From Methylorubrum extorquens (lineage in GTDB: Bacteria; Pseudomonadota; Alphaproteobacteria; Rhizobiales; Beijerinckiaceae): DNA of 64,000 nucleotides. The notes below the pieces were generated by a model. That model was not told the origin of the DNA, searched no databases, and was given only the letters and a program-made list of their open reading frames with translations. The position numbers and the translations under genes were made by a program. The stretch spans positions 688,001 to 752,000 of the forward strand of contig NZ_JALJXF010000001.1 of the NCBI RefSeq assembly GCF_024169925.1. Direction: 5' to 3'. This document shows positions 1 through 64,000 of this stretch, piece by piece. The number at the start of each line of letters is the position of its first letter. Position 1 is the stretch's first letter.

Positions 1-65
1 CGATAGGGCGAGACGTTGTCGATCTCGCCCTGAAGCCCCGCGCGCGCTTCGGCGAATGATGGCAT
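1..65 (-). CDS. partial hypothetical protein, N-terminus only
   Basis: A minus-strand reading frame opens with ATG at 65 and runs off the left edge, giving about 21 residues (MPSFAEARAGLQGEIDNVSP...). The same frame stays open upstream to about 107, so a TTG start near there is also possible. It lies 52 bases after the stop of the GT2 gene on the same strand and probably belongs to the same operon. Too little is visible to name the family. Confidence 0.4.
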   Translation of the reverse strand, partial: MPSFAEARAGLQGEIDNVSPY

Positions 66-117
66 AGCAATCACCGTGGCATCATCCGGAACTCGCCGGA
101 ATGCGGACAACTGGCCA

Positions 118-894
118 TCACGACGCGGCGCTCGGTCGACCGACGCGGGGATGGCGCATCGCAATAATCCGTTTCAGCTTTTCGTGCGCGGCCCACGCAT
201 CTGTCGAGGTGCGGGACTTCCCGTGAACGCGATAGCGACACAGAATTTCTGGAACGAACCCGATATCCAGATCATGCTTCAGGCATTTGAGCCAAAAGTC
301 GTAATCCTCCCAGCCCTCCTCGATATGGCTGTAGCCGCCGATGCGTTCCCAGGCGCTTTTGGCCACGAGCGCCATAACGTCGATGTAATTGCTTTCATAC
401 AGCGCATCCCCATCCCAGATGTCGGCCACGCCAAGCTTATGCTCGTCGCCGAAATGTTCGAGCTGTGGGTAGGTCGCATCGAACGATCCTGATACCGCGG
501 CCTGATGTAGACGTGCGATGGCACGGGGGTAGGCCACGTTATCCGCATCGATAACGAAGACATGCGAGCTGAGCGCAAGAGAGAACGCAGTGTTCCGGGC
601 CGCAGATGGCCCTTGATTGCGCAGATGGCTTACCAGCAGGCAGCGATGAAAGCGGTCGGCATGCTTCTTCATCCAGCGCTCACCGGCTGCGAGCGTGCGA
701 TCACCCTCGGACCGGTCGTCGACGACAATCAGGTCGAGCGCAGCATGCGTCTGTGCGCGCAACGAGTCGAGGCACGCGCCGAGGTAACGCTCGTAGTTGA
801 ACGCGGTGACGCAGATCGAGACGAGATCGTGGGGCCTCGGCCCCGACGGCTCTGTCTCAAGTACAACGCGATACTTGGGTATCCAGGGTTGCAT
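118..894 (-). CDS. family 2 glycosyltransferase
   Basis: A GT-A fold glycosyltransferase of about 258 residues, expected to transfer a sugar from a nucleotide donor to a glycan or lipid acceptor at the cytoplasmic face. Visible marks are the N-terminal VSICVTAFNYERYLGACLDS segment, the nucleotide-binding LIVVDD strand, the metal-binding DAD in FVIDADNVAYP, and the acidic GWEDYDFWLK motif near the C-terminus where the catalytic base usually sits. The ATG at 894 starts four bases after the stop of the upstream gene; an ATG at 918 would overlap it by 20 bases. It is co-directional with the next gene and likely cotranscribed. Donor and acceptor are unknown. Confidence 0.88.
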   Translation of the reverse strand: MQPWIPKYRVVLETEPSGPRPHDLVSICVTAFNYERYLGACLDSLRAQTHAALDLIVVDDRSEGDRTLAAGERWMKKHADRFHRCLLVSHLRNQGPSAARNTAFSLALSSHVFVIDADNVAYPRAIARLHQAAVSGSFDATYPQLEHFGDEHKLGVADIWDGDALYESNYIDVMALVAKSAWERIGGYSHIEEGWEDYDFWLKCLKHDLDIGFVPEILCRYRVHGKSRTSTDAWAAHEKLKRIIAMRHPRVGRPSAAS

Positions 895-898
895 GGTG

Positions 899-2608
899 TC
901 ACACGAAGCAAGAATCAACGAAGGCAGCGATACGATGCCCCGACTGGTTGCGCGTCCTGGCGCGGCGCAAAACCCCCGACGCCGCTTCGCGGACGCTTTC
1001 GGCTCGGGCCATGCCGTCCTCAGAGCGGAGCAGCCACTCGATCAAATTTTGCAGATGGCGGCCTGCTTCCTCAAAGAAGTGAACGCCCGGCTTGAAGACG
1101 GGATGAGGTAAGCACGGCTCGGACACGACGAGACTGCCACAATCCATCCCTGTCCTGACGATGCGATGCCACTCGAAAAAACCGTACTCGTCGCGATGAA
1201 TGTTCAGCGTGATCTTGGAGTGTCGGGCAACATGGCCGGCGAGCCGCGTCAGATCACGATCACGCCCAATGCCCTTGATCGGGCTCGTGAAGCGTCGGCA
1301 ATAAAGGAACGTCTCGTAGTCGGATAGAAACGCTGCGGCTTTTGTGAAAAATCTTTCGCGATGCATCGACATCGCGCCGAAGAATGAGACGTCGATCGGC
1401 CGCTCTGCTAGCGTTGCTGTCGCTCGCGAGAGTTGCTTAGCAGCTGGAGGCAAGACACGGAATAATGGATTGCCGATGTCCGGCGCACCTTCGGTGTCGA
1501 TAGCACCACACAAGTCGATATGTAATGTCGGGATGCCAGTATCTCGATAGAGTGCGGCAACTTGAGGCGAAATATCGATTACGCCGCGCGACATGAGGGA
1601 AAAAGGGATCGCCCTGTCGAACCAAACCGTCTGAGGTTGCTCAGTATTGAGTACTATAGACCTAGCAACAAAGTTCTCGTTGGCTAGCTCACGCCCTTTT
1701 CCAACAAAAAAGAACTCATGCGGAGCGACTATAATCGATCGTGCCGGTATCGCCGTCAAGTCGGCATTCTCGTTGTGAAGAGAAGCAGAATATCCTGCTT
1801 CCTGAAGATCATTCACAACGCACTCGGCAATTTCCTTGAGAAAAACGTTGCCTTCACTGTTGTAAAAAACACCGATGCATTCGTTCGATCTGGGTGTGGC
1901 ATTAATTTTTCTGCATGCGCCTTCACCATCGTCGTAATCCGAGGGCAAGTCGACAACATCCTGCCTTTTGGCCTCAGCTTCAACGGATGCCTGAGAGACC
2001 AATCCGAGCATATTTGCGATATTGTCTTTGCGAAATACGCTTCTGCCTTCAGATATGCCGTAGGTTAGAGCGTGCTGATGTGGAATCAGTCCGGCTACGT
2101 TGCGCAGTGGCTCGTTCAAAGCCATATAATCGACATCAGAAAATAAAGGAAAATGTTTAAACCGGTCCACTGCGGTCCTAACTGAAAAATCCGAGAACGC
2201 TGACAGTTGACCCTTATGAAACTTCGTATCGAGCTTCTCGGTTTTGGAACTTCTGTCGGTATCCCCGTTCTGCGCCGAAATAGGCATACGATTTTGAACA
2301 TAATGCATAAGTGGATTAACTCGGTCGCGGATTTCTGGCGCCATGTACTTTGACGCATATTCGAATGTATCAAACCAATTGTTGGGATTGCGGCCTTCGC
2401 TAGCACCGTACTTCACATAATGATAAATCGGATTTACCTTAGACCTTCGCACGTCGGGATAATTATCTACATACCAATCTTCATCGAATAGTCCGCAATT
2501 TTTTATAAAATCAAACTGAACAATTTCTGACTCCTTCAGGTCACGGTATTGAGCACGGTTTTGCGAGTTTTGATCGTGCTTATAGTAAGATAAAGACAAA
2601 AGCTTCAT
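899..2608 (-). CDS. glycosyltransferase-like protein with N-terminal DxxWY/YPDV repeats
   Basis: A 569-residue protein. Around residues 40-75 there is a FDEDWYVDNYPDV...HYVKYGASEGR unit, followed by a weaker copy (NPLMHYVQ). These short units are commonly seen at the N-terminus of bacterial surface-polysaccharide glycosyltransferases. The C-terminal 200 residues (DVSFFGAMSMHRERF, EYGFFEWHR, MDCGSLVVSEPC) resemble the C-terminal half of GT-B enzymes that end in a DUF-type Glyco_trans_1_2 domain. The DNA is visibly lower in GC than its neighbours, which suggests horizontal origin, common for glycan loci. Its ATG overlaps the stop of an upstream gene scrap by one base (TGATG), so it was once translationally coupled. 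The exact reaction is unknown. Confidence 0.75.
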   Translation of the reverse strand: MKLLSLSYYKHDQNSQNRAQYRDLKESEIVQFDFIKNCGLFDEDWYVDNYPDVRRSKVNPIYHYVKYGASEGRNPNNWFDTFEYASKYMAPEIRDRVNPLMHYVQNRMPISAQNGDTDRSSKTEKLDTKFHKGQLSAFSDFSVRTAVDRFKHFPLFSDVDYMALNEPLRNVAGLIPHQHALTYGISEGRSVFRKDNIANMLGLVSQASVEAEAKRQDVVDLPSDYDDGEGACRKINATPRSNECIGVFYNSEGNVFLKEIAECVVNDLQEAGYSASLHNENADLTAIPARSIIVAPHEFFFVGKGRELANENFVARSIVLNTEQPQTVWFDRAIPFSLMSRGVIDISPQVAALYRDTGIPTLHIDLCGAIDTEGAPDIGNPLFRVLPPAAKQLSRATATLAERPIDVSFFGAMSMHRERFFTKAAAFLSDYETFLYCRRFTSPIKGIGRDRDLTRLAGHVARHSKITLNIHRDEYGFFEWHRIVRTGMDCGSLVVSEPCLPHPVFKPGVHFFEEAGRHLQNLIEWLLRSEDGMARAESVREAASGVLRRARTRNQSGHRIAAFVDSCFV

Positions 2609-2742
2609 CAGTAGATCCTGTCGATCACTTGCTGAACTGACGTATCTTTCGTTCTTACCTGCGTCAGTTTCTCAAAGGCGCGTTCGATACCTTCATCAGT
2701 ATATAATCCGTAATCATAGCCAAAAAAATGGAAAGGTAAATT
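2608..2742 (-). pseudogene. 3' scrap of a glycan-operon gene
   Basis: An open minus-strand frame of 44 codons with protein-like composition (FGYDYGLYTDEGIERAFEKL, then TSVQQVIDRIY) ends in TGA overlapping the next gene's ATG. There is no ATG or GTG in frame, and an in-frame TGA lies just upstream at 2743-2745. It therefore looks like the C-terminal end of a gene whose body was removed, probably by the transposon activity visible at 3.0-3.6 kb. The family is not recognised with certainty; position suggests a glycosyltransferase. Confidence 0.5.
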
Positions 2743-2745
2743 TCA

Positions 2746-3011
2746 CTCGAGAACACCTCCCGGCCATCACAATTGGGCAGGAGTGTCCGAACGCTGCTGG
2801 CGGCAGAACTCTGACGAAAGAGCCAACAGGTTCAGGTTTCTGCGTGGAATGGACGCAGTCTCCACGGATGCGCAGAGAAATGTCGTTCACCCTATCGGAC
2901 CCGGACCAAAAGCGATCTCCATCCAAACGAGCCGCTGCACTGGAACGGAACGCCAGTTAAGCCAAACGCATATGCCGCCCGATCAGTCGGTACGCCACCG
3001 AGCGCTCATGA
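2746..3011. other. intergenic, no gene seen
   Basis: Between the gene scrap and the transposase fragments I see no frame with protein-like composition on either strand. It may be the outer flank of the lost insertion sequences. Confidence 0.4.
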
Positions 3012-3112
3012 TTATAGCTCGGTGTACGGTCCCGGAATGTGGTGTGACGGATCGAGCGTGAAGCGCTCGGGCTCTTTCGTCCAGATCTGGCAGATGAACT
3101 CGTAGGGTGTCA
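3012..3112 (-). pseudogene. IS481-family transposase, C-terminal fragment
   Basis: Read on the minus strand, the frame gives LTPYEFICQIWTKEPERF then TLDPSHHIPGPYTEL and a TAA stop at 3012-3014. This matches the conserved C-terminal tail of IS481 DDE transposases (the part after the GRRLKTLKGLTPYE region). Only about 33 residues remain of a protein normally near 300-340 residues. It abuts an IS5 fragment directly, so one element was inserted into or recombined with the other. Confidence 0.65.
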
Positions 3113-3568
3113 GCCACCTGTCCGCCTGTCAGGAGGAAGGCGAGTGGGCGGCAGAACCGGTCGATGAGGGCGTGGATCTTGGTCGTGCGTCCATCCCGCG
3201 AGGGGTCGATGGCCCGGGCTTGCTTCCCCCCTTTCCACCGGAGGCGCAACGGTGCGCCGTCACGGTCGAGGAGTTGACCAGCGCCTGGGAGGCGGCCCAC
3301 CGGCCCGGGCCAGGGTCGCGAACAGATCACCCCGGCCCCCTTTGGCCGCCAATCGTACGAAGCGATTGTGGGGAGTCTTCTTCGGGCCGTAGACCTGACG
3401 CGGGGCATCCGTCCACCGCCGGCCTGACTTCATGGCGTGGATGATCCCGCGGATGCCGCGTCGGTCTTCGACACGCTCCTTGCCTCGGGTGTCTGTCGGC
3501 AGGTGCGGAGCGATCTTTGCAAACTGCTCCTCCGTCAACCAAAGTTCGGCCATCGGCTCCTCCTTCAT
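3113..3568 (-). pseudogene. IS5-family transposase, frameshifted and truncated
   Basis: The N-terminal part begins with ATG near 3568-3553 and reads WLTEEQFAKIAPHLPTDTRG, RRGIRGIIHAMKSGRRW, TDAPRQVYGPKKTPHNRFV, typical of the IS5 group. A second frame continues with DGRTTKIHALID and PLAFLLTGGQVAD. The two halves are in different frames. Some IS5 groups use programmed frameshifting, but here the sequence stops at GGQVAD and the last third, including the DDE glutamate region, is missing and replaced by the IS481 scrap. The copy cannot be active. Confidence 0.75.
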
Positions 3569-3607
3569 CTGGGAGGAATCTCAGGTACGCCCGCCAAGCC
3601 AAACTTA

Positions 3608-3775
3608 TGGATCCCGAGTCCAGATATCGTCGCTGATCACCTCATCGCGGTGCGAGCGTTGACCGTGGAGTACGGGCGTGACATCGATGCTGCGATCGAT
3701 CCCGCCCTCCACGCGCTCGGTAAGGCACTCAGGCGCGAGAAGTCGGGAACGGGAACATTGGACATCAATCATTGA
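3608..3775 (+). pseudogene. hypothetical protein fragment next to the IS scar
   Basis: The plus-strand frame gives VADHLIAVRALTVEYGRDID, then AAIDPALHALGKALRREK and a stop at 3773-3775. It looks like a natural C-terminus, but the upstream part of the frame runs into the IS5 fragment. It may be the 3' end of a gene cut by the insertion. Family not recognised. Confidence 0.3.
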
Positions 3776-3986
3776 TCGGAGTGGCTTCCGATTCCTTACA
3801 CCACATAGCATAGGCACGCTCGCGCACCTCGAACGCAGTGCGCAGTAGCGTGTCCGGCTCGCCGCGAGCCTCCGGTAGCAGGACGAGCCCGGAGTCATTC
3901 GGCTTGCGATCAAGAACTTTGCCAGCCTCACACCGCCACGTGGCGTCAGCAGCAACGAAGAGGAGCTCCGACTCAGACATATTCAT
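3765..3986 (-). CDS. small hypothetical protein
   Basis: Seventy-three residues starting with ATG at 3986 (MNMSESELLFVAADATWRCE...). Another ATG lies two codons downstream and a GTG four codons upstream. Composition is protein-like (EVRERAYAMWCKE near the end) with no membrane segment or known motif. It is 15-27 bases downstream of another small minus-strand ORF, so the two may be one operon. It converges with the fragment on the plus strand. Confidence 0.45.
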   Translation of the reverse strand: MNMSESELLFVAADATWRCEAGKVLDRKPNDSGLVLLPEARGEPDTLLRTAFEVRERAYAMWCKESEATPIND

Positions 3987-4013
3987 TTGGCTCACCAAGG
4001 CCTTCCGTAGAAA

Positions 4014-4205
4014 TCAGGCGATACATGACGTGCGCTCTACAATTGCGCGCAACCGTTCAAGGAGCGCCACATCGCGCACCTGGTCAGGCTTGTCGAGTAG
4101 CAAAGCTACGTAGCGCCTCCGCTCACGGCATTTTGAATTCAGTACTTTAAGTAGTATTGCTGGGGACATATTGTAATATGGTTGTAATACATCTTTTGAT
4201 ATCAA
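4014..4205 (-). CDS. small hypothetical protein
   Basis: A 63-codon frame with a basic, leucine-rich sequence (ILLKVLNSKCRERRRYVALL, DQVRDVALLERLRAIVE). The start may be the first ATG or the MSPAILL methionine eleven codons later. It sits at the edge of a low-GC patch that could carry its promoter. No known motif. The charge pattern would fit a small helical regulator, but that is only an impression. Confidence 0.4.
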   Translation of the reverse strand: MISKDVLQPYYNMSPAILLKVLNSKCRERRRYVALLLDKPDQVRDVALLERLRAIVERTSCIA

Positions 4206-4560
4206 AATTTAGCAAAAGCTTGCTTTCGATCGCGTCAATGCGCGTAACGTGCAGTTGAGCGTCGCGAAGCAATACTTACTATGAATGCCGTTTTTTCAAT
4301 GAGACTTCGTCATGCAGAAAATCGCCCCGATAAAACTACCCAGAAACAGCTAAAAAATGAATTCTGCAGCCTGTTTATTAAAATAGACTTTAGTTGCTAA
4401 ATCTCAAATCTTCCTTAGAAGTTGAACCTTCGCTATTATATTATATTCGACATATTAGTACAATTACAAAATGAGGCATGTGCGGACTATTGGAAGGACC
4501 TCTTATAGTGCGAGGAGGGACAGGAGGCTGAACGAACAGAATTGCCCTGCCCCCATTCGT
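4206..4560. other. low-GC intergenic patch
   Basis: About 350 bases that are clearly richer in A and T than anything else nearby (for example around 4360-4480). No frame with protein character was found on either strand. It probably holds promoters for the leftward small ORFs and looks like imported DNA. Confidence 0.5.
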
Positions 4561-4576
4561 CGGCCCGGGTTTGAAG

Positions 4577-4865
4577 TTAGTGCATCGTCAACCGTGTGAG
4601 GAAGGCCCCACGCACGATATCCCATCGCGGGCCACGCCGCAGCATGGATACGACATGGCGGTCGAAGTCCTCGAAGCTCTCGCCTCTGTAGGCCCAGCAG
4701 GCGCCGATGACACTGCCGCTCGATACGGTGGACAGGACCTTGACCTTGTCGAGGATGCCGCGATCATGAAGCGCCCTCATGCAGCCGAGATGGAAGACCA
4801 TCCCCCCGTGCGCCGCCGCCGGACAGGGCCAATCCGATAAAGGGTTCGCGATCAGGACCCGGCAT
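4577..4865 (-). pseudogene. patatin-like phospholipase, frameshifted N-terminal fragment
   Basis: From ATG at 4865 the frame reads MPGPDREPFIGLALSGGGAR, with the patatin oxyanion-hole GGG. After a run of six G (minus strand, template 4802-4807) the match continues in another frame: MVFHLGCMRALHDRGIL, then STVSSGSVIGACWAYRGESF, which carries the GxSxG-type nucleophile elbow with its Ser. The frame ends at 4577 after about 95 residues; patatin domains need 200 or more. So the gene has a one-base-type frameshift and has lost its C-terminal half including the catalytic Asp. The ATG overlaps the end of the JAB frame by 14 bases. In CBASS loci patatin (CapV) is a membrane-degrading effector; here it is dead. 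Confidence 0.7.
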
Positions 4866-5078
4866 AATCAACTCGTTCGTAGAGGCCGGCCGAGATCAGG
4901 GGCTTGGCAGGAGTGCCACCGAGGATGAGCATTATGACGTTGCGCCCCATGTAGGCGCCACCCGTGCGCAGAAGCTTTCGCATGGCCCTTAGGTCCGTGG
5001 AGCTCGGGATCGGCAATCCTTTGGGATGGGTGTGCCACCTGCCGATGAACGCGACCGAGTTGGAGCGGACGTGTCGTG
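4852..5078 (-). pseudogene. JAB/MPN (JAMM) metalloprotease fragment
   Basis: The minus frame reads SVAFIGRWHTHPKGLPIPSS followed by TDLRAMRKLL and NVIMLILGG. His-x-His-Pro, the downstream Ser and the Asp are the zinc-binding JAMM signature of deubiquitinase-like peptidases. The upstream part that carries the catalytic Glu is absent; sequence identity switches to a NodS-like methyltransferase near 5075. About 75 residues remain of about 150. In bacteria such JAB proteins occur with E1/E2 proteins and with type II CBASS (Cap3), matching the patatin next door. Inference: remnant of one defence operon. Confidence 0.65.
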
Positions 5079-5345
5079 CGGTCGCGGCAGGACCGCGAGC
5101 GTCGCCGCATACTTGTCCCGCTCGTACGGGCTCGTGACGAAGCGCCAGGGATCGGCCTCGGTGGCATACATGCCCTTGAAGTATTCGGTATCGAGGCTCT
5201 TCGTTCGACGGCCTGTCGGAGCGTTGGCGGGTTTGTCGGAGTTTGCCTCCACCCCTGCGGCTCCTTCGATCCCGCACATGATGCTGGCGGCAGCGACACC
5301 TCCGGACTGGAGCAGAAGTCGGCGCGACATGGGCATGCGGTCACG
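5075..5345 (-). pseudogene. NodS-like SAM methyltransferase, N-terminal fragment
   Basis: The minus frame reads DTEYFKGMYATEADPWRF then VTSPYERDKYAATLAVLPRP, the hallmark N-terminus of NodS-type N-methyltransferases (YxxDPWxFxxSxYExxKYxxTLxxLPR). The SAM-binding glycine loop that should follow is missing; from about 5075 the DNA belongs to the JAB fragment. Upstream residues (MSRRLLLQSGGVAAASIMCG) look like a signal-like leader and may be a further graft. A deletion most simply explains the join. Confidence 0.6.
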
Positions 5346-5491
5346 CACGATAACCTCGGAGTGCAAGGAGCTGTAGGAGTGGGAAGCCAAGGCTGTTCGC
5401 AGCTGTACCGAGCCGCTGAGGCGACGGATAGGCGAACCTCAGGTCGCGATGGCGTGATGCTCGGTTGACTGTTCCCGCGCCGAATGGCCCG

Positions 5492-6145
5492 TCATTCCGA
5501 TGCGAGCCAGCCCACCGCAGCCGTCATCGGATCGCTCGGGCCACCATCCGGGATCAGGACCCGTGTTTCGGTTCGCGCAAAACCTGCGCGTCGCAGATAC
5601 AGATCGACAAGCTGAGCGTGACCCGTCGCATCGAGAGCCGTCCAGATCGCGACGGCCTTGGTCGGGAAACAGCGGTTCGAGAAGCTGACGATGACCGGCG
5701 ATCCTGGGCGGAGCACGCGCGCAACCTCGGACAGCACCGTCACCGGCTGCTGGAGGTACTGCACCGACACGCAGATCAGCGCTGCGTCGACGCTCGCGCT
5801 CTCGATGGGGAGATGCCGGTCTGCATTCAGATCCTGCACGAAGCGCAGTGTCAGCCGTGGGTTGGCGTCGAGTTCACGCTGGTTCAAGCCATGGCCGATC
5901 ACCGCAGCGAAGGCTTTCTCCGGGGGAAGGTGACTGACCCAACTCGACATCATGTCGAGGATGATGCCGCCCGAGGGGAGGAGTTCGGCGTACAGGCGCG
6001 TCACCGCGGCGATGGCCGGCTCATCGATATGCGTGACGAAGCGCGGATCCCTGTAGAAGCGGGAATCGGGCGAGGGGTCGTGCTTCGCGAACGCCTCGGA
6101 CGGCAGCTCGGGCAGTTCGAGCGAGGAAATCCGGGTTGCAGACAC
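5492..6145 (-). CDS. class I SAM-dependent methyltransferase
   Basis: A complete 217-residue protein with a Rossmann-type methyltransferase layout. The SAM region reads LLPSGGIILDMMSSWVSHLP (motif I with ILDMMSS in place of the usual ExGxGxG), followed by SVDAALICVSVQYLQQPV (motif IV), EVARVLRPGSPVIVSFSN (post motif) and a C-terminal cap. This set is typical of methyltransferase-11-like enzymes annotated in Methylobacterium; the substrate cannot be deduced. It is transcribed away from the ABC transporter gene, with about 290 bases between the two starts. It is the first intact gene to the right of the broken locus and may be unrelated to it. Confidence 0.75.
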   Translation of the reverse strand: MSATRISSLELPELPSEAFAKHDPSPDSRFYRDPRFVTHIDEPAIAAVTRLYAELLPSGGIILDMMSSWVSHLPPEKAFAAVIGHGLNQRELDANPRLTLRFVQDLNADRHLPIESASVDAALICVSVQYLQQPVTVLSEVARVLRPGSPVIVSFSNRCFPTKAVAIWTALDATGHAQLVDLYLRRAGFARTETRVLIPDGGPSDPMTAAVGWLASE

Positions 6146-6431
6146 GCTCAGAGCTTACCGTTGGAGCTGCCGATGATGGTGCACCAACAGATGCGTGGCC
6201 GACTTGGTTCGCGGTGGCACGCAGAGCCTGATGCCGCAGCTTCGATGCCGACCCGGTGAAGCCGCGAAGACCGACCCGGACGTATACGGTCGACGCCGTC
6301 AAGGGCGGGCAGCCGCCGGATCGCGGGCGCCATCGTGTCGCGTGTCGTCACCGCCCCTGAGTGCGTGGCAATCCCGTACCAGACGTGTTCGTTGTCCTTC
6401 GACACAGCAGGGAGCGCCCCAGCGGCGCGCA
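6146..6431. other. divergent intergenic region
   Basis: About 285 bases between the methyltransferase start and the likely GTG start of the ABC transporter. The transporter frame is open throughout, but its composition here (runs of Arg, Pro, Ser) does not look like protein. It presumably holds both promoters. Confidence 0.4.
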
Positions 6432-8297
6432 GTGCGTTTGTTTCCATCAGCCACCGCCCGGCTTCGTAGCGCTGCCGCGGCACGGATCGGTCCGTTCCGG
6501 CACCTCCCGGCCCTGTTCCGCCTCGCCTGGGCGACGAGCCGCACCCTGACGCTCGCCAGTATCGGTTTGCGCCTTGCCCGCGCGGCCATTCCTGCCCTGA
6601 TGCTCTATGTCGCCAAGCTCGTTGTTGACACGGTCGTGGCCGGGCAAGCCGGTGCCGTCGGGCCGGCGAGCGCCTCGGACTGGTTCGCCCATCCGCTCCT
6701 GCGGCAGGTCAGCCTGCTGATCGGGGCCGAACTCGCGCTGGCACTCGCCTCCGACCTGCTCGGGCGCGCGACGAGCCTCATCGACGGGGTGCTGGCCGAG
6801 ATGACCGGCAATGCCACCACGCTCCGGCTGATGGCACACGCCGCCACCCTCGATCTCGCCCAGTTCGAGGACCCCGCCGTGCAGGACGGGCTGGAGCGTG
6901 CCCGGCGTCAGGTCGCGTGGCGCGCCAACCCGATGGGCCAGCTCCTCGGCCAACTTCAGGATGGGCTTACAGCCCTCTCACTGGCTCTGGCCGTGCTCGC
7001 GTTCCTGCCCTGGCTCGTCGTCCTGCTCGTCCTCGCCCTGATCCCGGCCTTCCTCAACGAACTCCACTTCAACCGCCAGGGCTATCGCCTCGCCTACCAG
7101 CGCTCGCCGGACCGGCGCGAGGGCGACTACATGCGCCAGCTCGGGGCCGGTGCCGAGAGCGCCAAGGAGATCAAGCTGTTCGGCCTCAGTGGCTACCTGG
7201 CCGAGCGCTTCCGTCTGCTCGCTGACCGGGCGCTGCGCGAGAACACCCACCTCGCCCGGCGCCGGGCCGTCGCAGGCGGGCTGTTCGCGAGCCTCGGCAC
7301 GCTCGCCTACTACCTCGCCTACCTCGTGATCGCGCTGCGGACGGCCACCGGCACGCTCACCCTCGGCGACCTCACCTTCCTGTCCGGCGCTTTCCTACGC
7401 CTGCGCAGCCTCGTCGAGGGCTTACTCCTCGGCCTTTCCCAACTCTCGGGCCAGGCGCAGTACCTCGACGACCTGTTCGGGTTCCTCGCACTCTCGCCCC
7501 GGCTCAACGCGCCGGAGTATCCCGCCCCGTTCCCGACGCCGATCCGCGACGGCTTCGTGTTCGAGGCGGTGGGCTACCGTTATCCCGGCGCGGAGCGCTG
7601 GGCAGTGCGCGATCTCTCGCTCACGATTCGGGCCGGCGAGGTTTTGGCGCTGGTGGGCGACAACGGCAGCGGCAAGACCACGATCGTCAAGCTGCTGGCG
7701 CGGCTCTACGACCCGACCGAGGGGCGCATCCTGCTCGATGGCCGCGACCTGCGCGACTACGACCCCGACGTGCTGCGAACCCGCATCGGCGTGATCTTCC
7801 AAGACTTCGTCCGCTTCGATCTCACGGCGGGCGAGAACATCGCGGTCGGGCGCATCGCGGCGCGGACGGATACGGCCCGCATCGAGGGCGCGGCGGGCCG
7901 CGCGCTGGCCGACACCATGGTGGGGCGGCTGCCCGCGGGCTACGACCAGCGGCTGGGCCGGCGCTTCGAGGACGGGGTCGATCTATCCGGGGGCGAGTGG
8001 CAGAAGCTCGCAATCGCCCGCGCCTACATGCGCGAGTCCGAGGTGCTGGTCCTGGACGAGCCGACCGCGGCGCTCGACGCCCGCGCGGAGGCTGAGGTGT
8101 TCGCCCGCCTCCGCGCTCTCGCGCTCGGACGTACCGCGCTCCTTATCTCGCATCGCTTCTCGAGCGTGCGCCACGCCGATTGTATCGTCGTGCTTGGGAA
8201 CGGCCGGGTGCAGGAGGCCGGTACGCACGAGGAGCTGGTCTGCAACGGCGGTCGCTACGCTGAACTGTTCGAGCTGCAGGCAGCAGCATACCGATAA
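6432..8297 (+). CDS. ABC exporter, fused permease-ATPase
   Basis: A half-transporter of about 620 residues: an N-terminal membrane domain with hydrophobic helices (for example LIGAELALALASDLL, LALAVLAFLPWLVVLLVLAL, LGTLAYYLAYLVIAL) and a C-terminal nucleotide-binding domain. Walker A is GDNGSGKTT, the Q-loop is IFQDFVRFD, the signature is LSGGEWQKLAIARA, Walker B is VLVLDEPTAALD and the H-loop is ISHRFSS. Such proteins dimerise and export lipids, peptides or drugs. I prefer the GTG at 6432 because upstream frame content is not protein-like; an ATG at 6195 would give 700 residues. Just downstream lies an IS1182 element. Substrate unknown. Confidence 0.85.
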   Translation: MRLFPSATARLRSAAAARIGPFRHLPALFRLAWATSRTLTLASIGLRLARAAIPALMLYVAKLVVDTVVAGQAGAVGPASASDWFAHPLLRQVSLLIGAELALALASDLLGRATSLIDGVLAEMTGNATTLRLMAHAATLDLAQFEDPAVQDGLERARRQVAWRANPMGQLLGQLQDGLTALSLALAVLAFLPWLVVLLVLALIPAFLNELHFNRQGYRLAYQRSPDRREGDYMRQLGAGAESAKEIKLFGLSGYLAERFRLLADRALRENTHLARRRAVAGGLFASLGTLAYYLAYLVIALRTATGTLTLGDLTFLSGAFLRLRSLVEGLLLGLSQLSGQAQYLDDLFGFLALSPRLNAPEYPAPFPTPIRDGFVFEAVGYRYPGAERWAVRDLSLTIRAGEVLALVGDNGSGKTTIVKLLARLYDPTEGRILLDGRDLRDYDPDVLRTRIGVIFQDFVRFDLTAGENIAVGRIAARTDTARIEGAAGRALADTMVGRLPAGYDQRLGRRFEDGVDLSGGEWQKLAIARAYMRESEVLVLDEPTAALDARAEAEVFARLRALALGRTALLISHRFSSVRHADCIVVLGNGRVQEAGTHEELVCNGGRYAELFELQAAAYR

Positions 8298-8469
8298 GCG
8301 GCAGCTCGCCGCTGACACTTCGACGTTGACCGAAACCCTCTCGCTGCCGGTCAGCGCACGAAAAATGGAGATTTGCCTCCGTACCCGTTCAATTCTGCGA
8401 CGACACCGGAAGGTAAGTTGCCTGCCAGTAAATGTCTGGTTCCAGGCGATGCGTTTAAGTCCGCTTACG

Positions 8470-8492
8470 GCCGATTCTGTTGAAAAACTCGG
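8470..8492 (+). repeat. left terminal inverted repeat of IS1182 element
   Basis: Reads gccgattct then gttgaaaaactcgg. It pairs with the reverse complement of 9971-9993 except for two adjacent bases (ct against tc). Confidence 0.85.
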
Positions 8493-8551
8493 CTGTTGCA
8501 GCGGCATTTGCGAGGTGATTCACTGCTGTTGTGAGGCAGGGATCGACGCAG

Positions 8552-9904
8552 ATGATGGGACCTCGGCAAGTCGAGCAGGGTGCTCTGTTCTACGAGTTCT
8601 CGCTCGACACCCACGTTCCCGCCGACCATCTGCTGCGCTCTATCGACCGCTTCGTCGATCTCACCAGCCTGCGCCAGGAGTTGGCCCCGTTCTACGCCTC
8701 CACGGGCCGCCCCTCGGTCGATCCCGAGCTGATGATCCGTATGCTGATCATCGGCTACTGCCTCGGCATCCGCTCGGAGCGCCGGCTCTGCGACGAGGTT
8801 CACCTCAATCTCGCCTACCGCTGGTTCTGCCGCCTGGGCCTGGAGGGCCGCGTACCGGACCACTCGACCTTCTCGAAGAACCGGCACGGCCGCTTCCGCG
8901 ACAGCGATCTGCTACGCCGCTTGTTCGAGCGTGTGCTCGCCCGCTGCATCGCCGAAGGGCTGGTCGGTGGCGAGGGCTTTGCCGTCGACGGCAGCCTGAT
9001 CAAGGCCGACGCCAACCGACAGAAAGGGGTCGAAGGCTCTGCCGGTCTCCCGCCCGAGGCCGTGAGCCGGGCCGCTCAGGAGTATCTAGCCGTCCTCGAC
9101 GAGGCCGCCTTCGGAGCCGCCACGCCCGTCCCACCCAAGTTCATCTCGCCCGCCGATCCGGCCGCTCGCTGGACCGGAGCACACGGCGGGCAAGCGTTCT
9201 TCGCCTACACGGCCAACTACTTGATCGACCTCGACCACGCGGTCATCGTCGATGTCGAGGCGACCACCGCCATCCGGCAGGCCGAGGTCACGGCGGCCAA
9301 ACGCATGATCGAGCGCTCACGCGAGCGCTTCGATCTCTATCCGGCCCGGCTGGCGGGCGACAGCGGCTACGGCTCGGCCGAGATGCTGGGCTGGCTCGTC
9401 TACGAGCAGGGCATCGAGCCGCATATCAGCGTCTTCGATAAGTCGACCCGCACCGACGGCACCTTCTCACGCGCTGACTTCACCTACGACCAGCCCAATG
9501 ACGTCTATCGCTGCCCGGCGGGCCGGATGCTGACGACGACCGGCACCTTGGTCAACGACGGGGCGACGTTGATGTATCGAGCGAGCAAGTTCGACTGCAC
9601 GCCATGCCCACTGAAGGCGCGCTGTTGCCCGAACGATCCGGTGCGCAAAGTCCCGCGCTCGATCTACGAGGGAGCGCGAGACATGGCTCGCGACATCGCA
9701 CGATCTGAAGAAGGCAAAACCTCACGCCGCGAGCGGAAGAAGGTCGAGATGCTGTTTGCCCACCTCAAGCGCATCCTGAAGCTGGACCGCCTCCGGCTAC
9801 GAGGACCGAACGGAGCGAAGGACGAGTTCCACCTCGCAGCCGCCGCCCAGAACCTGAGGAAGCTCGCCAAGATCATCCCGGTCCCGCAGCCGAGCCCGGC
9901 TTGA
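8552..9904 (+). CDS. IS1182-family transposase
   Basis: A DDE transposase of about 450 residues that cuts and joins the ends of its own element. N-terminal FYEFSLDTHVPADHLLRSID and DPELMIRMLIIGYCLGIRSE are typical of the family, as is the VDGSLIKADANRQKG block. Catalytic acidic residues likely fall in FAVDGS, LAGDSGYGSAEMLGW and ERKKVEMLFAHLKRILKLDR. A Cys cluster (CTPCPLKARCCPND) follows the FTYDQPNDVYRCPAGR segment, also normal for the family. Length is full. The ATG pair at 8552/8555 is preferred over a GTG at 8531. It is the only gene in the element. Confidence 0.93.
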   Translation: MMGPRQVEQGALFYEFSLDTHVPADHLLRSIDRFVDLTSLRQELAPFYASTGRPSVDPELMIRMLIIGYCLGIRSERRLCDEVHLNLAYRWFCRLGLEGRVPDHSTFSKNRHGRFRDSDLLRRLFERVLARCIAEGLVGGEGFAVDGSLIKADANRQKGVEGSAGLPPEAVSRAAQEYLAVLDEAAFGAATPVPPKFISPADPAARWTGAHGGQAFFAYTANYLIDLDHAVIVDVEATTAIRQAEVTAAKRMIERSRERFDLYPARLAGDSGYGSAEMLGWLVYEQGIEPHISVFDKSTRTDGTFSRADFTYDQPNDVYRCPAGRMLTTTGTLVNDGATLMYRASKFDCTPCPLKARCCPNDPVRKVPRSIYEGARDMARDIARSEEGKTSRRERKKVEMLFAHLKRILKLDRLRLRGPNGAKDEFHLAAAAQNLRKLAKIIPVPQPSPA

Positions 9905-9970
9905 CTGGGAAGGAGGCCTCAGGGCCGAGGAGAAAAGACCGCCCCTGTCCGTCGCCGATCTCGGCCGCCA

Positions 9971-9993
9971 CCGAGTTTTTCAACGAAATCGGC
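9971..9993 (-). repeat. right terminal inverted repeat of IS1182 element
   Basis: Contains ccgagtttttcaac, the complement of the left-end core. It marks the outer boundary of the element 67 bases after the transposase stop. Confidence 0.85.
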
Positions 9994-10193
9994 GCATCTG
10001 AGACCTCTTGTTAGGCGCCGGTCGAAGTCTGCTTTAGGAGTAGCGCCGCCGTGGTTGTATTCGGTACGAAGCCGATTGACCGTTTCGGCGCCGTGCCAAG
10101 GAGGCAACTCTTACCCGCACATCTCAACGTGTCATTTTCGTTTCATCGGATTGCGGTTCACGCTTCAGCTCGGGTTGCGCCGTTTAGAGGTAA

Positions 10194-10370
10194 GCCCAGT
10201 TCCAGTTTGACGAGTGCTACGAAAAGTTGCTTCGAAAGTTCGAACTGGAGCGAGCAAAAGCCTTTTATTGCTTACGGGCTAAGGCGCTCGGCGGCGAATC
10301 CTCCCTCTCCGTCATTCAAGTTTCTCTCACGATCAACGACTTAACTAACAGATCGAGCAACGCCTCGTAG
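10194..10370 (+). pseudogene. hypothetical protein fragment without start codon
   Basis: A plus frame between stops reads FQFDECYEKLLRKFELERAK, then CLRAKALGGESSLSVIQVSL and ends at TAG 10368-10370. The composition is protein-like and helical, but no ATG or GTG is available after the upstream TAA. It is probably the tail of a gene cut when the IS1182 element or an earlier event removed its front. No family recognised. Confidence 0.35.
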
Positions 10371-10441
10371 CAGCGTTGCGGTAAGGGCGGCGGTCTCATA
10401 GTCTTGTGTGCTCCTGTCTCAGGGCGTGGGGAAACGCGTTC

Positions 10442-10651
10442 ATGACCGAACACCATAAGGACGCCTCGTCGGGCGTCGCAAAGGCCGTCTTCGAGAGTCT
10501 GGATCCGGAACAGCGCGCGGCAGTCGAGAAAGAGGCGAACGCGAAGGGCGTCGAGCCAATCGAGATCGTCCGTCGGTCGCTCGACGTATTGATCTCGGAA
10601 ACTGGGCAGGCGGATGGGAAGTCGGTGTTCGTTCGGCGCTCAGGAACCTGA
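10442..10651 (+). CDS. small hypothetical protein
   Basis: Sixty-nine residues from ATG at 10442 (MTEHHKDASSGVAKAVFESL...). The middle (LDPEQRAAVEKEANAKGVEP followed by IEIVRRSLDVLISETG) looks like a ribbon-helix-helix or short helical protein, but no defined motif is secure. A very strong hairpin follows four bases after the stop, which supports a real transcription unit. Confidence 0.6.
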   Translation: MTEHHKDASSGVAKAVFESLDPEQRAAVEKEANAKGVEPIEIVRRSLDVLISETGQADGKSVFVRRSGT

Positions 10652-10654
10652 TTC

Positions 10655-10699
10655 AACGGAGGAGGGCTCCGGCGGGATGTGCCGGAGCCCTCCTCCGTT
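10655..10699 (+). terminator. rho-independent-type hairpin
   Basis: A perfect 19-base-pair stem (aacggaggagggctccggc and its complement) with a seven-base loop (gggatgt) sits directly after the small gene. The T-run is weak, so it might equally stabilise the 3' end or serve both strands, since a minus-strand fragment ends at 10718. Confidence 0.75.
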
Positions 10700-10717
10700 C
10701 CGGTTTGGCGATGTGCG

Positions 10718-10902
10718 TCAGACGCGATCCAATTCCGCCAGCGTGTCAGCGAGCTCCTGAAAATCCGCATCGTTGGTTGGGAAAAATTGGTTGTCCCTCT
10801 CCCGGATACGATTCACGAGCCGTCGCGCAGTCACCTTGAAGGGCACCTCCTTGTCACAGGCGCCGTCGGTGCTGAAATCGTATCCTTCGACATATCGTAC
10901 CG
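10718..10902 (-). pseudogene. hypothetical protein C-terminal fragment
   Basis: The minus frame reads VEGYDFSTDGACDKEVPFKV, then TARRLVNRIRERDNQFFPTN and ADFQELADTLAELDRV before TGA at 10718-10720. This is clearly protein-like, but no start codon is in frame and a second frame (HPHLDEKLVGGRYD) seems to carry the preceding part, which implies a frameshift near 10885. It is joined head-on to an HlyD fragment. No family recognised. Confidence 0.4.
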
Positions 10903-10914
10903 GCCTCCGACCAG

Positions 10915-11175
10915 CTTCTCGTCGAGATGCGGGTGCAGCCCCAAGACATCGACAATGTGCCGTTCGGACAGAAGGCGGTGCTGCGCTTCCCGGCTTTCGA
11001 CACGTGCGCCAGACCGGAGATCGACGGCGAGGTGACCTGGGTCTCGGCGGACGTGACCCATGACCCCAAGACCGGGCAGAGTTACGAGACCGCGCGCATC
11101 CGTATCCGCGAGGATCAGAAGGAGTTCCTACAGGGCTTGCGTCTCTTTCTGGACATGCGGGGGGGGGATCCTTGA
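10915..11175 (+). pseudogene. HlyD-family membrane fusion protein, C-terminal fragment
   Basis: The frame reads LLVEMRVQPQDIDNVPFGQK, AVLRFPAF, EIDGEVTWVSADVTHDPKTG and QSYETARIRI. This is the beta-barrel segment of HlyD/PrtE-type adaptor proteins of type I secretion systems. Upstream the match stops abruptly near 10914. Only about 85 of about 430 residues remain, and the end (FLDMRGGDP) lacks the usual VPGMPVE tail. No partner ABC transporter of that type is adjacent, so it is a leftover. Confidence 0.65.
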
Positions 11176-11355
11176 CCCAGATCGGCGAGTGCTTCCGTTC
11201 TTTCCTATCTCACGCGCCCTCTGTCCGATCAGATCGCAAACTAGGCGGCTGGACGCCCCGAGCCTTCGCCAACCAGACTGTCATGGCCCGAACATTTGCG
11301 TAGGCCGTGGACGACACACAGGGGGCGGATCGAGGCCAGCCGACCACTTCTCTTA

Positions 11356-12222
11356 ATGAGAGGTGGGAAAAATGCAGTAAAACCACAGATTGGAAGTCCG
11401 GAAATCTTGCACATTCTCGTTCCAGGCCGGACATGTGGCACCTGTGCGGAGTGCTGCCGAGTTCTTGAGGTCAAGGCGCTTGCCAAGCCTGCCGGAACCA
11501 CATGCGTGCATCAGACAGGTGGGGCATGCAGCATCTACCGGGAGCGTCCGGATGCCTGCGCTAAGTGGCATTGCCTATGGCGCAAGATCGGCGCTCTCCC
11601 GGATGAGTTGCAACCGGACCGTTCCGGGGTGATGTTCTCGCTGGAAACGGCTCCTACGGCTGACGACCCTTTCTTCCGTGCCCGCATTGTCTGCCGGGCC
11701 GTGCAGGGGCCTGACGCCTTTGAGCGGTGGGAGGCTGTCGAGGCGATCGACATGTTCGTTCGAGAGGGCTCGCTGCCGGTCTGGACGGCCTTCGACTCTG
11801 TGGTCTCTCTGGTCTATCCAGAGCCTGCCGATGCGGATCGGCTGAGGCACGCCATCAGGCATCCGCACCCCGAGATGAACCCAGATTGTGCGGAAGAGGC
11901 TGCAACCTGGAGGTTGAGGCTCGGGTACGGTGATGGGCATCAAGAAGCCGACGGTTTGGAACAAAAGCCGCTCGGCGCGTTAAAGCCTCTGTTCGCCACA
12001 GGAGGAGCACACATGGCAACCGGTACGGTAAAGTGGTTCAACGAGACGAAGGGCTATGGATTCATCCAGCCCGACAACGGCGGCAAAGACGTGTTCGTGC
12101 ACATCTCGGCGGTCGAGCGCGCTGGCCTGCGCGATCTCGCTGAAGGGCAGAAGGTGTCCTACGAGGTTGAGATCGACCGGAAGAGTGGCAAAGAATCGGC
12201 CGGACAGCTTCAGGTTGCCTGA
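11356..12222 (+). CDS. YkgJ-type Cys-cluster protein read in frame into a cold-shock domain
   Basis: One uninterrupted frame of about 288 codons. The first 190 residues form a YkgJ-like (zinc or iron-sulfur cluster) protein: CGTCAECC near residue 30, then [19 protein letters not shown] and KWHC. The last 69 residues are a complete cold-shock protein that has its own ribosome-binding site and ATG at 12013. The linker (roughly residues 195-218) looks like untranslated leader rather than protein, so the YkgJ gene may have lost its stop codon by mutation. Alternatively it is a real fusion. An ATG at 11296 would add 20 residues. Confidence 0.6.
12013..12222 (+). CDS. cold-shock protein (CspA family)
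   Basis: A 69-residue single-stranded nucleic acid binding protein with five-stranded OB fold, normally an RNA chaperone. RNP1 is KGYGFIQP and RNP2 is DVFVHISA; the N-terminus [11 protein letters not shown] is typical. The start is set by AGGAGG six bases before ATG at 12013. It lies in the same frame as the upstream YkgJ-like ORF. A near-perfect hairpin follows at 12255. It can be translated independently of the upstream frame. Confidence 0.9.
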
Positions 12223-12254
12223 TCGTCGGGCGGCCCTGCGTCGCCAGTAAGAAA

Positions 12255-12285
12255 GCGGTGGGCTGGCTTCGCGTCAGCCTACCGC
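12255..12285 (+). terminator. hairpin after the cold-shock gene
   Basis: Arms gcggtgggctg (12255-12265) and cagcctaccgc (12275-12285) pair with one mismatch around a nine-base loop. No T-run follows, so it is a candidate only. Confidence 0.45.
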
Positions 12286-12408
12286 CTGGTGGCCGTTCGC
12301 CCTGTTCGGTTCCCCGATCCGATGAACTCGTGAAAAGTCCGGCCCTGCGACCAACTCTCCAGCTTGGGATCATCCGCCGAGGAAACGCGGTTGCCACCCC
12401 GCGTCCAC

Positions 12409-12672
12409 ATGGGTCGGAGCTTTTGCTTGTCCAATCCCTTCCTGACTTCCCTTCTGCTCGCGTACGAGGCGCAGCGGGTTATCGAACTCCGCTTGGTACG
12501 GCTCGCCTGGGGCGGTCAGGAAGGGTGGGCCGAGTTGAACGCGATGGTGTTCGAGAAGATCGCGGCGACCACCGAGGCGACTACGACGTTGCTGACCGGC
12601 GGTTCACATGAGGATGTGGTTGCCCGCTATCGGGAACATGTGGCTGCGAACGCGGAGCGTCTGAGAGCGTAG
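12409..12672 (+). CDS. hypothetical protein
   Basis: About 87 residues (SFCLSNPFLTSLLLAYEAQR, WAELNAMVFEKIAATTEATT, HEDVVARYREHVAANAERLR). The alternating Ala/Glu helices and conserved-looking LLLAYEAQRVIELRL segment resemble the short phasin-like or granule-associated proteins common in Methylobacterium, but I cannot assign the family. Start is uncertain: ATG at 12409 or 12364. It stands alone between the cold-shock gene and a leftward hypothetical gene. Confidence 0.55.
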   Translation: MGRSFCLSNPFLTSLLLAYEAQRVIELRLVRLAWGGQEGWAELNAMVFEKIAATTEATTTLLTGGSHEDVVARYREHVAANAERLRA

Positions 12673-12911
12673 CGTCCGCCCAGCTAAATCGGGAGATGCG
12701 CTGTCTTGGCCAGACCGGACGTACAGCGCTCCCCTGCGTGACGGTGCTGTACCCGACGCCGCAGTGAACTCGTCTGCCGTTTATGGCAGGACCTTCAGGG
12801 TACGATCTCGGCTGGTGAAGCCCGTTTCTTATCGCGGCGGTCGAGACATGGGCCTGTGCCCGCGAAAGCCGTTCTCGCCCGCTGGTGCGACCGGCGCATT
12901 CCCCCTTTCGC

Positions 12912-13244
12912 CTATCGGCCTTCAAGGCGGCAAGAGAGGGCTGTCTCGACGGGGCAGGAGGCGGGTGGCTCTCGATAGATCCGCACTCGAGGCGGGTCAT
13001 CGCCGTTTTCCAGCGCAATGCGACGCTCCTCCTCGGCGTAGTCCCAACTCCACTCGTCGGAGTGCTCCCCATCGAGGACGACGCCGGCCCGGCAGCCCCA
13101 GCCATGCTGGCGTGCGACCTGGGCCTGCTCGTAGGTGACGGTGAAATAGCCGAATTCGTGAAGCTCTCGATCGCGGCAGAGGATCTGACCGTCAGCCGTC
13201 ACGATATCGCCCGGCTTCGCACCATCCGGCATTGTCGATGTCAT
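12912..13244 (-). CDS. hypothetical protein
   Basis: A 110-residue acidic protein with even composition (DIVTADGQILCRDRELHEFG, YFTVTYEQAQVARQHGWGCR, SDEWSWDYAEEERRIALENG). The frame is better than anything on the opposite strand. No transmembrane segment, signal peptide or known motif. It is divergent from the hydrolase-domain gene at 13599. Function unknown. Confidence 0.6.
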   Translation of the reverse strand: MTSTMPDGAKPGDIVTADGQILCRDRELHEFGYFTVTYEQAQVARQHGWGCRAGVVLDGEHSDEWSWDYAEEERRIALENGDDPPRVRIYREPPASCPVETALSCRLEGR

Positions 13245-13598
13245 GGTTGGTTCCTACGCGACGCGCTTCAGCACGATTATACCGATCGATAGGGTACGTG
13301 GAACAGGTGGCAGAGCGTATTCCTGCAAAATAGTGGCGATCGGCATCGCCGCCGATGCGCTGCTCCCTGCTCGAGCCTTGGGCCGTAGTTACTGCGCCAG
13401 CCACCGAGAGAATGCCTCGGCGCGCTCGAGCTCTCATCCTGCCATCGAACGCGTGGTTCGAATCGATGAGCGTAAAAAGCCATCGCGCGGAGCCAACACA
13501 AAGAGAAAACGAGGCGCATCCCAGCATTCCTCTCGACGTCCTTCCCTTGACATGCTTGCTGAGAATACCGGCCAGCACGAGCCGGACAGGGAGCAAAC
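13245..13598. other. divergent intergenic region
   Basis: About 350 bases between two divergent genes. No protein-like frame found. A TTGACA hexamer at 13547-13552 could be a -35 element for the hydrolase gene, but no convincing -10 follows at the usual distance. Confidence 0.35.
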
Positions 13599-15557
13599 AT
13601 GCGCAGCGGTTGGGTTGTGTTCGGCGCACTTGGCTGCGCCCTCGGCGCCGCGCCGGCTCAGGCGGGCATCACCGGCATCGACATCGCCAGCGTCGAGCCT
13701 TTCGCGGACGGCGCCGAGTTCGGCGCAGCGGGCCCCTACGAGCGAGTCGTCGGCACGGCCCGCGGTGAACTCGACCCCGCCGATCCCGCGAATGCCGGCA
13801 TCGTCGATATCGCTCTGGCGCCCCGCAACGCCCGCGGCATGGTCGAGTACAAGACCGACCTGTACATCCTGAGGCCCAAGGATCCGGCCCGCGGCAGCGG
13901 CACGCTCCTGTTCGAGGTGCTCAACCGGGGCCGCAAGTTCCTCTTCAACTGGGTCCTCGATGCACCGGCTCAGGCCGTGCAGGCCGTCAACGATCCGAAG
14001 ACCGCCACCGATGCCGGGACCGGGCTCGTCCTGCGCCGGGGCTACACCCTCGTCTGGTCGGGCTGGGAAGCGGATGCACTGCGCCAGCAGGGCGGTATGG
14101 CGATCGACGTGCCGGTGGCCACGCGCGGCGGCACGCCGATCGTCGAGGTAGTTCGCGACGAACTCGTCAGCGCGACCCGCGGTCCGCCTGAGGCGCCTTT
14201 CTACCTGACCTTCAAGACGGCCAGCCAGGACAAGGCCGACGCGCGCCTCACCGTTCGGCGCCGGGAGGCCGACCCGCCGCGGCCGGTGCCGCCGGATGCC
14301 TGGCACTACGCCACCCCGCGTCAGATCGAGCTTCTGCCGAAGGGCACCAAGCCGCTACCCGGCTCGCTCTACGAATTCACGTACCAAGCCACCGAGCCGA
14401 AGGTGCTCGGGATCGGTTTTGCCGCCACGCGGGACGTGGTGGCCTATCTCCGCAGCGAAGGCGGCGCGGCCAATCCGGCGGGTGGCGCCATCCGGCACAC
14501 TCTCGCACTCGGCATCTCGCAGAGCGGGCGCTATTTGCGTGACTTCATCCAACAGGGCTTCAACCGGGACGAAACCGGCAAGCGGGTGTTCGATGGCGTC
14601 CTGTCTCACATCGCGGGCGTGGGCGGGGTGTTCCTCAACGCCCGCTTCGCTCAGCCCTCGCGAACCAACACGCAGCACGAAGACCATCTCTACCCGGAGA
14701 ACACCTTCCCGTTCTCGGCCGCCACCCAGCACGATCCCGTCACCGGTCGCACGGGCAAGCTGCTGCGTGATGATGGATTCGACCCTCTGTTGATCGAGGC
14801 TAATACCGGCACCGAGTATTGGCAGAAGGGCGCCTCTCTCCTCACGACCGATCCGGCGGGCCGCACCGATGTGCCGCTGCCCGACACCGCGCGCGCCTAT
14901 TTGGTCTCGAGCGGCTTCCACTATGGGCGTGCCGGCTTGGCCTCGACCAAGGGACCCTGCTCCAACCCACGCAGCAGCCTGAACCCGGCCCCGGCCGTCC
15001 GGGCGCTGCTGGTCGCGCTTGAGGAGTGGGTGAAGGACGGCAAGGCACCACCGGAGAGCCGTGTGCCGCGCCTATCCGATCACACCCTCGTCGAAGCGGC
15101 CGATATCGGTTTCCCATTCATGGTCGGCGTCCCCGTTCCGACGGCGCCGAATGCGATCGCGCGCTTCAGCACCTACGTCGATCCACGCCCGGAAAGCGGG
15201 ACGCAATATCGCCCCCTGGTCCCGCGCGTCGATGCCGACGGCAACGAGGTGGCCGGCATTCGCCTGCCGGCGGTTGCAGCCCCGCGTGCGACCTTCACCG
15301 GTTGGAACCTGTATGCCGATCCGTTCCCCGCCGGTGCGCTGTGCGATCGCGAGGGCAGCCAGATCCCGTTCGCGCGCACCCGTGCCGAACGGGACACGGC
15401 CGGCGACCCCCGTCTATCCCTCGAGGAGCGATATCAGGATGCGGGTGCCTACGTCGCGGCCGTGACGAAATCCGTCGATGCGCTCGTGTCCGGTCGCCTG
15501 CTGCTGCAGGAGGACGGAGGTCGTATGATCGCAGCTGCGCGACAGGAGATGCCGTAG
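13599..15557 (+). CDS. secreted alpha/beta hydrolase domain protein
   Basis: A 652-residue protein with a signal peptide (GWVVFGALGCALGAAPAQAG, cleavage near AQA-G). The body matches the large alpha/beta-hydrolase-domain family found in alphaproteobacteria: VLNRGRKFLFNW near residue 108, then GISQSGRYLRDFIQQGFN, a nucleophile elbow of GxSxSG type near residue 305, and HYGRAG, HTLVEAADIGFP further on. The substrate of this family is not established; esters or peptides are possible. AGGGAG eight bases before ATG supports the start. It stands alone. Confidence 0.8.
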   Translation: MRSGWVVFGALGCALGAAPAQAGITGIDIASVEPFADGAEFGAAGPYERVVGTARGELDPADPANAGIVDIALAPRNARGMVEYKTDLYILRPKDPARGSGTLLFEVLNRGRKFLFNWVLDAPAQAVQAVNDPKTATDAGTGLVLRRGYTLVWSGWEADALRQQGGMAIDVPVATRGGTPIVEVVRDELVSATRGPPEAPFYLTFKTASQDKADARLTVRRREADPPRPVPPDAWHYATPRQIELLPKGTKPLPGSLYEFTYQATEPKVLGIGFAATRDVVAYLRSEGGAANPAGGAIRHTLALGISQSGRYLRDFIQQGFNRDETGKRVFDGVLSHIAGVGGVFLNARFAQPSRTNTQHEDHLYPENTFPFSAATQHDPVTGRTGKLLRDDGFDPLLIEANTGTEYWQKGASLLTTDPAGRTDVPLPDTARAYLVSSGFHYGRAGLASTKGPCSNPRSSLNPAPAVRALLVALEEWVKDGKAPPESRVPRLSDHTLVEAADIGFPFMVGVPVPTAPNAIARFSTYVDPRPESGTQYRPLVPRVDADGNEVAGIRLPAVAAPRATFTGWNLYADPFPAGALCDREGSQIPFARTRAERDTAGDPRLSLEERYQDAGAYVAAVTKSVDALVSGRLLLQEDGGRMIAAARQEMP

Positions 15558-15990
15558 CGGGTCGCAATCCGGCTCATCGAAAGTCCATAGCGCCAAAGCA
15601 AAATCTCGAATCGAGTTATGGAAAATGTCCGAGGGGATAGCCAGTTATACTGTCTTCCACGCCAAGATAGGGCTCACGTTAGTGAAAAGTACGAGCAGGT
15701 GCTGATCGGCGTGTAAGCAGTGGTCCAGGTTCGAAGACGGTGCAGGGTTGGCCTTCCCCGACGGAGCTGGTCGGGGAAGCTCGGTCAGCCAAGCGGATGA
15801 GGCCGGCACCAGCACCTCCGGGACCGGCGCTCGATCGCTGAGCAAGGCATGCGGGCAAACCCATGGCCGCCATCGTCACACGTTACGAGAAGGCCGCTGC
15901 CAGCTTTTCAGACGTCCCGCGCCTCGCCGCGATCGCTGTTTTGGAGCAAGTGACTCGTGGAACGCCCGAAGAAGCGAGAGCGAAACCGGA
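15558..15990. other. intergenic, no gene seen
   Basis: About 430 bases between two convergent genes. Apart from the hairpin at 15753-15779 I see no coding frame or RNA gene. Confidence 0.4.
15753..15779 (-). terminator. candidate hairpin between convergent genes
   Basis: Arms cttccccgac and gtcggggaag pair perfectly around a seven-base loop. It lies downstream of both converging genes and could end either transcript; no T-run is present. Confidence 0.4.
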
Positions 15991-17388
15991 TCAGTTCCGC
16001 AGAACCTTACCCGGATTGAGCAGGCCGTCCGGGTCGAGCGCCCGCTTCAGACGGTGCGCCAAAGCCATCTCTTCGGGCCGGCGGCGGCGGGCCAACTCGT
16101 CGACGCGGTACTGGCCGATGCCGTGCTCGGCGGAAATGCTGCCCGCGAACCGATCGACCACGTCGTGCACGAGACGGTTGATTGCGGTGCTATCGTGCTC
16201 GGGCCCAATCAGCACGTTGTAGTGCAGGTTGCCGTCGCCCATGTGGCCGAACACGTTTGGGACGGTGCCGGGCGCGCCCTCGGCCAAGGCTCGGTCGGCG
16301 GCCTCCAGGAAGGCCGGGATCGCCGGGATCGGCACCGAGACGTCGTGCTTGACCGATTTTCCCTGGTGCGCCTCGCACTCCGTGATGCGCTCGCGCAGGC
16401 CCCAGAGGCCGGCGGCCTGCGCCTTCGACTCGGCGAGCACGCCGTCCAGGGCGTCGCCCCGCTCCAGAACCTCGCCCAGCGTGCCTTCGACGGCGTCCCG
16501 GAGACCCGAGAGGCTCGATCCCGCCTCGAGCAGGATGCACCAGGGGGAGGCGGGCAGCGGGCTCGGCAGGCCAGCATAGCGCTCCAACAGATCGAACGAG
16601 CAGCGCGAGATCAGCTCGAAGGCCTGGATCGTGTCGCCAAGGCCGTCCTGCGCGGCGGCCAGCACCCGGAGCGCCGCTTCCGGGTCGGGCACTGCCAGCA
16701 GGGCGGTCTCGGTGTGGCGCGGCCGGGGCACGAGGCGCAGCACCGCCGCGGTGACGATGCCGAGCGTCCCCTCGCTACCGATGAAAAGCTGCTTCCAGTC
16801 GTAGCCGGCGTTGTCCTTGCGCAGCGAGCGCAGGCCATCGACGACGCTGCCGTCGGCGAGGACGACTTCGAGACCGAGCACGAGGCTGCGCGTCATGCCG
16901 TAGCGCAGCACGTTGATGCCGCCGGAATTAGTGGCGATCATGCCGCCCACCATGGCCGAGCCCTCCGCGGCGTAGCTCACCGGGAACAGCCGCCCGGCGG
17001 CCTCCGCCGCCTCTTGCGCTGCCTGGACGACGCAGCCCGCCTCGACCTCCATCGTGAGGCCCACCGGATCGACCGCGCGGACCGCGTTCATCCGCGCCAG
17101 CGAGAGCACGATCTGGCGTCCTGAAGCGTCGGGAGTGGCTCCGCCCGCGAGCCCGGTATGGCCGCCCTGGGGCACCAGGGCGATGCCGGCCTCGCGGCAC
17201 AGGCCGACGACCGACGCGACTTGCGCCGTGCTCGACGGCCGGGCGATTGCGGCGGGCCGGCCTGGGAACAGGCGGCGCCAGTCGATGGCGAAGGGCGCGC
17301 AATCGGCTTCATCCGTCAGCAGGCCGCCCGGTCCCAGCAGGCCGTCGAGGCGGGCGAGGAGATCGGGGGGGAGACCGGTCGCGCTCAT
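15991..17388 (-). CDS. FAD-linked D-2-hydroxyacid dehydrogenase, D-2-hydroxyglutarate type
   Basis: A 465-residue flavoprotein of the GlcD/D-lactate dehydrogenase family. The FAD domain shows ALVPQGGHTGLAGGATP and MIATNSGGINVLRYGMTRSL; the C-terminal metal and substrate region shows GHMGDGNLHYNV and AEHGIGQYR. Enzymes of this subgroup oxidise D-2-hydroxyglutarate or D-lactate with a quinone or ETF acceptor. The gene starts 17 bases after the stop of serA on the same strand. SerA makes D-2-hydroxyglutarate when coupled to 2-oxoglutarate, so the partner D-2-HG dehydrogenase recycles it; that context argues for this activity. ATG at 17388 preferred over TTG at 17397. Confidence 0.85.
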   Translation of the reverse strand: MSATGLPPDLLARLDGLLGPGGLLTDEADCAPFAIDWRRLFPGRPAAIARPSSTAQVASVVGLCREAGIALVPQGGHTGLAGGATPDASGRQIVLSLARMNAVRAVDPVGLTMEVEAGCVVQAAQEAAEAAGRLFPVSYAAEGSAMVGGMIATNSGGINVLRYGMTRSLVLGLEVVLADGSVVDGLRSLRKDNAGYDWKQLFIGSEGTLGIVTAAVLRLVPRPRHTETALLAVPDPEAALRVLAAAQDGLGDTIQAFELISRCSFDLLERYAGLPSPLPASPWCILLEAGSSLSGLRDAVEGTLGEVLERGDALDGVLAESKAQAAGLWGLRERITECEAHQGKSVKHDVSVPIPAIPAFLEAADRALAEGAPGTVPNVFGHMGDGNLHYNVLIGPEHDSTAINRLVHDVVDRFAGSISAEHGIGQYRVDELARRRRPEEMALAHRLKRALDPDGLLNPGKVLRN

Positions 17389-17405
17389 GGCTCGCAAAGG
17401 ATTCC

Positions 17406-18656
17406 TCAGGCGATCCGGGCCTGGATCAGGCGGGTTCGCACCGTGCCGTCGATGGCGTCGAGCTCGGCGAGGATGCCGGCGCGATCGACAGGCGCGGCGT
17501 CGGCCTCCACCACGACGTAGCCCAACTCGCCCTCGGTCTGAAGGTACTGGGACGTGATGTTGACGCCGCGGCGGGCGAAGGCTTGGTTGACGTGGCCGAG
17601 CACGCCGGGGACGTTCCTGTGCACGTGCAGGAAGCGCACGCCGCCGATGCGCGGCGGGATCTGCACCTGCGGGAAGTTGACGGCACCCAGCGTCGAGCCG
17701 GTCTCGACGTAGTCGACGAGCTTGCGCGCGACCTCCGATCCGATGCGGTCCTGCGCCTCCTCGGTCGAGCCGCCGATATGGGGCGTGAGGATCACGTTCG
17801 GGATGCCCTGGAGCGGCGAGACGAAGCGCTCGTCATTGGAGCGCGGCTCGACGGGGAAGACGTCGACCGCCGCGCCCCGCAGGCGGCCTTCCTTGAGTGC
17901 GGCGGCGAGCGCGTCGAGATCGACCACGGTGCCGCGGCTGTTGTTGATGAGGTAGGCGCCGGGCTTCATCCGGCCGATGCGCTCAGCGCTCATGAGCCCG
18001 TGGGTGAGCGGCGTCTCCGGCACGTGCAGGCTAACCACGTCGCTGGCCGCAAGCAGGGCGTCGAGGCTGTCGGCCGGCTCGGTGTTGCCGTGGCGCAGCC
18101 GGTCGGTGAGATCGAAGAAGATCACCCGCATGCCCATCGCCTCGGCGAGGTTCGAGAGCTGCGCGCCGATGTTGCCGTAGCCGATGATGCCGAGCGTCTT
18201 GCCACGGACCTCGTAGGAATTCTCCGCCGACTTGTCCCAGCCGCCTTCATGCGCCGAAGCGGAGCGGGGCGTGATGCGGCGCAGCAGCATCACGATCTCG
18301 CCGATCGTCAGTTCGGCCACGCTGCGGGTGTTGGAGAAGGGCGCATTGAAGACGGGGATGCCGCGGGCTCGGGCGGCATCGAGATCGACTTGGTTGGTGC
18401 CGACGCTGAAGCAGCCGATTGCGACGAGGGCCGGAGCCGCATCGAGCAGGCCGGTCGTGACCTGCGTGCGCGAGCGGATGCCGAGGACGTGCGCTCCGGC
18501 GAGCACCTCGGCATCCGCCGAGCCGATCGCACGCGGCAGGCGCCGCACGTGGCGGAGGCTCGCCCGCGCGAGGACCTCGACCGCCGACGGCGCGATGTTC
18601 TCGGCCAGGACGATGTTGACCTGGTCCTGATGGGTGAAGCTGTCCGTGCCCGGCAT
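17406..18656 (-). CDS. serA: D-3-phosphoglycerate dehydrogenase
   Basis: First step of serine synthesis: 3-phosphoglycerate to 3-phosphohydroxypyruvate with NAD. About 416 residues, the size of E. coli-type SerA with one ACT domain. NAD-binding loop GIIGYGNIGAQLSNLAEAMG, catalytic regions NNSRGTVVDLDAL and LTPHIGGSTEEAQ, active-site Arg in CFSVGTNQVDLDAARARGIP context, then a C-terminal ACT domain (FLHVHRNVPGVLGHVNQAFA) for serine feedback. In a methylotroph, serine also feeds the serine cycle. The ATG at 18656 has AGAGG upstream; ATGs at 18680 and 18701 are alternatives. Confidence 0.93.
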   Translation of the reverse strand: MPGTDSFTHQDQVNIVLAENIAPSAVEVLARASLRHVRRLPRAIGSADAEVLAGAHVLGIRSRTQVTTGLLDAAPALVAIGCFSVGTNQVDLDAARARGIPVFNAPFSNTRSVAELTIGEIVMLLRRITPRSASAHEGGWDKSAENSYEVRGKTLGIIGYGNIGAQLSNLAEAMGMRVIFFDLTDRLRHGNTEPADSLDALLAASDVVSLHVPETPLTHGLMSAERIGRMKPGAYLINNSRGTVVDLDALAAALKEGRLRGAAVDVFPVEPRSNDERFVSPLQGIPNVILTPHIGGSTEEAQDRIGSEVARKLVDYVETGSTLGAVNFPQVQIPPRIGGVRFLHVHRNVPGVLGHVNQAFARRGVNITSQYLQTEGELGYVVVEADAAPVDRAGILAELDAIDGTVRTRLIQARIA

Positions 18657-19058
18657 GGTCTTGCCTGCGCCTCTCGTCATTGAGCGCCCGCCATACATCA
18701 ATGTTGCGGTGCGGCAATCGCCGGCGGCTCACTGCGAGCGACGACCGGGACAATTCGTGACGCGTTTCTCCCGGAAAGCCGGCCGGACCATGGCGTCCCG
18801 CCGTTTCCTCGTTCTCGGCCGAGCCGGACGGGGCACGAAGAACCGTCATGTCATATCAAATCCTGTTGATCCCTTCGGGATGGCGGATGTGGGCTTCGCT
18901 CAGTCGCCGCGCGGGCTTGCTGAGACGGTCCCCCGTGACGGGACGGGCCACCCGCCGCAGGGCGTGCGCCGGAGCTTGCGCCTGATCGAAGGAGGCGACG
19001 AGGCGGCAGGATGACGCCTGCGCCGCGCTGAGGAAACACGGAGTGCGCTGCCGGTCGT
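18657..19058. other. intergenic, no gene seen
   Basis: About 400 bases between serA and the end of the UvrA2-like gene, both leftward. It should hold the serA promoter. A small inverted repeat (atcccttcgggat, 18869-18881) may help end the upstream transcript. No protein-like frame. Confidence 0.4.
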
Positions 19059-21761
19059 TCAGCCGGCAGGCCGTGGCGAGGAACCCTGGCTTGCATAGGC
19101 CGCGAGTTCCCCACGCAGATACGGTGCCGTGCGGCTGGCCCGGGCCCCGGCCACCACCTCGGGACGGCCGGCCGCGACGACGGTGCCGCCCAGGTTTCCG
19201 GCGCCGGGCCCCACGTCGATGACGTGATCGGCCCCGGCGACGACGCGCATGTCGTGCTCGACCATGACGACGGCGTTGCCCGCCTCGACCAAGCCGTTGA
19301 GCTGGAGCATGAGGCGGTCCACGTCGGTCGGGTGCAACCCCGTCGTCGGCTCGTCGAGGACGTAGAGCGTGCCGCCGCGCTGGCCTCTCTGAAGCTCCGT
19401 GGCGAGCTTGATGCGCTGGGCCTCCCCGCCGGAGAGTTCGGTTGCCGGCTGGCCCAGGCGGAGGTAGCCGAGGCCGAGATCCCGCAGCACCGCGAGCGGC
19501 CGCAGCACGGACGGCTCGTCCGCGAAGGCTTCGCAGGCGCGCTCGACGGTGAGCCCGAGCACGTCCGCGATGGTCAGGCCGTTCCAGGTGACTTCCAGCG
19601 TGTCGGGCGCGTAGCGGGTGCCATGGCAGGTCGGGCAGGGGGCGTAGACGCTCGGCATGAACAGGAGTTCGACGCTTACGAAGCCCTCGCCCTCGCAGGC
19701 CGGGCAGCGGCCCTTCGCGACGTTGAAGGAGAAGCGGCCGGCGTCGTAGCGGCGCTTGCGGGCCTCGGGGGTGGCCGCGAACAGCTTGCGGACGGCGTCG
19801 AACAGACCGGTATAGGTCGCGAGGTTCGAGCGGGGCGTGCGCCCGATCGGCCTCTGATCGACCTTCACCAGACGCCGGATTCCTTCCATGCCGCCGACGA
19901 TGCGCCCCTCCGTCGGACCCGGCGCGTCGTCGAGCGGATCCTCCGGCTCGTCGTCGATCTCGACGGGCCGTCCGAGGCGGTCGCCGACGAGTTCCAAAAG
20001 GGCTTGGCTCACGAGACTCGATTTGCCGGAGCCGGAGATGCCCGTCACGGCGGTGAGACAGCCCAGCGGGAAGGCGGCCGAGACTCCGCGCAGATTGTTC
20101 CGGACGATACCCTCCAGGCGCAGCCATCCCGACGGTTCCCGCCGCGGGCGCTGCGGCGGCTCGGCCATGCCGAACAGATGGAGGCGCGTGCGTGACGCCT
20201 CCACGTCGCGCAGGCCCTCAGGCGGGCCGCTGTACAGCACGGTGCCGCCGTGCTCGCCTGCGGCCGGACCGACATCGACGAGCCAATCGGCGCGGCGCAT
20301 CGTGCCGATGTCGTGCTCGACGACGAACAGCGAATTGCCCGAGGCGAGCAGCCCGGCCAGCGCGTCGTGCATGGCATCGCCGTCGGCGGGGTGCAGCCCG
20401 GCCGTGGGCTCGTCGAGGACGTAGGCGACGCCGAAGAGCTGGGAGCGGAGCTGGGTGGCGAGGCGCAGGCGCTGCAGCTCGCCCGACGACAGGGTCGTGG
20501 TCACTCGGTCCAGCGACAGGTAGCCGAGACCCAGCTCCGTCAGCGTTCCGATCCGGTCGATGAGGTCGGCGGCGAGGCGCTGGGCGGCCAGCCGCTTCTC
20601 GACCGAGAGGTTCGGCGTCGCGCGCACGTCCGGTGCGCTCGCATGGGCCGAGGCTCCGGACGCGACGCGCCGGTCGCGATCCCGCCGGCCCGTGTCGCGG
20701 TCGAGGGTGTCCGATGCGGTGCCGTCAGCCTCGTCGGGCAGCCGGTCCTCGGCGGCCGGCCGCATCGCCTCGGCCAAGTCGGTGAGCGGCATGCGCGACA
20801 GGTCGCCGATATCCAGCCCCGCGAAGGTCACCGTGAGCGCCTCGGGCTTGAGGCGCTTGCCCTGGCAGGCCGGGCAATCCTCGCTCACGAGGTAGCGCGC
20901 CGCCCGCCGACGCATGAGGGCGCTCTGCGAGTTGGTGAAGGTGCCGAGCACGTAACGGCGGGCGCTCGTGAACGTGCCCATATAGCTCGGCTCGAAGCGG
21001 CGCTGCCGGGCGAGCCGTGTCTGCTCAGGCGAGAGCCCGGCATATACCGGCTCCTGCGGCTGGTCGTCCGTGAACAGGATCCAATCCCGCAGCGCCCGCG
21101 GCAGGTCCTGCCACGGCGTGTCGACATCGACGCCCCGGCTCACCAGGATATCCCGCAGGTTCTGCCCGCCCCAGGCTTGCGGCCAGGCCGCGACGGCGCG
21201 CTCGCGGATCGTCAGCGAGGGTTCGGGCACCATCGACGCTTCAGTCGCCTGATAAACTCGTCCGAGCCCGCCGCAGGACGGGCAGGCGCCCTGGGGCGTG
21301 TTGGGCGAGAAGTCCTCCGCGTAGAGCATCGGCTGGCCCGGCGGGTAGGTGCCGGCGCGCGAGTACATCATCCGCACGAGGCTCGACAGGGTCGTGACGC
21401 TGCCGACCGAGGAGCGGGCGCTGGGCGTGCCGCGCTGCTGCTGGAGGGCGACGGCCGGGGGAAGGCCCTCGATGGAATCGACATCGGGTACCCCGACCTG
21501 ATCGATCATCCGGCGCGCGTAGGGCGCGACCGACTCGAAGTAGCGCCGCTGCGCCTCCGCGTAGAGCGTGCCGAAGGCGAGCGAGGACTTGCCGGAGCCC
21601 GAGACGCCCGTGAACACCACGAGGGCGTCGCGCGGCACCTCGACGTCGACGTCGCGCAGGTTGTGCTCCCGGGCCCCCTTCACTGTGACGTAGCCCGGCC
21701 GTCCCGCGCCCGCCCGGGCGATCCTGACTCGTTCCTTGGGCTTCGCTTGGTCCACCGGCAT
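19059..21761 (-). CDS. UvrA-like excinuclease ATPase (UvrA2 type)
   Basis: A 900-residue ABC ATPase with two nucleotide-binding domains. First Walker A is [12 protein letters not shown], second is [11 protein letters not shown]; signatures are [16 protein letters not shown] and [16 protein letters not shown]; Walker B strands are [12 protein letters not shown] and [12 protein letters not shown]. Zinc-finger Cys pairs appear as [24 protein letters not shown] and CPTCHGTR. The segment for UvrB binding is short, and there is an unusual Asp/Arg/Ala-rich linker around residues 340-385. UvrA2 proteins are linked to DNA damage or drug tolerance rather than standard repair. It stands alone on the minus strand. 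Confidence 0.88.
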
Positions 21762-21936
21762 CCCTCTCGGCGCCTCCCTCTCGCGGGGCGCCGGACGCCC
21801 CTGCGCCGACTAGAGGTTCGGGCGCGCTGACGCTACCCGTGTGGGGTCACGGTGATCAGCGACGCGGCGTTGAAAAACGCTGGTATCACCCTCACGCATG
21901 AACTGCATGTGCAAGAAACCGGCGGCCCGCCATCTA

Positions 21937-23046
21937 TCAGGACTTGGCGATCTCACGAAGCAACATCGGCACGCGCGCCCACGGTTCCGTTGCATGCTGG
22001 TTGTGCAGCCGGCTGAGCGCGTCGTTCTGTCCGCCGACAATGAGGATATCCGGCCACCGCGCGCAGAAGGCTTCGACGCAGTCGGGATCGAAATGCCGTC
22101 CGCTCTCGGCCCGAATGCAGTCCAGGGCATCTTCGAACGGCATGGCGCCCTTGTAGGGACGCTGCGTCGTGAGGGCGTCGAACACGTCCGCCACGGCCAC
22201 GATGCGGGCTGAGAGCGGGATGTCGGTCCCCGCGAGCCCACGCGGATAGCCGCTGCCGTCCCACTTCTCGTGGTGCGACTCCGCGATTTCGGCAGCGAGG
22301 CTGATCAGTTCGGATGAACTGTCCCCGAGAATACGCTTGCCGATCGCGGCATGGGTCCTGATGAGGGCGAATTCCTCCGGATCGAGCCGACCTGGTTTCA
22401 GAAGCACGCCGTCTGGAATCGCGACCTTGCCGACGTCGTGCAGGGGTGCCGCGAGATACAGGTTCCGGCAGAAATCCGGTGCAAGATCGAGGGCCTCGGC
22501 CACGATCTGGCTATAGCGCGCCACGCGCCATGTGTGATCACCGGTGTCGTTGTCGCGGTACTCGACGGCAAGCGACAGGCGGAAGATGATTTCCTCCTCG
22601 CGCTCGCGCAGATGACGTAGCGCCATCTCCACCTCGCCGTCGAGCCAAGTGGCTTGTTCAGCCAGTTTCCGGACGGCTTGAGCCAAGCGGATGAGGTTGC
22701 GCAGCCGGACGGTGAGTTCGATGCCGCGCATGGATTTGTCGATGAAGTCGGTTGCGCCGGCATCGAGCGCGGCAAGGCGCACCGAGTCGGAGACATCACT
22801 GGTCACCATGACGATCGGGACCAGGTTGTAATGAGGGACCTTCCGCAGGCTTTGGATGAATTCAATCCCATCCATGGCAGGCATGTGATAATCGACCACG
22901 ACGAGATCGAAGGCGCGCATGCTCGCTTCGAGCAGCCCTGCCGCCGGGTCAGCATGGTCCGTCACCGTCACATCCGGCTCAGCCTCTAGAAGGCCGCGGA
23001 GGCGCAGGCGCATGGTCGCGCTGTCATCGACCAGAAGTGCGTCCAT
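21937..23046 (-). CDS. response regulator with HD-GYP cyclic-di-GMP phosphodiesterase
   Basis: A 369-residue two-domain regulator. Residues 1-125 are a receiver with phospho-acceptor Asp in LVVVDYHMPAMDG and the KS...Lys region in ATDFIDKSMRG. Residues 160-350 form an HD-GYP domain: DNDTGDHTWRVARYS, LHDVGKVAIPDGVLLKPG, HHEKWDGSGYPRGLAG, which holds the HD pair and the GYP triplet needed to hydrolyse cyclic-di-GMP. Phosphorylation probably controls the hydrolase and so motility or biofilm state. AAGGAG precedes the ATG. No histidine kinase is adjacent. Confidence 0.9.
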   Translation of the reverse strand: MDALLVDDSATMRLRLRGLLEAEPDVTVTDHADPAAGLLEASMRAFDLVVVDYHMPAMDGIEFIQSLRKVPHYNLVPIVMVTSDVSDSVRLAALDAGATDFIDKSMRGIELTVRLRNLIRLAQAVRKLAEQATWLDGEVEMALRHLREREEEIIFRLSLAVEYRDNDTGDHTWRVARYSQIVAEALDLAPDFCRNLYLAAPLHDVGKVAIPDGVLLKPGRLDPEEFALIRTHAAIGKRILGDSSSELISLAAEIAESHHEKWDGSGYPRGLAGTDIPLSARIVAVADVFDALTTQRPYKGAMPFEDALDCIRAESGRHFDPDCVEAFCARWPDILIVGGQNDALSRLHNQHATEPWARVPMLLREIAKS

Positions 23047-23728
23047 CCTCGGGTCTCCTTATTGGGATGCGCGATGACAGACCGTGGGTGCCGAGCATCA
23101 CGCACTGTTTTCAAATCGGCAGGCACGCATGGGCCAACGCTTAGCCATCAAATGGTAAAAAATTTCAACGATTCCACCTAGAGGCCGTTCTGCGGCGACG
23201 TGTGCTCCCTGTAGTTGTTGCCAAAGTTTTTGAAGTTGTCACTCGCTCGCTTTCCAGCGGTGATACAGAATTTTTACGGAACTCAACGATCATAAAATCT
23301 AAAAATATTATTTTACTCGGGTAAAACAGCGTGGTGCCGTAAATTCTGCTCGGAAGCGCCGCGTCCGGCTCTATTCGAACGTTGCGCCGGGAGGATGCGG
23401 ACTCCCTGGATTCTCGCCCCCTTCGCACTCCGTGCCGTGGACTGCCCGACTTCGTGGTGACGAGACCCGGCTGGCTCCGAGATGAACCGCGGGCGATCCT
23501 GAGATGCCCGGCACCCGTGTCCGGAATAATGATCTCGCTCTGCGGCGGCGTGAAGCGCCGGGCACGGATCAACGCCCGGCCGAACCCGGGCCTGACGGCC
23601 AAGGACGCGATCGGCATCGAGTTCGCGGCGCATCGAGGCGTGGCCGAACGTCGTTCCGCCGGTTGTGACGCCGCGTCACATAACGCCGTTTCGGGGCGAG
23701 CGGCGAGGATGGCCGATGTCGAGCGGGC
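23047..23728. other. long intergenic region, no secure gene
   Basis: About 680 bases. Open frames of up to 150 codons exist on both strands, but their composition (Arg/Pro/Ser rich) does not look like protein. A 45-base A+T-rich core near 23285-23330 (aaaatctaaaaatattattt) may be a promoter or UP element. It holds the control regions at the left end of the glycan cluster. Confidence 0.4.
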
Positions 23729-24397
23729 CTAACCCAGCTTGATGAACTTGGCTTTGCCTTGGAACGACCACGGCCCTTTCACGCCGAACTCGGCGCAGAA
23801 GGTGTCCACGGCACGCGTAACACCCGGAAAGCTGCCTCCGAGACGGTCGTAATCGTCGGCGATGAAAAGGCCGCCGGGTCGCAACACCGGCCACCACGCG
23901 CGGAGGTCGGCGGCGACCGATGCTTCTTCGTGGCCGGCGTCGAGATGGATCACGTCGGCGGTCACACCGCGAAGGCGCATCAGCTCGGCGGCATTTACCG
24001 AGTCGAGCGGCAGCGGCACCACCCGGTCGGCGAGCCCTTCGTGCAGAACATTGGCCAGGAAGGTGCGGTAGAGGCTGGGAAAGCCGTGCTCGGTGGCGAG
24101 TTCGAGGAAAAGGCTCTCATCCATCCAGTGGTCGACGGCGCCAAGCCAAGTATCGACCGCGACGACGGTGCCGTCGATCCCGTGCTCGGCCATCGTATGC
24201 GCGAGGTAGAGCGCGCTCGCTCCCTTCCACGTGCCGATCTCGACGACCACGCCGGGGCGGTGCTGGATCACCGCCTCCTCCAGATACGGGTGAACGCTGC
24301 GCCAGCCCTGAAGGTCGAGGGGCCTCAGGGTGTCCGGCGGATCAACGAAGGGATCGCGGCCATGCCATAGGGCGGCGATGATGTCCTGTCGGGTCAT
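23729..24397 (-). CDS. SAM methyltransferase, MTase-24 type, glycan cluster
   Basis: A 222-residue protein. The SAM-binding strand is VVVEIGTWKGASALYLAHTM (ExGxxxG), followed by VVAVDTWLGA, DVIHLDAGHEEASVAADLRA and LRPGGLFIADDY. This layout matches cephalosporin-hydroxylase-like/MTase-24 enzymes often found with polysaccharide genes, where they methylate sugars or tailor glycans. It is the last gene of the leftward half of the glycosyltransferase cluster, 43 bases after the GT-B gene. Substrate unknown. Confidence 0.75.
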   Translation of the reverse strand: MTRQDIIAALWHGRDPFVDPPDTLRPLDLQGWRSVHPYLEEAVIQHRPGVVVEIGTWKGASALYLAHTMAEHGIDGTVVAVDTWLGAVDHWMDESLFLELATEHGFPSLYRTFLANVLHEGLADRVVPLPLDSVNAAELMRLRGVTADVIHLDAGHEEASVAADLRAWWPVLRPGGLFIADDYDRLGGSFPGVTRAVDTFCAEFGVKGPWSFQGKAKFIKLG

Positions 24398-24440
24398 GTC
24401 TTCGGCTCGTAGAGGAGGCGGGGATCAACAGGACGCGGCG

Positions 24441-25496
24441 TCAGCCGGCATGGGCCGCTGCGTAGAGAGCCTCGCAGCGGTCGAGCCAACGATCGCGGGT
24501 GAACAGGCGGTGGACGCGCGCATGCGGCACGGTGCGTGGGATCGTCAGCGCCGTGCCGAGCGCCCGTGACAGGGCAGCGTCGTCCCCGGGCGAAACGAGA
24601 CATCCGGCCTCGCCGACGACCTCCTCTGCGGCGCCTCTCGTGAAACCGGCCACCGGCAGGCCGCAGGCCATCGCCTCAACCGCCACCAGACCAAACGGTT
24701 CGTCCCAGCACGGCGTGAACAGGAAGACGGAGGCGCGGCCGATCTCCCGTGCCAACTCCGGGCTGCCGAGATGGCCACCGTAACGGATCGTGCCGCCGAT
24801 GAACGGAGCGACCTGCGTCTCCCAGTATTCCAACTCCTCGATCGGGCCGAACAGGGTGAGGGGCAGACCGGCCTGCCGTGCGGCTCGAACCGCGAGATGG
24901 GTGCCTTTGATCGGCGCGATGCGCCCGCACCAGACGGCACTGCCGTCGCCGTGGGCCTGAAAGGGCCACAACGCCGGATCGATCCCGTTATGCAGCACCG
25001 AGACCTCGGGCGGCGCCCCGTCCGGCCACCAAGCCTGAGCCTGCGCCCGAGAGGTGACGGTGATCTGGTGGCCGGGGGTGACGCTGTCGTGCACGCACCA
25101 CCGCAAGGCGTCGTAGGGCGGCACGTGCAGCGAGGTCACCGTCGGCACGGCGGCCGTGCGGCGGCGCTCGAGCGGCAGGCGGCTCAGGCTGTTGTTGTGC
25201 AGCACGTCGAAGCCGCCGGCCGCGATCCGGTCGCAGGCGGCGGCGTAGCCCGCATCGACATGCGCCTTCAGCCCCGGATCGCCTCGATGCTCCAGCCCCG
25301 GAAAGCTCCGCTCGTGATGGACTGGGATCACCGGGTCGATCGAAAAGCGCGGGTCGCTGTCGCCGGCGGCGAACAGCACGACCTCGTGGCCGCGCGCCAG
25401 CAGCCCCTCGGCGAGGTGCCAAGTATAGGCTTCCAGCCCGCCGGCGAAGGGCGGGGCGATCGGGTGGCGCAGATGGGCGAGGAGCGCGATCCTCAC
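24441..25496 (-). CDS. GT-B glycosyltransferase (GT4 type)
   Basis: A 351-residue enzyme with N-terminal RIALLAHLRHPIAPPFAGGL (GGxE acceptor-binding loop with EAYTWHLAEGL) and a C-terminal donor domain SAVWCGRIAPIKGTHLAVRA followed by DEPFGLVAVEAMACGLPVAG, the EX7E-type motif of GT4. The start is the GTG at 25496, which overlaps the stop of the upstream GT2 gene by four bases (GTGA), so the two are translationally coupled. A longer frame to 25850 exists but runs antiparallel in the GT2 gene. Acceptor and donor unknown. Confidence 0.85.
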   Translation of the reverse strand: MRIALLAHLRHPIAPPFAGGLEAYTWHLAEGLLARGHEVVLFAAGDSDPRFSIDPVIPVHHERSFPGLEHRGDPGLKAHVDAGYAAACDRIAAGGFDVLHNNSLSRLPLERRRTAAVPTVTSLHVPPYDALRWCVHDSVTPGHQITVTSRAQAQAWWPDGAPPEVSVLHNGIDPALWPFQAHGDGSAVWCGRIAPIKGTHLAVRAARQAGLPLTLFGPIEELEYWETQVAPFIGGTIRYGGHLGSPELAREIGRASVFLFTPCWDEPFGLVAVEAMACGLPVAGFTRGAAEEVVGEAGCLVSPGDDAALSRALGTALTIPRTVPHARVHRLFTRDRWLDRCEALYAAAHAG

Positions 25497-26434
25497 GCCG
25501 TCACCGGCACGGAGGCCGGTTGCATGTCCCGTTCGCGGGCGCGCGCCTCTAAGTGCCGGATGACGGAAGCCGAGTTGGTGTAGGGCTGGTGGCTCTGCTG
25601 CCCGGTGAGCGCGAGATCCTCGGCGTCGGGCCGGCGCAGGATGCGGATCGGCTGCTCGGGCGTATCGTCGATCAGGCCCATCACCTTGAAGGCGTAGAGC
25701 CAGTGACCCATGGTGCGGTAGCCCCACTTGGCCTCGAACAGCTCCGCGTTGCGCACCACGCTGTCGAGGTGATGGATCGGCGGCATGTGGTGCGGGTGGT
25801 ACTGGTGATAGGCCAGCGCGCCCTTCATCCAGGCGATGGGCAGGCCGCACTGGTCCAGGATCTTGCCGAAATCGGTGTCCTCGCCGCCATAGCCGGTGTA
25901 GCGCTCGTCGAAGCCGCCGACAGCCTCGAACGTCGCCCGCCGGATCGCGAAGTTGAGCGACCAGAAGCAGCGGTAATCGTTACAGATCTCGATGCCTGCG
26001 GCCGGTGGACCGCGGCGGTCGGAATGCTTTTCCGCCACCATGGCGAGGTCGTCGTAGCGCCAGTCACCCGCGGTGGCGTGCTCGGGCAGGTGCAGCACCT
26101 CGCCCATCAGCAGACCGTCAAGTTCAGACAACGCCCGGGCGTAGTCGGCCACGAGGCCGGGCGCCGGGATGCAATCGACGTCGAGAAAGACGATGTTCTC
26201 CCCGCTCGCCGCCGCCACGCCCCGGTTGCGCGCGGCCGCCAGCGGCAGTTCCGAGCCCGATACCAGGATCTGGCGGACCGGGAACGCGACCTCGGGCAGG
26301 TCGTAGGGCGCGTCCTGCATGACGGCGATGATGAATTCGGCCGGCGGCCGCGTCTGGCGTTCCAGCCCGAGGAGGACGTTGCGCAGATGGGCGGGCCGTC
26401 CTTTGGCCAGGGTGACGACGGAAACGGTGGACAT
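25493..26434 (-). CDS. family 2 glycosyltransferase with galactosyltransferase-like C-terminus
   Basis: A 313-residue GT-A enzyme. Start SVVTLAKGRPAHLRNVLLGL, metal-binding DVD in IVFLDVDCIPAP, and the GGFDERYTGYGGEDTDFG block that resembles the C-terminal domain of beta-1,4-galactosyltransferases (Glyco_transf_7C). A His-rich stretch (YHQYHPHHMPPIHH) may bind metal. It is a paralogue of the gene at 27690-28580, with the same motif order. It is coupled to the downstream GT4 gene by the GTGA overlap. Confidence 0.87.
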   Translation of the reverse strand: MSTVSVVTLAKGRPAHLRNVLLGLERQTRPPAEFIIAVMQDAPYDLPEVAFPVRQILVSGSELPLAAARNRGVAAASGENIVFLDVDCIPAPGLVADYARALSELDGLLMGEVLHLPEHATAGDWRYDDLAMVAEKHSDRRGPPAAGIEICNDYRCFWSLNFAIRRATFEAVGGFDERYTGYGGEDTDFGKILDQCGLPIAWMKGALAYHQYHPHHMPPIHHLDSVVRNAELFEAKWGYRTMGHWLYAFKVMGLIDDTPEQPIRILRRPDAEDLALTGQQSHQPYTNSASVIRHLEARARERDMQPASVPVTA

Positions 26435-26483
26435 GCGGGGGGACAGGCTCCGGCAATCGGGAAAGTGGATCGAGGCGGCTCGC

Positions 26484-27638
26484 TCAGCCGGCGGCGGCGA
26501 CGGCGCGTAGCGGGACGGCGTCCGGTTCGTGGCCGGACGATCCGTCCTGCCAGAGCGCGTCGGTCAGCCCTTCGAGCCATCCGGCCGCCCGCGTGGCCGC
26601 GTCCGGTGCGTAGAGGCTGCGCAGGATGGTCCCGTCGAGGCTGCGGGCGCGGTCGAGAAGATCGCGCCATCCGTGGAAGTCGCCGGGCCAGTGGGGTGCT
26701 TGCACGGCGGCGCCAAGTTGGACCAGCGCCTCGGCCTTGCGGGTCTGCTCGCCGAAGTAACGCCATTCCGGCATCACGATGAGGCGCCCCGCAACGCGCG
26801 CGACTTCGTGCACCGTGTTGTCACCCGCCGAGGCGACCACGATGTCGGCCGCGGCGAGATAGTCGGTGACCGACGGCACCCAGCCGAGTTCGCGCAGGTT
26901 GGCGAAGTCGGTCTCGTGGCCCTCGCGATGGGTTGGCCCCAGCGTCAGCCAGAGTGCATCGGGCGCGGCGCGGGCGGCGACCGTCAGCGGCGCATAGGGC
27001 GTGCCGCTTCCCCCGCCGCCGGTGACCGCGACGACGATCTCGCGCCGTGGGTCGAGGCCGAGCCGAGCCCGCGCCTCGGCGCGATCCGGCACGCGATCGA
27101 TGCTGGTGCAGAGGCCGCCGCTGTAGAAGGTTTTGTCGCGCAGATGCGCCGGGTAGTCGTCCTGCTCCAGCCGCTCGTCGAAGGGGGCGAGCATCCCGAC
27201 GCAGGCCTCGTAGGCGCCGATATGGGCGATGTCGTTGCGGTCGCCGTGCATGCGGATCTGGACGGCGGGGACGCTGGCGATGCGCGCGAGCATCGCGATC
27301 TCCGCCGACACATCGACCACGAACAGACCGACCGCGCGCTCGTCGAGATGGTCGAGGATCTGGCGCATGGTCCGGCGCATCTCGGCGAGGCCCAGCGGCA
27401 CGCAGTGCATCACCGGCGGCGTCGGCTCCGCGTAGAGGCGCGGGGTGGGAACGGCCGCGCCGATCATGTCGGGGAGCGCCACGATCTCGATGTCGCGGGA
27501 AAATCCGTCGAACAGGTGCGGGCCGGCGGTCAGCACCGAGACCGGACGGTCGTGGGCGAACTCGACGGCCACCGCCATGGTGCGATTGGCATGGCCCCGG
27601 CCCTGATGATGAACAAAGAACGCGATGGGTTTCTTCAT
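26484..27638 (-). CDS. GT28/MurG-like glycosyltransferase
   Basis: A 384-residue GT-B protein. The N-terminal FFVHHQGRGHANRTMAVAVE carries the GxGHxxR pattern seen in MurG and monogalactosyl-diacylglycerol synthase relatives. The C-terminal half shows AVTGGGGSGTPYAPL, then ADIVVASAGDNTVHEVARVA and GRLIVMPEWRYFGEQ, a donor-binding arrangement like the UDP-sugar site of MurG. It sits between two GT2 paralogues on the same strand with gaps of about 50 bases. The substrate is not obvious; genuine MurG would be in a cell-wall cluster. Confidence 0.8.
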   Translation of the reverse strand: MKKPIAFFVHHQGRGHANRTMAVAVEFAHDRPVSVLTAGPHLFDGFSRDIEIVALPDMIGAAVPTPRLYAEPTPPVMHCVPLGLAEMRRTMRQILDHLDERAVGLFVVDVSAEIAMLARIASVPAVQIRMHGDRNDIAHIGAYEACVGMLAPFDERLEQDDYPAHLRDKTFYSGGLCTSIDRVPDRAEARARLGLDPRREIVVAVTGGGGSGTPYAPLTVAARAAPDALWLTLGPTHREGHETDFANLRELGWVPSVTDYLAAADIVVASAGDNTVHEVARVAGRLIVMPEWRYFGEQTRKAEALVQLGAAVQAPHWPGDFHGWRDLLDRARSLDGTILRSLYAPDAATRAAGWLEGLTDALWQDGSSGHEPDAVPLRAVAAAG

Positions 27639-27689
27639 GAGGCGGGGTTTCGAGACTCGGATCGGAAGGAGATCGGGAAGGCGTCGGGA

Positions 27690-28580
27690 CTAGGAGAAGA
27701 GGGCCTGCGGCCGCAGGGCGGCGGCGATCTCGGGCGCACTCGGCCGGCGCAGGACGCGGATCGCCGGCGCATCGGCATCCCACGCGATCAATCCGGCCGC
27801 GCGGAACTGTTCGAGCCAGTAGGTCATGCACCAGCGTCCGTGCCGCGCGTGAAAGCGTGTCGCGTTGGCGAGGATCGGCGCGAAATGCTGGAGGGGTGGC
27901 ACGTGAACGGGGTGGTGCTGGTGGTAGGCCCGCGCACCCGCGACCCAGAAGGTCGGCAGCCCCGACTCCGCGAGGCGGGCGGCGAGATCCGTCTCCTCGC
28001 CGCCATAGCCGACGTAACGCTCGTCCATGCCGCCGACTGCGCGCCACGCCTCGGCAGGCAGGGCGAAGGACAGGCCCCAGAGCTGCCCGGCATCGGGCTC
28101 TCGCCGCAGTCCGGACTCGGGCAGGAGAGGCCGGGCCGGGTGGGCACGGCCAAGCCGGTCGAGCACGGCGGAATCGGGAGCCGTGCCGCCCGTGATCGCG
28201 TCCGGCGGCAGGTAGAGCACCTCGCCGAGGAACAGGCCCCGCTCGGTGGCGGCGGCGTCCGTATAGGCGGACACCAGGGTCGGACCCGGGATGCAATCCA
28301 CGTCGAGGAAGACGAGGAGGTCTCCCGAGGCCGCCGCGGCCGCCCGGTTGCGTGCGGCGGCGAGCGGCATCGGCTCGCCCGGCACATGGAGGTGGCGCAC
28401 CGGGCAGCCCGGATCGGGCAGGTCGGGCTCCGGTTCCGGTTGCATCCAGGCGATCACCAGTTCGCGCGGAAGCACGGTCTGGCGGGCGAGCCCACGCATC
28501 AGGTTGCGCAGACGGTCGGCCCGGCCGCGGACCAGGGTCAGCACGCTCGGCGGAGGAGGGGGGCCCGCGTTGCCAGTCAC
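27690..28580 (-). CDS. family 2 glycosyltransferase, paralogue
   Basis: A 296-residue GT-A enzyme with the same motif order as 25493-26434: SVLTLVRGRADRLRNLMRGL, LVFLDVDCIPGPTL (DVD), GGMDERYVGYGGEETDLAAR, and the YHQHHPVHVPPLQHF His-rich segment. The shared ARNR... and DVDCIPGP blocks mark it as a duplicate rather than an unrelated GT2. It probably adds a second residue of a similar kind. It ends about 50 bases before the GT28-like gene and starts about 20 bases after the GT4-HAD gene. Confidence 0.85.
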   Translation of the reverse strand: MTGNAGPPPPPSVLTLVRGRADRLRNLMRGLARQTVLPRELVIAWMQPEPEPDLPDPGCPVRHLHVPGEPMPLAAARNRAAAAASGDLLVFLDVDCIPGPTLVSAYTDAAATERGLFLGEVLYLPPDAITGGTAPDSAVLDRLGRAHPARPLLPESGLRREPDAGQLWGLSFALPAEAWRAVGGMDERYVGYGGEETDLAARLAESGLPTFWVAGARAYHQHHPVHVPPLQHFAPILANATRFHARHGRWCMTYWLEQFRAAGLIAWDADAPAIRVLRRPSAPEIAAALRPQALFS

Positions 28581-28601
28581 GTGGATGCGCCGAGGCGGAG
28601 C

Positions 28602-30656
28602 TTACGACGCATAGGCCAGGGCCCGGCGGAAATGCAGGACGCCCTCGATGATGCCGCGGGCATGCGAGCTACGAGCGACGTAGGAGTGCTTGAGCGCGGC
28701 GTTGGTGGCGAGCCCGTCGGAGTAGTTGGCGACGATGATCGCCTGCGTCCGGGCACGCAGCATCTCGACGTCGTTGCCGGAATCACCGGCTACGAACACG
28801 GCTTGCTCGGGCAGGCCGTAGAGCGCGCGGACGTGATCGACCGCCGTCCCCTTCGAAGCCGATGCGGGCAGGACATCGAGGTAGCGGCCGTGGCTGTGGA
28901 TCACGTTGGCCGGGAGGCCCGCCTGCACAAGGCCATCGCGCACGCGATGCGCCGTCGCCTCGTCGCCGAAGAAGCTCAGCTTGTGCGCGCGCTGCTCGAG
29001 GGGGCCCTGCGGGACCAGCCCGTCGAGACGGCTCAGCGCCGCGCCGACCGCTCCCCTGTCCCAGGCGTACGAGACCACCTCGCGCCATGCCGCGTCGGCC
29101 GTGTAGGTCACGCCGTTGGCATCGAGATGATAGATCTCCGAGCCGACCGAGGTGATCATCACCTGCGGTCGCGGGCTCTCCTGCTGCTCCAGCACCGCCA
29201 TCGCGCTGTGGAAGGAGCGACCGGTGGCGACGCCGAAGGCCAGCCCCATTTGGCGGCTTCGCCAGCGCCGGAACGTCGCCAGCGCGGATTCGCATCCGAC
29301 AAGCGTGTTGTCGATATCGCAGATCAGGAGCTGGCGCGGGGTCTGTAGAGGCGGGTTGCGCGCGATCAGTGCGCCGAGGAGGTCGTGATAGCGGGCGGCG
29401 TGCCGATCCCAGTCATAGGCCGCCGCCGCGCGGGCGCCGCCCGCGACGCAGCGGGCGCGGAAGGGGGCATCCGTGAGGATGTGAAGGCAGGCGGCGGCGA
29501 TCGCCGCAGGTGCCCGCGGATCGACGAGCAGCCCGTTGCCGCAGGTCTCGACGATGTCGTTGGGTCCGCCGCTGTCGGTGGCCACCAGCGGCAAGCCGGC
29601 GGCGGACGCTTCCAGAAGGGTCAAGCCGAACGGCTCGTTGAGGGCCGGATTAACGAAGACGCCGCCGCGCTCCCGCGCATAGGCGTAGATCGCCGGCACG
29701 TCCTCCGGGCGGTGCGTCTTGGGATAGGCGACGCGGCCGTAGAGATCGTAGCGGTCGATGAGCACGAGCAGGTCGCGCATGGTCGCGGCCATGTCGCCGT
29801 CGAGCCGGTCGATGTCGTCGCGGGTGCCGGCGACGATCACGAGGTTGGCCCGTGCCTGGAGATCCGGGCTCTCGCCGTAGGCCGCCACCAGGGCCGCCAG
29901 ATTCTTGCGCGCCACCGGCCGAGCCAGCGCCAGCACCGCCGGCTTGCCCGGATCGTGCAGGAACCGGCCGATCGCCGCATCGATCCGGGGATGCGGACGG
30001 CTCTGCGCGAAGCGTGCGAGATCGCTGCCCGGCGGCAGGACGCGGGCGCGGCCGGGGTCGTAGGCGGTGTAGCCCGCATACTGAACCTCGGCCTCGTCGC
30101 GCGAGGAGGCGATGACGAGGCTCGCGCGCGCCAGGGCCGCCTCCTCGGTGGCGATCCGGCGCAAGAGTTCGGGGGAGCCCTCGGCATCGCCGCCGACCAT
30201 CGCCGCCTTCACCCGCCCGAGCGAATGGGCCGTGAACACGAAGGGGATGCCGAGCCGGTCCTCGACGATCCCCGCGACCGCGGCGGCATCCGCGTAATGC
30301 GCGTGGACGATATCGGGCGCGCGGGGCTGCCGGCCGATCCAGGCGATGAGATTCTCGGCGTAGCTCTCGACCTCGCCGTGCATCGCCTCCTTCGAGCGGT
30401 AGCCCGGCGACGCGCTCGCGAGCCGCACGAGCTCGACCTTGTCGGAGACCCGCTCTTCGGGCAGGGCGTAGTCGGGGCCGGGCGGGCCCTCGAACCGACG
30501 CGTCGCCATGACGATCCGCGCGATCCTGGCGTCCTGCGCCGAGGCACCGACGAGATCGAGCAGGTATCGGATATGCCCGCCGGTGTCGGAAGTGAGGCCG
30601 TAGACGACATCACGGCCGCGCAGGCAACCTTGTAGAGCAATGTGCAGAACGAACAT
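28602..30656 (-). CDS. sucrose-phosphate-synthase-like GT4 fused to HAD phosphatase
   Basis: A 684-residue bifunctional-looking enzyme. Residues 1-440 are GT4: GHIRYLLDLVGASAQ at the acceptor site, HAHYADAAAVAG, DPGKPAVLALARPVARKNLA and EPFGLTLLEASAAGLPLV. Residues 455-680 are a HAD-IIB domain: ICDIDNTLVG (DxD nucleophile), ATGRSFHSAMAVLE, and VAGDSGNDVEMLRA. This is the layout of bacterial sucrose-6-phosphate synthase with a fused phosphatase, which would make sucrose from UDP-glucose and fructose-6-P. Because it is inside a glycosyltransferase cluster, another acceptor is possible. The ATG at 30656 is preferred over 30770. Confidence 0.85.
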   Translation of the reverse strand: MFVLHIALQGCLRGRDVVYGLTSDTGGHIRYLLDLVGASAQDARIARIVMATRRFEGPPGPDYALPEERVSDKVELVRLASASPGYRSKEAMHGEVESYAENLIAWIGRQPRAPDIVHAHYADAAAVAGIVEDRLGIPFVFTAHSLGRVKAAMVGGDAEGSPELLRRIATEEAALARASLVIASSRDEAEVQYAGYTAYDPGRARVLPPGSDLARFAQSRPHPRIDAAIGRFLHDPGKPAVLALARPVARKNLAALVAAYGESPDLQARANLVIVAGTRDDIDRLDGDMAATMRDLLVLIDRYDLYGRVAYPKTHRPEDVPAIYAYARERGGVFVNPALNEPFGLTLLEASAAGLPLVATDSGGPNDIVETCGNGLLVDPRAPAAIAAACLHILTDAPFRARCVAGGARAAAAYDWDRHAARYHDLLGALIARNPPLQTPRQLLICDIDNTLVGCESALATFRRWRSRQMGLAFGVATGRSFHSAMAVLEQQESPRPQVMITSVGSEIYHLDANGVTYTADAAWREVVSYAWDRGAVGAALSRLDGLVPQGPLEQRAHKLSFFGDEATAHRVRDGLVQAGLPANVIHSHGRYLDVLPASASKGTAVDHVRALYGLPEQAVFVAGDSGNDVEMLRARTQAIIVANYSDGLATNAALKHSYVARSSHARGIIEGVLHFRRALAYAS

Positions 30657-30713
30657 CAAGCGTTCGTCGTGCCGAGACGATCCACGCCGATTGTATTGAG
30701 TAAGGTGCAACAC

Positions 30714-31754
30714 GTGATCCGCGTCGCCCAAGTCGCCCCGAACATTTTCCCCGTTCCCCCCGAACACCATGGCGGCACCGAGAGGATCGTGAACGATCTG
30801 TCCGTGGCGCTGCGAAGCTTAGGCATAGACGTAACGCTGTTCGCCTCATCAGACAGTGCGACAGACTTGCCGCGCGTCGGCGATCACCCGAGCCTTGCGG
30901 CTTTGGAACGTCGGAACCGGCAGGTGCCCCCCGGGGTTCCGGCGGCTCTCGATGCGTTGCAACTGGAAGCGCTGCGTCTGCGGCTCGACAGGTTCGACAT
31001 CGTGCATTGCCACGGCGAGTTCGCCCACGCGGCGCTGCTGGGCCCGCGTCGGCGCCGGAGCCTGACGACGGTGCATTGGCGCGTGGACGAACTCGACCGG
31101 GCGCTGTTCTTCGCCGGCTTCCCCGATCTGCCGGTGGCGGCGATCTCGGCGGCACAGGAGGCCGGCATTCCGGCCTCGAACCGGGCAGGCGTCGTGCATC
31201 ACGGGATCGCCCGGGACCGCTACACATTCCGGCCGGAGCCCGGCGCGCACGTCGCCTTCGTCGGCCGGATGACCGACCAGAAGCGCCCGGACACCGCGAT
31301 TCGTGTCGCCCGCGCCGCCGGCCTGCCGATCCGGCTCGGTGGTACGATCGACGTCGGCAACCCGGACTATTTCGAGCGGAGCGTGCGCCCCTTGCTCGGG
31401 CCCGATGCGACCTATCTCGGGCCCATCGACGACCGGGCGAAAGGCGCACTGCTCGGTGGCGCTCGCGCGCTGCTGTTCCCGATCGACTGGCCCGAGCCCT
31501 TCGGCCTCGTGATGATCGAGGCCATGGCCTGCGGCACGCCGGTGATCGCCTGGAATCGCGGCTCGGTGCCCGAGATCGTCGAGGACGGGGTGACGGGTTT
31601 CGTCGTCGCCTCGGAGGCCGAAGCGGTCGCGGCGCTGGCCCGGATCGGAGGGCTCGACCGCGCGGTGGTGCGCCGCCGCTTCGAGGAGCGGTTCACCGCC
31701 GAGCGCATGGCACGCGACTACATCGCGCTCTACCGCCGTCTTCTCGCCGCCTGA
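30714..31754 (+). CDS. GT4-type glycosyltransferase
   Basis: About 346 residues from the GTG at 30714 (VIRVAQVAPNIFPVPPEHHG then GTERIVNDLSVALRSLG). The acceptor loop, HVAFVGRMTDQKRPDTAIRV and EPFGLVMIEAMACGTPVIAW (EX7E) are standard for GT4. A longer start at 30642 would overlap the divergent GT4-HAD gene, so GTG is preferred. The stop TGA overlaps the ATG of the next gene (TGATG), showing translational coupling. It is the first gene of the rightward half of the cluster. Confidence 0.85.
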   Translation: MIRVAQVAPNIFPVPPEHHGGTERIVNDLSVALRSLGIDVTLFASSDSATDLPRVGDHPSLAALERRNRQVPPGVPAALDALQLEALRLRLDRFDIVHCHGEFAHAALLGPRRRRSLTTVHWRVDELDRALFFAGFPDLPVAAISAAQEAGIPASNRAGVVHHGIARDRYTFRPEPGAHVAFVGRMTDQKRPDTAIRVARAAGLPIRLGGTIDVGNPDYFERSVRPLLGPDATYLGPIDDRAKGALLGGARALLFPIDWPEPFGLVMIEAMACGTPVIAWNRGSVPEIVEDGVTGFVVASEAEAVAALARIGGLDRAVVRRRFEERFTAERMARDYIALYRRLLAA

Positions 31755-32938
31755 TGCGCACCGCGCTTCTGGCTTGGGACTACCCGCCGGCGCCGAGCGG
31801 CCTCTCGACGGCGGCGCGCGAGATCGCCGAGAGCCTCGCTGCGGCCGGCGCCGAGGTCACCGTCTTCACCCTCGACCGCACCGGTCGCGAGCGGGTTGGC
31901 GGCGTCACGGTCGAAGGGCTCGCCCTGCCGTCCATCGGTCGCCTGGCGCGCCTGCGCCTGTGGGGCTCGGCCGGGCATCTGGCCGCGCCGCTCGCGTTCC
32001 GGCGGGCGGTTCTGGCCGCCCATGCGCGGGCGCCCTTCGACGTGATCGAGGCGACGAACTGGTACGCTCCCGCCGTGCTGCTCGCCCGCCGTGGCGACCT
32101 GCCCCTGGTGACGCGCAGCTCGACCCCGGCCGCGTTCACGCGTGGGGTTGGCGCCGGCCTGCGCGACCGCCTCGATGGATGCACGGCCGATGCGCTGGAG
32201 CGTGCCCAGGCACGGGGTAGCGCCGGCCTCATCGCCAACACGGCCGAGCACGGGGCGGTGATCGCGCGGGCCTATCGCCTTTCGGGACACCAACCCTCCG
32301 CCGTGATCGGCCTCAGCCTGCCGCCGGACATCCTGAGAAGCGCCCGCACCGCCGCCTATCCGGAGACGGATGCCCCGCTGTGCCTGCTCTTCGTCGGACG
32401 GGCGGAGGCGCGCAAAGGGTTCGACGCGCTCCTCGGCGCGGTCGTGATCCTCGCAGCCGAGCAGGCAACGGGCGCCCTGCCGCCGTTCCGGCTCGACCTC
32501 GTCGGGGTGCCGCCGGACGACATGCCGGCGGATCTGCCCGACGCGGCGCGGCCCTATGTCCGCGCCCGCGGCCGGATCGATGCGGCGGCGCTGGCCCAGG
32601 CCTATGCGGACGCCCATGCGGTGCTTGCGCCGTCCCGCTACGAGAGCTTCGGCCTCGTCTATCAGGAGGCCATGGCCTATGGCCGTCCGGTGGTGGCCTG
32701 CGCGGAGGATGCGAGCGCCCGCGCCTTCGTCGGCGCGTCCGGGGCAGGCCCTCTCGCGCGGGCCGCCACCGGGCCGGCGCTCGCGGATGCCCTGCGCCCG
32801 CTTCTCGTCGATCCCGACCTGCGCCGCGCCTACCGCATACGAGCTCTCGCAGCGGCTGGGCGCTTCGACAGGGCGAGCCTTGGGCGCGAGACCCTGGCGC
32901 TTTACGAGGCTGCGATCAGAGCGGCGCGGCAGAAGTGA
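31754..32938 (+). CDS. GT4-type glycosyltransferase
   Basis: A 394-residue GT-B enzyme. It begins RTALLAWDYPPAPSGLSTAA (acceptor loop) and has CLLFVGRAEARKGFDALLGA, then YESFGLVYQEAMAYGRPVVA in the donor domain. The first E of the EX7E motif and the GR...KG pattern are both present. The ATG shares its A with the stop of the previous gene, so expression is coupled. It is followed by about 70 bases before the convergent GT2 gene. Donor and acceptor unknown. Confidence 0.85.
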   Translation: MRTALLAWDYPPAPSGLSTAAREIAESLAAAGAEVTVFTLDRTGRERVGGVTVEGLALPSIGRLARLRLWGSAGHLAAPLAFRRAVLAAHARAPFDVIEATNWYAPAVLLARRGDLPLVTRSSTPAAFTRGVGAGLRDRLDGCTADALERAQARGSAGLIANTAEHGAVIARAYRLSGHQPSAVIGLSLPPDILRSARTAAYPETDAPLCLLFVGRAEARKGFDALLGAVVILAAEQATGALPPFRLDLVGVPPDDMPADLPDAARPYVRARGRIDAAALAQAYADAHAVLAPSRYESFGLVYQEAMAYGRPVVACAEDASARAFVGASGAGPLARAATGPALADALRPLLVDPDLRRAYRIRALAAAGRFDRASLGRETLALYEAAIRAARQK

Positions 32939-33007
32939 TCGGCTTTGCCGGACCACCAGGGCTTTGCCCTGGACCCACCAAAGGTCTCGACCTTCGGAAT
33001 CCAAAAC

Positions 33008-33991
33008 TCAGTCGCGGTAGGGGCGAAGCAGGGCTTCCGCTTCCTCCAGGCGGCCACGGCCGGGATCCAGGGCCTCGTAGTGGCGCGAGCGGGCCGCGAC
33101 ATGGGCGCGGTTCAGACGATGCTCGATTCCACCGTGGAGGGTGATGAAGCTCTCGGGCCAGCCGCCGGCGAGTTGCGGCCGCTCGTGCACCCGGCCGGCG
33201 TAGCGGAGATCGGTGCGGTTCAAGCGGTACTGCACGTCCGGGTAGACATCCGAGAGAATGCCATCGACGCGATTGGAGCGAGTCAGCCCGATCGAGCGGA
33301 CGGCGCCGGCCTCGGCCAGTGCGACGAGCGCGGGCAGGAGGCGGCCGGTTGCCGGATCGAGCGTCTCGTCGGCGTCGAGCTGCAGCATCCAGGCATGGCG
33401 AGCCAGAGCCTGGAGCGCATTGCGCTGCGCGGCGAAGTCGCCGGCCAGCGGCCGGGCGGCCACGCGCACCGCCCCCGCCGGAAACCCGGCAACCGCCACA
33501 GCGCCGGGCGGCGTGATGTCTGTATCGAGCAGGATCGTGACGTCGTCGGTCCAGTCCGCTTGCGCCGGCAGGCTCGCGAGCACCGCATCGACCTCGGACG
33601 GACGACAAAGCAGACCGAGCGAGACCGAGAGTTTATCCGAGGCATCAAGGGTGTACAGGGCGGCACGGGCGGCGCGCTCGTCATGGGGATGGAGCAAGGC
33701 AGCGCGGCCCTCGGGGTCGAGCGGGCGGGTGCCGCGTCCGAACCGGGTGGCGGCGGTGCGGAGGGTATAGAGGTCGAGGCCGTAGGGCGCGTCCGGATCG
33801 GAGACGAAGGCCGATTTCGTGAGAGCATCGGCCAGATGCGCGCGGCATCCGGATGCGTCCGCCTCGCGTTCGAGCAGGACGCCGCATGAGGCGCAGGCGA
33901 GCGGAAACAGCCGCCGACGCCCATCCGAGTAGATCAGGTGCCGCTCGCTCGGCACGAGCATGTCGGCCGCGCAGACGAAGCATCGGCGCAT
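33008..33991 (-). CDS. family 2 glycosyltransferase with N-terminal Cys-pair domain
   Basis: A 327-residue protein. Residues 1-45 hold two Cys pairs (CFVCAADM and CASCGVLL), a zinc-ribbon-like knuckle unusual for GT2. The catalytic part resembles WaaE/KdtX-like enzymes: DVTILLDTDITPPG, AAQRNALQALARHAWMLQLD (QRN...DAD), NRVDGILSDVYPDVQYRLNR and GRVHERPQ. WaaE relatives add glucose to lipopolysaccharide core. The start ATG at 33991 overlaps the ATG of the divergent GT29-like gene in the tetramer CATG. A frame to 34279 is open but not protein-like. Confidence 0.8.
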   Translation of the reverse strand: MRRCFVCAADMLVPSERHLIYSDGRRRLFPLACASCGVLLEREADASGCRAHLADALTKSAFVSDPDAPYGLDLYTLRTAATRFGRGTRPLDPEGRAALLHPHDERAARAALYTLDASDKLSVSLGLLCRPSEVDAVLASLPAQADWTDDVTILLDTDITPPGAVAVAGFPAGAVRVAARPLAGDFAAQRNALQALARHAWMLQLDADETLDPATGRLLPALVALAEAGAVRSIGLTRSNRVDGILSDVYPDVQYRLNRTDLRYAGRVHERPQLAGGWPESFITLHGGIEHRLNRAHVAARSRHYEALDPGRGRLEEAEALLRPYRD

Positions 33992-34733
33992 GGTCGTCAC
34001 TCCGGCATCCTTGATTTCCGGCAAAGGTCTGGTTGCGCCGAACCGGCGCCTTACCTCCGCTGCTCCGCAACCTTCAAACCCCGAGTCCCTGCCGCAAGTG
34101 CCCGCCGACGTCGATCTTCCCGAGTCAGACCGCTTCGCTTTGCCCCCCGCCGCGTCCCTGGCGGTTGTCGGCAATGCGCCGGAAACCGACGGCGTGGCGC
34201 GGGCGATCGATGCGGCGGATTGCGTGGTGCGCTTCAACAACGCGGCGGGCTTCGGTGGCCGCACCGGCTCGCGGGTCACCCATCTCGCCCTGGTGAATCG
34301 CGGCGGGCAAATGCGGGAATGGCTGGCAGACCCTCAATTTCTCGAGCGCCCGGTGGTGCGGGCGGCTCAGGCCTTCATCCTGCCCTTTCCGATGCTGCCG
34401 GCGGAGAAGAATGGCCCTAAGCCGATCTGCTGGACCCGCGAGGCCTTGGCGCTGCTGCGCCCCACGGGCCGGCCGATCCACATCCTGCCCGAAGATCTCC
34501 ACGAGCGCGCACGCCGCTTGCTGGCGCCCCGGACGGACGGGCGCCCGAACCCGAGCACCGGCTTCTTGGTGACGCTCGCGCTCCTGAACGATCGCCCTCG
34601 CGATGCCGCTCCAGCGCAGGCCTATGGCTTCGGATTCGCGGGCTGGCCCGGACATCCCTGGGCCGCCGAGCGCGCGTGGTTCGCTGAAGCCCAGGCGGCC
34701 GGGCGCCTGTGCTTGCACCCTCTCGCAAAGTGA
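33990..34733 (+). CDS. GT29 (sialyltransferase)-like protein
   Basis: About 247 residues. SLAVVGNAPETDGVARAIDA, then ADCVVRFNNAAGFGGRTGSR resemble the large sialyl motif (VVGN...VIRFN) and NPSTGFLVTLALLN resembles the small motif (PSTG). A few alphaproteobacterial proteins of this type are annotated as urease accessory or GT29-like. It would transfer a nonulosonic acid or another CMP-sugar, but no CMP-sugar synthase is in the window. Starts possible at ATG 33960 or 33990 or GTG 34098; no good ribosome site decides. A short gap separates it from the next gene. Confidence 0.7.
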   Translation: MVVTPASLISGKGLVAPNRRLTSAAPQPSNPESLPQVPADVDLPESDRFALPPAASLAVVGNAPETDGVARAIDAADCVVRFNNAAGFGGRTGSRVTHLALVNRGGQMREWLADPQFLERPVVRAAQAFILPFPMLPAEKNGPKPICWTREALALLRPTGRPIHILPEDLHERARRLLAPRTDGRPNPSTGFLVTLALLNDRPRDAAPAQAYGFGFAGWPGHPWAAERAWFAEAQAAGRLCLHPLAK

Positions 34734-34743
34734 TCCGCTCATC

Positions 34744-35388
34744 ATGTCCACGCTGATCACGGTGCTGAAGAGCGGCGGCCGCTACGACGCGATCTGGGTC
34801 GAGCGGCTGGCCCGCGGTGTGCGCCGCCACGCGCCGGCCTTCACGCGGATCCTCTGCCTCACCGATCTGCCGCTCGACGTCGAGGGCGTCGAGCGTGTGC
34901 CCTTGCGCCACGACTGGCCGGCTTGGTGGGCGAAGATGGAGGCGTTCCGCCCCGGTCTCACTCAGGGCACGACGCTGCTCTGCGACCTCGACACCGTCTT
35001 CACCGGCGCTGCCGACGCGCTGGCCGAGCCCGGCCTCGCGGCAATGGAGGACTACTTTCACAAGGGCCGCTTTTCCAGCGCTCTGCTGCGCTGGTCCGGA
35101 GACGAACTTGCCGGGCTCTACGAGCGCTTCGCGGCTGCGCCCGAGCGCTGGATGAAAGCGGGGTCCTGCGGCCCGGTCCCCAACGCCGTGCACGGCGATC
35201 AGGTCGTCATCGATCATCTGTTGCGCGAGCAGGGCGTATGTCCGCCCTTCTTCCAAGACATCGCACCGGACCTGCTCGACTTCTACGATCCCCGACGCGC
35301 CGCCCACGGCCCGATCGTGATCTTCATCGGGGAATCCAAGCCCGACACCGTTCGCGGACCGGTCCACGAGGCCTGGGCCGACGCTTGA
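34744..35388 (+). CDS. GT-A glycosyltransferase-like protein
   Basis: A 214-residue protein with a DxD motif in TTLLCDLDTVFTGAADALAE, a strand ILCLTDLPLDVEGVERVPLR before it, and AVHGDQVVIDHLLREQG near the end. This pattern is shared with small GT8- or capsule-type glycosyltransferases annotated as glycosyltransferase/capsular biosynthesis proteins. It lies ten bases after the GT29-like gene in the same direction. It is the last gene of the glycan cluster on the right. Confidence 0.7.
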   Translation: MSTLITVLKSGGRYDAIWVERLARGVRRHAPAFTRILCLTDLPLDVEGVERVPLRHDWPAWWAKMEAFRPGLTQGTTLLCDLDTVFTGAADALAEPGLAAMEDYFHKGRFSSALLRWSGDELAGLYERFAAAPERWMKAGSCGPVPNAVHGDQVVIDHLLREQGVCPPFFQDIAPDLLDFYDPRRAAHGPIVIFIGESKPDTVRGPVHEAWADA

Positions 35389-35409
35389 GGCGCAGGGAAG
35401 CGCAGCACG

Positions 35410-35540
35410 TCCCGCCCGAGGGGAAGGACGTCATGTCGTTGGCCTCAAACTCATCCAGATCCAGTGAAAGGGCAGGGGAGGCCCACGACACCGGCCGAAC
35501 GGCGGCGGCGTTGCAGAGCACCTCGATCCGCCGGCCGCGG
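35410..35540 (-). pseudogene. possible short-chain dehydrogenase scrap
   Basis: The minus frame gives RRIEVLCNAAAVRPVSWASP followed by LSLDLDEFEAND. The pattern resembles the NNAG region and following helix of short-chain dehydrogenases (VLVNNAGV...DGFE). No start, catalytic YxxxK or flanking domain is visible. If real it is a 40-residue relic at the right edge of the glycan cluster. Confidence 0.3.
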
Positions 35541-35675
35541 GGCGGCGACGGGGTGTAAATCTGCCTTTCGGTGTTCGTTAGCTGCGTCCTCGTGCGCGCA
35601 TCCTGATTTTCGGATGATCCCTTCCGCCGCGCGGGCGTTGATCGGTTCGTGTGATGCGGCGGGAGGAAGCCAGCC

Positions 35676-35915
35676 ATGACGAAGCTTTTCATCGCGCGGG
35701 TGCGCGGCGCTGGCGGTGAGCGCCCCCTCGTGACCGTCCGGGCCGCAGCCGAGGGCGAGGCGCGTCTGTTCGTTGAGGCGGCCTACCCCGAGGACGAGAT
35801 CGTCGAGATCGCCGAACCCGGCGAATGGGTGAGCGACGGCGACACGGGGACGAAGAACGGCGACGTGCGTGAACATCCGGGCACCGCGTGGCAGGCGCCG
35901 ACGAGCCGGGCGTAG
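35676..35915 (+). CDS. small hypothetical protein
   Basis: A 79-residue protein (MTKLFIARVRGAGGERPLVT, RLFVEAAYPEDEIVEIAEPG). Preceded by GGAGG (ggcgggaggaagcc) seven bases before ATG, so it is probably expressed. Acidic, no membrane segment, no known motif. Ten bases separate it from the MmcQ/YjbR gene and the two are likely one operon. Confidence 0.6.
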   Translation: MTKLFIARVRGAGGERPLVTVRAAAEGEARLFVEAAYPEDEIVEIAEPGEWVSDGDTGTKNGDVREHPGTAWQAPTSRA

Positions 35916-35924
35916 CCCGCCGTC

Positions 35925-36281
35925 ATGTCCTGCCTGCCCGAGGATGTGCGCGCCCTTGCGCTGATGCTGCCGGAGGCGGTCGAGGGCGCGCATCAGGGCC
36001 ATCCCGATTACCGGGTCGGCGGGCGGATCTTCGCCACGCTCTGGACCGATGAGGCGCGGGTGGTCATCCGGCTGACGCCCGAGGCGCAAGCGCAGTTGAT
36101 GGAGGACGAGCCGGACGCGTTCGAGCCCGTGCCGGGCGCCTGGGGCGCACGCGGCTGGACGAGCCTCGAACTCGACCTTGTCGAAGAGGAGACCTTGCGC
36201 GGCGCGCTGCTGACCGCTTGGCGGGTCGTCGCGTCGGCCGGTCTCGTTGCCCGCTATGAGGGTCTCGCCCTCGATCCTTGA
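35925..36281 (+). CDS. MmcQ/YjbR-family protein
   Basis: A 118-residue protein of the MmcQ/YjbR (DUF419) family, which has a CyaY-like/DNA-binding type fold of unknown role. Recognisable are VRALALMLPEAVEGAHQGHP at the N-terminus, YRVGGRIFATLWTDEARVVI in the core and WRVVASAGLVARYE at the end. In this family the MLPE..E..H..HPDFRV pattern is diagnostic. It follows a small hypothetical gene and converges on the ABC-F gene with seven bases between stops. Confidence 0.82.
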   Translation: MSCLPEDVRALALMLPEAVEGAHQGHPDYRVGGRIFATLWTDEARVVIRLTPEAQAQLMEDEPDAFEPVPGAWGARGWTSLELDLVEEETLRGALLTAWRVVASAGLVARYEGLALDP

Positions 36282-36288
36282 GTGCGGG

Positions 36289-37911
36289 TCAGCTTCTCAG
36301 CCCCGGCGCTTCCTGACCGGTGCTCGCCACGTATTCAGAGTAGCCCCCGCCATACTGGCGGATGCCTTCCCCGGTGACTTCGAGCACCCGGTTCGACAGG
36401 GCGGCCAGGAAGTGCCGGTCGTGGCTGACGAACAGCATCGTGCCCTCGAAGCCCGCCAGCGCGTTGATCAGCATCTCCTTGGTGGCGATGTCGAGGTGGT
36501 TGGTCGGCTCGTCGAGGACGAGGAAGTTCGGCGGGTCGTAGAGCATCTTGGCCATCACCAGCCGCGCCTTCTCGCCGCCGGACAGCACCCGGCAGGGCTT
36601 CTCCACGTCGTCGCCGGAGAAGCCGAAGCAGCCGGCGAGCGCCCGCAGCGAGCCCTGTCCGGCCTGCGGAAAGGTGCTCTCCAGATCCTCGAACACGGTC
36701 AGGTCGCCGTCGAGCAGATCCATCGCGTGCTGGGCAAAGTAGCCGAGCTTGACGCTGCCGCCGACGGCCACCGTGCCGGCATCGGGCTGCGCCGTGCCGG
36801 TGATGAGCTTCAGCAGCGTCGATTTCCCGGCGCCGTTGATGCCCATCACGCACCAGCGCTCCTTGCGCCGGATCGAGAAGTCGAGCCCCTCGTAGATGAT
36901 GCGGCTGCCGTAGCTTTTGTGCACGCCCTTGAGCATCGCGACATCGTCGCCGGAGCGCGGCGCCGGCTGGAACTCGAAGGCGACGGTCTGGCGACGGCGC
37001 GGCGGCTCCACCCGCTCGATCTTGTCGAGCTTCTTCACCCGGCTCTGGACCTGCGCGGCGTGGCTGGCGCGGGCCTTGAAGCGCTCGATGAACTTGATCT
37101 CCTTGGCGAGCATCGCCTGCTGGCGCTCGAACTGCGCCTGCTGATGCTGCTCGTTCAGCGCCCGCTGCTGCTCGTAGAAGCCGTAATCACCGGAATAGGT
37201 GGTGAGCGTGCCGCCATCGATCTCGATGACCTTGGAGACGATGCGATTCATGAACTCGCGGTCGTGCGAGGTCATCAGCAGCGCGCCGTCATAGCCCTTG
37301 AGGAAGGCTTCGAGCCAAATCAGGCTTTCGAGGTCGAGGTGGTTGCTCGGCTCGTCGAGCAGCATCACGTCGGGGCGCATCAGCAGGATGCGGGCGAGCG
37401 CGACGCGCATCTTCCAGCCGCCCGAAAGCCGGCCGACATCACCGTCCATCATCTCCTGCGAGAAGCCGAGCCCGGCCAAAACCTCGTAGGCGCGGCCTTC
37501 GAGCGCGTAACCGTCGAGCTCCTCGAAGCGGGCCTGAACCTCGCCGTAGCGCTCGATCAGCGCCTCCATCTCGTCGGCCCGGTCGGGATCGGCAAGACCG
37601 GCTTCCAGCTCCTTCAACTCAGCTGCCACAACGCTGACCGGGCCGGCGCCGTCCATCACCTCGGCGACGACGGTGCGACCGGCCATCTCGCCGACATCCT
37701 GGCTGAAATAGCCGATGGTGATGCCGCGCTCCGAGGAGACCTGCCCCTCATCGGGCTGCTCCTGGCCGGTCATCATCCGGAACAGCGTGGTCTTGCCGGC
37801 GCCGTTCGGCCCGACGAGGCCGGCCTTCTCACCCTTCTGGAGGGCGGCGGACGCCTCGATGAAGACGATCTGACGACCGTTCTGCTTGCCGATCTTGTCG
37901 AGGCGAATCAT
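36289..37911 (-). CDS. ABC-F family ATPase
   Basis: A 540-residue cytosolic ATPase with two ABC domains and no membrane part. Walker A motifs are GLVGPNGAGKTTLF and MGINGAGKSTLL; signatures are RLSGGWKMRVALARIL and VLSGGEKARLVMAKML; Walker B strands are MLLDEPSNHLDL and LVLDEPTNHLDI. The linker between them is helical and charged (AKEIKFIERFKARASHAAQV). ABC-F proteins such as YbiT and EttA act on ribosomes or translation. The start ATG at 37911 fits the family N-terminus (MIRLDKIGKQNGRQIVF). A longer open frame to 38079 is not protein-like. Confidence 0.92.
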   Translation of the reverse strand: MIRLDKIGKQNGRQIVFIEASAALQKGEKAGLVGPNGAGKTTLFRMMTGQEQPDEGQVSSERGITIGYFSQDVGEMAGRTVVAEVMDGAGPVSVVAAELKELEAGLADPDRADEMEALIERYGEVQARFEELDGYALEGRAYEVLAGLGFSQEMMDGDVGRLSGGWKMRVALARILLMRPDVMLLDEPSNHLDLESLIWLEAFLKGYDGALLMTSHDREFMNRIVSKVIEIDGGTLTTYSGDYGFYEQQRALNEQHQQAQFERQQAMLAKEIKFIERFKARASHAAQVQSRVKKLDKIERVEPPRRRQTVAFEFQPAPRSGDDVAMLKGVHKSYGSRIIYEGLDFSIRRKERWCVMGINGAGKSTLLKLITGTAQPDAGTVAVGGSVKLGYFAQHAMDLLDGDLTVFEDLESTFPQAGQGSLRALAGCFGFSGDDVEKPCRVLSGGEKARLVMAKMLYDPPNFLVLDEPTNHLDIATKEMLINALAGFEGTMLFVSHDRHFLAALSNRVLEVTGEGIRQYGGGYSEYVASTGQEAPGLRS

Positions 37912-38292
37912 GCGTCCGCGAGGCCTGGTTGATGGTCTGGGGGCGGTGTGCCGGGGAGGGAGCGCCTGCGCCTTACGCCAAGGTCGCCGCGAGCGGAAGC
38001 GGAGCGGCTTCAGGGCAGGCCCGCATCGGACGTGCGAAGCGTACTCGGTCGTCTGCGCCCGCCAGAACGGGGCAGGCAAAAACGCGAGCGAACTTCTTCG
38101 CCGTCAAGCAAATTCGGTTCGGTCGGTGGCTATCGAAACGTCAACGTCATGATAACATATGTTGTCACTGATATTCATTCAAAATCCATCTCCCAAGTTG
38201 CTTCTTATTAACTGCGCCCCATCACCATATTGTGATCCGCGGCGACAGGGGACGCGTGCGGATGCTTTTTACGGTCCCTGTGACGCGGACAG
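37912..38292. other. intergenic, promoter region of the chemoreceptor gene
   Basis: About 380 bases. The right half is A+T-rich for this genome and holds a palindrome aacatatgtt near 38155 and a 16-base inverted repeat at 38221-38236. No protein-like frame. Confidence 0.4.
38221..38236. promoter_or_regulatory. inverted repeat, candidate operator
   Basis: Sequence atcac, six-base spacer, gtgat, 57 bases before the chemoreceptor ATG. The half-sites resemble a regulator site, but no binding protein can be named. Confidence 0.3.
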
Positions 38293-39990
38293 ATGCGCTG
38301 GTTCATTAATCTCAGGCTCATCGGAAAACTCGCTATTCCGGTGGCGTTGGTTGCGCTGGTCGCGGCCGGCATCGTCGGTCTGGCGCGTGACGCGCTCGGG
38401 CAGTTGCAGCGTGGGACGCAGGAGGTGGTCGACGTGCGCGCGGCGCGGGTGATCACCGCGTTGCAGACCGCCCTCGCCATCGACGAGGCGGTGATCAGCG
38501 AAAAGAACATCATCCTTGAGACCGACGCGTCGATCCTATCGGCGCAGCGCGAGCGATTCGAGGAAGCGCGGACGCGGGCGTATGCCGAAGCAGACCACCT
38601 GATCGCCCTGGCAGATACGGACGCGCGCCGGACAATGCTGATCGCGGTCAGAGCGACGATCTCCGATTTCTTCACGACGGTAGAGCGCTCGATCGCCTTC
38701 GGCCTGAAGAAGCAGAAGGAGGTGGCAGCCAAGGTCTCTTCGGAAGAAGTGCGCCCGGTCCGGACAAAGGCGATCGAGGCGATCCGGAAGCGCATCGCGG
38801 CCAACATCAGCGATCTCGAAGATGCCAAGCGGAAAGCCGCCGACGTCGGCACATCCGCGGCCCTGGCGCTGACGGTCATCGCGGTCGCCGGGCTGCTGCT
38901 GGCCTTCGGGCTGCTCGGGGTGATCGTGATCGTCGGAGTCGTGCGCCCCATCGGCCGCCTCGTGCGCGTGCTTCAGCGTATGGCCGAAGGCGAGATCGAG
39001 ACCGAGATCGCCGAGGCACGCCGTGGCGACGAGATCGGCGCCGTCGCCCGAGCCGTCGAAGCCATCAAGGCGCTCGTCGCGCGCAAGGCGGCCGAGCAGG
39101 CGGAACTGAAGCGCGTGGCGGATGAAGCCGCCGCGATCGAGCGCCGCCGCACCATGATCGAGTTGGCCGACGGTTTCGAGCGTGCCGTCGGCGGTGTCGT
39201 CGGAATGGTATCGTCCTCCGCCACTGAGTTGCAGGCGACCGCTCAGCAGATGACCGCGACCGCGACCGAGACCGCCAACCAATCGACTACCGTCGCGGCT
39301 GCGGCGGAGGAGGCGGCCTCCAATGTCGGCACCGTGGCCGCCGCCGCGGAGGAACTCGGTGCGTCCGTCCATGAGATCGGCCGGCAGGTCGGCACGTCGG
39401 CGGAGATGGCGCATCGCGCCGTGGGTGAGGCAGACCATAGCGCCGTCCTCATCCACGACTTGAGCCAGGCCGCCGCGCGGATTGGCGATGTGGTGAACCT
39501 CATCGCCAGCATCGCCAGCCAGACCAATCTGCTCGCGCTCAACGCCACCATCGAGGCGGCGCGGGCCGGGGAGGCCGGACGCGGCTTTGCCGTCGTCGCG
39601 AGCGAGGTGAAGGAACTCGCCGCGCAGACCTCGCGGGCGACGGAGGAGATTTCCGGGCAGATCGCGCAGATCCAGGGCGCCACCGGTCAGGCGGTGACGG
39701 CGATCGGCAGCATCACCGGGCGCATCCGCGAGATCAACGCGGTGGCGGCGACCATCGCTGCGGCCGTGGAGGAGCAGGGGGCCGCGACCCAGGAGATCGT
39801 GCGCAACGTCTCCCAGGCGGCCGTGGGCGCGGGGGAAGTGACGAGCAACATTGCGGGCGTGGCGCAGGCGTCGGAGGAAACCGGAGCCGCCGCCACGCAG
39901 GTTCTGGCCTCGGCCTCGGAGCTGTCGCGGCAATCCGAGCACCTGCGGGCGGAGGTCGCGCACTTCCTCGCGACGGTGCGCGCGGCCTAA
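38293..39990 (+). CDS. methyl-accepting chemotaxis protein
   Basis: A 565-residue membrane receptor. Membrane segments lie near residues 10-30 ([20 protein letters not shown]) and 195-225 ([20 protein letters not shown]). Between them is a periplasmic helical sensor with no Cache or PAS mark. A HAMP segment follows ([20 protein letters not shown]), then the long helical hairpin ending with the signalling tip [20 protein letters not shown] and [20 protein letters not shown]. It signals to CheA through CheW. Start fits a charged N-terminus before the first helix. The ligand is unknown. Confidence 0.92.
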
Positions 39991-40010
39991 ACCGGGCCTC
40001 GTGCGAATTG

Positions 40011-40044
40011 AAAAGGGGACGCCTCCACGGCGTCCCCCTTTTTT
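40011..40044 (+). terminator. rho-independent terminator after chemoreceptor gene
   Basis: Stem aaaaggggacgcc / ggcgtcccccttttt with loop tccac, followed by T residues, 20 bases after the stop of the receptor gene. A textbook terminator; it can also serve the leftward small membrane gene. Confidence 0.85.
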
Positions 40045-40103
40045 GGTCGAGCGGGTTTCGAATGGGGTCGCCGAAGGCCGGCAACCGCGATCGGGAGTGC
40101 GCC

Positions 40104-40322
40104 TCAGCCCGGTACCTTCTTATGGGACACGGCGGCGGCAACGTCGTCGGGCCGGACCTCGTCGCCGGTCACAGCACCGGAAAGCGCCGCGGCGTGAAGG
40201 GCCAGTACGGGCACGAAGACGAGCGCCATCATCAGCGCCACCACGAGCACCACGCTGCCGCTACCGCCGGATTTCGCCGAACGAAAGCGCGCACGGCGGG
40301 AAATGACATTGGAGTCAATCAT
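40104..40322 (-). CDS. small single-pass membrane protein
   Basis: A 72-residue protein with one strong hydrophobic helix (SVVLVVALMMALVFVPVLAL) after a basic N-terminus (RRARFRSAKSGGSG), so the N-terminus should face the cytoplasm. AAGAGGTG lies five bases before the ATG, a good ribosome-binding site. No family recognised. It is transcribed toward the chemoreceptor gene and converges on its terminator. Confidence 0.65.
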   Translation of the reverse strand: MIDSNVISRRARFRSAKSGGSGSVVLVVALMMALVFVPVLALHAAALSGAVTGDEVRPDDVAAAVSHKKVPG

Positions 40323-40648
40323 GGCTCACCTCTTGTCGGACCAGCCGCCAGGGCCGGTCGCGGGTGAGCCGGATCAGACGATCAGGCGCGGAACACGCGG
40401 GTGGCCGAAGGCGGCGTGGTCGATCGACTACTGTCGTCGGGCATTGGGGTCGGAAGTTCCTGTGGAGCCGCGCATCGCGCGCACGGCGACGATAAGCAGA
40501 CAACGCGCGCTTGCAGGATCAGTTCGATCCCGTCAAGTCCGAACGTCGTTGCGCGCTGTGAATGGCTGCCGTCGTCGCGTTTCGACATCATCAGCGATCG
40601 GTGGCGGACCCGCGCGAACGCGTGCGGTGCCGCTCGCAATGGGACACC
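40323..40648. other. intergenic, no gene seen
   Basis: About 325 bases between two divergent small genes. Frames on both strands are Arg/Pro-rich and do not look like protein. It should hold both promoters. Confidence 0.35.
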
Positions 40649-40906
40649 ATGTCGAACGATACGATCATCTGGACACAAGGCGGGATCGCCGAGGTGCCCC
40701 TGCAGCGCTTCACCGGCCGCGTCGGCGCGATCGAGGTCGCCACCGTCGAGTATGACGGGTCGAACCGCCTCTGGACGTGGTGGAGCCCGCTTGCCGAGGA
40801 CATCTGGGGCCACGCGCAGGAGCCGGACGGAGCCAAGCAGGCCGCCGAACTCTGGTTGCGCAACTGGCTCGAGAATTTCCGGCCCTTCTTCGAGGCGGGC
40901 CGCTGA
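40649..40906 (+). CDS. hypothetical protein
   Basis: An 85-residue protein from ATG at 40649 (MSNDTIIWTQGGIAEVPLQR). Trp-rich (RLWTWWSPLAEDIWGHAQEP, LWLRNWLENFRPFFEAGR). No signal or membrane helix. The amphipathic helices at the end suggest a soluble small protein; function unknown. It converges on the AlkA-like gene with only five bases between the stops. A longer start at 40562 is possible but its extra residues are not protein-like. Confidence 0.55.
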   Translation: MSNDTIIWTQGGIAEVPLQRFTGRVGAIEVATVEYDGSNRLWTWWSPLAEDIWGHAQEPDGAKQAAELWLRNWLENFRPFFEAGR

Positions 40907-40911
40907 CCGCA

Positions 40912-41526
40912 TCAGGCGGCGACCGGCGCCGCGTCCCGGCTGCGCCACATGTAGCGGGCGAGGATCGAGCGGTACGGCGCGAACTGCGCGGCCACCGCGA
41001 CCGTATCGTCATCCCCCGCGAGCCGCCGCAGGACGCCAACCGCGGCCACGTCGCCGACGGGCCAGATATCCGGGTCGAGAAAGTGGAAGATGCCGGCCAT
41101 GTCGGCGGTCCACGGCCCGACCCCGCGGATGCGGCGCAAAACCGCCGAGCGCGCGGCATGCGGTAGGGTTGCGAGTTCCGGGCCGAGCCGGCCGGCCTCC
41201 TCCGCCTCGCGGATGGCGTGGAGCGCCCGCACCTTGTTCGCCGAGACGCCGCAGCCGCGCAGCAGGGCCTCGGTGCCCGGAACGAACAGATCGCGCGGTG
41301 TGCCATCCTGTGCCGCGGCGGCCGCCTCGATCCGCGTCCAGATCGAGAGGGCGGCCTTGGTCGAGAGCTGCTGGTTGACGACCTCGACGAACAGACGCTC
41401 GGCCAGGCTGGCATGCGCGGGCGGCGCGATCTCGATCGGACCGATTGCCGCGATCGCGGCCCGCAACGGTGCCGCGACCGTGGCGGCCGTTCCAAGCATT
41501 CTTTCGTAGATATCCGCGTCGAGCAT
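40912..41526 (-). CDS. DNA-3-methyladenine glycosylase (HhH-GPD, AlkA-like)
   Basis: A 204-residue base-excision enzyme that removes alkylated purines. The helix-hairpin-helix is LRRIRGVGPWTADMAGIFHF, with the catalytic Asp in DPDIWPVGDVAAVGVLRRLA following the GVGPWTA loop. Upstream VVNQQLSTKAALSIWTRIEA matches the family pattern (QQLSxxAA). It lacks the N-terminal AlkA beta domain, so it is closer to the short bacterial Mag/AlkA2-type enzymes. The ATG at 41526 is preferred over 41664, whose added residues are Arg-rich. It is downstream of the CcdA-like gene on the same strand. Confidence 0.85.
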   Translation of the reverse strand: MLDADIYERMLGTAATVAAPLRAAIAAIGPIEIAPPAHASLAERLFVEVVNQQLSTKAALSIWTRIEAAAAAQDGTPRDLFVPGTEALLRGCGVSANKVRALHAIREAEEAGRLGPELATLPHAARSAVLRRIRGVGPWTADMAGIFHFLDPDIWPVGDVAAVGVLRRLAGDDDTVAVAAQFAPYRSILARYMWRSRDAAPVAA

Positions 41527-41633
41527 CTTCTTCCTGGGGCGACGATGACCACCGCCGGAAAACGCCCGGCACCGTCCGCCGCTCCGCTTTGTCGAATCCG
41601 CGTTTGATCCGCAGCGGCCGCGCAGTTCCTTGT

Positions 41634-42353
41634 TCAGAAGCGCGTGGTGAGCGCCGTCAGCCAATCCGGTGAGGCATCGACCAGCGTGGTTTCGAGAGCC
41701 CGATCATAGCCCGCCAAAATCAGGGCGCCGGTGACGATCAGGATCACGCCCAGCGTGAGCTTGAGCCCCTTGCCGACGTCCATCATCCGCGCGCGCCAGC
41801 GAATCAGCACCTCGCGCGACAGCATCCCGAGGGCGACAAGGGGGAGGGCGGCCCCGAGGCCGAACACCAGCATGGTGACTGCGACGCCGCCGAGGTTGCG
41901 CCCCTGGGCGGCCAGCAGGGAGGCCGCGCCGAGGGTCGGGCCGACGCAGGGACTCCACACGGCGCCGAGAAGGAGGCCGACGGCGAACTGGCCTGCCAGC
42001 CCGGCGGTCGAAACCCCACCGAACTTCCCCTCGGCCCAATTGCTCAACGGCCCGGCCGCAACGGCGAACCGATTCTGCGCCGCCGGTACGATCAGGACGA
42101 GGCCGAGCAGCACCAGCAATACCGCCCCGATGGCGCGAAACCGGTCGCCGTCGAGGCCGATCGCGAAGCCGATCGTTGCGATGAACAAGCCGATCGCGAC
42201 GAACGAGAGTGCCAGACCGGCGGCGAGCGCCACGGCCCCGAGCCGGTGCTCCGCGACCGCCGCGCCCAGCACCAGCGGAAGCAGCGGCAACACGCAGGGC
42301 GACAGCACCGAGAGGAGGCCGGCAAGGAAGGCGAAGCCGAGATGGCTGGCCAT
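41634..42353 (-). CDS. CcdA/DsbD-type membrane electron carrier
   Basis: A 239-residue six-helix inner-membrane protein. Two conserved Cys motifs are LLSVLSPCVLPLLPLVLG in the first helix and GAVWSPCVGPTLGAASLL in the fourth, the pair that carries electrons from thioredoxin to periplasmic thiol proteins in CcdA and DsbD. This family is called cytochrome c biogenesis protein transmembrane region. It supports periplasmic disulfide reduction or cytochrome c maturation. No ccm gene is beside it. It is 107 bases before the AlkA-like gene, same strand. Confidence 0.88.
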   Translation of the reverse strand: MASHLGFAFLAGLLSVLSPCVLPLLPLVLGAAVAEHRLGAVALAAGLALSFVAIGLFIATIGFAIGLDGDRFRAIGAVLLVLLGLVLIVPAAQNRFAVAAGPLSNWAEGKFGGVSTAGLAGQFAVGLLLGAVWSPCVGPTLGAASLLAAQGRNLGGVAVTMLVFGLGAALPLVALGMLSREVLIRWRARMMDVGKGLKLTLGVILIVTGALILAGYDRALETTLVDASPDWLTALTTRF

Positions 42354-42583
42354 GGGACGCCTCGAAACCCTTTTTCGGGATGCCCGCGGTTACACGCCGG
42401 TCGGATTGCTTCGGCCTGGTGGCCTCGTCTCCCGGCTTTCTCTACAGGCGAACGCCGTGCCTTGCATCGGCCGGGCGCGTTCCCTCGGTGCCGCATCCGA
42501 GGCGGCCCTCTTTCTTCGCCGCCATGCCGTTCCGAGCGCCCGCGAGCCTCTCCGGCATGCGGCCCTCTCCCATATGACGGCGG

Positions 42584-44350
42584 TCAGCCGTGCCCGTGCG
42601 TCGGCAGGGACGCGTTTCCCCGGATCAGCTCTCGGCCCGCATAGATGCCGCCCACGACCTGGAGGTCGAGGCGCTCCGCGTCGCGCCGACGGACCTCGGC
42701 CATGATCTCACCGGCCGCGTCCGGGTCGGCCCCGATCGTCACCAAGGCCTGCTCACCCAGGGCGAAGGCCGACTCGAGCGTCTCGCGCATCTGGTAGGCG
42801 ACGCCCGCCTCGATCAGCTCCACCGCGTGCTCCCGGTCACGGGCGCGCGCCAGGACCGGAACCAGCGGAAACTCCGCCTTCGCCAGTTCCGCGATGCGCT
42901 TGGCCATGGCGCGGTCGTCGATGCAGATCAGGATCGCGCGCGCCGTCGCGGCGCCAGCCGCGCGCAGGATGTCGAGCCGGGCGCCATCGCCGTAATAGAC
43001 CTTGAAACCGAACCCCTCGGCGAGGCGGATATTGTCGGCGTTGGTGTCGATGATCGAGACCGAGCAGCCGCGGGAGATCAGCGGCTGGCTGACGATCTGC
43101 CCGAACCGGCCGAACCCGACGATCAGGGCGCTGCCGACGAGATCTTCCGGCGCCTCGACGCCGTCCGTGGACGCGGTGGCCTTCGGTCCGAGGCGATCGA
43201 AAGCGATGACGGTCAGCGGCGTGATCGCCATCGACAGGATGACGGTGGCCGTGAGGATCGCGTTGGTCGTGCCGTCGATGATCCCGGCACTCGCTGCCGC
43301 CGCGTAGAGCACGAAGGCGAACTCGCCGCCCTGCGCCATCAGGGCCGTCCGCTCCAGCGCCTCGGCGTGTTGGGTCCGCAGGGCGCGGGCGACTCCGTAG
43401 ATGACGACGCTTTTGACCGCCATGTAGGCGGCCACGCTCATGAGGATCAGGCCCCAGTTCGCGGCGATCACCGCCAGATCGAGGGACATCCCGACGCCGA
43501 GGAAGAACAGGCCGAGCAGGATGCCGCGGAACGGCTCGACATCGGCCTCCAACTGGTGGCGGAAGCTCGATTCCGAGAGCAGCACGCCGGCGAGGAAGGC
43601 CCCCATCGCCATGGAGAGGCCGCCGAGCTGCATCGCCAGCGCCGAGCCGAGCACGACGAGCAGCGCCGCTGCGGTCATGACCTCCCGCGCCTTGGCCGCC
43701 GCCAGCAGGCGGAACAGCGGGTTGAGCAGCCAGCGGCCCGCGGCAACGAGCGCGGCGACGGAAGCCAGGGCGATGGCGACGGCGATGGCGCGCTCGGTCC
43801 CGCTCGTCTCGGCGCCGCCGGGCGCGAGCAGCGCGACGGCGGCCAGCAACGGCACGATGGCGAGATCTTCGAGCAGCAGGATGGCGACGATCCGCTGGCC
43901 CTTCGGCGTCGAGAGCGAGCCGCGTTCTTCGAGGAGCTGCATGACGATGGCGGTCGAGGTGAGCACGAAGCCGGTGCCGGCCACGAAGGCCACGACGACC
44001 GGAAACCCCATGGCGACGCCGACGAGCGTAAGGGCGGCGATGCAGGCGCCGACCTGCGCGAGGCCGAGACCGAAGATCTCGCGGCGCATGCCCCAGAGCC
44101 GCGAGGGCTCCATCTCCAATCCGATGATGAAGAGGAACATCACGACGCCGAGTTCGGCCACGTGAAGGATCGCGTGGGCGTCGTTGAACAGGCCGACGCC
44201 GAACGGCCCGATGGCCAGCCCCGCCACGAGGTAGCCGAGGACGGAGCCGAGTCCGAGCCGCTTGAACAGGGGAACGGCCACGACGCCCGCGGCGAGGAGC
44301 GAGACGACCTGAACGAGTTCGCTCGCGGCCCCGGATGCTTCGATAGCCAT
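42584..44350 (-). CDS. Kef-type potassium/proton antiporter with TrkA-N domain
   Basis: A 588-residue CPA2 transporter. About twelve membrane helices cover residues 10-400 (for example LVQVVSLLAAGVVAVPLFKR, AELGVVMFLFIIGLEMEPSR, LFFLGVGMSLDLAVIAANWG). A cytosolic nucleotide-binding RCK domain follows: LIVGFGRFGQIVSQPLISRG and CSVSIIDTNADNIRLAEGF with the GxGxxG loop. It would exchange K+ for H+ under control of NAD(H) or glutathione adducts. No KefF/KefG ancillary protein is adjacent. ATG at 44350 gives a short leader before helix one. Confidence 0.88.
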   Translation of the reverse strand: MAIEASGAASELVQVVSLLAAGVVAVPLFKRLGLGSVLGYLVAGLAIGPFGVGLFNDAHAILHVAELGVVMFLFIIGLEMEPSRLWGMRREIFGLGLAQVGACIAALTLVGVAMGFPVVVAFVAGTGFVLTSTAIVMQLLEERGSLSTPKGQRIVAILLLEDLAIVPLLAAVALLAPGGAETSGTERAIAVAIALASVAALVAAGRWLLNPLFRLLAAAKAREVMTAAALLVVLGSALAMQLGGLSMAMGAFLAGVLLSESSFRHQLEADVEPFRGILLGLFFLGVGMSLDLAVIAANWGLILMSVAAYMAVKSVVIYGVARALRTQHAEALERTALMAQGGEFAFVLYAAAASAGIIDGTTNAILTATVILSMAITPLTVIAFDRLGPKATASTDGVEAPEDLVGSALIVGFGRFGQIVSQPLISRGCSVSIIDTNADNIRLAEGFGFKVYYGDGARLDILRAAGAATARAILICIDDRAMAKRIAELAKAEFPLVPVLARARDREHAVELIEAGVAYQMRETLESAFALGEQALVTIGADPDAAGEIMAEVRRRDAERLDLQVVGGIYAGRELIRGNASLPTHGHG

Positions 44351-44458
44351 GGCGTGATCGAACCTCTGGACGGGTTGGAAGGCGCCGGTCAGGCGCAGGC
44401 AGGACAGAGCGGGGGGACCGGGGGAGCGCCGCCCTCGGTGGGACCGGCGCGCCGTCGC

Positions 44459-45397
44459 TCACGGATAGCGGACGGGCGGGGGATCCTCGGGCAGGGGGAT
44501 GAACTCGGCGTCGTTGGGCACCGTGTCGAAGCGGCCCTGGCGCCAATCCTCCTTAGCCTGGGCGATCCGCTCCGGCCGCGAGGAGACGAAGTTCCACCAG
44601 AGGTGCCGCGGCCCGTCCATCGGCTCGCCGCCCAGAACCATGAACCGCGCGGCCTCCGTCGCGCGCACGCTAATGCGGTCGCCGGGCCGGAACACCAGGA
44701 GTTGGCCGGGGCCGAAACCGTCGCCGGCAATCTCGATCGCGCCCGCAACCGTGTAGATCGCCCGCTCGTCGTAGGTCGGATCGAGCGGAAGGGCGGCGCC
44801 CGCTTCCAGCATCACGTCGGCATAAACCATCGGGCTTGAGGTGCGCACCGGCGAACGCGCGCCGAAGGCTTCGCCTGCGATCAGCCTCACGGTCTTGCCC
44901 TCGCCGGTGAGGACCGGAAGCGCGGCGGCCTCGTAATGCTCGAAGGCCGGGGCGTTCTCCTCGTCGCGGGCCGACAGGGCGACCCAGCTCTGGATGCCGA
45001 ACAGTCGAGAGCCGGTCTGGCGCAGAGTCGGAGCGGTGCGCTCCGAATGGGTGATGCCGCGCCCGGCCGTCATCCAATTCAGTTCGCCCGGCCGGATCGG
45101 CAGCTCGGTGCCCAGGCTGTCGCGATGCATAATCTCGCCGTCGAACAGGTACGTGACGGTCGAGAGGCCGATATGCGGGTGCGGACGGACGTCCATACCC
45201 TGGCCGAGCAGGAACTCGGACGGGCCCATCTGGTCGAAGAAGATGAACGGGCCGACCATCCGGCACTCGGTCGAGGGGAGGGCACGGCGCACGGCAAACG
45301 AGCCGAGATCGCGCGAGCGCGGCACGATCAGGGTCCGGATCGCGTCGCAACTGAAATGATCGCCCGGGATCGGATCATCCGCACTGTGCCAGCTCAC
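44459..45397 (-). CDS. pirin family protein
   Basis: A 312-residue double-cupin protein from the GTG at 45397, which has GGGAGAAG upstream. The N-terminal cupin metal site is [20 protein letters not shown] with HxH and a later [18 protein letters not shown] that holds His and Glu. The C-terminal domain has [20 protein letters not shown]. Bacterial pirins have quercetinase activity in some cases or bind metabolic enzymes. It is the right-hand neighbour of the Kef gene with 108 bases between and the same direction. A longer ORF start at 45598 adds non-protein-like residues. Confidence 0.88.
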
Positions 45398-45539
45398 CGC
45401 TCTTCTCCCTCGTTGGCCCAGACCGACAGCCGCGCACGTATCGGGAAGCGTGTCCGCCGTCGCGTCGCCCCACATCCTGTGACGGCGTGCCGCCGAAAGC
45501 ATTATGGAATGAGTGAGTGGGAACGAGAATGGAAACTGG

Positions 45540-45556
45540 GGAAACGTATCGTTTCC
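45540..45556. promoter_or_regulatory. perfect palindrome, candidate operator
   Basis: ggaaacg-tat-cgtttcc, a 7+3+7 palindrome. It lies 143 bases upstream of the pirin start on that strand. The regulator is unknown. Confidence 0.4.
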
Positions 45557-45816
45557 AAAAGTACCGTTCGCGCTTGCGCAGCGGTATCGCGGAAGCATCC
45601 GCCGGACTGCATTCGTCTGTGCTTTTCCGGAGGATCGAGCGGCTTCGCGAGGTGGCCGGTGAGGATGAAGTCGTCTCGGAAAAAGGGCAGCACCTCACGC
45701 GCAAAGACGTCGCCGCGCCGGCCCAGCGTTTTTGTCAAATTCGTGGAACAGCACAGCGGTGCCGATCTGGGCGTTGCGAACTGTGCATTGGCATCGGCGA
45801 GCCTTCACGCCGCCCT

Positions 45817-45960
45817 TCAGATCTTGTCCGGGCTCTCTTCCGCGTGATCCACGAGCACGACCTTCGCAGAGATGCCCTTCGATGCAACCAGCCTATCTAC
45901 TTTCGCGCTCAGGTGTCTCTTCTGACAACGAGCGTAAGGCGCGATGGATGGGGTCGCCGG
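45817..45960 (-). pseudogene. hypothetical fragment without start codon
   Basis: A minus frame of 47 codons between stops with natural composition (RCQKRHLSAKVDRLVASKGI, then SAKVVLVDHAEESPDKI). No ATG or GTG start with a ribosome site is in frame. Probably the tail of a lost gene. No family recognised. Confidence 0.35.
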
Positions 45961-46031
45961 TCAGTCGCATCTGCGGCCTAGGGATCTCACTATGGGAGAT
46001 GTCCCGAACGAAGTGGTGCCTGCGAGGGGAA

Positions 46032-46106
46032 TGGCGCGCCCTGCGGGAATCGAACCCGCCTTTTCAGCGTGAAAGGCTGACGTCCTAACCGATAGACGAA
46101 GGGCGC
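46032..46106 (-). tRNA. tRNA-Glu (anticodon TTC)
   Basis: On the minus strand the seven-base acceptor stem gcgccct pairs with agggcgc. The anticodon loop is ctTTCac, giving TTC (Glu). The T-arm is cgggttcgattcccg. CCA is encoded at the 3' end (46032-46034). The D-arm is gtctatcggttaggac. The cloverleaf is complete. Confidence 0.95.
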
Positions 46107-46253
46107 TGTCTGGCGGCGACCGGTCTATAGTCGGGTTCGTCGCCGACGGCAACGGCTTTGCCGCATGATTCCGCGACTTGACGCGGAGCGGTCCCATCGG
46201 CTTCTCGGACATCCGATCCGCCGCATCCTTTTCCTGCCCTGAAAGACCCGCCC

Positions 46254-47060
46254 ATGACCCCGCCGCGCGACCGCCCGGCCAAGCCGTACGGCTTCCGGCC
46301 CCGCCCGCGAACCCAGCCTCCGGGACCGGCCGCGCGGGAGGGGAGGGACCATGTCGTGCTCTATGGCTGGCACCCCGTCTCGCAGGCCTTGGCCAATGCG
46401 GGCCGCCACTTCCATCGGCTGCTCGCCACGGAGAATGCGCTGGCGCGCCTGAAAGAGGCCGGCGTCGAACTGCCGATCGAGCCGGAGATGGTCCGCCCGA
46501 GCGCCATCGACCGGCTGCTCGGTCCGGACGCGGTGCATCAGGGCCTCTACGCGGAGGCCGAGCCGCTGGCTGCTCCCGCGCTCGACGCGATGCCGGACGA
46601 CGCGCTGCTGCTCGCCCTCGATCAGATCACGGATCCGCACAATGTCGGCGCCATCGTCCGGACGGCGGCTGCGTTCGGGGTCACCGCCATCGTCACCACC
46701 GCGCGCCATTCGCCGAATGCCACGGGCGTGCTGGCGAAATCCGCGTCCGGCGGCCTGGAGCACGTCCCGCTGGTGATCGTGCGCAACCTGGCCGAGGCGC
46801 TGATCACGCTCGGTGAACGCGGTTTCACTCGGATCGGTCTCGATTCGGATGCCGGCACGACCCTCGAAGCGGTCGGCCCCCGCCGTCCGGCGGTTCTCGT
46901 GCTCGGGGCCGAGGGCAAGGGACTGCGCCAGCGCACCACCGAATGCTGCGACGTCCTAGTGCGCATCGAAGCGGCCGGCGCCATCCGCAGCCTCAACGTC
47001 TCGAATGCAGCGGCGATCACGCTCTACGCGCTGACGCGTTCGACCGGGACGCCAGCCTGA
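46254..47060 (+). CDS. rlmB: 23S rRNA (guanosine-2'-O-)-methyltransferase
   Basis: A 268-residue SPOUT methyltransferase that 2'-O-methylates Gm2251 in 23S rRNA. An N-terminal substrate-binding domain begins VVLYGWHPVSQALANAGRHF. The SPOUT knot shows DQITDPHNVGAIVRTAAAFG, then ASGGLEHVPLVIVRNLAEAL, AVLVLGAEGKGLRQRTTECC and AGAIRSLNVSNAAAITLYAL, the three TrmH-family motifs including the Asn-Ser near the C-terminus. The first 30 residues are a proline/arginine-rich tail. It lies 147 bases past the divergent tRNA-Glu and has a perfect hairpin after its stop. Confidence 0.92.
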   Translation: MTPPRDRPAKPYGFRPRPRTQPPGPAAREGRDHVVLYGWHPVSQALANAGRHFHRLLATENALARLKEAGVELPIEPEMVRPSAIDRLLGPDAVHQGLYAEAEPLAAPALDAMPDDALLLALDQITDPHNVGAIVRTAAAFGVTAIVTTARHSPNATGVLAKSASGGLEHVPLVIVRNLAEALITLGERGFTRIGLDSDAGTTLEAVGPRRPAVLVLGAEGKGLRQRTTECCDVLVRIEAAGAIRSLNVSNAAAITLYALTRSTGTPA

Positions 47061-47064
47061 AACG

Positions 47065-47096
47065 TGACGCCCGGCGCCGGATGGCGCCGGGCGTCA
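47065..47096 (+). terminator. hairpin after rlmB
   Basis: A perfect 14-base-pair stem (tgacgcccggcgcc and its complement) with loop ggat, starting four bases after the rlmB stop. No T-run; the strong GC stem suggests a terminator all the same. Confidence 0.65.
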
Positions 47097-47475
47097 TCCG
47101 GAGACCGACACGCTCCGGCCCGGTCGCGACAAGATCCCGGGCGAATCGTATCCGCCCGAACTCAACTCTCGCGGTGGCGTTCGCGTCCGAGACCCCGGCA
47201 TTCCAAGACGTTTCAAGACGTTGCGTCGCGCACGCGGATCCGGTATCGCTCGCACCGATTTCCTCATCGATACCGTCAGGATCCGGGCTTTCTCGCTCGG
47301 CGGACGCATCGCCGGGGGGATCGAGCCCTCGACCATCGCTTTCAGCATGCGTCGGCCCTCCGAGAGGAGGCGAGCCCGGCCGGATCGTCCATCCGGCGGG
47401 CGGCGGTGACGGGGGTCCTTTGCAACACGAGCCGCCGACGCAGGCCTCACGAAATGGGGCCATTCAGGAGAAAGA
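47097..47475. other. rpsA upstream region
   Basis: About 380 bases. It should hold the rpsA promoter and leader. A ribosome-binding sequence aggagaaag precedes the ATG. No coding frame is credible. Confidence 0.5.
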
Positions 47476-49188
47476 ATGTCAGCTGGTCTGAACGCAAGCT
47501 CTTCGGCCCGCGAGGATTTCGCGGCCCTGCTCGAGGAATCCTTCCTCCAGCATGAGATCACCGAAGGTTCGGTCGTCAAGGGCACTGTCGTCGGCATCGA
47601 GAAAGATGTCGCCGTCATCGATATCGGTGCCAAGACCGAGGGGCGCGTCCCCCTCAAGGAATTTACCGGCCCGGGCCGCGAGGGCGAGCTCAAGGTTGGC
47701 GACGAGGTCGAGGTTTACGTCGACCGCATCGAGAACGCGCTGGGCGAGGCCGTCATCTCGCGCGACAAGGCGCGCCGCGAGGAGTCTTGGGTCAAGCTCG
47801 AAAAGGCCTTCGAGGCCAACGAGCGCGTCACCGGCACGATCTTCAACCAGGTCAAGGGCGGCTACACCGTCGATCTCGACGGCGCCGTGGCGTTCCTGCC
47901 GCGCTCCCAGGTCGATATCCGCCCGGTGCGCGACGTGACCCCGCTGCTCGGCACGCCCCAGCCGTTCCAGATCCTCAAGATGGATCGCCGCCGCGGCAAC
48001 ATCGTCGTGTCGCGCCGCACCGTGCTCGAAGAGAGCCGCGCCGAGCAGCGCTCGGAGCTGGTGGCCAACCTTGAGGAAGGTCAGGTCATCGACGGCGTCG
48101 TCAAGAACATCACCGAGTACGGCGCGTTCGTCGATCTCGGCGGGATCGACGGCCTGCTGCACGTCACCGACATGGCATGGCGCCGCGTGAACCACCCGTC
48201 CGAGGTCGTGACCATCGGCCAGACGGTCAAGGTCAAGATCATCAAGATCAACCACGAGACGCACCGCATCTCGCTCGGCATCAAGCAGCTCCTGGCCGAT
48301 CCGTGGGAGGGCATCGCCGCCCGTTACCCCGAGGAAGCCAAGCTCAAGGGCCGCGTGACCAACATCACCGATTACGGCGCCTTCGTGGAGCTGGAGCCGG
48401 GGATCGAGGGCCTGATCCACGTCTCCGAGATGAGCTGGACCAAGAAGAACGTCCATCCGGGCAAGATCGTCTCCACCTCCCAGGAGGTCGAGGTGCAGAT
48501 CCTGGAAGTCGATTCGGTCAAGCGCCGCATCTCGCTCGGCCTCAAGCAGACCCTGCAGAACCCGTGGGATGCTTTCGCGGAGAAGCACCCGGTCGGTTCC
48601 GAGGTCGAGGGCGAGGTCAAGAACAAGACCGAGTTCGGCCTGTTCATCGGCCTCGAAGGCGATGTCGACGGCATGGTCCACCTGTCGGATCTCGACTGGA
48701 ACCGTCCCGGCGAGCAGGTCATCGAGGAGTTCAAGAAGGGCGACATGGTGCGTGCCCAGGTTCTCGACGTCGATGTCGAGAAGGAGCGCATCTCGCTCGG
48801 CGTGAAGCAGCTCGGCGGCGATCCCTTCGCCGAAGCCGGCGAGGTCAAGAAGGGCCAGATCGTCACCTGCGAGGTCGTCGAGGTGAAGGATTCCGGTCTG
48901 GAGGTGAAGCTCGTCGACACCGACATGCAGACCTTCATCCGCCGCGCCGAACTCGCCCGTGACCGTGGCGACCAGCGTCCCGAGCGTTTCGCCGCCGGCG
49001 AGAAGTTCGACGCCCGCGTCATCCAGTTCGATCGCAAGGCCCGCCGCGTGCAGGTCTCGATCAAGGCTCTGGAAGTCGCTGAAGAGAAGGAAGCGATGGC
49101 CCAGTTCGGCTCCGCCGATTCGGGCGCCTCGCTCGGCGACATCCTCGGTGCCGCCTTCAACAAGAAGAAGGGTGGCGACGAGGAGTAA
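47476..49188 (+). CDS. rpsA: 30S ribosomal protein S1
   Basis: A 570-residue RNA-binding protein that brings mRNA to the small subunit. Six S1 domains can be seen. Domain three starts GQVIDGVVKNITEYGAFVDL (GGIDGLLHVTDMAWRRVNHP), domain four KGRVTNITDYGAFVELEPGI with EGLIHVSEMSW, domain five GEVKNKTEFGLFIGLEGDVD. The acidic N-terminus and the last domain with fewer contacts match alphaproteobacterial S1. GGAGAAAG sits six bases before the ATG. A strong terminator follows. In many relatives cmk lies upstream; here rlmB does. Confidence 0.97.
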   Translation: MSAGLNASSSAREDFAALLEESFLQHEITEGSVVKGTVVGIEKDVAVIDIGAKTEGRVPLKEFTGPGREGELKVGDEVEVYVDRIENALGEAVISRDKARREESWVKLEKAFEANERVTGTIFNQVKGGYTVDLDGAVAFLPRSQVDIRPVRDVTPLLGTPQPFQILKMDRRRGNIVVSRRTVLEESRAEQRSELVANLEEGQVIDGVVKNITEYGAFVDLGGIDGLLHVTDMAWRRVNHPSEVVTIGQTVKVKIIKINHETHRISLGIKQLLADPWEGIAARYPEEAKLKGRVTNITDYGAFVELEPGIEGLIHVSEMSWTKKNVHPGKIVSTSQEVEVQILEVDSVKRRISLGLKQTLQNPWDAFAEKHPVGSEVEGEVKNKTEFGLFIGLEGDVDGMVHLSDLDWNRPGEQVIEEFKKGDMVRAQVLDVDVEKERISLGVKQLGGDPFAEAGEVKKGQIVTCEVVEVKDSGLEVKLVDTDMQTFIRRAELARDRGDQRPERFAAGEKFDARVIQFDRKARRVQVSIKALEVAEEKEAMAQFGSADSGASLGDILGAAFNKKKGGDEE

Positions 49189-49212
49189 TCCTCGCTGCCT
49201 TCCGATAATGCC

Positions 49213-49243
49213 TCGGGGCCGGCTCTGCCGGCCCCGAACTTTT
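49213..49243 (+). terminator. rho-independent terminator of rpsA
   Basis: Stem tcggggccggc / gccggccccga with three-base loop tct, then acttttttggg. It lies 25 bases after the stop. Confidence 0.93.
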
Positions 49244-49280
49244 TTGGGTTCTGTTTTCGAATCGTCCCGAAGCGAGTGCG

Positions 49281-50606
49281 ATGACAAACCGCCTCTCGAG
49301 CTTGGGCGCCAGCCTGAGATGGTTGAGGGGCAGGCGCCCCGGACGCCGTTCCGACGCGCTCCCATCCCATTTCGACTCCGATCTTTATCTCGACCTCAAC
49401 GCCGATGTGGCGATGGCGGTCGAAGCCGGCCTCGTCGCCTCGGCGGAAGAGCATTACAGCGTCTTCGGTCGCCGTGAGGGCCGTCCATTCGAGGTCCCGT
49501 CCGCGACGGACGAACTCGGCGGCGGAATCGCCGGGCCGTGGACCTACCGATACCCCTACCGCACTTGGCCCGAGATGCAGGCCATCGCCTTCGCCGTGCC
49601 TCGGCCCGGCCCTGAGGACGATGCCATCGCGCGACGCCTCATCGCCGCCTGGCAATCTGGTGCCGGGCGCGCCCCGGTCCAGGCCGACAGCGAGGGCATG
49701 TGGGCGGCCCGGAGCCGGGGCTTTCCCGATTTTCATCATGCCCTGCAGAACGGCGATGCCGCGGCGCTCGCCGGCCTGCTGAACAACCTGTTCCAGTCCC
49801 ATCTCGCGCACGGCATCGCCATGGGGCGCACGATGGCGACGCTGGCGCGCCACGCGCCGACGCCGTTCGCCGCAAGCTGGTTTGACCGGCTGCTGAGGCT
49901 CTCGGAGGCGGTCGGTCTCGCCCCGATCCGCTCACCCGAGCAGGGCGATTTCGCGGCCGCGCTGACTAGCCCCCTTGCCCACGCTGTCGAGTCGGCTCGT
50001 CTCGAGGCCGAACTCGGCTTCCCCCTGGCGTTTCCCGAGGTCGGTGCCCCGTTCGGCGTGCGTTACGGCGCCGGCATCCTGCCCGAGCATGCCTTGACCC
50101 ACGCCTACGCCGCTTGGCGGATCGGAAAACTCGGCCGCTTCGACCGGGTGGTCGAGATCGGCGGCGGCTTCGGCGGGCTGGCTTGGTTCCTGCGCCACCC
50201 CGACCGGCACTACACGATCCTCGATCTTCCCTTCACCAACGTGCTCCAGGGATGGTTCCTGCTGAAAGCGGGCCTCGACGTGTCCCTCGCCGGCGAGCCG
50301 GACGCCGCGATCCGGGTCCGGCCGTGGTGGGAGATCGAGCGGAACGAGCGCTACGATCTGGCGATCAACCAAGATTCGCTGCCGGAAATGCCGCCGGAGA
50401 CGGCCGCCATGTATATCGCGCGTATCCGCGCCATCGCGCCGCTGTTCTACTCGATCAATCAGGAGGCGGCGGCACCGAACACCGAGGCTTTCCGGCAGAC
50501 CATCGTCGCCGACCTGGTTGCGCGGGACGGTGGCTACCGCAGGCTGGACCGGCATCTGTTCTGGATGCGTGACGGCTACGTCGAGGAGATCTACGCTCGA
50601 CGCTGA
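49281..50606 (+). CDS. putative sugar O-methyltransferase with DxDLY repeat
   Basis: A 441-residue protein. Near residues 35-70 it has HFDSDLYLDLNADVAMAVEA, then EEHYSVFGRREGRPF, the same short unit found in the gene at 899-2608. The rest fits the putative sugar O-methyltransferase family: RVVEIGGGFGGLAWFLRHPD (SAM-binding), HYTILDLPFTNVLQGWFLLK, YDLAINQDSLPEMPPETAAM and RIRAIAPLFYSINQEA. It would methylate a sugar of a surface glycan. It is alone between rpsA and sppA, with rpsA's terminator before it. Confidence 0.8.
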   Translation: MTNRLSSLGASLRWLRGRRPGRRSDALPSHFDSDLYLDLNADVAMAVEAGLVASAEEHYSVFGRREGRPFEVPSATDELGGGIAGPWTYRYPYRTWPEMQAIAFAVPRPGPEDDAIARRLIAAWQSGAGRAPVQADSEGMWAARSRGFPDFHHALQNGDAAALAGLLNNLFQSHLAHGIAMGRTMATLARHAPTPFAASWFDRLLRLSEAVGLAPIRSPEQGDFAAALTSPLAHAVESARLEAELGFPLAFPEVGAPFGVRYGAGILPEHALTHAYAAWRIGKLGRFDRVVEIGGGFGGLAWFLRHPDRHYTILDLPFTNVLQGWFLLKAGLDVSLAGEPDAAIRVRPWWEIERNERYDLAINQDSLPEMPPETAAMYIARIRAIAPLFYSINQEAAAPNTEAFRQTIVADLVARDGGYRRLDRHLFWMRDGYVEEIYARR

Positions 50607-50853
50607 ACGGGTTGCCTTGCGAGGACAGGGTATCCGACGACGACTGCTGACGGTTGTACCAGCCCAGTCGGAACGGGCTCTTGCCCGCGTGCCTTGCGCG
50701 GCGCTAAACACGAGCGCAGCAACCGAACCCAAATCCATCAAGGGTTTGGCCGGCATCCGGATCGGACAGGGCCGTGCTCCGGCAGGGCGCGCGTGAATGG
50801 TCCCAAAGAAACGACGGCTGCCCCGCGCCGCCTGGAGAGGAGTACATCGTCGG

Positions 50854-51819
50854 ATGGCTGCAGACGCCGAGTTTCTCATCGACCGCCGCCGTCTGCGCCG
50901 CAAGCTCACGCTATGGCGGCTGCTCGGCATCGGTGCCGCCATCGTCGCCGTCGGTGCGTTGGGCTACCGCGCGCGAGTCGGCGAAGGCCGGCTGTTCCCG
51001 GCCACCGAGAACCAGATCGCCCGGATCTCGATCGGCGGCTTCATCGCCGGCAGTGAATCGACCCGCAAGCTCATCGAGCGGGTCGGCGAGTCGAACGCAG
51101 TCAAGGGCGTGGTGATCTCGATCTCGTCGCCGGGCGGCACGACGACCGGCTCGGAAGAGCTCTACCGCAACCTGCGCGCGCTGGCGGCAAAGAAGCCGAT
51201 GGTCGCTTTCGTCGATGGGACGGCAGCCTCGGGCGCCTACATCACCGCGATCGCCGCCGACCACATCGTCGCCCGCGAGACTGCGCTCGTCGGCTCGATC
51301 GGCGTACTGTTCCAGTATCCAGACGTCTCCGGCCTGCTCGACAAGGTCGGGGTGAAGGTCGAGTCGGTCAAATCCTCGCCGCTGAAGGCGGAGCCCTCGG
51401 GCTTTAGCCCGACTTCGCCGGAGGCGCGCGCCGCCCTGTCCGCGATCGTCCTCGACACCTACGGCTGGTTCAAGGACCTCGTGGCGGAGCGCCGCGGTAT
51501 GGACGAAAGCCAGATTGCTGCCGTCTCCGACGGCCGCGTGTTCAGCGGCCGCCAGAGCCTGCCCCTCAAGCTCGTCGACGAACTCGGCGGCGAACGGCAG
51601 GCCGTGGCGTGGCTCGAGAAGGAGAAAAAGGTCCCCGAGAAGCTTCCGGTGAAGGACTGGAAGCCGAAGGCCGATGGCGGGTTCAAGCTCTGGTCGGCTC
51701 TGGGGCTCGGCGCCGACCTACTTGGTCTCGAAGGGCTCGCCGGACGTCTCCGTGCGGTCGAGGACGAAGCCGCCGGGCTCTCCGGCGGACTCCTGGCCGT
51801 CTGGCGGCCGGCCCCCTGA
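50854..51819 (+). CDS. sppA: signal peptide peptidase SppA-type serine protease
   Basis: A 321-residue membrane-anchored protease of the S49 family, which degrades cleaved signal peptides. One N-terminal helix ([20 protein letters not shown]) anchors it. The catalytic Ser lies in [20 protein letters not shown] and the Lys in the later [14 protein letters not shown] region, as in short SppA forms. [20 protein letters not shown] is a family mark. ATG at 50854 with GGAGAGGAG thirteen bases upstream; a start at 50797 is possible. Followed after 41 bases by ihfB. Confidence 0.9.
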
Positions 51820-51860
51820 GGTCTCGCCCCGCGCCCGCCCCGCATTCGGAAGAGAGCCGC

Positions 51861-52169
51861 ATGATCAAGTCGGAACTCGTGCTCAAGATCGCCGAGCAGA
51901 ACCCCCATCTCTACCAGCGCGACGTCGAGACCCTCGTGAACGCGATCCTCGACACGATCGCCGACGCCCTGGCCCAGGGCGACCGGGTGGAGCTGCGCGG
52001 CTTCGGCGCCTTCTCGGTCAAGCGCCGCGAGGCGCGCCGCGGGCGCAATCCGCGCACCGGCGAATCCGTGGCCGTGTCGGAGAAGGCGATCCCGGTCTTC
52101 AAGACCGGCAAGGAGATGCGCCTGCGCCTCAACCGCGCCGGCATCGGTGAGGAGCAGCCCGGCGCCTGA
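51861..52169 (+). CDS. ihfB: integration host factor subunit beta
   Basis: A 102-residue DNA-bending protein of the HU/IHF family. [60 protein letters not shown] and [10 protein letters not shown] are standard; the IHF-beta feature RxRxGRNPRTG is present with the intercalating Pro. It pairs with IhfA to bend DNA at promoters. It lies 41 bases after sppA, as in many alphaproteobacteria. Confidence 0.95.
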
Positions 52170-52381
52170 TCGCAGCCGGGCGGTGACAGCGGACGCGAGC
52201 ACGGTCTCCACATCTCGTTTGGATGCGCTCGTTTCACCGTGTCCTTGCACCGAACCGGCATCCCCTTCGGCGGGAAGCGCTCTAGTTCTGCGGTCTAAGC
52301 CTCGAAAAGCCCTCGATCGAAAGCCCTTAGCGGCACCGGTGGGTCCTTGGGGACCCACGCCGTCCGTCGGAGACCTTTTGC

Positions 52382-52750
52382 ATGATTCGTTTTCTGAAGG
52401 CGCTGGTGCTGCTGCCGATCGCGGTGGTGGTGGTCCTGCTCGCCGTCGCCAACCGCGACGCCGTGACCCTCTCCTTCGATCCGTTCTCGCCCGAACCCGT
52501 GTTCAGTCTCGTCCTGCCGCTCTACGCCGTGGTGTTCGGCTCGGTGGCGCTCGGCATCCTCGTCGGCGGCATCGGAAGCTGGCTCGGGCAGAGCCGAACC
52601 CGCCAGCGGGCACGCTATCATCGCCGCGAGGCCGACCGTCTCGCCAAAGAGACCGCGGAGCTGAAGACCTTCGGCACGCCGGGTGTCGAGCCGGGCTACG
52701 CGAGCGCCGGCACCTACACCGCGCTGCCGGCCCCGGCGGCGGCGCGCTGA
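52382..52750 (+). CDS. lapA: LapA-domain membrane protein
   Basis: A 122-residue inner-membrane protein with two helices (ALVLLPIAVVVVLLAVANRD and LVLPLYAVVFGSVALGILVG) and a basic cytoplasmic tail (RTRQRARYHRREADRLAKET). This is the LapA/YciS (DUF1049) layout that works with LapB to tune lipopolysaccharide assembly in gammaproteobacteria. It precedes trpF by 23 bases. A hairpin of gtgggtcc/ggacccac lies upstream at 52339-52358. LapB is not visible nearby. Confidence 0.85.
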   Translation: MIRFLKALVLLPIAVVVVLLAVANRDAVTLSFDPFSPEPVFSLVLPLYAVVFGSVALGILVGGIGSWLGQSRTRQRARYHRREADRLAKETAELKTFGTPGVEPGYASAGTYTALPAPAAAR

Positions 52751-52773
52751 GGGTTTCGAGCGGCGTCCCGCCC

Positions 52774-53421
52774 ATGGCAGACATCTGTGTCAAGATCTGC
52801 GGCCTCAGCACCGAGACGACGCTCGATGCGGCCGTCGAGGCGGGCGCCGACCTCGTCGGCTTCGTCCACTTCCCCAAGAGTCCGCGCCACGTCACCCTGG
52901 AACGGGGCCGAGGCCTCGCGCAGCGGGTGCGGGGGAGGGTGCAGCGGGTCGTGCTGCTGGTCGATCCGGACGACGCCCTGCTCTCTGCCGCCATCGAGGC
53001 GCTCGATCCCGACCTGATCCAGCTCCACGGCCATGAGACGCCGCAGCGCGTGGCGGAGATCCGTGCCCGGACCGGCCGGCCGGTCATGAAGGCGGTCGGC
53101 ATTGCCCTCGCCGCCGATCTGAGCGCGCTCCCGGCCTATGCCGTTGTCGCCGACCGGCTTCTGCTAGATGCCAAGCCGCCCCCTGGTGCCGATCTGCCGG
53201 GCGGCAACGGACACCGCTTCGATTGGGACATCTTGAACGGGGCCGAGTTGCCGGCCGGCACGATGCTGTCGGGCGGCCTGGATGCCGGCAATGTCGGCAC
53301 GGCGCTGGCACGGACGGGGCTGGCCGCCGTCGATGTCTCGTCGGGTGTCGAGGTCCGGCCGGGTGAGAAGGATCCTGAAAGGATCGCGGCCTTCGTCGCC
53401 GCCGCCCGCCGCGGAGTCTGA
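52774..53421 (+). CDS. trpF: phosphoribosylanthranilate isomerase
   Basis: A 215-residue TIM-barrel enzyme, third step of tryptophan synthesis. The catalytic Cys is in VKICGLSTE near residue 10. DLIQLHGHE, LLLDAKPPPGADLPG with the catalytic Asp, FDWDIL, and LSGGLDAGNVGTAL plus VDVSSGVEVRPGEKDPERI at the phosphate-binding loops are as expected. The ATG at 52774 follows lapA closely; a longer open frame to 52147 is only shadow. trpB follows after 123 bases. Confidence 0.95.
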   Translation: MADICVKICGLSTETTLDAAVEAGADLVGFVHFPKSPRHVTLERGRGLAQRVRGRVQRVVLLVDPDDALLSAAIEALDPDLIQLHGHETPQRVAEIRARTGRPVMKAVGIALAADLSALPAYAVVADRLLLDAKPPPGADLPGGNGHRFDWDILNGAELPAGTMLSGGLDAGNVGTALARTGLAAVDVSSGVEVRPGEKDPERIAAFVAAARRGV

Positions 53422-53544
53422 CGACGACCGGACGGCGTCCGGCGATGGCTTCGGCGCGTTTGTCCGGCTGTGCCGCATTGCGGCGACCCGCGCATGGGTC
53501 TAGCACGCGAGCCAACGATCAGATCTTCGCGAAGGACCGTCCCC

Positions 53545-54786
53545 GTGACGCTGAACCCCGCTCCCAATTCCTTCCGCACCGGGCCGGACGAGCGCGGTCG
53601 CTTCGGCATCTTCGGCGGCCGCTTCGTGGCCGAGACGCTGATGCCGCTGATCCTCGACCTTGAGAAGGCTTACGCCGACGCCAAGGCCGACCCGTCTTTC
53701 AAGGCGGATATGGAATCCTACGGCACCCACTATATCGGCCGGCCGAGCCCGCTCTACTACGCCGAGCGCCTCACCGAGCACCTGCGGGCCAAGGCCCCGG
53801 CGGGGCAGGGGGCGAAGGTCTTCTTCAAGCGCGAAGAGCTGAACCACACCGGCTCGCACAAGGTGAACAACGTTCTTGGCCAGATCCTGCTCGCCCGTCG
53901 CATGGGCAAGCCGCGGATCATCGCCGAGACCGGCGCAGGCCAGCACGGCGTCGCGACGGCGACGCTCTGCGCCCGCTTCGGCCTGAAATGCGTGGTCTAC
54001 ATGGGCGCCGTCGATGTCGAGCGGCAGGCCCCGAACGTGTTCCGCATGAAGATGCTCGGCGCCGAGGTGATCCCGGTGCAATCCGGCACCCGCACCCTCA
54101 AGGACGCGATGAACGAGGCCCTGCGCGACTGGGTCACCAACGTCTCGGACACCTTCTACTGCATCGGTACCGTGGCCGGCCCCCATCCCTATCCGGCGAT
54201 GGTGCGCGATTTCCAATCGGTGATCGGCATCGAGACGAAACAGCAGATGCTGGAGATGGAAGGCCGCCTGCCGGACTCGCTCATCGCCTGCATCGGCGGC
54301 GGCTCGAACGCCATGGGCTTGTTCCACCCCTTCCTCGATGACCGCGAGGTCGAAATCTACGGCGTCGAGGCGGCCGGGCACGGCGTGCAGAGCGGCCTCC
54401 ATGCCGCTTCGCTCACGGGCGGGCGCCCAGGGGTGCTGCACGGCAACCGGACCTACCTGCTGATGAACGAGGACGGCCAGATCGCCGACGCACACTCGAT
54501 CTCAGCGGGTCTCGATTACCCTGGTATCGGCCCCGAGCACGCATGGCTGCACGAGATGGGCCGGGTCACCTACCTGTCGGCGACCGATGCGGAGACGCTG
54601 GAGGCGTTCAAGCTCTGTTCGATGCTGGAGGGCATCATCCCGGCACTGGAGCCCGCGCACGCGCTGTCGAAGGTGATGGAACTCGCGCCGACCAAGCCGG
54701 CCGAGCACCTGATGGTGCTGAATCTCTCCGGCCGCGGCGACAAGGACATCCCGCAGGTGGCGCAGATCTTCGGTCAAACGCTCTGA
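53545..54786 (+). CDS. trpB: tryptophan synthase beta chain
   Basis: A 413-residue PLP enzyme joining indole and serine. The PLP lysine is in HTGSHKVNN near residue 106. The phosphate loop is [27 protein letters not shown] opens the N-terminus; [19 protein letters not shown] and [13 protein letters not shown] close it. The start is the GTG at 53545 preceded by AAGGAC. In most alphaproteobacteria trpA follows directly; here a tRNA and phage-like scraps follow and trpA is not in the window. Regulation not visible. Confidence 0.96.
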
Positions 54787-54889
54787 GGGGGAGAACCTGC
54801 GCGGGGGCCGCAACAGACCGTTGACACCCTCGCGCCCTTCTCCCTATATCCCGCCCATCGGACGCCGCGTCAGCGCCGTTCGTCACAGT

Positions 54890-54966
54890 GGCGGGGTAGC
54901 TCAGCTGGTTAGAGCAGAGGAATCATAATCCTTGTGTCGGGGGTTCAAATCCCTCCCTCGCTACCA
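54890..54966 (+). tRNA. tRNA with CAT anticodon (Met, elongator type)
   Basis: Acceptor stem ggcgggg pairs with cctcgct (two G-T pairs). The anticodon loop aatCATaa gives CAT. T-arm cgggggttcaaatccctc; CCA encoded at 54964-54966. The D-arm and stem patterns fit elongator Met of alphaproteobacteria. CAT can also be Ile after lysidine; not excluded. Confidence 0.9.
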
Positions 54967-54989
54967 CTTTTTCACTAAACCGTTGTAAA

Positions 54990-55103
54990 TCATACATATT
55001 TTCCAATCCAGCGGAAAAGTCCTGCTGCATGGTTTGACGCTTTTTCAGCCGGTTTAATGCGTGGCTCGAACTCCTCATCAAACGCTTTGACGATCTTCCG
55101 CAT
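54990..55103 (-). pseudogene. short ORF, likely gene fragment
   Basis: From ATG at 55103 the frame reads MRKIVKAFDEEFEPRIKPAE, KASNHAAGLFRWIGKYV and stops 24 bases from the tRNA 3' end. The upstream frame is open (CGDLKPK) without a good start, so this may be a C-terminal scrap. It has a natural helical composition. No family recognised with confidence; coiled-coil ATPase tails look similar. Confidence 0.35.
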
Positions 55104-55180
55104 CTTAGGCTTCAGGTCTCCGCAAGAAGCGCGGGACACCTGACCGCAACCGCCTCTGAACCCAGGCCGAACGAGAGGCC

Positions 55181-55460
55181 GTGCTGAAGCCTCCCGCCGT
55201 GTTGATCTCCGACACGACCGGCATCCTTGGCGCAGCTACTCCAACGGGCAAGGGTGTGAAGTTTACCTGCCTGATCATCCCCGGCCTCAAGCCAGGGCGG
55301 CTCGCAGACGTTCGCTCCCACGTCCTCGACACAGGCAGTGGCCGGGCAAAGGAAAAGCGCTCGACTGACGCGGGTGGCAGGCTCTTTCGCATCGCGACGA
55401 TCGCCTACTCTGGCTCCTCTCGCGAAGATGAGTTTCACGCCGATCTCGCGCGGCGCCGCC
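55181..55460 (+). pseudogene. phage tail/baseplate-hub-like fragment
   Basis: The plus frame reads KPPAVLISDTTGILGAATPT, GKGVKFTCLIIPGLKPGRLA and later RLFRIATIAYSGSSREDEFH. This follows the pattern of phage hub-type proteins (TGLIG.P..T..GV.F..LL.P.L.PG, then YR...I.Y.GDSR.D.W). After about 55460 the frame becomes non-protein-like, so the gene is not complete. It supports a phage origin of this scar. Confidence 0.4.
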
Positions 55461-55740
55461 ATCATCTTCCTCGTCCTCGACGCTGCCCAGGCACCGAACA
55501 CGGACCCAACCTCCGCAGTTGGACCGCCACGGCGAGGACGATTGAAGAAACGAAGCGCCTCTCGTTCGCGGCGGCGGCCGTGTTCAGGATCGGGTCGCGC
55601 TTGCGCGCCACGTGGGGTGGCGCTCGCACCCGTGAGGGCGGCTTCGCTGTTTCCAATCGCTCGCCTTCAACCGCCGGATGACCGGCGAGCGCCGGGGCTC
55701 CGTGGATGAGCACCGAACGCGCCGACGGACCACATGACTC

Positions 55741-56664
55741 TCATCGCCCCCCGATCCATTCGGCGACGCCGGAAGCCGAGCGGAATTCGTCGAGGGCGTG
55801 GACCCGCGCCTCGGGGATCGCATTGCGGGCCATGGTCGCGAGGGCGTGGCCGGGGCCGAGTTCCAGGATGGTGTCGCAGCCGTATTCCCGGCAGGCTTCC
55901 AGGCAGGCCGCCCAATCGATCGTGTGCGAGATCTGATGCGCGAGCTTCGAGAGCCCCGCTTGTGGGTCGAAGATGGGCGCGCCGTCGAGGCCGCTGATGA
56001 GCCGGGGAGCGCCCGGCGGGGGACGCACTGGATGCATCTCAGCAAGAGCCCCCTCGAAGCGTCGGCTGGCCTCGTGCAGCAATGGCGTATGCGAAGGGGT
56101 GCGCACCGGTAGAACAACGGCGCGCAGCGCACCGGCCGCCAGCGCCTCGTCGCAGAGTGTTTCGAGCGCCGGGCTCGGGCCGCCAATGACGGCGCTGTCG
56201 CTGGCGTTGCGGATGGCGAGTGCGCAGCCGTGCGCCGCAGCCAGGGTCTCGATCGCCGCGATCGCCAACCCGCGAATGCCGGCGAGGCCGGCGCCATCAC
56301 CGGCGGCTGCATCCATGGCCTCGGCGCGTGTGGCGGCAAGGCGCAGGATCGTCTCGGCGTCGAAGCAGCCGACGCAGCCCCAGGCGGCCAGATCGCCGAT
56401 GCTGTAGCCGGCAACGATCGTGCGGGCGGGGTGCGCCGCCTGCACGAGGGTCCAGCCCGCCAGCGCGGCGACGCAACAAAGGATTTGCCCGGTGCGGTTG
56501 CCGTGCAGGTCCGCCTCCGGAGCGTGGACGAAGGCCCGCGGATCGTGACCCAGGACGCGTTCGGCTGCCGCAAAGACCGGCGCGGCGGGGGGCCAATCCG
56601 CGGTGAGGTCGAACATTCCCGGATGTTGGCCGCCCTGGCCGGAGAGGAGCACCCCGAGCGTCAC
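55741..56664 (-). CDS. mdcH: malonate decarboxylase epsilon subunit (malonyl-CoA:ACP transacylase-like)
   Basis: A 307-residue MCAT-fold protein that loads malonyl groups onto the carrier MdcC to start the enzyme. The N-terminus LSGQGGQHPGMFDLTADW and the nucleophile elbow VAGYSIGDLAAWGCVG (GxSxG-like) are family marks; the His region is PVRTPSHTPLLHEASRRF. It overlaps the mdcB stop by four bases at 56661, so the two are coupled. It is the last gene of the leftward mdc operon and ends about 775 bases from the tRNA. Confidence 0.92.
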   Translation of the reverse strand: MTLGVLLSGQGGQHPGMFDLTADWPPAAPVFAAAERVLGHDPRAFVHAPEADLHGNRTGQILCCVAALAGWTLVQAAHPARTIVAGYSIGDLAAWGCVGCFDAETILRLAATRAEAMDAAAGDGAGLAGIRGLAIAAIETLAAAHGCALAIRNASDSAVIGGPSPALETLCDEALAAGALRAVVLPVRTPSHTPLLHEASRRFEGALAEMHPVRPPPGAPRLISGLDGAPIFDPQAGLSKLAHQISHTIDWAACLEACREYGCDTILELGPGHALATMARNAIPEARVHALDEFRSASGVAEWIGGR

Positions 56665-57521
56665 GCGGACGCCTCGACGCTGTCCACGAACAGGGTCATC
56701 GCGAGCAGGTCGGCTGCGCCGCCGGGGCTGAGGTTGCGGGCGACGAAGGCACGGTGCAGCGCCTCGGCCCGCGCACGCCAGCGGGGCTGCGCCACACCGC
56801 CCTCGGCAATGAACCGTGCGGCCTCGCGGCGCGCGAAGGCAAAGCCCTCAGGCCCGCCGCGATGCAGAAGGTTCGTGTCCTCCAAATGCGCGATCAGGGC
56901 GAGGCAGGCTTCGACGCGTGCAGCCTCTTCATCGCCTGGATGGGTCAGCCGGCCGCGATGCAGAGCCGGCAGGGCGATCCGGTAGAGGCTCGGAAAACCG
57001 GCGGCGGCCTCGGCCGGCGCACCGCCGACGCCGTGGCGGCGGCGTGCCCGCGCGCCGGGCGCGTGGAGCAGCACTGGGCCGTCGAGGATCGCTGAACCGT
57101 AACGGTCGCGAACCCGTGCGCCGAGGGCTCCGGCCAGAGGCCGCGGCAGGGCGCCGGCCGCGGCGCAGAGCAGGCCGAGCCCGAAGATGGCGCCGCGATG
57201 CGTGTTCACGCCGCCGGTCGCCGCCCGCATCGCCGCCTCGGCTTCGAGGCCGATGCAACGCAGGGCCGGCATCGGCGCGCCCGCCGCTCCGGCGAGAGCA
57301 AGGGCGCGGAAGAAGGGTGTGATCGCCGCCGTGCTCGCGCGGAAGGTGTCCGCATTCATGTCGGCATGGCTGCCGCGATCGACGTGGCTGACAAGGCCCG
57401 GCTTCGGGTAGGTTTCGAGTTCGAGCCGCAACGCCGCCGCCGCGGACCGCGCAATCGCGTCCGCCTCCGGGCAGCGTTCATCCTCGGTAGAAAACGCTCG
57501 CAGAGGGGAGAGCGGGCTCAT
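56661..57521 (-). CDS. mdcB: triphosphoribosyl-dephospho-CoA synthase
   Basis: A 286-residue CitG/MdcB-family enzyme making the 2'-(5''-triphosphoribosyl)-3'-dephospho-CoA precursor of the MdcC prosthetic group from dephospho-CoA and ATP. ELETYPKPGLVSHVDRGSHA, DMNADTFRASTAAITPFF, GGVNTHRGAIFGLGLLCAAA and the DTNLLHRGG segment match. It overlaps mdcG by four bases and mdcH by four. Transfer to MdcC is done by MdcG. Confidence 0.93.
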   Translation of the reverse strand: MSPLSPLRAFSTEDERCPEADAIARSAAAALRLELETYPKPGLVSHVDRGSHADMNADTFRASTAAITPFFRALALAGAAGAPMPALRCIGLEAEAAMRAATGGVNTHRGAIFGLGLLCAAAGALPRPLAGALGARVRDRYGSAILDGPVLLHAPGARARRRHGVGGAPAEAAAGFPSLYRIALPALHRGRLTHPGDEEAARVEACLALIAHLEDTNLLHRGGPEGFAFARREAARFIAEGGVAQPRWRARAEALHRAFVARNLSPGGAADLLAMTLFVDSVEASA

Positions 57522-58177
57522 TCGGGATCTCCCGCGAGAAGGGCAGCGGCCTCGCGGAGGGCAAGACGGTCATGGTGCTTGACCAGTACCGTTCCGCTGG
57601 CACCGGTGCTGTGCAGTTCGCGCCAGTTCACGCCGCCCCCGTCGGACAGAAGGATCTCTCCATCGAGGCGCATCGGCGCCCGCGCTTCAATCGCCGCGAT
57701 GCCCTCCATGAGCCGAGCAGGAACCGCGCCGGGCACCGGCCAGAGCAGATCGAGGTCCGACCGCTCGGACAGGTAGGGGAGACCGGTCAAGCTCTGCCAG
57801 AGCAGACTTCCGAAGGGACGCGGCGCGAGGCCGTGGCGCTCGCCGAGGGCGATCAGCGCGTCGAGCGTGGCCGTCCAGGAAGGCGGGCACGCAGCGCGCG
57901 CCTCCGAGAGCAGGAAGGACGCGCGCGGGCGGACCGCGTGCCGCGGAAGGGCGAGGCCAATCCGGCGCTTGCCGTCCCGTGGCGGCAGCGGCAGGCCGAC
58001 CGGCACGAGGCCCTCGTCCTCTTCCGGATGCGCGCGGCGCAGGATCACCGGCCGGCCGTCGTCCACCCAAGCCGCGACGTGCGGCACACCCGTCAGATCC
58101 GCGCGCCCGGCCAAGGCGGCGGCCCAGGCTCCGGGTTCGACGTCGAGGAGATCGTGGCGCCGGTGCGCCTCAGCCAA
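57518..58177 (-). CDS. mdcG: phosphoribosyl-dephospho-CoA transferase (holo-ACP synthase)
   Basis: About 219 residues from a TTG at 58177, which reads LAEAHRRHDLLDVEPGAWAA, the usual MdcG N-terminus. A nucleotidyltransferase-type DLD lies in LSERSDLDLLWPVPG. LPRHAVRPRASFLLSEARAA, WRELHSTGASGTVLVK are other family marks. It attaches the prosthetic group to Ser of MdcC. A start at 58255 would overlap mdcE by 86 bases; the TTG overlaps it by 8. Confidence 0.88.
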   Translation of the reverse strand: MAEAHRRHDLLDVEPGAWAAALAGRADLTGVPHVAAWVDDGRPVILRRAHPEEDEGLVPVGLPLPPRDGKRRIGLALPRHAVRPRASFLLSEARAACPPSWTATLDALIALGERHGLAPRPFGSLLWQSLTGLPYLSERSDLDLLWPVPGAVPARLMEGIAAIEARAPMRLDGEILLSDGGGVNWRELHSTGASGTVLVKHHDRLALREAAALLAGDPE

Positions 58178-58886
58178 GGGCCGCCTCCCGCACCACCTGC
58201 GCGGCGATCGCTTCCGCCACCGGTCGGCCGCCGCGCTCGCGCCCGGCGCGATCACGGGTATCCTCGGCGGGCAGCGCGTCGATCACGGCGGCGATTTGCT
58301 CTGCCAGCGGCTGCTCGGCGTCGAGCACCGCCTGCACCGCACCGGTGCGTACCATGTTGTCGAGGCCGGGCGCGAAGACCGGCGTATCCTTGGCCATCGC
58401 CTCCAGCCGGTCGAGGGGGAGCTTCGTGACGCGGGCGACGGAGGGCAGGTCCATCACGCTCGGATTCGCCCCCGGCAGGCCGACGAGGACGCGGGTGGCA
58501 AGCGCCGTGGCGATGAAGGCGCCCGCCGCCGAATGCCCGTAGATGAGTCCGACGGTCGGGTGGCCGTGCGCGTCGGCGAGCAGCAGCGTCTTGGCGAGGT
58601 GGGCGAGGTACTCGTTGAGGCCGAGCAGTTCGTCGCGCCGGCTCATCCGCTGGCTGTCGGAATCGACGGCGACGAGGATCGGCGTGGCGTCGCCCCGGCG
58701 CACCACGTCGAGGACGTAGCCTGCGAGCCGGCAGGCGCCGTCGACGCCGAGCGCCGTGTCGCCGTCGATGCCGATCACCGCGAGCCGGCCGCCCCGGAAC
58801 GGGCCCTCGCCGTTCACGAGCCCGTCCGTGACGGTTACGGAATGACTCTCCGGGAACAGCGAGGCGAGGATCTCAGCGAGCGTCAT
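58170..58886 (-). CDS. mdcE: malonate decarboxylase gamma subunit
   Basis: A 238-residue crotonase-like carboxyltransferase/decarboxylase partner of MdcD. PFRGGRLAVIGIDGDTALGV at the N-terminus, VDSDSQRMSRRDELLGLNEY, LIYGHSAAGAFIATALATRV and LPSVARVTKLPLDRLEAMAK fit MdcE. MdcD-MdcE decarboxylate malonyl-S-ACP to acetyl-S-ACP. It overlaps mdcD by 14 bases and mdcG by 8, showing tight coupling. Confidence 0.93.
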   Translation of the reverse strand: MTLAEILASLFPESHSVTVTDGLVNGEGPFRGGRLAVIGIDGDTALGVDGACRLAGYVLDVVRRGDATPILVAVDSDSQRMSRRDELLGLNEYLAHLAKTLLLADAHGHPTVGLIYGHSAAGAFIATALATRVLVGLPGANPSVMDLPSVARVTKLPLDRLEAMAKDTPVFAPGLDNMVRTGAVQAVLDAEQPLAEQIAAVIDALPAEDTRDRAGRERGGRPVAEAIAAQVVREAALG

Positions 58887-59805
58887 GGGTCGTCTCTCCC
58901 AGGCTGGCGAGTAGGGTGTCGAACGCAGCCGTGGTCAGGGCCGGGACCGCCTCCGGATCGTTCACCCCGAGCCGCGCCCAGATCTCGGTCGCGTCGCGGC
59001 AATCGCCGAAGTGCATGAGGCGTTGTTCCAAACGCACCTGCTCCGCCTCCAGCGTGGCGAGGTCGAAGGCCGGAGCGCGCTCGATCATGTCCAGAGCCGC
59101 TCGGCGGAAGGCCGCGAGCGTATCGTCGGCATAGGCGTCGGCGCCGCCGGTAAGGCGGCGGTGCTTGCCGCCCATGGTACGCCAGACCAGGGCACGGTCG
59201 CGGGAATCGAACTCTTCGGCGCCCTTGTTGGTCTCAATCACCTCAGGCCCCGAGACCGAGATGCGACCGCCCTCGGAGACGACGAGCCGCGAGCAGGTGC
59301 CCGCGAGTAGGCCACCACCACCGTAGGCCCCGGCCCGGCCGCCGATCAGGCCGATCACCGGCATGCCGGCCTCGCGAACCTGGGTGATCGCGCGCATCAC
59401 CTCGGCGATGGCGGTCTCGCCGGCATTGGCCTCCTGCAGGCGCACACCACCCGTATCGAACAGGATCAGGACGGCCGCCGGCTTCAGCACCAGGGCGGCG
59501 CGCAGCAGGCCGACAAGCTTGGCGCCGTGCACTTCGCCGAAGGCTCCGCCCATGAAGCGACCCTCTTGCGCGGCGACGAGGACGGGTTTGCCGTCGAGCC
59601 GGCCCGGGCCGACGATCATGCCGTCATCGAAGGCGCGCGGTAGGTCGAACAGCGGCAGGTGTGGGCTCATCCGGCGCTGCTCGGGGCCGACGACCTCGCG
59701 AAAACTGCCCGCATCCAGCAGGCCGTCGATGCGGGCGCGGGCGCTCGCTTCGTACCAACTCGTGGCCCAGCCCTTGGCGGCCGGGTCGATGATCCGTTCG
59801 CTCAT
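58873..59805 (-). CDS. mdcD: malonate decarboxylase beta subunit
   Basis: A 310-residue carboxyltransferase-fold protein. WYEASARARIDGLLDAGSFR, GAFGEVHGAKLVGLLRAALV, LFDTGGVRLQEANAGETAIA, GGRAGAYGGGGLLAGTCSRL and GGRISVSGPEVIETNKGAEE are conserved with Klebsiella and Pseudomonas MdcD. Works as MdcD-MdcE heterodimer. Its ATG at 59805 begins two bases after the mdcC stop; the 3' end overlaps mdcE. Confidence 0.94.
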   Translation of the reverse strand: MSERIIDPAAKGWATSWYEASARARIDGLLDAGSFREVVGPEQRRMSPHLPLFDLPRAFDDGMIVGPGRLDGKPVLVAAQEGRFMGGAFGEVHGAKLVGLLRAALVLKPAAVLILFDTGGVRLQEANAGETAIAEVMRAITQVREAGMPVIGLIGGRAGAYGGGGLLAGTCSRLVVSEGGRISVSGPEVIETNKGAEEFDSRDRALVWRTMGGKHRRLTGGADAYADDTLAAFRRAALDMIERAPAFDLATLEAEQVRLEQRLMHFGDCRDATEIWARLGVNDPEAVPALTTAAFDTLLASLGETTHDAR

Positions 59806-59807
59806 CG

Positions 59808-60116
59808 TCAGACCTCCATTAGTCGGGCGCCCTGAAGCAGGCGCAGGGACACGGTGTCGGGGCGCGCGCCGCCGTCATTGATTGTGATGCGCAGGCCGCC
59901 GGGCTGAGCGCGGGCGACGAAGTCGGCGACCACCGCCTCCCAGACCTCGCCGTAGCCGCGGATCGGCGTCTCGATCTCGACGGTGCACTCGGTCGCGGGC
60001 AGGGCGCGCTCCAGCAGCACTTCGAGATTGCCGGAGGCGACGACGCCGGTGATGGCCTGTGCCTTCGCGCCGGCCAGGGCCCTCTGCGTCGTGTGTCGGA
60101 AGGTCAGCTTTTCCAT
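59808..60116 (-). CDS. mdcC: malonate decarboxylase acyl carrier protein (delta subunit)
   Basis: A 102-residue carrier protein. The prosthetic-group Ser is in GVVASGNLEVLLERALPATE near residue 30. ETPIRGYGEVWEAVVADFVA and GLRITINDGGARPDTVSLRL follow the MdcC pattern. ATG at 60116 gives MEKLTFRH, the standard start; a longer frame to 60356 lies inside mdcA. It is seven bases from the mdcA stop. Confidence 0.93.
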   Translation of the reverse strand: MEKLTFRHTTQRALAGAKAQAITGVVASGNLEVLLERALPATECTVEIETPIRGYGEVWEAVVADFVARAQPGGLRITINDGGARPDTVSLRLLQGARLMEV

Positions 60117-60123
60117 CGCGGCC

Positions 60124-61770
60124 TCACCAGTTCCGGAACTTGGCCGGCGGCTCGTAGAGACCGCCGGACCAGTGGACGAGATCCTTGATCGAGCGCGCCG
60201 CGAGCAGGGAGCGGTCGGCGTCGAGGGGTTCGATGCCGAGATCCTCCGGGCGACGGACGATACCGCGCTGGCGCAGCCGCTCGACCATGGCCCGGTCACG
60301 TCCGCGGCCGATCTCGGTGTAGCCGGCGACCCCGCGGATCGCCTGCTCGCGCTCATCCGCGGTGCGGCAGAGCAGGAGGTTGGCGATGCCTTCCTCGGTG
60401 ACGATGTGGGTGACGTCGTCGGCGTAGACCATCACCGGAGCCAGCTCCAAGCCGATCTTACGCGCCAGTTCCAGGGCATCGAGCCGCTCGACGAAGGCCG
60501 GGACCAGTCCCTCGCCGAAGGTCTCGACGATCTGCACCACGAGCTTGCGCCCGCGCATCAGCGCCGGATCGCCGGCCACCTGCGCCTCGCGCCCCGCCTT
60601 CATCCAGGTGTCGGAGGGGTGGCGCCGTCCGTGCGGGTCCGAGCCCATGTTCGGCGCGCCGCCGAAGCCCGCGACGCGGTTCTGCGTTACCGTCGAGGAA
60701 TGGCCGGCAAGGTCGATCTGCAGGGTCGAGCCAATGAACAGGTCGCAGGCGTAGAGCCCGGCTGTCTGGCAGAAGGCGCGATTGGAGCGGAGCGAACCGT
60801 CCGCACCGGTGAAGAAGATGTCGGAGCGCTCGCGGATGTAGCGGTCCATGCCGACTTCCGAGCCGAAGCAGTGCACCTGCTTCACCCAGCCCGACTCGAT
60901 CGCCGGGATCAGGGTCGGATGCGGGTTGAGCGCCCAGTGTGTGGCGATCTGACCTTTCAGCCCCAGGCGCTCGGCATAGGTCGGCAACAGGAGCTCGATC
61001 GCCGCCGTGCCGAAGCCGATGCCGTGGTTGAGCCGTCGGATGCCGTATTCGGCGTAAATCCCCTTGATCGCCATCATGGCCATCAGGATCTGGGTTTCGG
61101 TCATCGCCGCCGGATCGCGGGTGAACAGCGGCTCGACGTAGAACGGCCTGTCGGCCTCGACCACGAAGTCGATCCGGTCACCGGGGATGTCGACGCGCGG
61201 CACCCGCTCGACGATCTCGTTGACCTGCGCCACCACGACGCCGTTCTTGAAGGCGGTCGCCTCCACTACGGTCGGCGTGTCCTCGGTGTTCGGCCCGGTA
61301 TAGAGGTTGCCGTCCCGGTCGGCCGAAACGCCAGCGATCAGCGCCACGTTCGGGGTGAGATCGACGAAGTAGCGGGCGAACAGTTCGAGATAGGTGTGCA
61401 CCGCCCCGAGTTCGATTTGCCCGCCGTAGAGCATGCGGGCGATGCGCCCGCCCTGCGGCCCCGAATAGGAATAGTCGAGCCGCTTCGCGATACCCTGCTC
61501 GAAGATGTCGAGATGTTCGGGCAGCACGATGCCGGACTGGACCATATGAAGGTCGTGCACGCGGCTGGGGTCGCACTGGCTCAGGCCCCGCGCGAGGCAG
61601 TCCGCCTGCTTCTGGTTGTCGCCCTCCAGACAGACCCGGTCGCCGGGCTGAAGGATCGCCTCCAAGAGAGCGACCACGCCGGCAGCAGTCACGACCTTGC
61701 CCGCGGCATGGGCTCGGCCCGCCTCGATCCGCGCATCGCGGGCCGCCCGTTCTCGATGCCAACCGCTCAT
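60124..61770 (-). CDS. mdcA: malonate decarboxylase alpha subunit
   Basis: A 548-residue acetyl-S-ACP:malonate ACP transferase, which swaps acetyl for malonyl on MdcC. VFLEG-type region reads GDRVCLEGDNQKQADCLARG; NVALIAGVSADRDGNLYTGP, YGIRRLNHGIGFGTAAIELL, GSEVGMDRYIRERSDIFFTG and SSTVTQNRVAGFGGAPNMGS are diagnostic. First gene of the leftward operon. Its start is about 270 bases from that of madL on the other strand; the region between holds two perfect palindromes that could bind the local GntR regulator. Confidence 0.95.
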   Translation of the reverse strand: MSGWHRERAARDARIEAGRAHAAGKVVTAAGVVALLEAILQPGDRVCLEGDNQKQADCLARGLSQCDPSRVHDLHMVQSGIVLPEHLDIFEQGIAKRLDYSYSGPQGGRIARMLYGGQIELGAVHTYLELFARYFVDLTPNVALIAGVSADRDGNLYTGPNTEDTPTVVEATAFKNGVVVAQVNEIVERVPRVDIPGDRIDFVVEADRPFYVEPLFTRDPAAMTETQILMAMMAIKGIYAEYGIRRLNHGIGFGTAAIELLLPTYAERLGLKGQIATHWALNPHPTLIPAIESGWVKQVHCFGSEVGMDRYIRERSDIFFTGADGSLRSNRAFCQTAGLYACDLFIGSTLQIDLAGHSSTVTQNRVAGFGGAPNMGSDPHGRRHPSDTWMKAGREAQVAGDPALMRGRKLVVQIVETFGEGLVPAFVERLDALELARKIGLELAPVMVYADDVTHIVTEEGIANLLLCRTADEREQAIRGVAGYTEIGRGRDRAMVERLRQRGIVRRPEDLGIEPLDADRSLLAARSIKDLVHWSGGLYEPPAKFRNW

Positions 61771-61798
61771 CCGGTCCGCTCCCTGTCATCGCCGCGCT

Positions 61799-61808
61799 GC
61801 GTATACGC
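61799..61808. promoter_or_regulatory. palindrome in mdc-mad control region
   Basis: gcgtatacgc, a perfect ten-base palindrome 29 bases before the mdcA start codon. The gtatac core resembles sites of FadR/FCD-type GntR regulators (TNGTNNNACNA). A GntR gene lies at the end of the mad operon, so autoregulation is plausible. Confidence 0.45.
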
Positions 61809-61811
61809 TGA

Positions 61812-61826
61812 CCGACGAAACGTCGG
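61812..61826. promoter_or_regulatory. second palindrome in mdc-mad control region
   Basis: ccgacg-aaa-cgtcgg, a perfect 6+3+6 palindrome four bases from the first one. It could be part of the same operator or a hairpin in the mdcA leader. Confidence 0.4.
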
Positions 61827-61946
61827 CGTCGGTACATTCAGCGGTGCCATAGCATCATTTTTGTATTCTCACTTGCGCCAGTGTCAATATCTTGCATACG
61901 ATGGGGGAACAAAAACGAATCGTTGAATACGGGAAGGAGGCGCCGG

Positions 61947-62042
61947 ATGATCGCTGCATGCAATGGGCCCACGGGAGCCCGGATGTGGACGTCGAAGCCG
62001 ATCGAACGATCTGCGGTTCCACGCGGGGAGGGGGCACGGTGA
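61947..62042 (+). CDS. 31-residue ORF coupled to madL
   Basis: ATG at 61947 has AAGGAGG seven bases upstream, one of the best ribosome sites in the window. The peptide is MIAACNGPTGARMWTSKPIE followed by RSAVPRGEGAR. Its TGA at 62040-62042 overlaps the GTG start of madL (GTGA), so madL translation may depend on it. It is not hydrophobic and has one Cys. It could be a leader peptide, a small subunit, or chance. It was too short to be noticed by length alone. Confidence 0.5.
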   Translation: MIAACNGPTGARMWTSKPIERSAVPRGEGAR

Positions 62043-62488
62043 CGATCCTCGGCGTCGCGCTCCTCGCGCTCTGTACCCTGATCGGCGTGTTCCTGGGCGA
62101 CCTGCTCGGAATCCTGCTCGGCGTTAAGGCCAATGTCGGCGGCGTCGGCATCGCCATGATGCTGCTGATCGCCGCTCGGATCTGGCTTTTGCGCCACGAC
62201 CGGCTCGGCCACGCGACCAAGCTCGGGGTCGAGTTCTGGGCCAGCATGTACATCCCGATCGTGGTGGCCATGGCCGCCCAGCAGAACGTCGTCGCCGCGG
62301 TGAGCGGCGGCCCGATCGTGATCATCGCCGCCGTCGGCAGCGTGTTGCTGTGCTTCGCCGCCACCGCCCTGCTCGGCCGGATCGGCGGGCGCCCGCCCCG
62401 CGACGACGCCGAGGGCGCGCAGGCGGGCGCCGTGATCGGCGGCGAGGCGAACATGTCCATGCAGCCTTCCACGGCGGCCCGGAGGTAG
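62039..62488 (+). CDS. madL: malonate transporter subunit MadL
   Basis: A 149-residue inner-membrane protein with about four helices (ILGVALLALCTLIGVFLGDL, GIAMMLLIAARIWLL, PIVVAMAAQQNVVAAVSGGP, IVIIAAVGSVLLCFAATALL). MadL and MadM together form a sodium-type malonate symporter described in Malonomonas. The start is the GTG at 62039, which has GGGGAGGGG upstream and overlaps the small ORF. A frame to 61892 is open but unlikely. madM starts four bases after the stop. Confidence 0.92.
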   Translation: MTILGVALLALCTLIGVFLGDLLGILLGVKANVGGVGIAMMLLIAARIWLLRHDRLGHATKLGVEFWASMYIPIVVAMAAQQNVVAAVSGGPIVIIAAVGSVLLCFAATALLGRIGGRPPRDDAEGAQAGAVIGGEANMSMQPSTAARR

Positions 62489-62492
62489 ACCC

Positions 62493-63257
62493 ATGCTGCA
62501 CATGCTGGAACACGTCTTCATCGAGCAGAGCTTAGTCGCCGCCTTCGCGGTCATCGGCGGCCTGATGCTCGTGTCGAACGTCCTCGGGAAGCGCCTGACG
62601 CGCGGCCGGGTCCACGGTTCGGCCATCGCCATCGTGCTCGGACTCGTGCTGGCCTATTTCGGCGGCCTCGCCACCGGCGGGAAACGCGGGCTGGCGGACA
62701 TCCCGGCGCTCGCCGGCATCGGCCTGATGGGCGGGGCGATGCTGCGTGACTTCGCCATCGTCGCCACCGCCTTCGAGGTGGACGTCGTCGAGGCGCGCCG
62801 CGCGGGCCTCCTCGGCGTCGTGGCGCTGGCGCTCGGTACAGTGCTGCCCTTTCTCGTCGGCACCCTGACGGCGGTGGCCTTCGGTTATCACGACGCGGTG
62901 TCGATCACGACGATCGGCGCGGGCGCCATCACCTACATCGTCGGCCCGGTGACCGGCGCGGCGCTCGGCGCCGACTCGACCGTGATGGCGCTTTCGATCG
63001 CCACGGGCGTGACCAAGGCGGTGATGGTGATGGTGGGGACACCCCTGGTGGCGCGGCTGATCGGCCTCGACAACCCGCGCTCGGCGATGGCCTATGGCGG
63101 GCTGATGGGCACGGTCAGCGGCGTCGCGGGCGGGCTCGCGGCCACCGATCCGAAGCTCGTACCCTACGGCGCATTGACCGCGACCTTCCACACCGGCATC
63201 GGCTGCCTCGTCGGCCCGTCGCTGCTGTTCCTGATCGTGCGGGCTCTGGTGGGGTGA
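62493..63257 (+). CDS. madM: malonate transporter subunit MadM
   Basis: A 254-residue membrane protein with about eight helices (VAAFAVIGGLMLVSNVLGKR, AIAIVLGLVLAYFGGLATGG, LLGVVALALGTVLPFLVGTL, ATFHTGIGCLVGPSLLFLIV). GAGAITYIVGPVTGAALGAD is a glycine-rich loop typical of this family. It forms the malonate carrier with MadL. The stop overlaps the next gene's start by four bases (63254-63257), so the GntR gene is coupled. Confidence 0.93.
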   Translation: MLHMLEHVFIEQSLVAAFAVIGGLMLVSNVLGKRLTRGRVHGSAIAIVLGLVLAYFGGLATGGKRGLADIPALAGIGLMGGAMLRDFAIVATAFEVDVVEARRAGLLGVVALALGTVLPFLVGTLTAVAFGYHDAVSITTIGAGAITYIVGPVTGAALGADSTVMALSIATGVTKAVMVMVGTPLVARLIGLDNPRSAMAYGGLMGTVSGVAGGLAATDPKLVPYGALTATFHTGIGCLVGPSLLFLIVRALVG

Positions 63258-63949
63258 TGCGGATGGAGGAGGGCGGCGCGATGGACGGCATGGCTGAGGG
63301 GCGCGGCCTCCTCTCCGACCAGATCCGCAACGCGCTGACGGATGAGATCGCCTCCGGTGTCCTCGCGGCGGGCATCGCGCTGGACGAACAGGATCTGGCC
63401 GACCGCTTCGGTGCCTCGCGCACCCCCGTCCGCGAGGCCCTGCGCCAACTCGCCTCCAGCGGTCTGGTCGAGATGCGCCCCCGGCGCGGCGTCGTCGTCA
63501 CCCGCATGACGCCGGAGCGGATCATGGAGATGTTCGAGACGACCGCCGAGTTCGAGGCCCTGTGCGTCCGGCTCGCCACCTACCGGATGACGCCGCTCGA
63601 ACTCAGCGCGCTGATGGACCTGCACGAGCAATCGGCCGAGCCGGTCGCGGCGCAGGACTACGACACCTACGATGCCCTCAACCGCGCTTTCCACGAGGCG
63701 CTGTACCGCGCGACCCATAACGGCTTCATGGCCGAGCAGGCGCTGGCGATCCGCTCGCGTCTGGCTGCCTTCCGCCGGACGCAGTTGCGCCAGGGCGAGC
63801 GCATCCTGCGTTCACGCGCCGAGCACGGGGAGATCCTTCAAGCCATTGCCGAAGGCGACGGCGACGCCGCAGCACGGCGGATGCGGGCGCACATGCTCAA
63901 CGCGGCGAGCGCCCTCGGCCGCTATGTCGCCGACCATGCGAGCGAGTAA
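63254..63949 (+). CDS. GntR-family transcriptional regulator, FCD type
   Basis: A 231-residue regulator. Residues 15-85 are a winged helix: LSDQIRNALTDEIASGVLAA, DEQDLADRFGASRTPVREAL and RQLASSGLVEMRPRRGVVVT. Residues 95-220 are a helical FCD effector domain with His candidates in RAFHEALYRATHN and SRAEHGEILQAIAEGD, which usually bind metal and a carboxylate. By position it is an MdcY-like repressor of malonate genes that senses malonate or malonyl-CoA. Start ATG at 63254 overlaps madM by four bases. Confidence 0.9.
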   Translation: MMRMEEGGAMDGMAEGRGLLSDQIRNALTDEIASGVLAAGIALDEQDLADRFGASRTPVREALRQLASSGLVEMRPRRGVVVTRMTPERIMEMFETTAEFEALCVRLATYRMTPLELSALMDLHEQSAEPVAAQDYDTYDALNRAFHEALYRATHNGFMAEQALAIRSRLAAFRRTQLRQGERILRSRAEHGEILQAIAEGDGDAAARRMRAHMLNAASALGRYVADHASE

Positions 63950-64000
63950 GCGCCGGGAGGTTTCCCAAGACCCCGGCCTGCGCGGTTTGCGCGCGGGCCG

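Follow-up and report, generated by a model that had tools for sequence, protein, structure and literature searches.

Glycosyltransferases of the SPS family are able to change substrate, as illustrated by the mannosylfructose-phosphate synthase/phosphatase of Agrobacterium, in which an SPS homologue and an SPP-like phosphatase, encoded by two separate genes, produce a non-reducing disaccharide from fructose-6-P. MshA, of the mycothiol pathway, is another GT4 enzyme that acts on a phosphorylated acceptor. For TeSPS, residue Gln51 has been reported to contact fructose-6-P (PMC7264703).

Here we describe an eleven-gene block found in a 64-kb window (the whole stretch of Methylorubrum extorquens DNA that was analysed), in which one gene, F, encodes a relative of these enzymes. 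We tentatively propose, giving the idea slightly less than an even chance, that the block specifies a cytosolic, sugar-phosphate-primed oligosaccharide pathway.

Organization of the block

A reading made from the sequence only had placed eleven genes at 23729-35388, and all eleven ORFs were confirmed there:

A, 23729-24397, minus strand: class I SAM methyltransferase (Methyltransf_24; PF13578, 76.6 bits), accessory
B, 24441-25496, minus strand: GT4, with GTGA overlap with C; 70% identity to the GT4 of the Sphingomonas parapaucimobilis operon
C, 25493-26434, minus strand: second GT2/GT7C, paralogue of E; 72% identity to an S. parapaucimobilis plasmid-operon protein
D, 26484-27638, minus strand: GT28/GT1-type GT-B glycosyltransferase
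E, 27690-28580, minus strand: GT2/GT7C, galactosyltransferase-type (PF02709, 38.6 bits), directly downstream of F
F, 28602-30656, minus strand: H-type SPS-SPP-like fusion (PF05116, 206.2 bits), proposed initiating enzyme
F/G spacer, 30657-30713: 57 bp, divergent
G, 30714-31754, plus strand: GT4, divergent partner of F (PF00534, 74.5 bits)
H, 31754-32938, plus strand: GT4, TGATG-coupled to G (PF13692, 66.6 bits)
I, 33008-33991, minus strand: GT2-like, divergent, with pairs of Cys at the N terminus
J, 33990-34733, plus strand: GT29-like; start uncertain, 33960 or 33990
K, 34744-35388, plus strand: conserved protein with a DLD motif, no GT family match

As had been noted, the two arms diverge at 30.66-30.71 kb, across the spacer, and the coupled starts described with them correspond to the C/B (GTGA) and G/H (TGATG) overlaps. 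For F, G, I and J the start was chosen among the in-frame codons available; H was scanned inside a longer ORF (31007-32938), and the profile scores of F likewise come from a longer ORF. The glycosyltransferases of the block match only GT4, GT2, GT28 and, weakly, GT29. The GT4 class assigned by the sequence-only reading stands, with four GT4 domains (B, F, G and H) instead of the three counted; the C-terminal S6PP/HAD-IIB phosphatase (PF05116) of F had gone unmentioned, and the key gene was thereby missed. D has the GT-B fold of the GT28/GT1 families, which is common to MurG and sterol glucosyltransferase. Protein I, previously called a GT2, reaches only 14.1 bits for that family against a cut-off of 23.3, and is weakly matched to the solved structure 7msk (E 0.0024), while the GT29-like character of J, which itself scores 12.7 bits against a cut-off of 23, is seen more clearly in a relative (L096_6, 50% identical) that passes with 28.8 bits. 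K does carry the DLD motif; it has no match to a Pfam GT family and no solved relative, and its former label of DxD GT-A is thus a motif reading alone. No membrane span was found by hydropathy in any of the eleven proteins, the highest 19-residue Kyte-Doolittle mean being 1.72.

The F protein and its acceptor position

F contains a GT4 domain (residues ~1-430) followed by a HAD-IIB/S6PP phosphatase domain (~440-680), which is the layout of bacterial SPS-SPP, and it matches the solved SPS 2r60 and SPP 1s2o. The phosphatase family PF05116 is recognized far above its cut-off (20.3 bits); the scores for the two NCBI SPS equivalog-domain models are below theirs, with 431.5 bits against 576 for TIGR02472 and 188.7 against 209.75 for the phosphatase domain TIGR02471. 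All 81 close relatives, counting the window protein, have His at the residue aligned with TeSPS Gln51 (register from the 6kih alignment), within a DTGGH motif, and such proteins are named H-type here after this residue. Among the 120 matches listed for the S. parapaucimobilis F protein, 119 have His and one lacks the stretch; Gln is retained in all other SPS-like groups aligned and in the sucrose synthases that the PDB alignments contain. Five of the six H-type proteins tested (F, L105, L118, L182 and L183) fall below both NCBI cut-offs and the sixth, L130, falls below the first, with no second-domain match at E 1e-40, whereas the canonical controls (L125, L184, L185, L196 and L203) are above both in 5/5 cases.

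The HSLG and NEPFGL motifs, taken by motif and alignment as those of TeSPS His158 and Glu331, are invariant in the 81 close relatives, in which the phosphatase motifs (DxDxT, Lys, GDSGND) are invariant or nearly so. In a tree of 60 sequences built from GT residues 30-430, which excludes the loop, the sequences with His form one clade (support 0.917), and on the basis of these sequences F is a member of a clade separate from canonical SPS-SPP; in the phosphatase-domain tree the H-type group forms no clean clade. Over residues 1-35, members of the His group share an identity of 0.73 and those of the Gln group 0.75, with 0.36 between the two groups; the corresponding values for the remainder of the GT domain are 0.54, 0.56 and 0.41. 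Close to the donor site, residue 248 is Val in the H-type and Asp in canonical proteins, so that the donor used by the H-type may differ too from that of canonical SPS. No group-specific position was detected in the phosphatase domain at thresholds of 90% of H-type and 85% of canonical sequences. In these residue-level comparisons the groups were sorted by residue 28, whose 29/29 and 20/20 thus follow from the grouping itself; this does not apply to the tree, the cut-offs, the neighbours or any other position.

Conservation and gene linkage

Gene presence was assessed by tblastn (E 1e-15) in the best 80 of 175 genome-contig matches, with at most 10 kb on each side: 52 Methylobacterium-group loci, among them one Beijerinckiaceae MAG and several that end at contig ends, and 28 others. 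Co-occurrence across the Methylobacterium group, which had been put forward as a point to check, is evident, as 42 of the 52 loci preserve the order K-J-I-H-G-F-E-D-C-B, 29 of them together with A. The EttA gene that flanks the block in the window is present in only one of the 52, and conservation of the gene order thus exceeds what is expected by chance. Among the same best 80 of 175, E lies directly after F in 78 loci, the exceptions being two Ancylobacter loci; G is present in 74 (52/52, 10/10, 2/6 and 10/12), and K in 44/52 Methylobacterium-group loci and 2/28 others. Of 111 congeners, 43 have no F; D is present in 67 of the 68 that have F and is missing from all 43 others. A second GT locus in the genome of the window (G000:C1:4862000-4881999, L123) carries paralogues of B, C and D together.

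A neighbouring C, D or E gene accompanies F in 78 of the best 80 of 175 genome-contig loci. In the evenly drawn phylum sample (30 of 31 matching genomes, one being without a locus), this was seen for 10/10 H-type genes, three of which belong to the window genome and two congeners, vs 0/20 canonical genes, and in the order sample, made up of 11 full-length fused proteins with shorter SPS relatives excluded, for 6/6 vs 0/5. The loci of both samples extend from F by ~1.5 kb in either direction, and the absence from canonical genes holds within that distance; two 19-kb stretches with canonical SPS (L148 and L149) likewise have no such neighbours. The loci in all these counts share kinship, none being phylogenetically independent.

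These results bear on the possibility that F is an ordinary SPS/SPP in which the loop has simply drifted, sucrose being an osmolyte and the other glycosyltransferases using a sucrose primer or being passengers. We consider this unlikely: the H-type scores below the SPS cut-offs, its GT2/GT28 linkage, not seen for the sampled canonical genes, and the retention of the acceptor Gln even in sucrose synthases all speak against it, notwithstanding that domain order, catalytic residues and a phosphatase domain devoid of group-specific positions are those of an SPS-SPP, and that JGI applies the name sucrose-phosphate synthase to several proteins related to the S. parapaucimobilis F, most of them with DTGGH. 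His can likewise bond a sugar hydroxyl, which also counts in favour of sucrose synthesis.

A portable four-gene core

Outside the Methylobacterium group, a core formed by F, D (GT28/GT1), a GT2/GT7C (E and/or C) and a GT4 (G and/or B) occurs as an operon with variable tailoring genes on plasmids of other Alphaproteobacteria (10 of 29 matching plasmid records were examined, one of them without annotation), and also in Aureimonas, Sphingomonas, Halomonas and Kushneria. The operon order is F-D-C-B in S. parapaucimobilis (L208) and in L209, L212, L213 and L215, and the four Halomonas/Kushneria loci retain, of the window's genes, only G-F-E-D. In unannotated loci the genes were called with a home-made GC3 script, by which some starts or fusions are wrong. 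The four core genes are not inseparable, since in both Ancylobacter loci the H-type F stands without any other cluster gene and Paracoccus yeei has only F and a GT4, with Ala at the acceptor position. The absence of F from the 43 congeners, together with the presence of the core on some plasmids, fits an accessory function.

The genes found near the core elsewhere include those for a sulfotransferase, a pyruvyltransferase, dTDP-rhamnose and a GT29-like protein; in Paracoccus aestuarii treZ, treY and glgX follow the core. In Tianweitania and Aureimonas (L096, L101, L104) and in L147, the cluster is bordered by PIG-L/NodS and acyl-CoA-dehydrogenase-like genes, which suggests a link to an amino-sugar pathway. 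The neighbours of L118, considered as sucrose uptake genes, are actually phosphate transport, PhoD phosphatase, TonB receptor and GH2 genes.

Promoters and possible stress regulation

In Sphingomonas melonis Fr1, an EcfG-dependent glycosyltransferase operon (#3505-3509) has been reported, which, judged by its labels and overlaps, would match the F-D-C-B-pyruvyltransferase order of L208; the accessible part of that report gives no product (PMC6599016). Glycosyltransferases described as strongly induced in planta in another study (PMC9123166) were set aside as evidence, as they could not be matched to the cluster genes. No sigma-70-like site was found within 23600-35500, 0.7 being expected. The EcfG box GGAAC-N16/17-CGTT does not occur in the 64-kb window, and the looser GGAAC-N15-18-CGTT is absent from the block and its surroundings, the two sites in the window (2246 and 11958) both being distant. 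Two EcfG boxes were found in the 19 stretches scanned, at 20746 of L122 and at 6618 of L147, where the box lies on the strand opposite to D at a distance of 165 bp; none was found at the cluster in the scanned Sphingomonas loci. An EcfG promoter at the cluster, as a sign of regulon membership, was set aside given that neither the window block nor those loci have the box; an indirect control by EcfG might exist.

Proposed pathway and product

From the SPS-SPP-like fusion that anchors the unit, the acceptor is predicted to be a sugar phosphate and the first product a disaccharide freed of its phosphate. F would use a nucleotide sugar to place a hexose on a sugar phosphate; the phosphatase domain of the same protein would then remove the phosphate and release the disaccharide, which would make the first step irreversible. 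Since the acceptor loop has been reshaped compared with that of true SPS, the acceptor may be another phosphorylated sugar, or fructose-6-P in a different binding mode. The GT2, GT28 and GT4 enzymes would lengthen this primer to a short oligosaccharide, to be decorated in a lineage-specific manner, here by H, I, J, K and the methyltransferase A, and elsewhere by sulfotransferase, pyruvyltransferase or others. The novel methylated oligosaccharide or glycolipid suggested by the sequence-only reading survives in part: a conserved multi-GT unit plausibly makes an undescribed oligosaccharide, but methylation is not a core property, A being present in 30/52 Methylobacterium-group loci and 0/28 from other genera (best 80 of 175). 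The product might speculatively be a soluble osmotic or desiccation protectant. At 3.256-3.271 Mb the genome of the window contains a group of GH13 genes, which we take to be glycogen/trehalose genes, and another solute may thus exist, which counts against a stress solute. Sulfotransferase, pyruvyltransferase, dTDP-rhamnose and GT29-like tailoring is moreover commonest on surface glycans, which counts against a soluble product. A broader proposal, which we hold to be doubtful, is that H-type F proteins constitute a new class of disaccharide-phosphate synthases with an acceptor other than fructose-6-P, the core making a hitherto unseen family of soluble oligosaccharides with varying decoration, spread by plasmids among leaf-dwelling and marine bacteria.

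It could also be that the cluster makes a surface glycan or glycolipid (an LPS core branch, a capsule repeat or a glycosylated lipid) exported by genes located elsewhere. The many glycosyltransferases, the tailoring genes near the core together with the GT29-like J, the fold that D shares with MurG and sterol glucosyltransferase, and the Wzy_C and Poly_export genes, each at four other places in the genome, are in its favour. In line with the statement of the sequence-only reading that Wzx, Wzy, an ABC transporter and a ligase are absent, A-K have no match to transporter, polymerase or ligase Pfam families, and the flippase, polymerase and export matches of a Wzx/Wzy capsule or O-antigen locus are thereby missing from the block. 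No assignment to a known pathway such as LPS core, named then as grounds for rejection, emerged, and no GT9 heptosyltransferase (PF01075) was matched in the genome, a test to which heptose-less LPS cores are invisible; on gene content alone an LPS-core role may be envisaged. As F's phosphatase should strip the sugar phosphate, which is soluble-disaccharide chemistry, and the four Halomonas/Kushneria loci are reduced to G-F-E-D, we judge a surface product improbable. That the block merely brings together GT genes which are unrelated and share no product, as the closeness of C and B to a different operon lineage and the paralogous C/E and B/G sets might suggest, is very hard to reconcile with a gene order kept in 42/52 loci despite a single EttA flank, with the joint presence and absence of F and D in congeners and with the overlapping starts.

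With the proposed cytosolic, sugar-phosphate-primed pathway, a so far anonymous GT block gains a concrete hypothesis that can be tested on one enzyme, F. Relatives of F are labelled hydrolase in plasmid records or sucrose-phosphate synthase by JGI and, if the H-type reading is true, either label misleads metabolic models of common leaf bacteria. A stress oligosaccharide as core product would offer a molecular handle on survival of drying and salt, and a surface glycan would imply an unusual phosphatase-fused, sugar-phosphate-primed route.

Comparison with known systems

In the open-access literature, covered by titles and the beginnings of abstracts and with subscription papers mostly outside, the cluster is not described in Methylobacterium, and the accessible part of PMC4814048 has no mention of its genes. 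The second GT locus L123 shares the B, C and D paralogues with the block, but it lacks F and has a PIG-L deacetylase and another GT2. MshA (solved as 3c48) carries Met at the position aligned to the acceptor Gln/His, and differs from F in its acceptor and in having no fused phosphatase. The mannosylfructose route was considered as the nearest match to F and rejected, as the split GT/phosphatase pairs of five genomes (L135-L139, L142 and L143), which may be of the mannosylfructose kind, keep DTGGQ, with ~27-32% identity. The canonical SPS-SPP proteins (TIGR02472 plus TIGR02471) share with F the two-domain layout, the catalytic His/Glu and the phosphatase motifs, and those of the order sample are ~37-42% identical to it; they differ in the acceptor loop, which reads SxHGL...DTGGQ in canonical SPS and IALQGC...DTGGH in F, and in their gene neighbourhood, F lying beside GT2, GT28 and GT4 partners that the sampled canonical genes do not have.

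Gene content of the block

All eleven open reading frames described in the sequence-only reading were found where it had placed them:

23729-24397, minus strand: A, methyltransferase
24441-25496, minus strand: B, GT4
25493-26434, minus strand: C, GT2/GT7C
26484-27638, minus strand: D, GT28-like
27690-28580, minus strand: E, GT2/GT7C
28602-30656, minus strand: F, fusion resembling sucrose-phosphate synthase (SPS) and sucrose-phosphatase
30714-31754, plus strand: G, GT4
31754-32938, plus strand: H, GT4
33008-33991, minus strand: I
33990-34733, plus strand: J
34744-35388, plus strand: K

The divergent centre lies at 30657-30713, as had been described, and both overlapping starts are borne out. 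Pfam upheld the proposed glycosyltransferase classes in part. It supports a GT4 assignment for four proteins (B, F, G and H); C and E match GT2 together with a GT7C galactosyltransferase domain, D matches GT28, and A is matched as a methyltransferase. I and J score under their family cut-offs, and K has no GT family match. L096_6, a relative of J, clears the GT29 cut-off. The reported absence of export, polymerase and ligase genes agrees with a Pfam search of A-K, in which no such family was matched; Wzy_C and Poly_export genes are located elsewhere in the genome. By 19-residue hydropathy means, whose top value was 1.72, none of the eleven proteins has a hydrophobic stretch of the membrane-span type. 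No GT9 heptosyltransferase family match was found anywhere in this genome, which is rated 100% complete.

F and its acceptor loop

The open reading frame of F had been recognized but its phosphatase fusion overlooked: profile searches show a GT4 domain joined to a HAD-IIB domain of the sucrose-phosphatase type. For the GT4 half the closest solved relative is Halothermothrix SPS (2r60, E 1.5e-40), for the phosphatase half Synechocystis sucrose-phosphatase (1s2o, E 4.2e-33). In the Thermosynechococcus SPS structure the fructose hydroxyls are bonded by Ala48 and Gln51; the essential residues include His158 and Glu331 (PMC7264703). Gln51 falls in a GGQ motif in the 6kih alignment, and this Gln is kept in the other aligned SPS-like groups (canonical fusions, Halothermothrix-like proteins and split GT/phosphatase pairs). 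The close relatives of F, 81 of 81 with the window counted in, carry DTGGH. Of 120 proteins listed as related to the S. parapaucimobilis F, 119 share this motif and the remaining one is without that stretch.

Among 49 representatives below 80% identity, sorted by this residue, which itself sets the names H-type and canonical, 29 have His and 20 Gln. Eight further positions are group-specific, five of them within the first 22 residues, and position 9 swaps in reverse (His group: Gln 26, Gly 3; Gln group: His 19, Asp 1). Identity over residues 1-35 is 0.73 and 0.75 within groups and 0.36 between them, against 0.54 and 0.56 within and 0.41 between for the remaining GT domain. In a tree of 60 sequences built on GT residues 30-430, which exclude the diagnostic loop and make it independent of the DTGGH/DTGGQ residue, the 29 H-type proteins form a single clade (support 0.917); the phosphatase-domain tree separates the groups less cleanly, since its smallest clade with all 29 (support 0.82) also contains a single canonical protein, and its largest purely H-type clade has 26. 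Loop differences, identity pattern and GT-domain clade together point to an altered acceptor, or altered acceptor geometry, in H-type F, the acceptor itself not being named by sequence.

One congener's F gene (G207:C2:6187203-6189253) is broken into two overlapping frames around residue 400-409, possibly by a natural frameshift or an assembly error.

Co-occurrence and neighbouring genes

F is present in 68 of 111 congeners, and a D orthologue (at least 84% identical) in 67 of these and in none of the 43 without F; the sole exception, G219, is an assembly 85% complete. E directly follows F in 78 of 80 named-genome loci among the best 80 of 175 matches, the other two being from Ancylobacter. With equal short flanks in an even phylum sample, C, D or E flanks 10/10 H-type genes (three from the window's genus) versus 0/20 canonical ones; in the order sample the counts are 6/6 (five from that genus) versus 0/5. 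One examined canonical gene, that of L148, adjoins a sucrose synthase gene. F, E, D, H and I occur in six of six Sphingomonas loci and G in two, E, D and G are found in 10 of 12 loci of other genera, and four Halomonas/Kushneria loci hold, of the window's genes, G-F-E-D only.

In Ancylobacter L117 (6553-14752) and L121, an H-type F occurs without the remaining GT genes. The L117 copy is flanked by a GMC oxidoreductase gene and an ORF for a sugar transporter, and a DegT aminotransferase is encoded farther upstream.

Plasmid operon and possible stress link

The order F-D-C-B is found on plasmids of Sphingomonas parapaucimobilis, Sulfitobacter, Pontibrevibacter, Roseomonas and Paracoccus sediminicola. 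Plasmid records that give the feature label F "HAD-IIB family hydrolase" or "HAD family hydrolase". Variants occur in Croceicoccus (C and a reversed GT4 separated by a sulfotransferase gene), P. aestuarii (F-D-C, then treZ-treY), P. marcusii (F present; D, C and B annotated as pieces) and P. yeei (F and GT4 only). The operon has sulfotransferase genes nearby in Croceicoccus, Pontibrevibacter, P. aestuarii and P. sediminicola, rfbCBDA downstream in Sulfitobacter and a pyruvyltransferase downstream in S. parapaucimobilis. The window's own J-to-B arrangement is found on a Methylobacterium bullatum plasmid. Window C and B match their S. parapaucimobilis counterparts at 72% and 70% identity, which suggests that the Methylobacterium block may have arisen from a G-F-E-D core by gaining a C-B pair from the sister operon.

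In S. melonis Fr1, EcfG-dependent genes #3506-3509 (predicted glycosyl transferase, predicted glycosyltransferases, glycosyltransferase, exopolysaccharide biosynthesis protein) each overlap the one before. For the glycosyltransferase gene #3505, which the authors term a putative indirect target, a lacZ fusion confirmed that expression depends on EcfG (PMC6599016). The S. parapaucimobilis F-D-C-B-pyruvyltransferase genes have a 4-bp overlap at every junction, and several D relatives carry the JGI label "predicted glycosyltransferase". Judged by labels and overlaps, the two are probably the same operon. The indirect-target status of #3505 counts against a stress link, as does the absence of an EcfG box at the cluster in the window and in the scanned Sphingomonas loci.

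Related loci

A second GT locus of this genome (L123, G000:C1:4862000-4881999; 6571-12255) combines a PIG-L deacetylase and an additional GT2 with paralogues of B, C and D. D-type paralogues (about 34-42% identity) occur in 29 of the 43 congeners without F. Also in this genome, adjoining genes for PIG-L, GT4, a xylose-isomerase-like TIM barrel protein and YcaO (L176, G000:C1:3288000-3307000; 9013-13254) are possibly a small-molecule cluster. In Tianweitania, Aureimonas and one further relative, a PIG-L deacetylase-NodS-like methyltransferase fusion adjoins the cluster, identified by family search in L096, L104 and L147 and by similarity in L101:

L096, 12921-16532: fusion region
L101, 14090-16520: fusion region
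L104, 13805-17605: fusion region
L147, 15024-16409: fusion region

L096 also has an acyl-CoA-dehydrogenase-like gene, with a homologue in L104. Together these genes may be an amino-sugar modification module.

Reading of the cluster

The best reading, held tentatively, is a soluble oligosaccharide for which the SPS-like enzyme makes the primer. Caution over it stems mainly from tailoring genes of the surface-glycan type near the core, which speak for a surface glycan, a product we consider unlikely. A plain sucrose route is doubtful to the same degree: F misses both NCBIfam SPS cut-offs, and among ten further homologues all five canonical proteins score above both and four of five H-type proteins below both, the fifth (L130) being below the first and, within the E 1e-40 limit, unlisted for the second. 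So far as found, the cluster is uncharacterised; it is a real and widespread variant of known chemistry.
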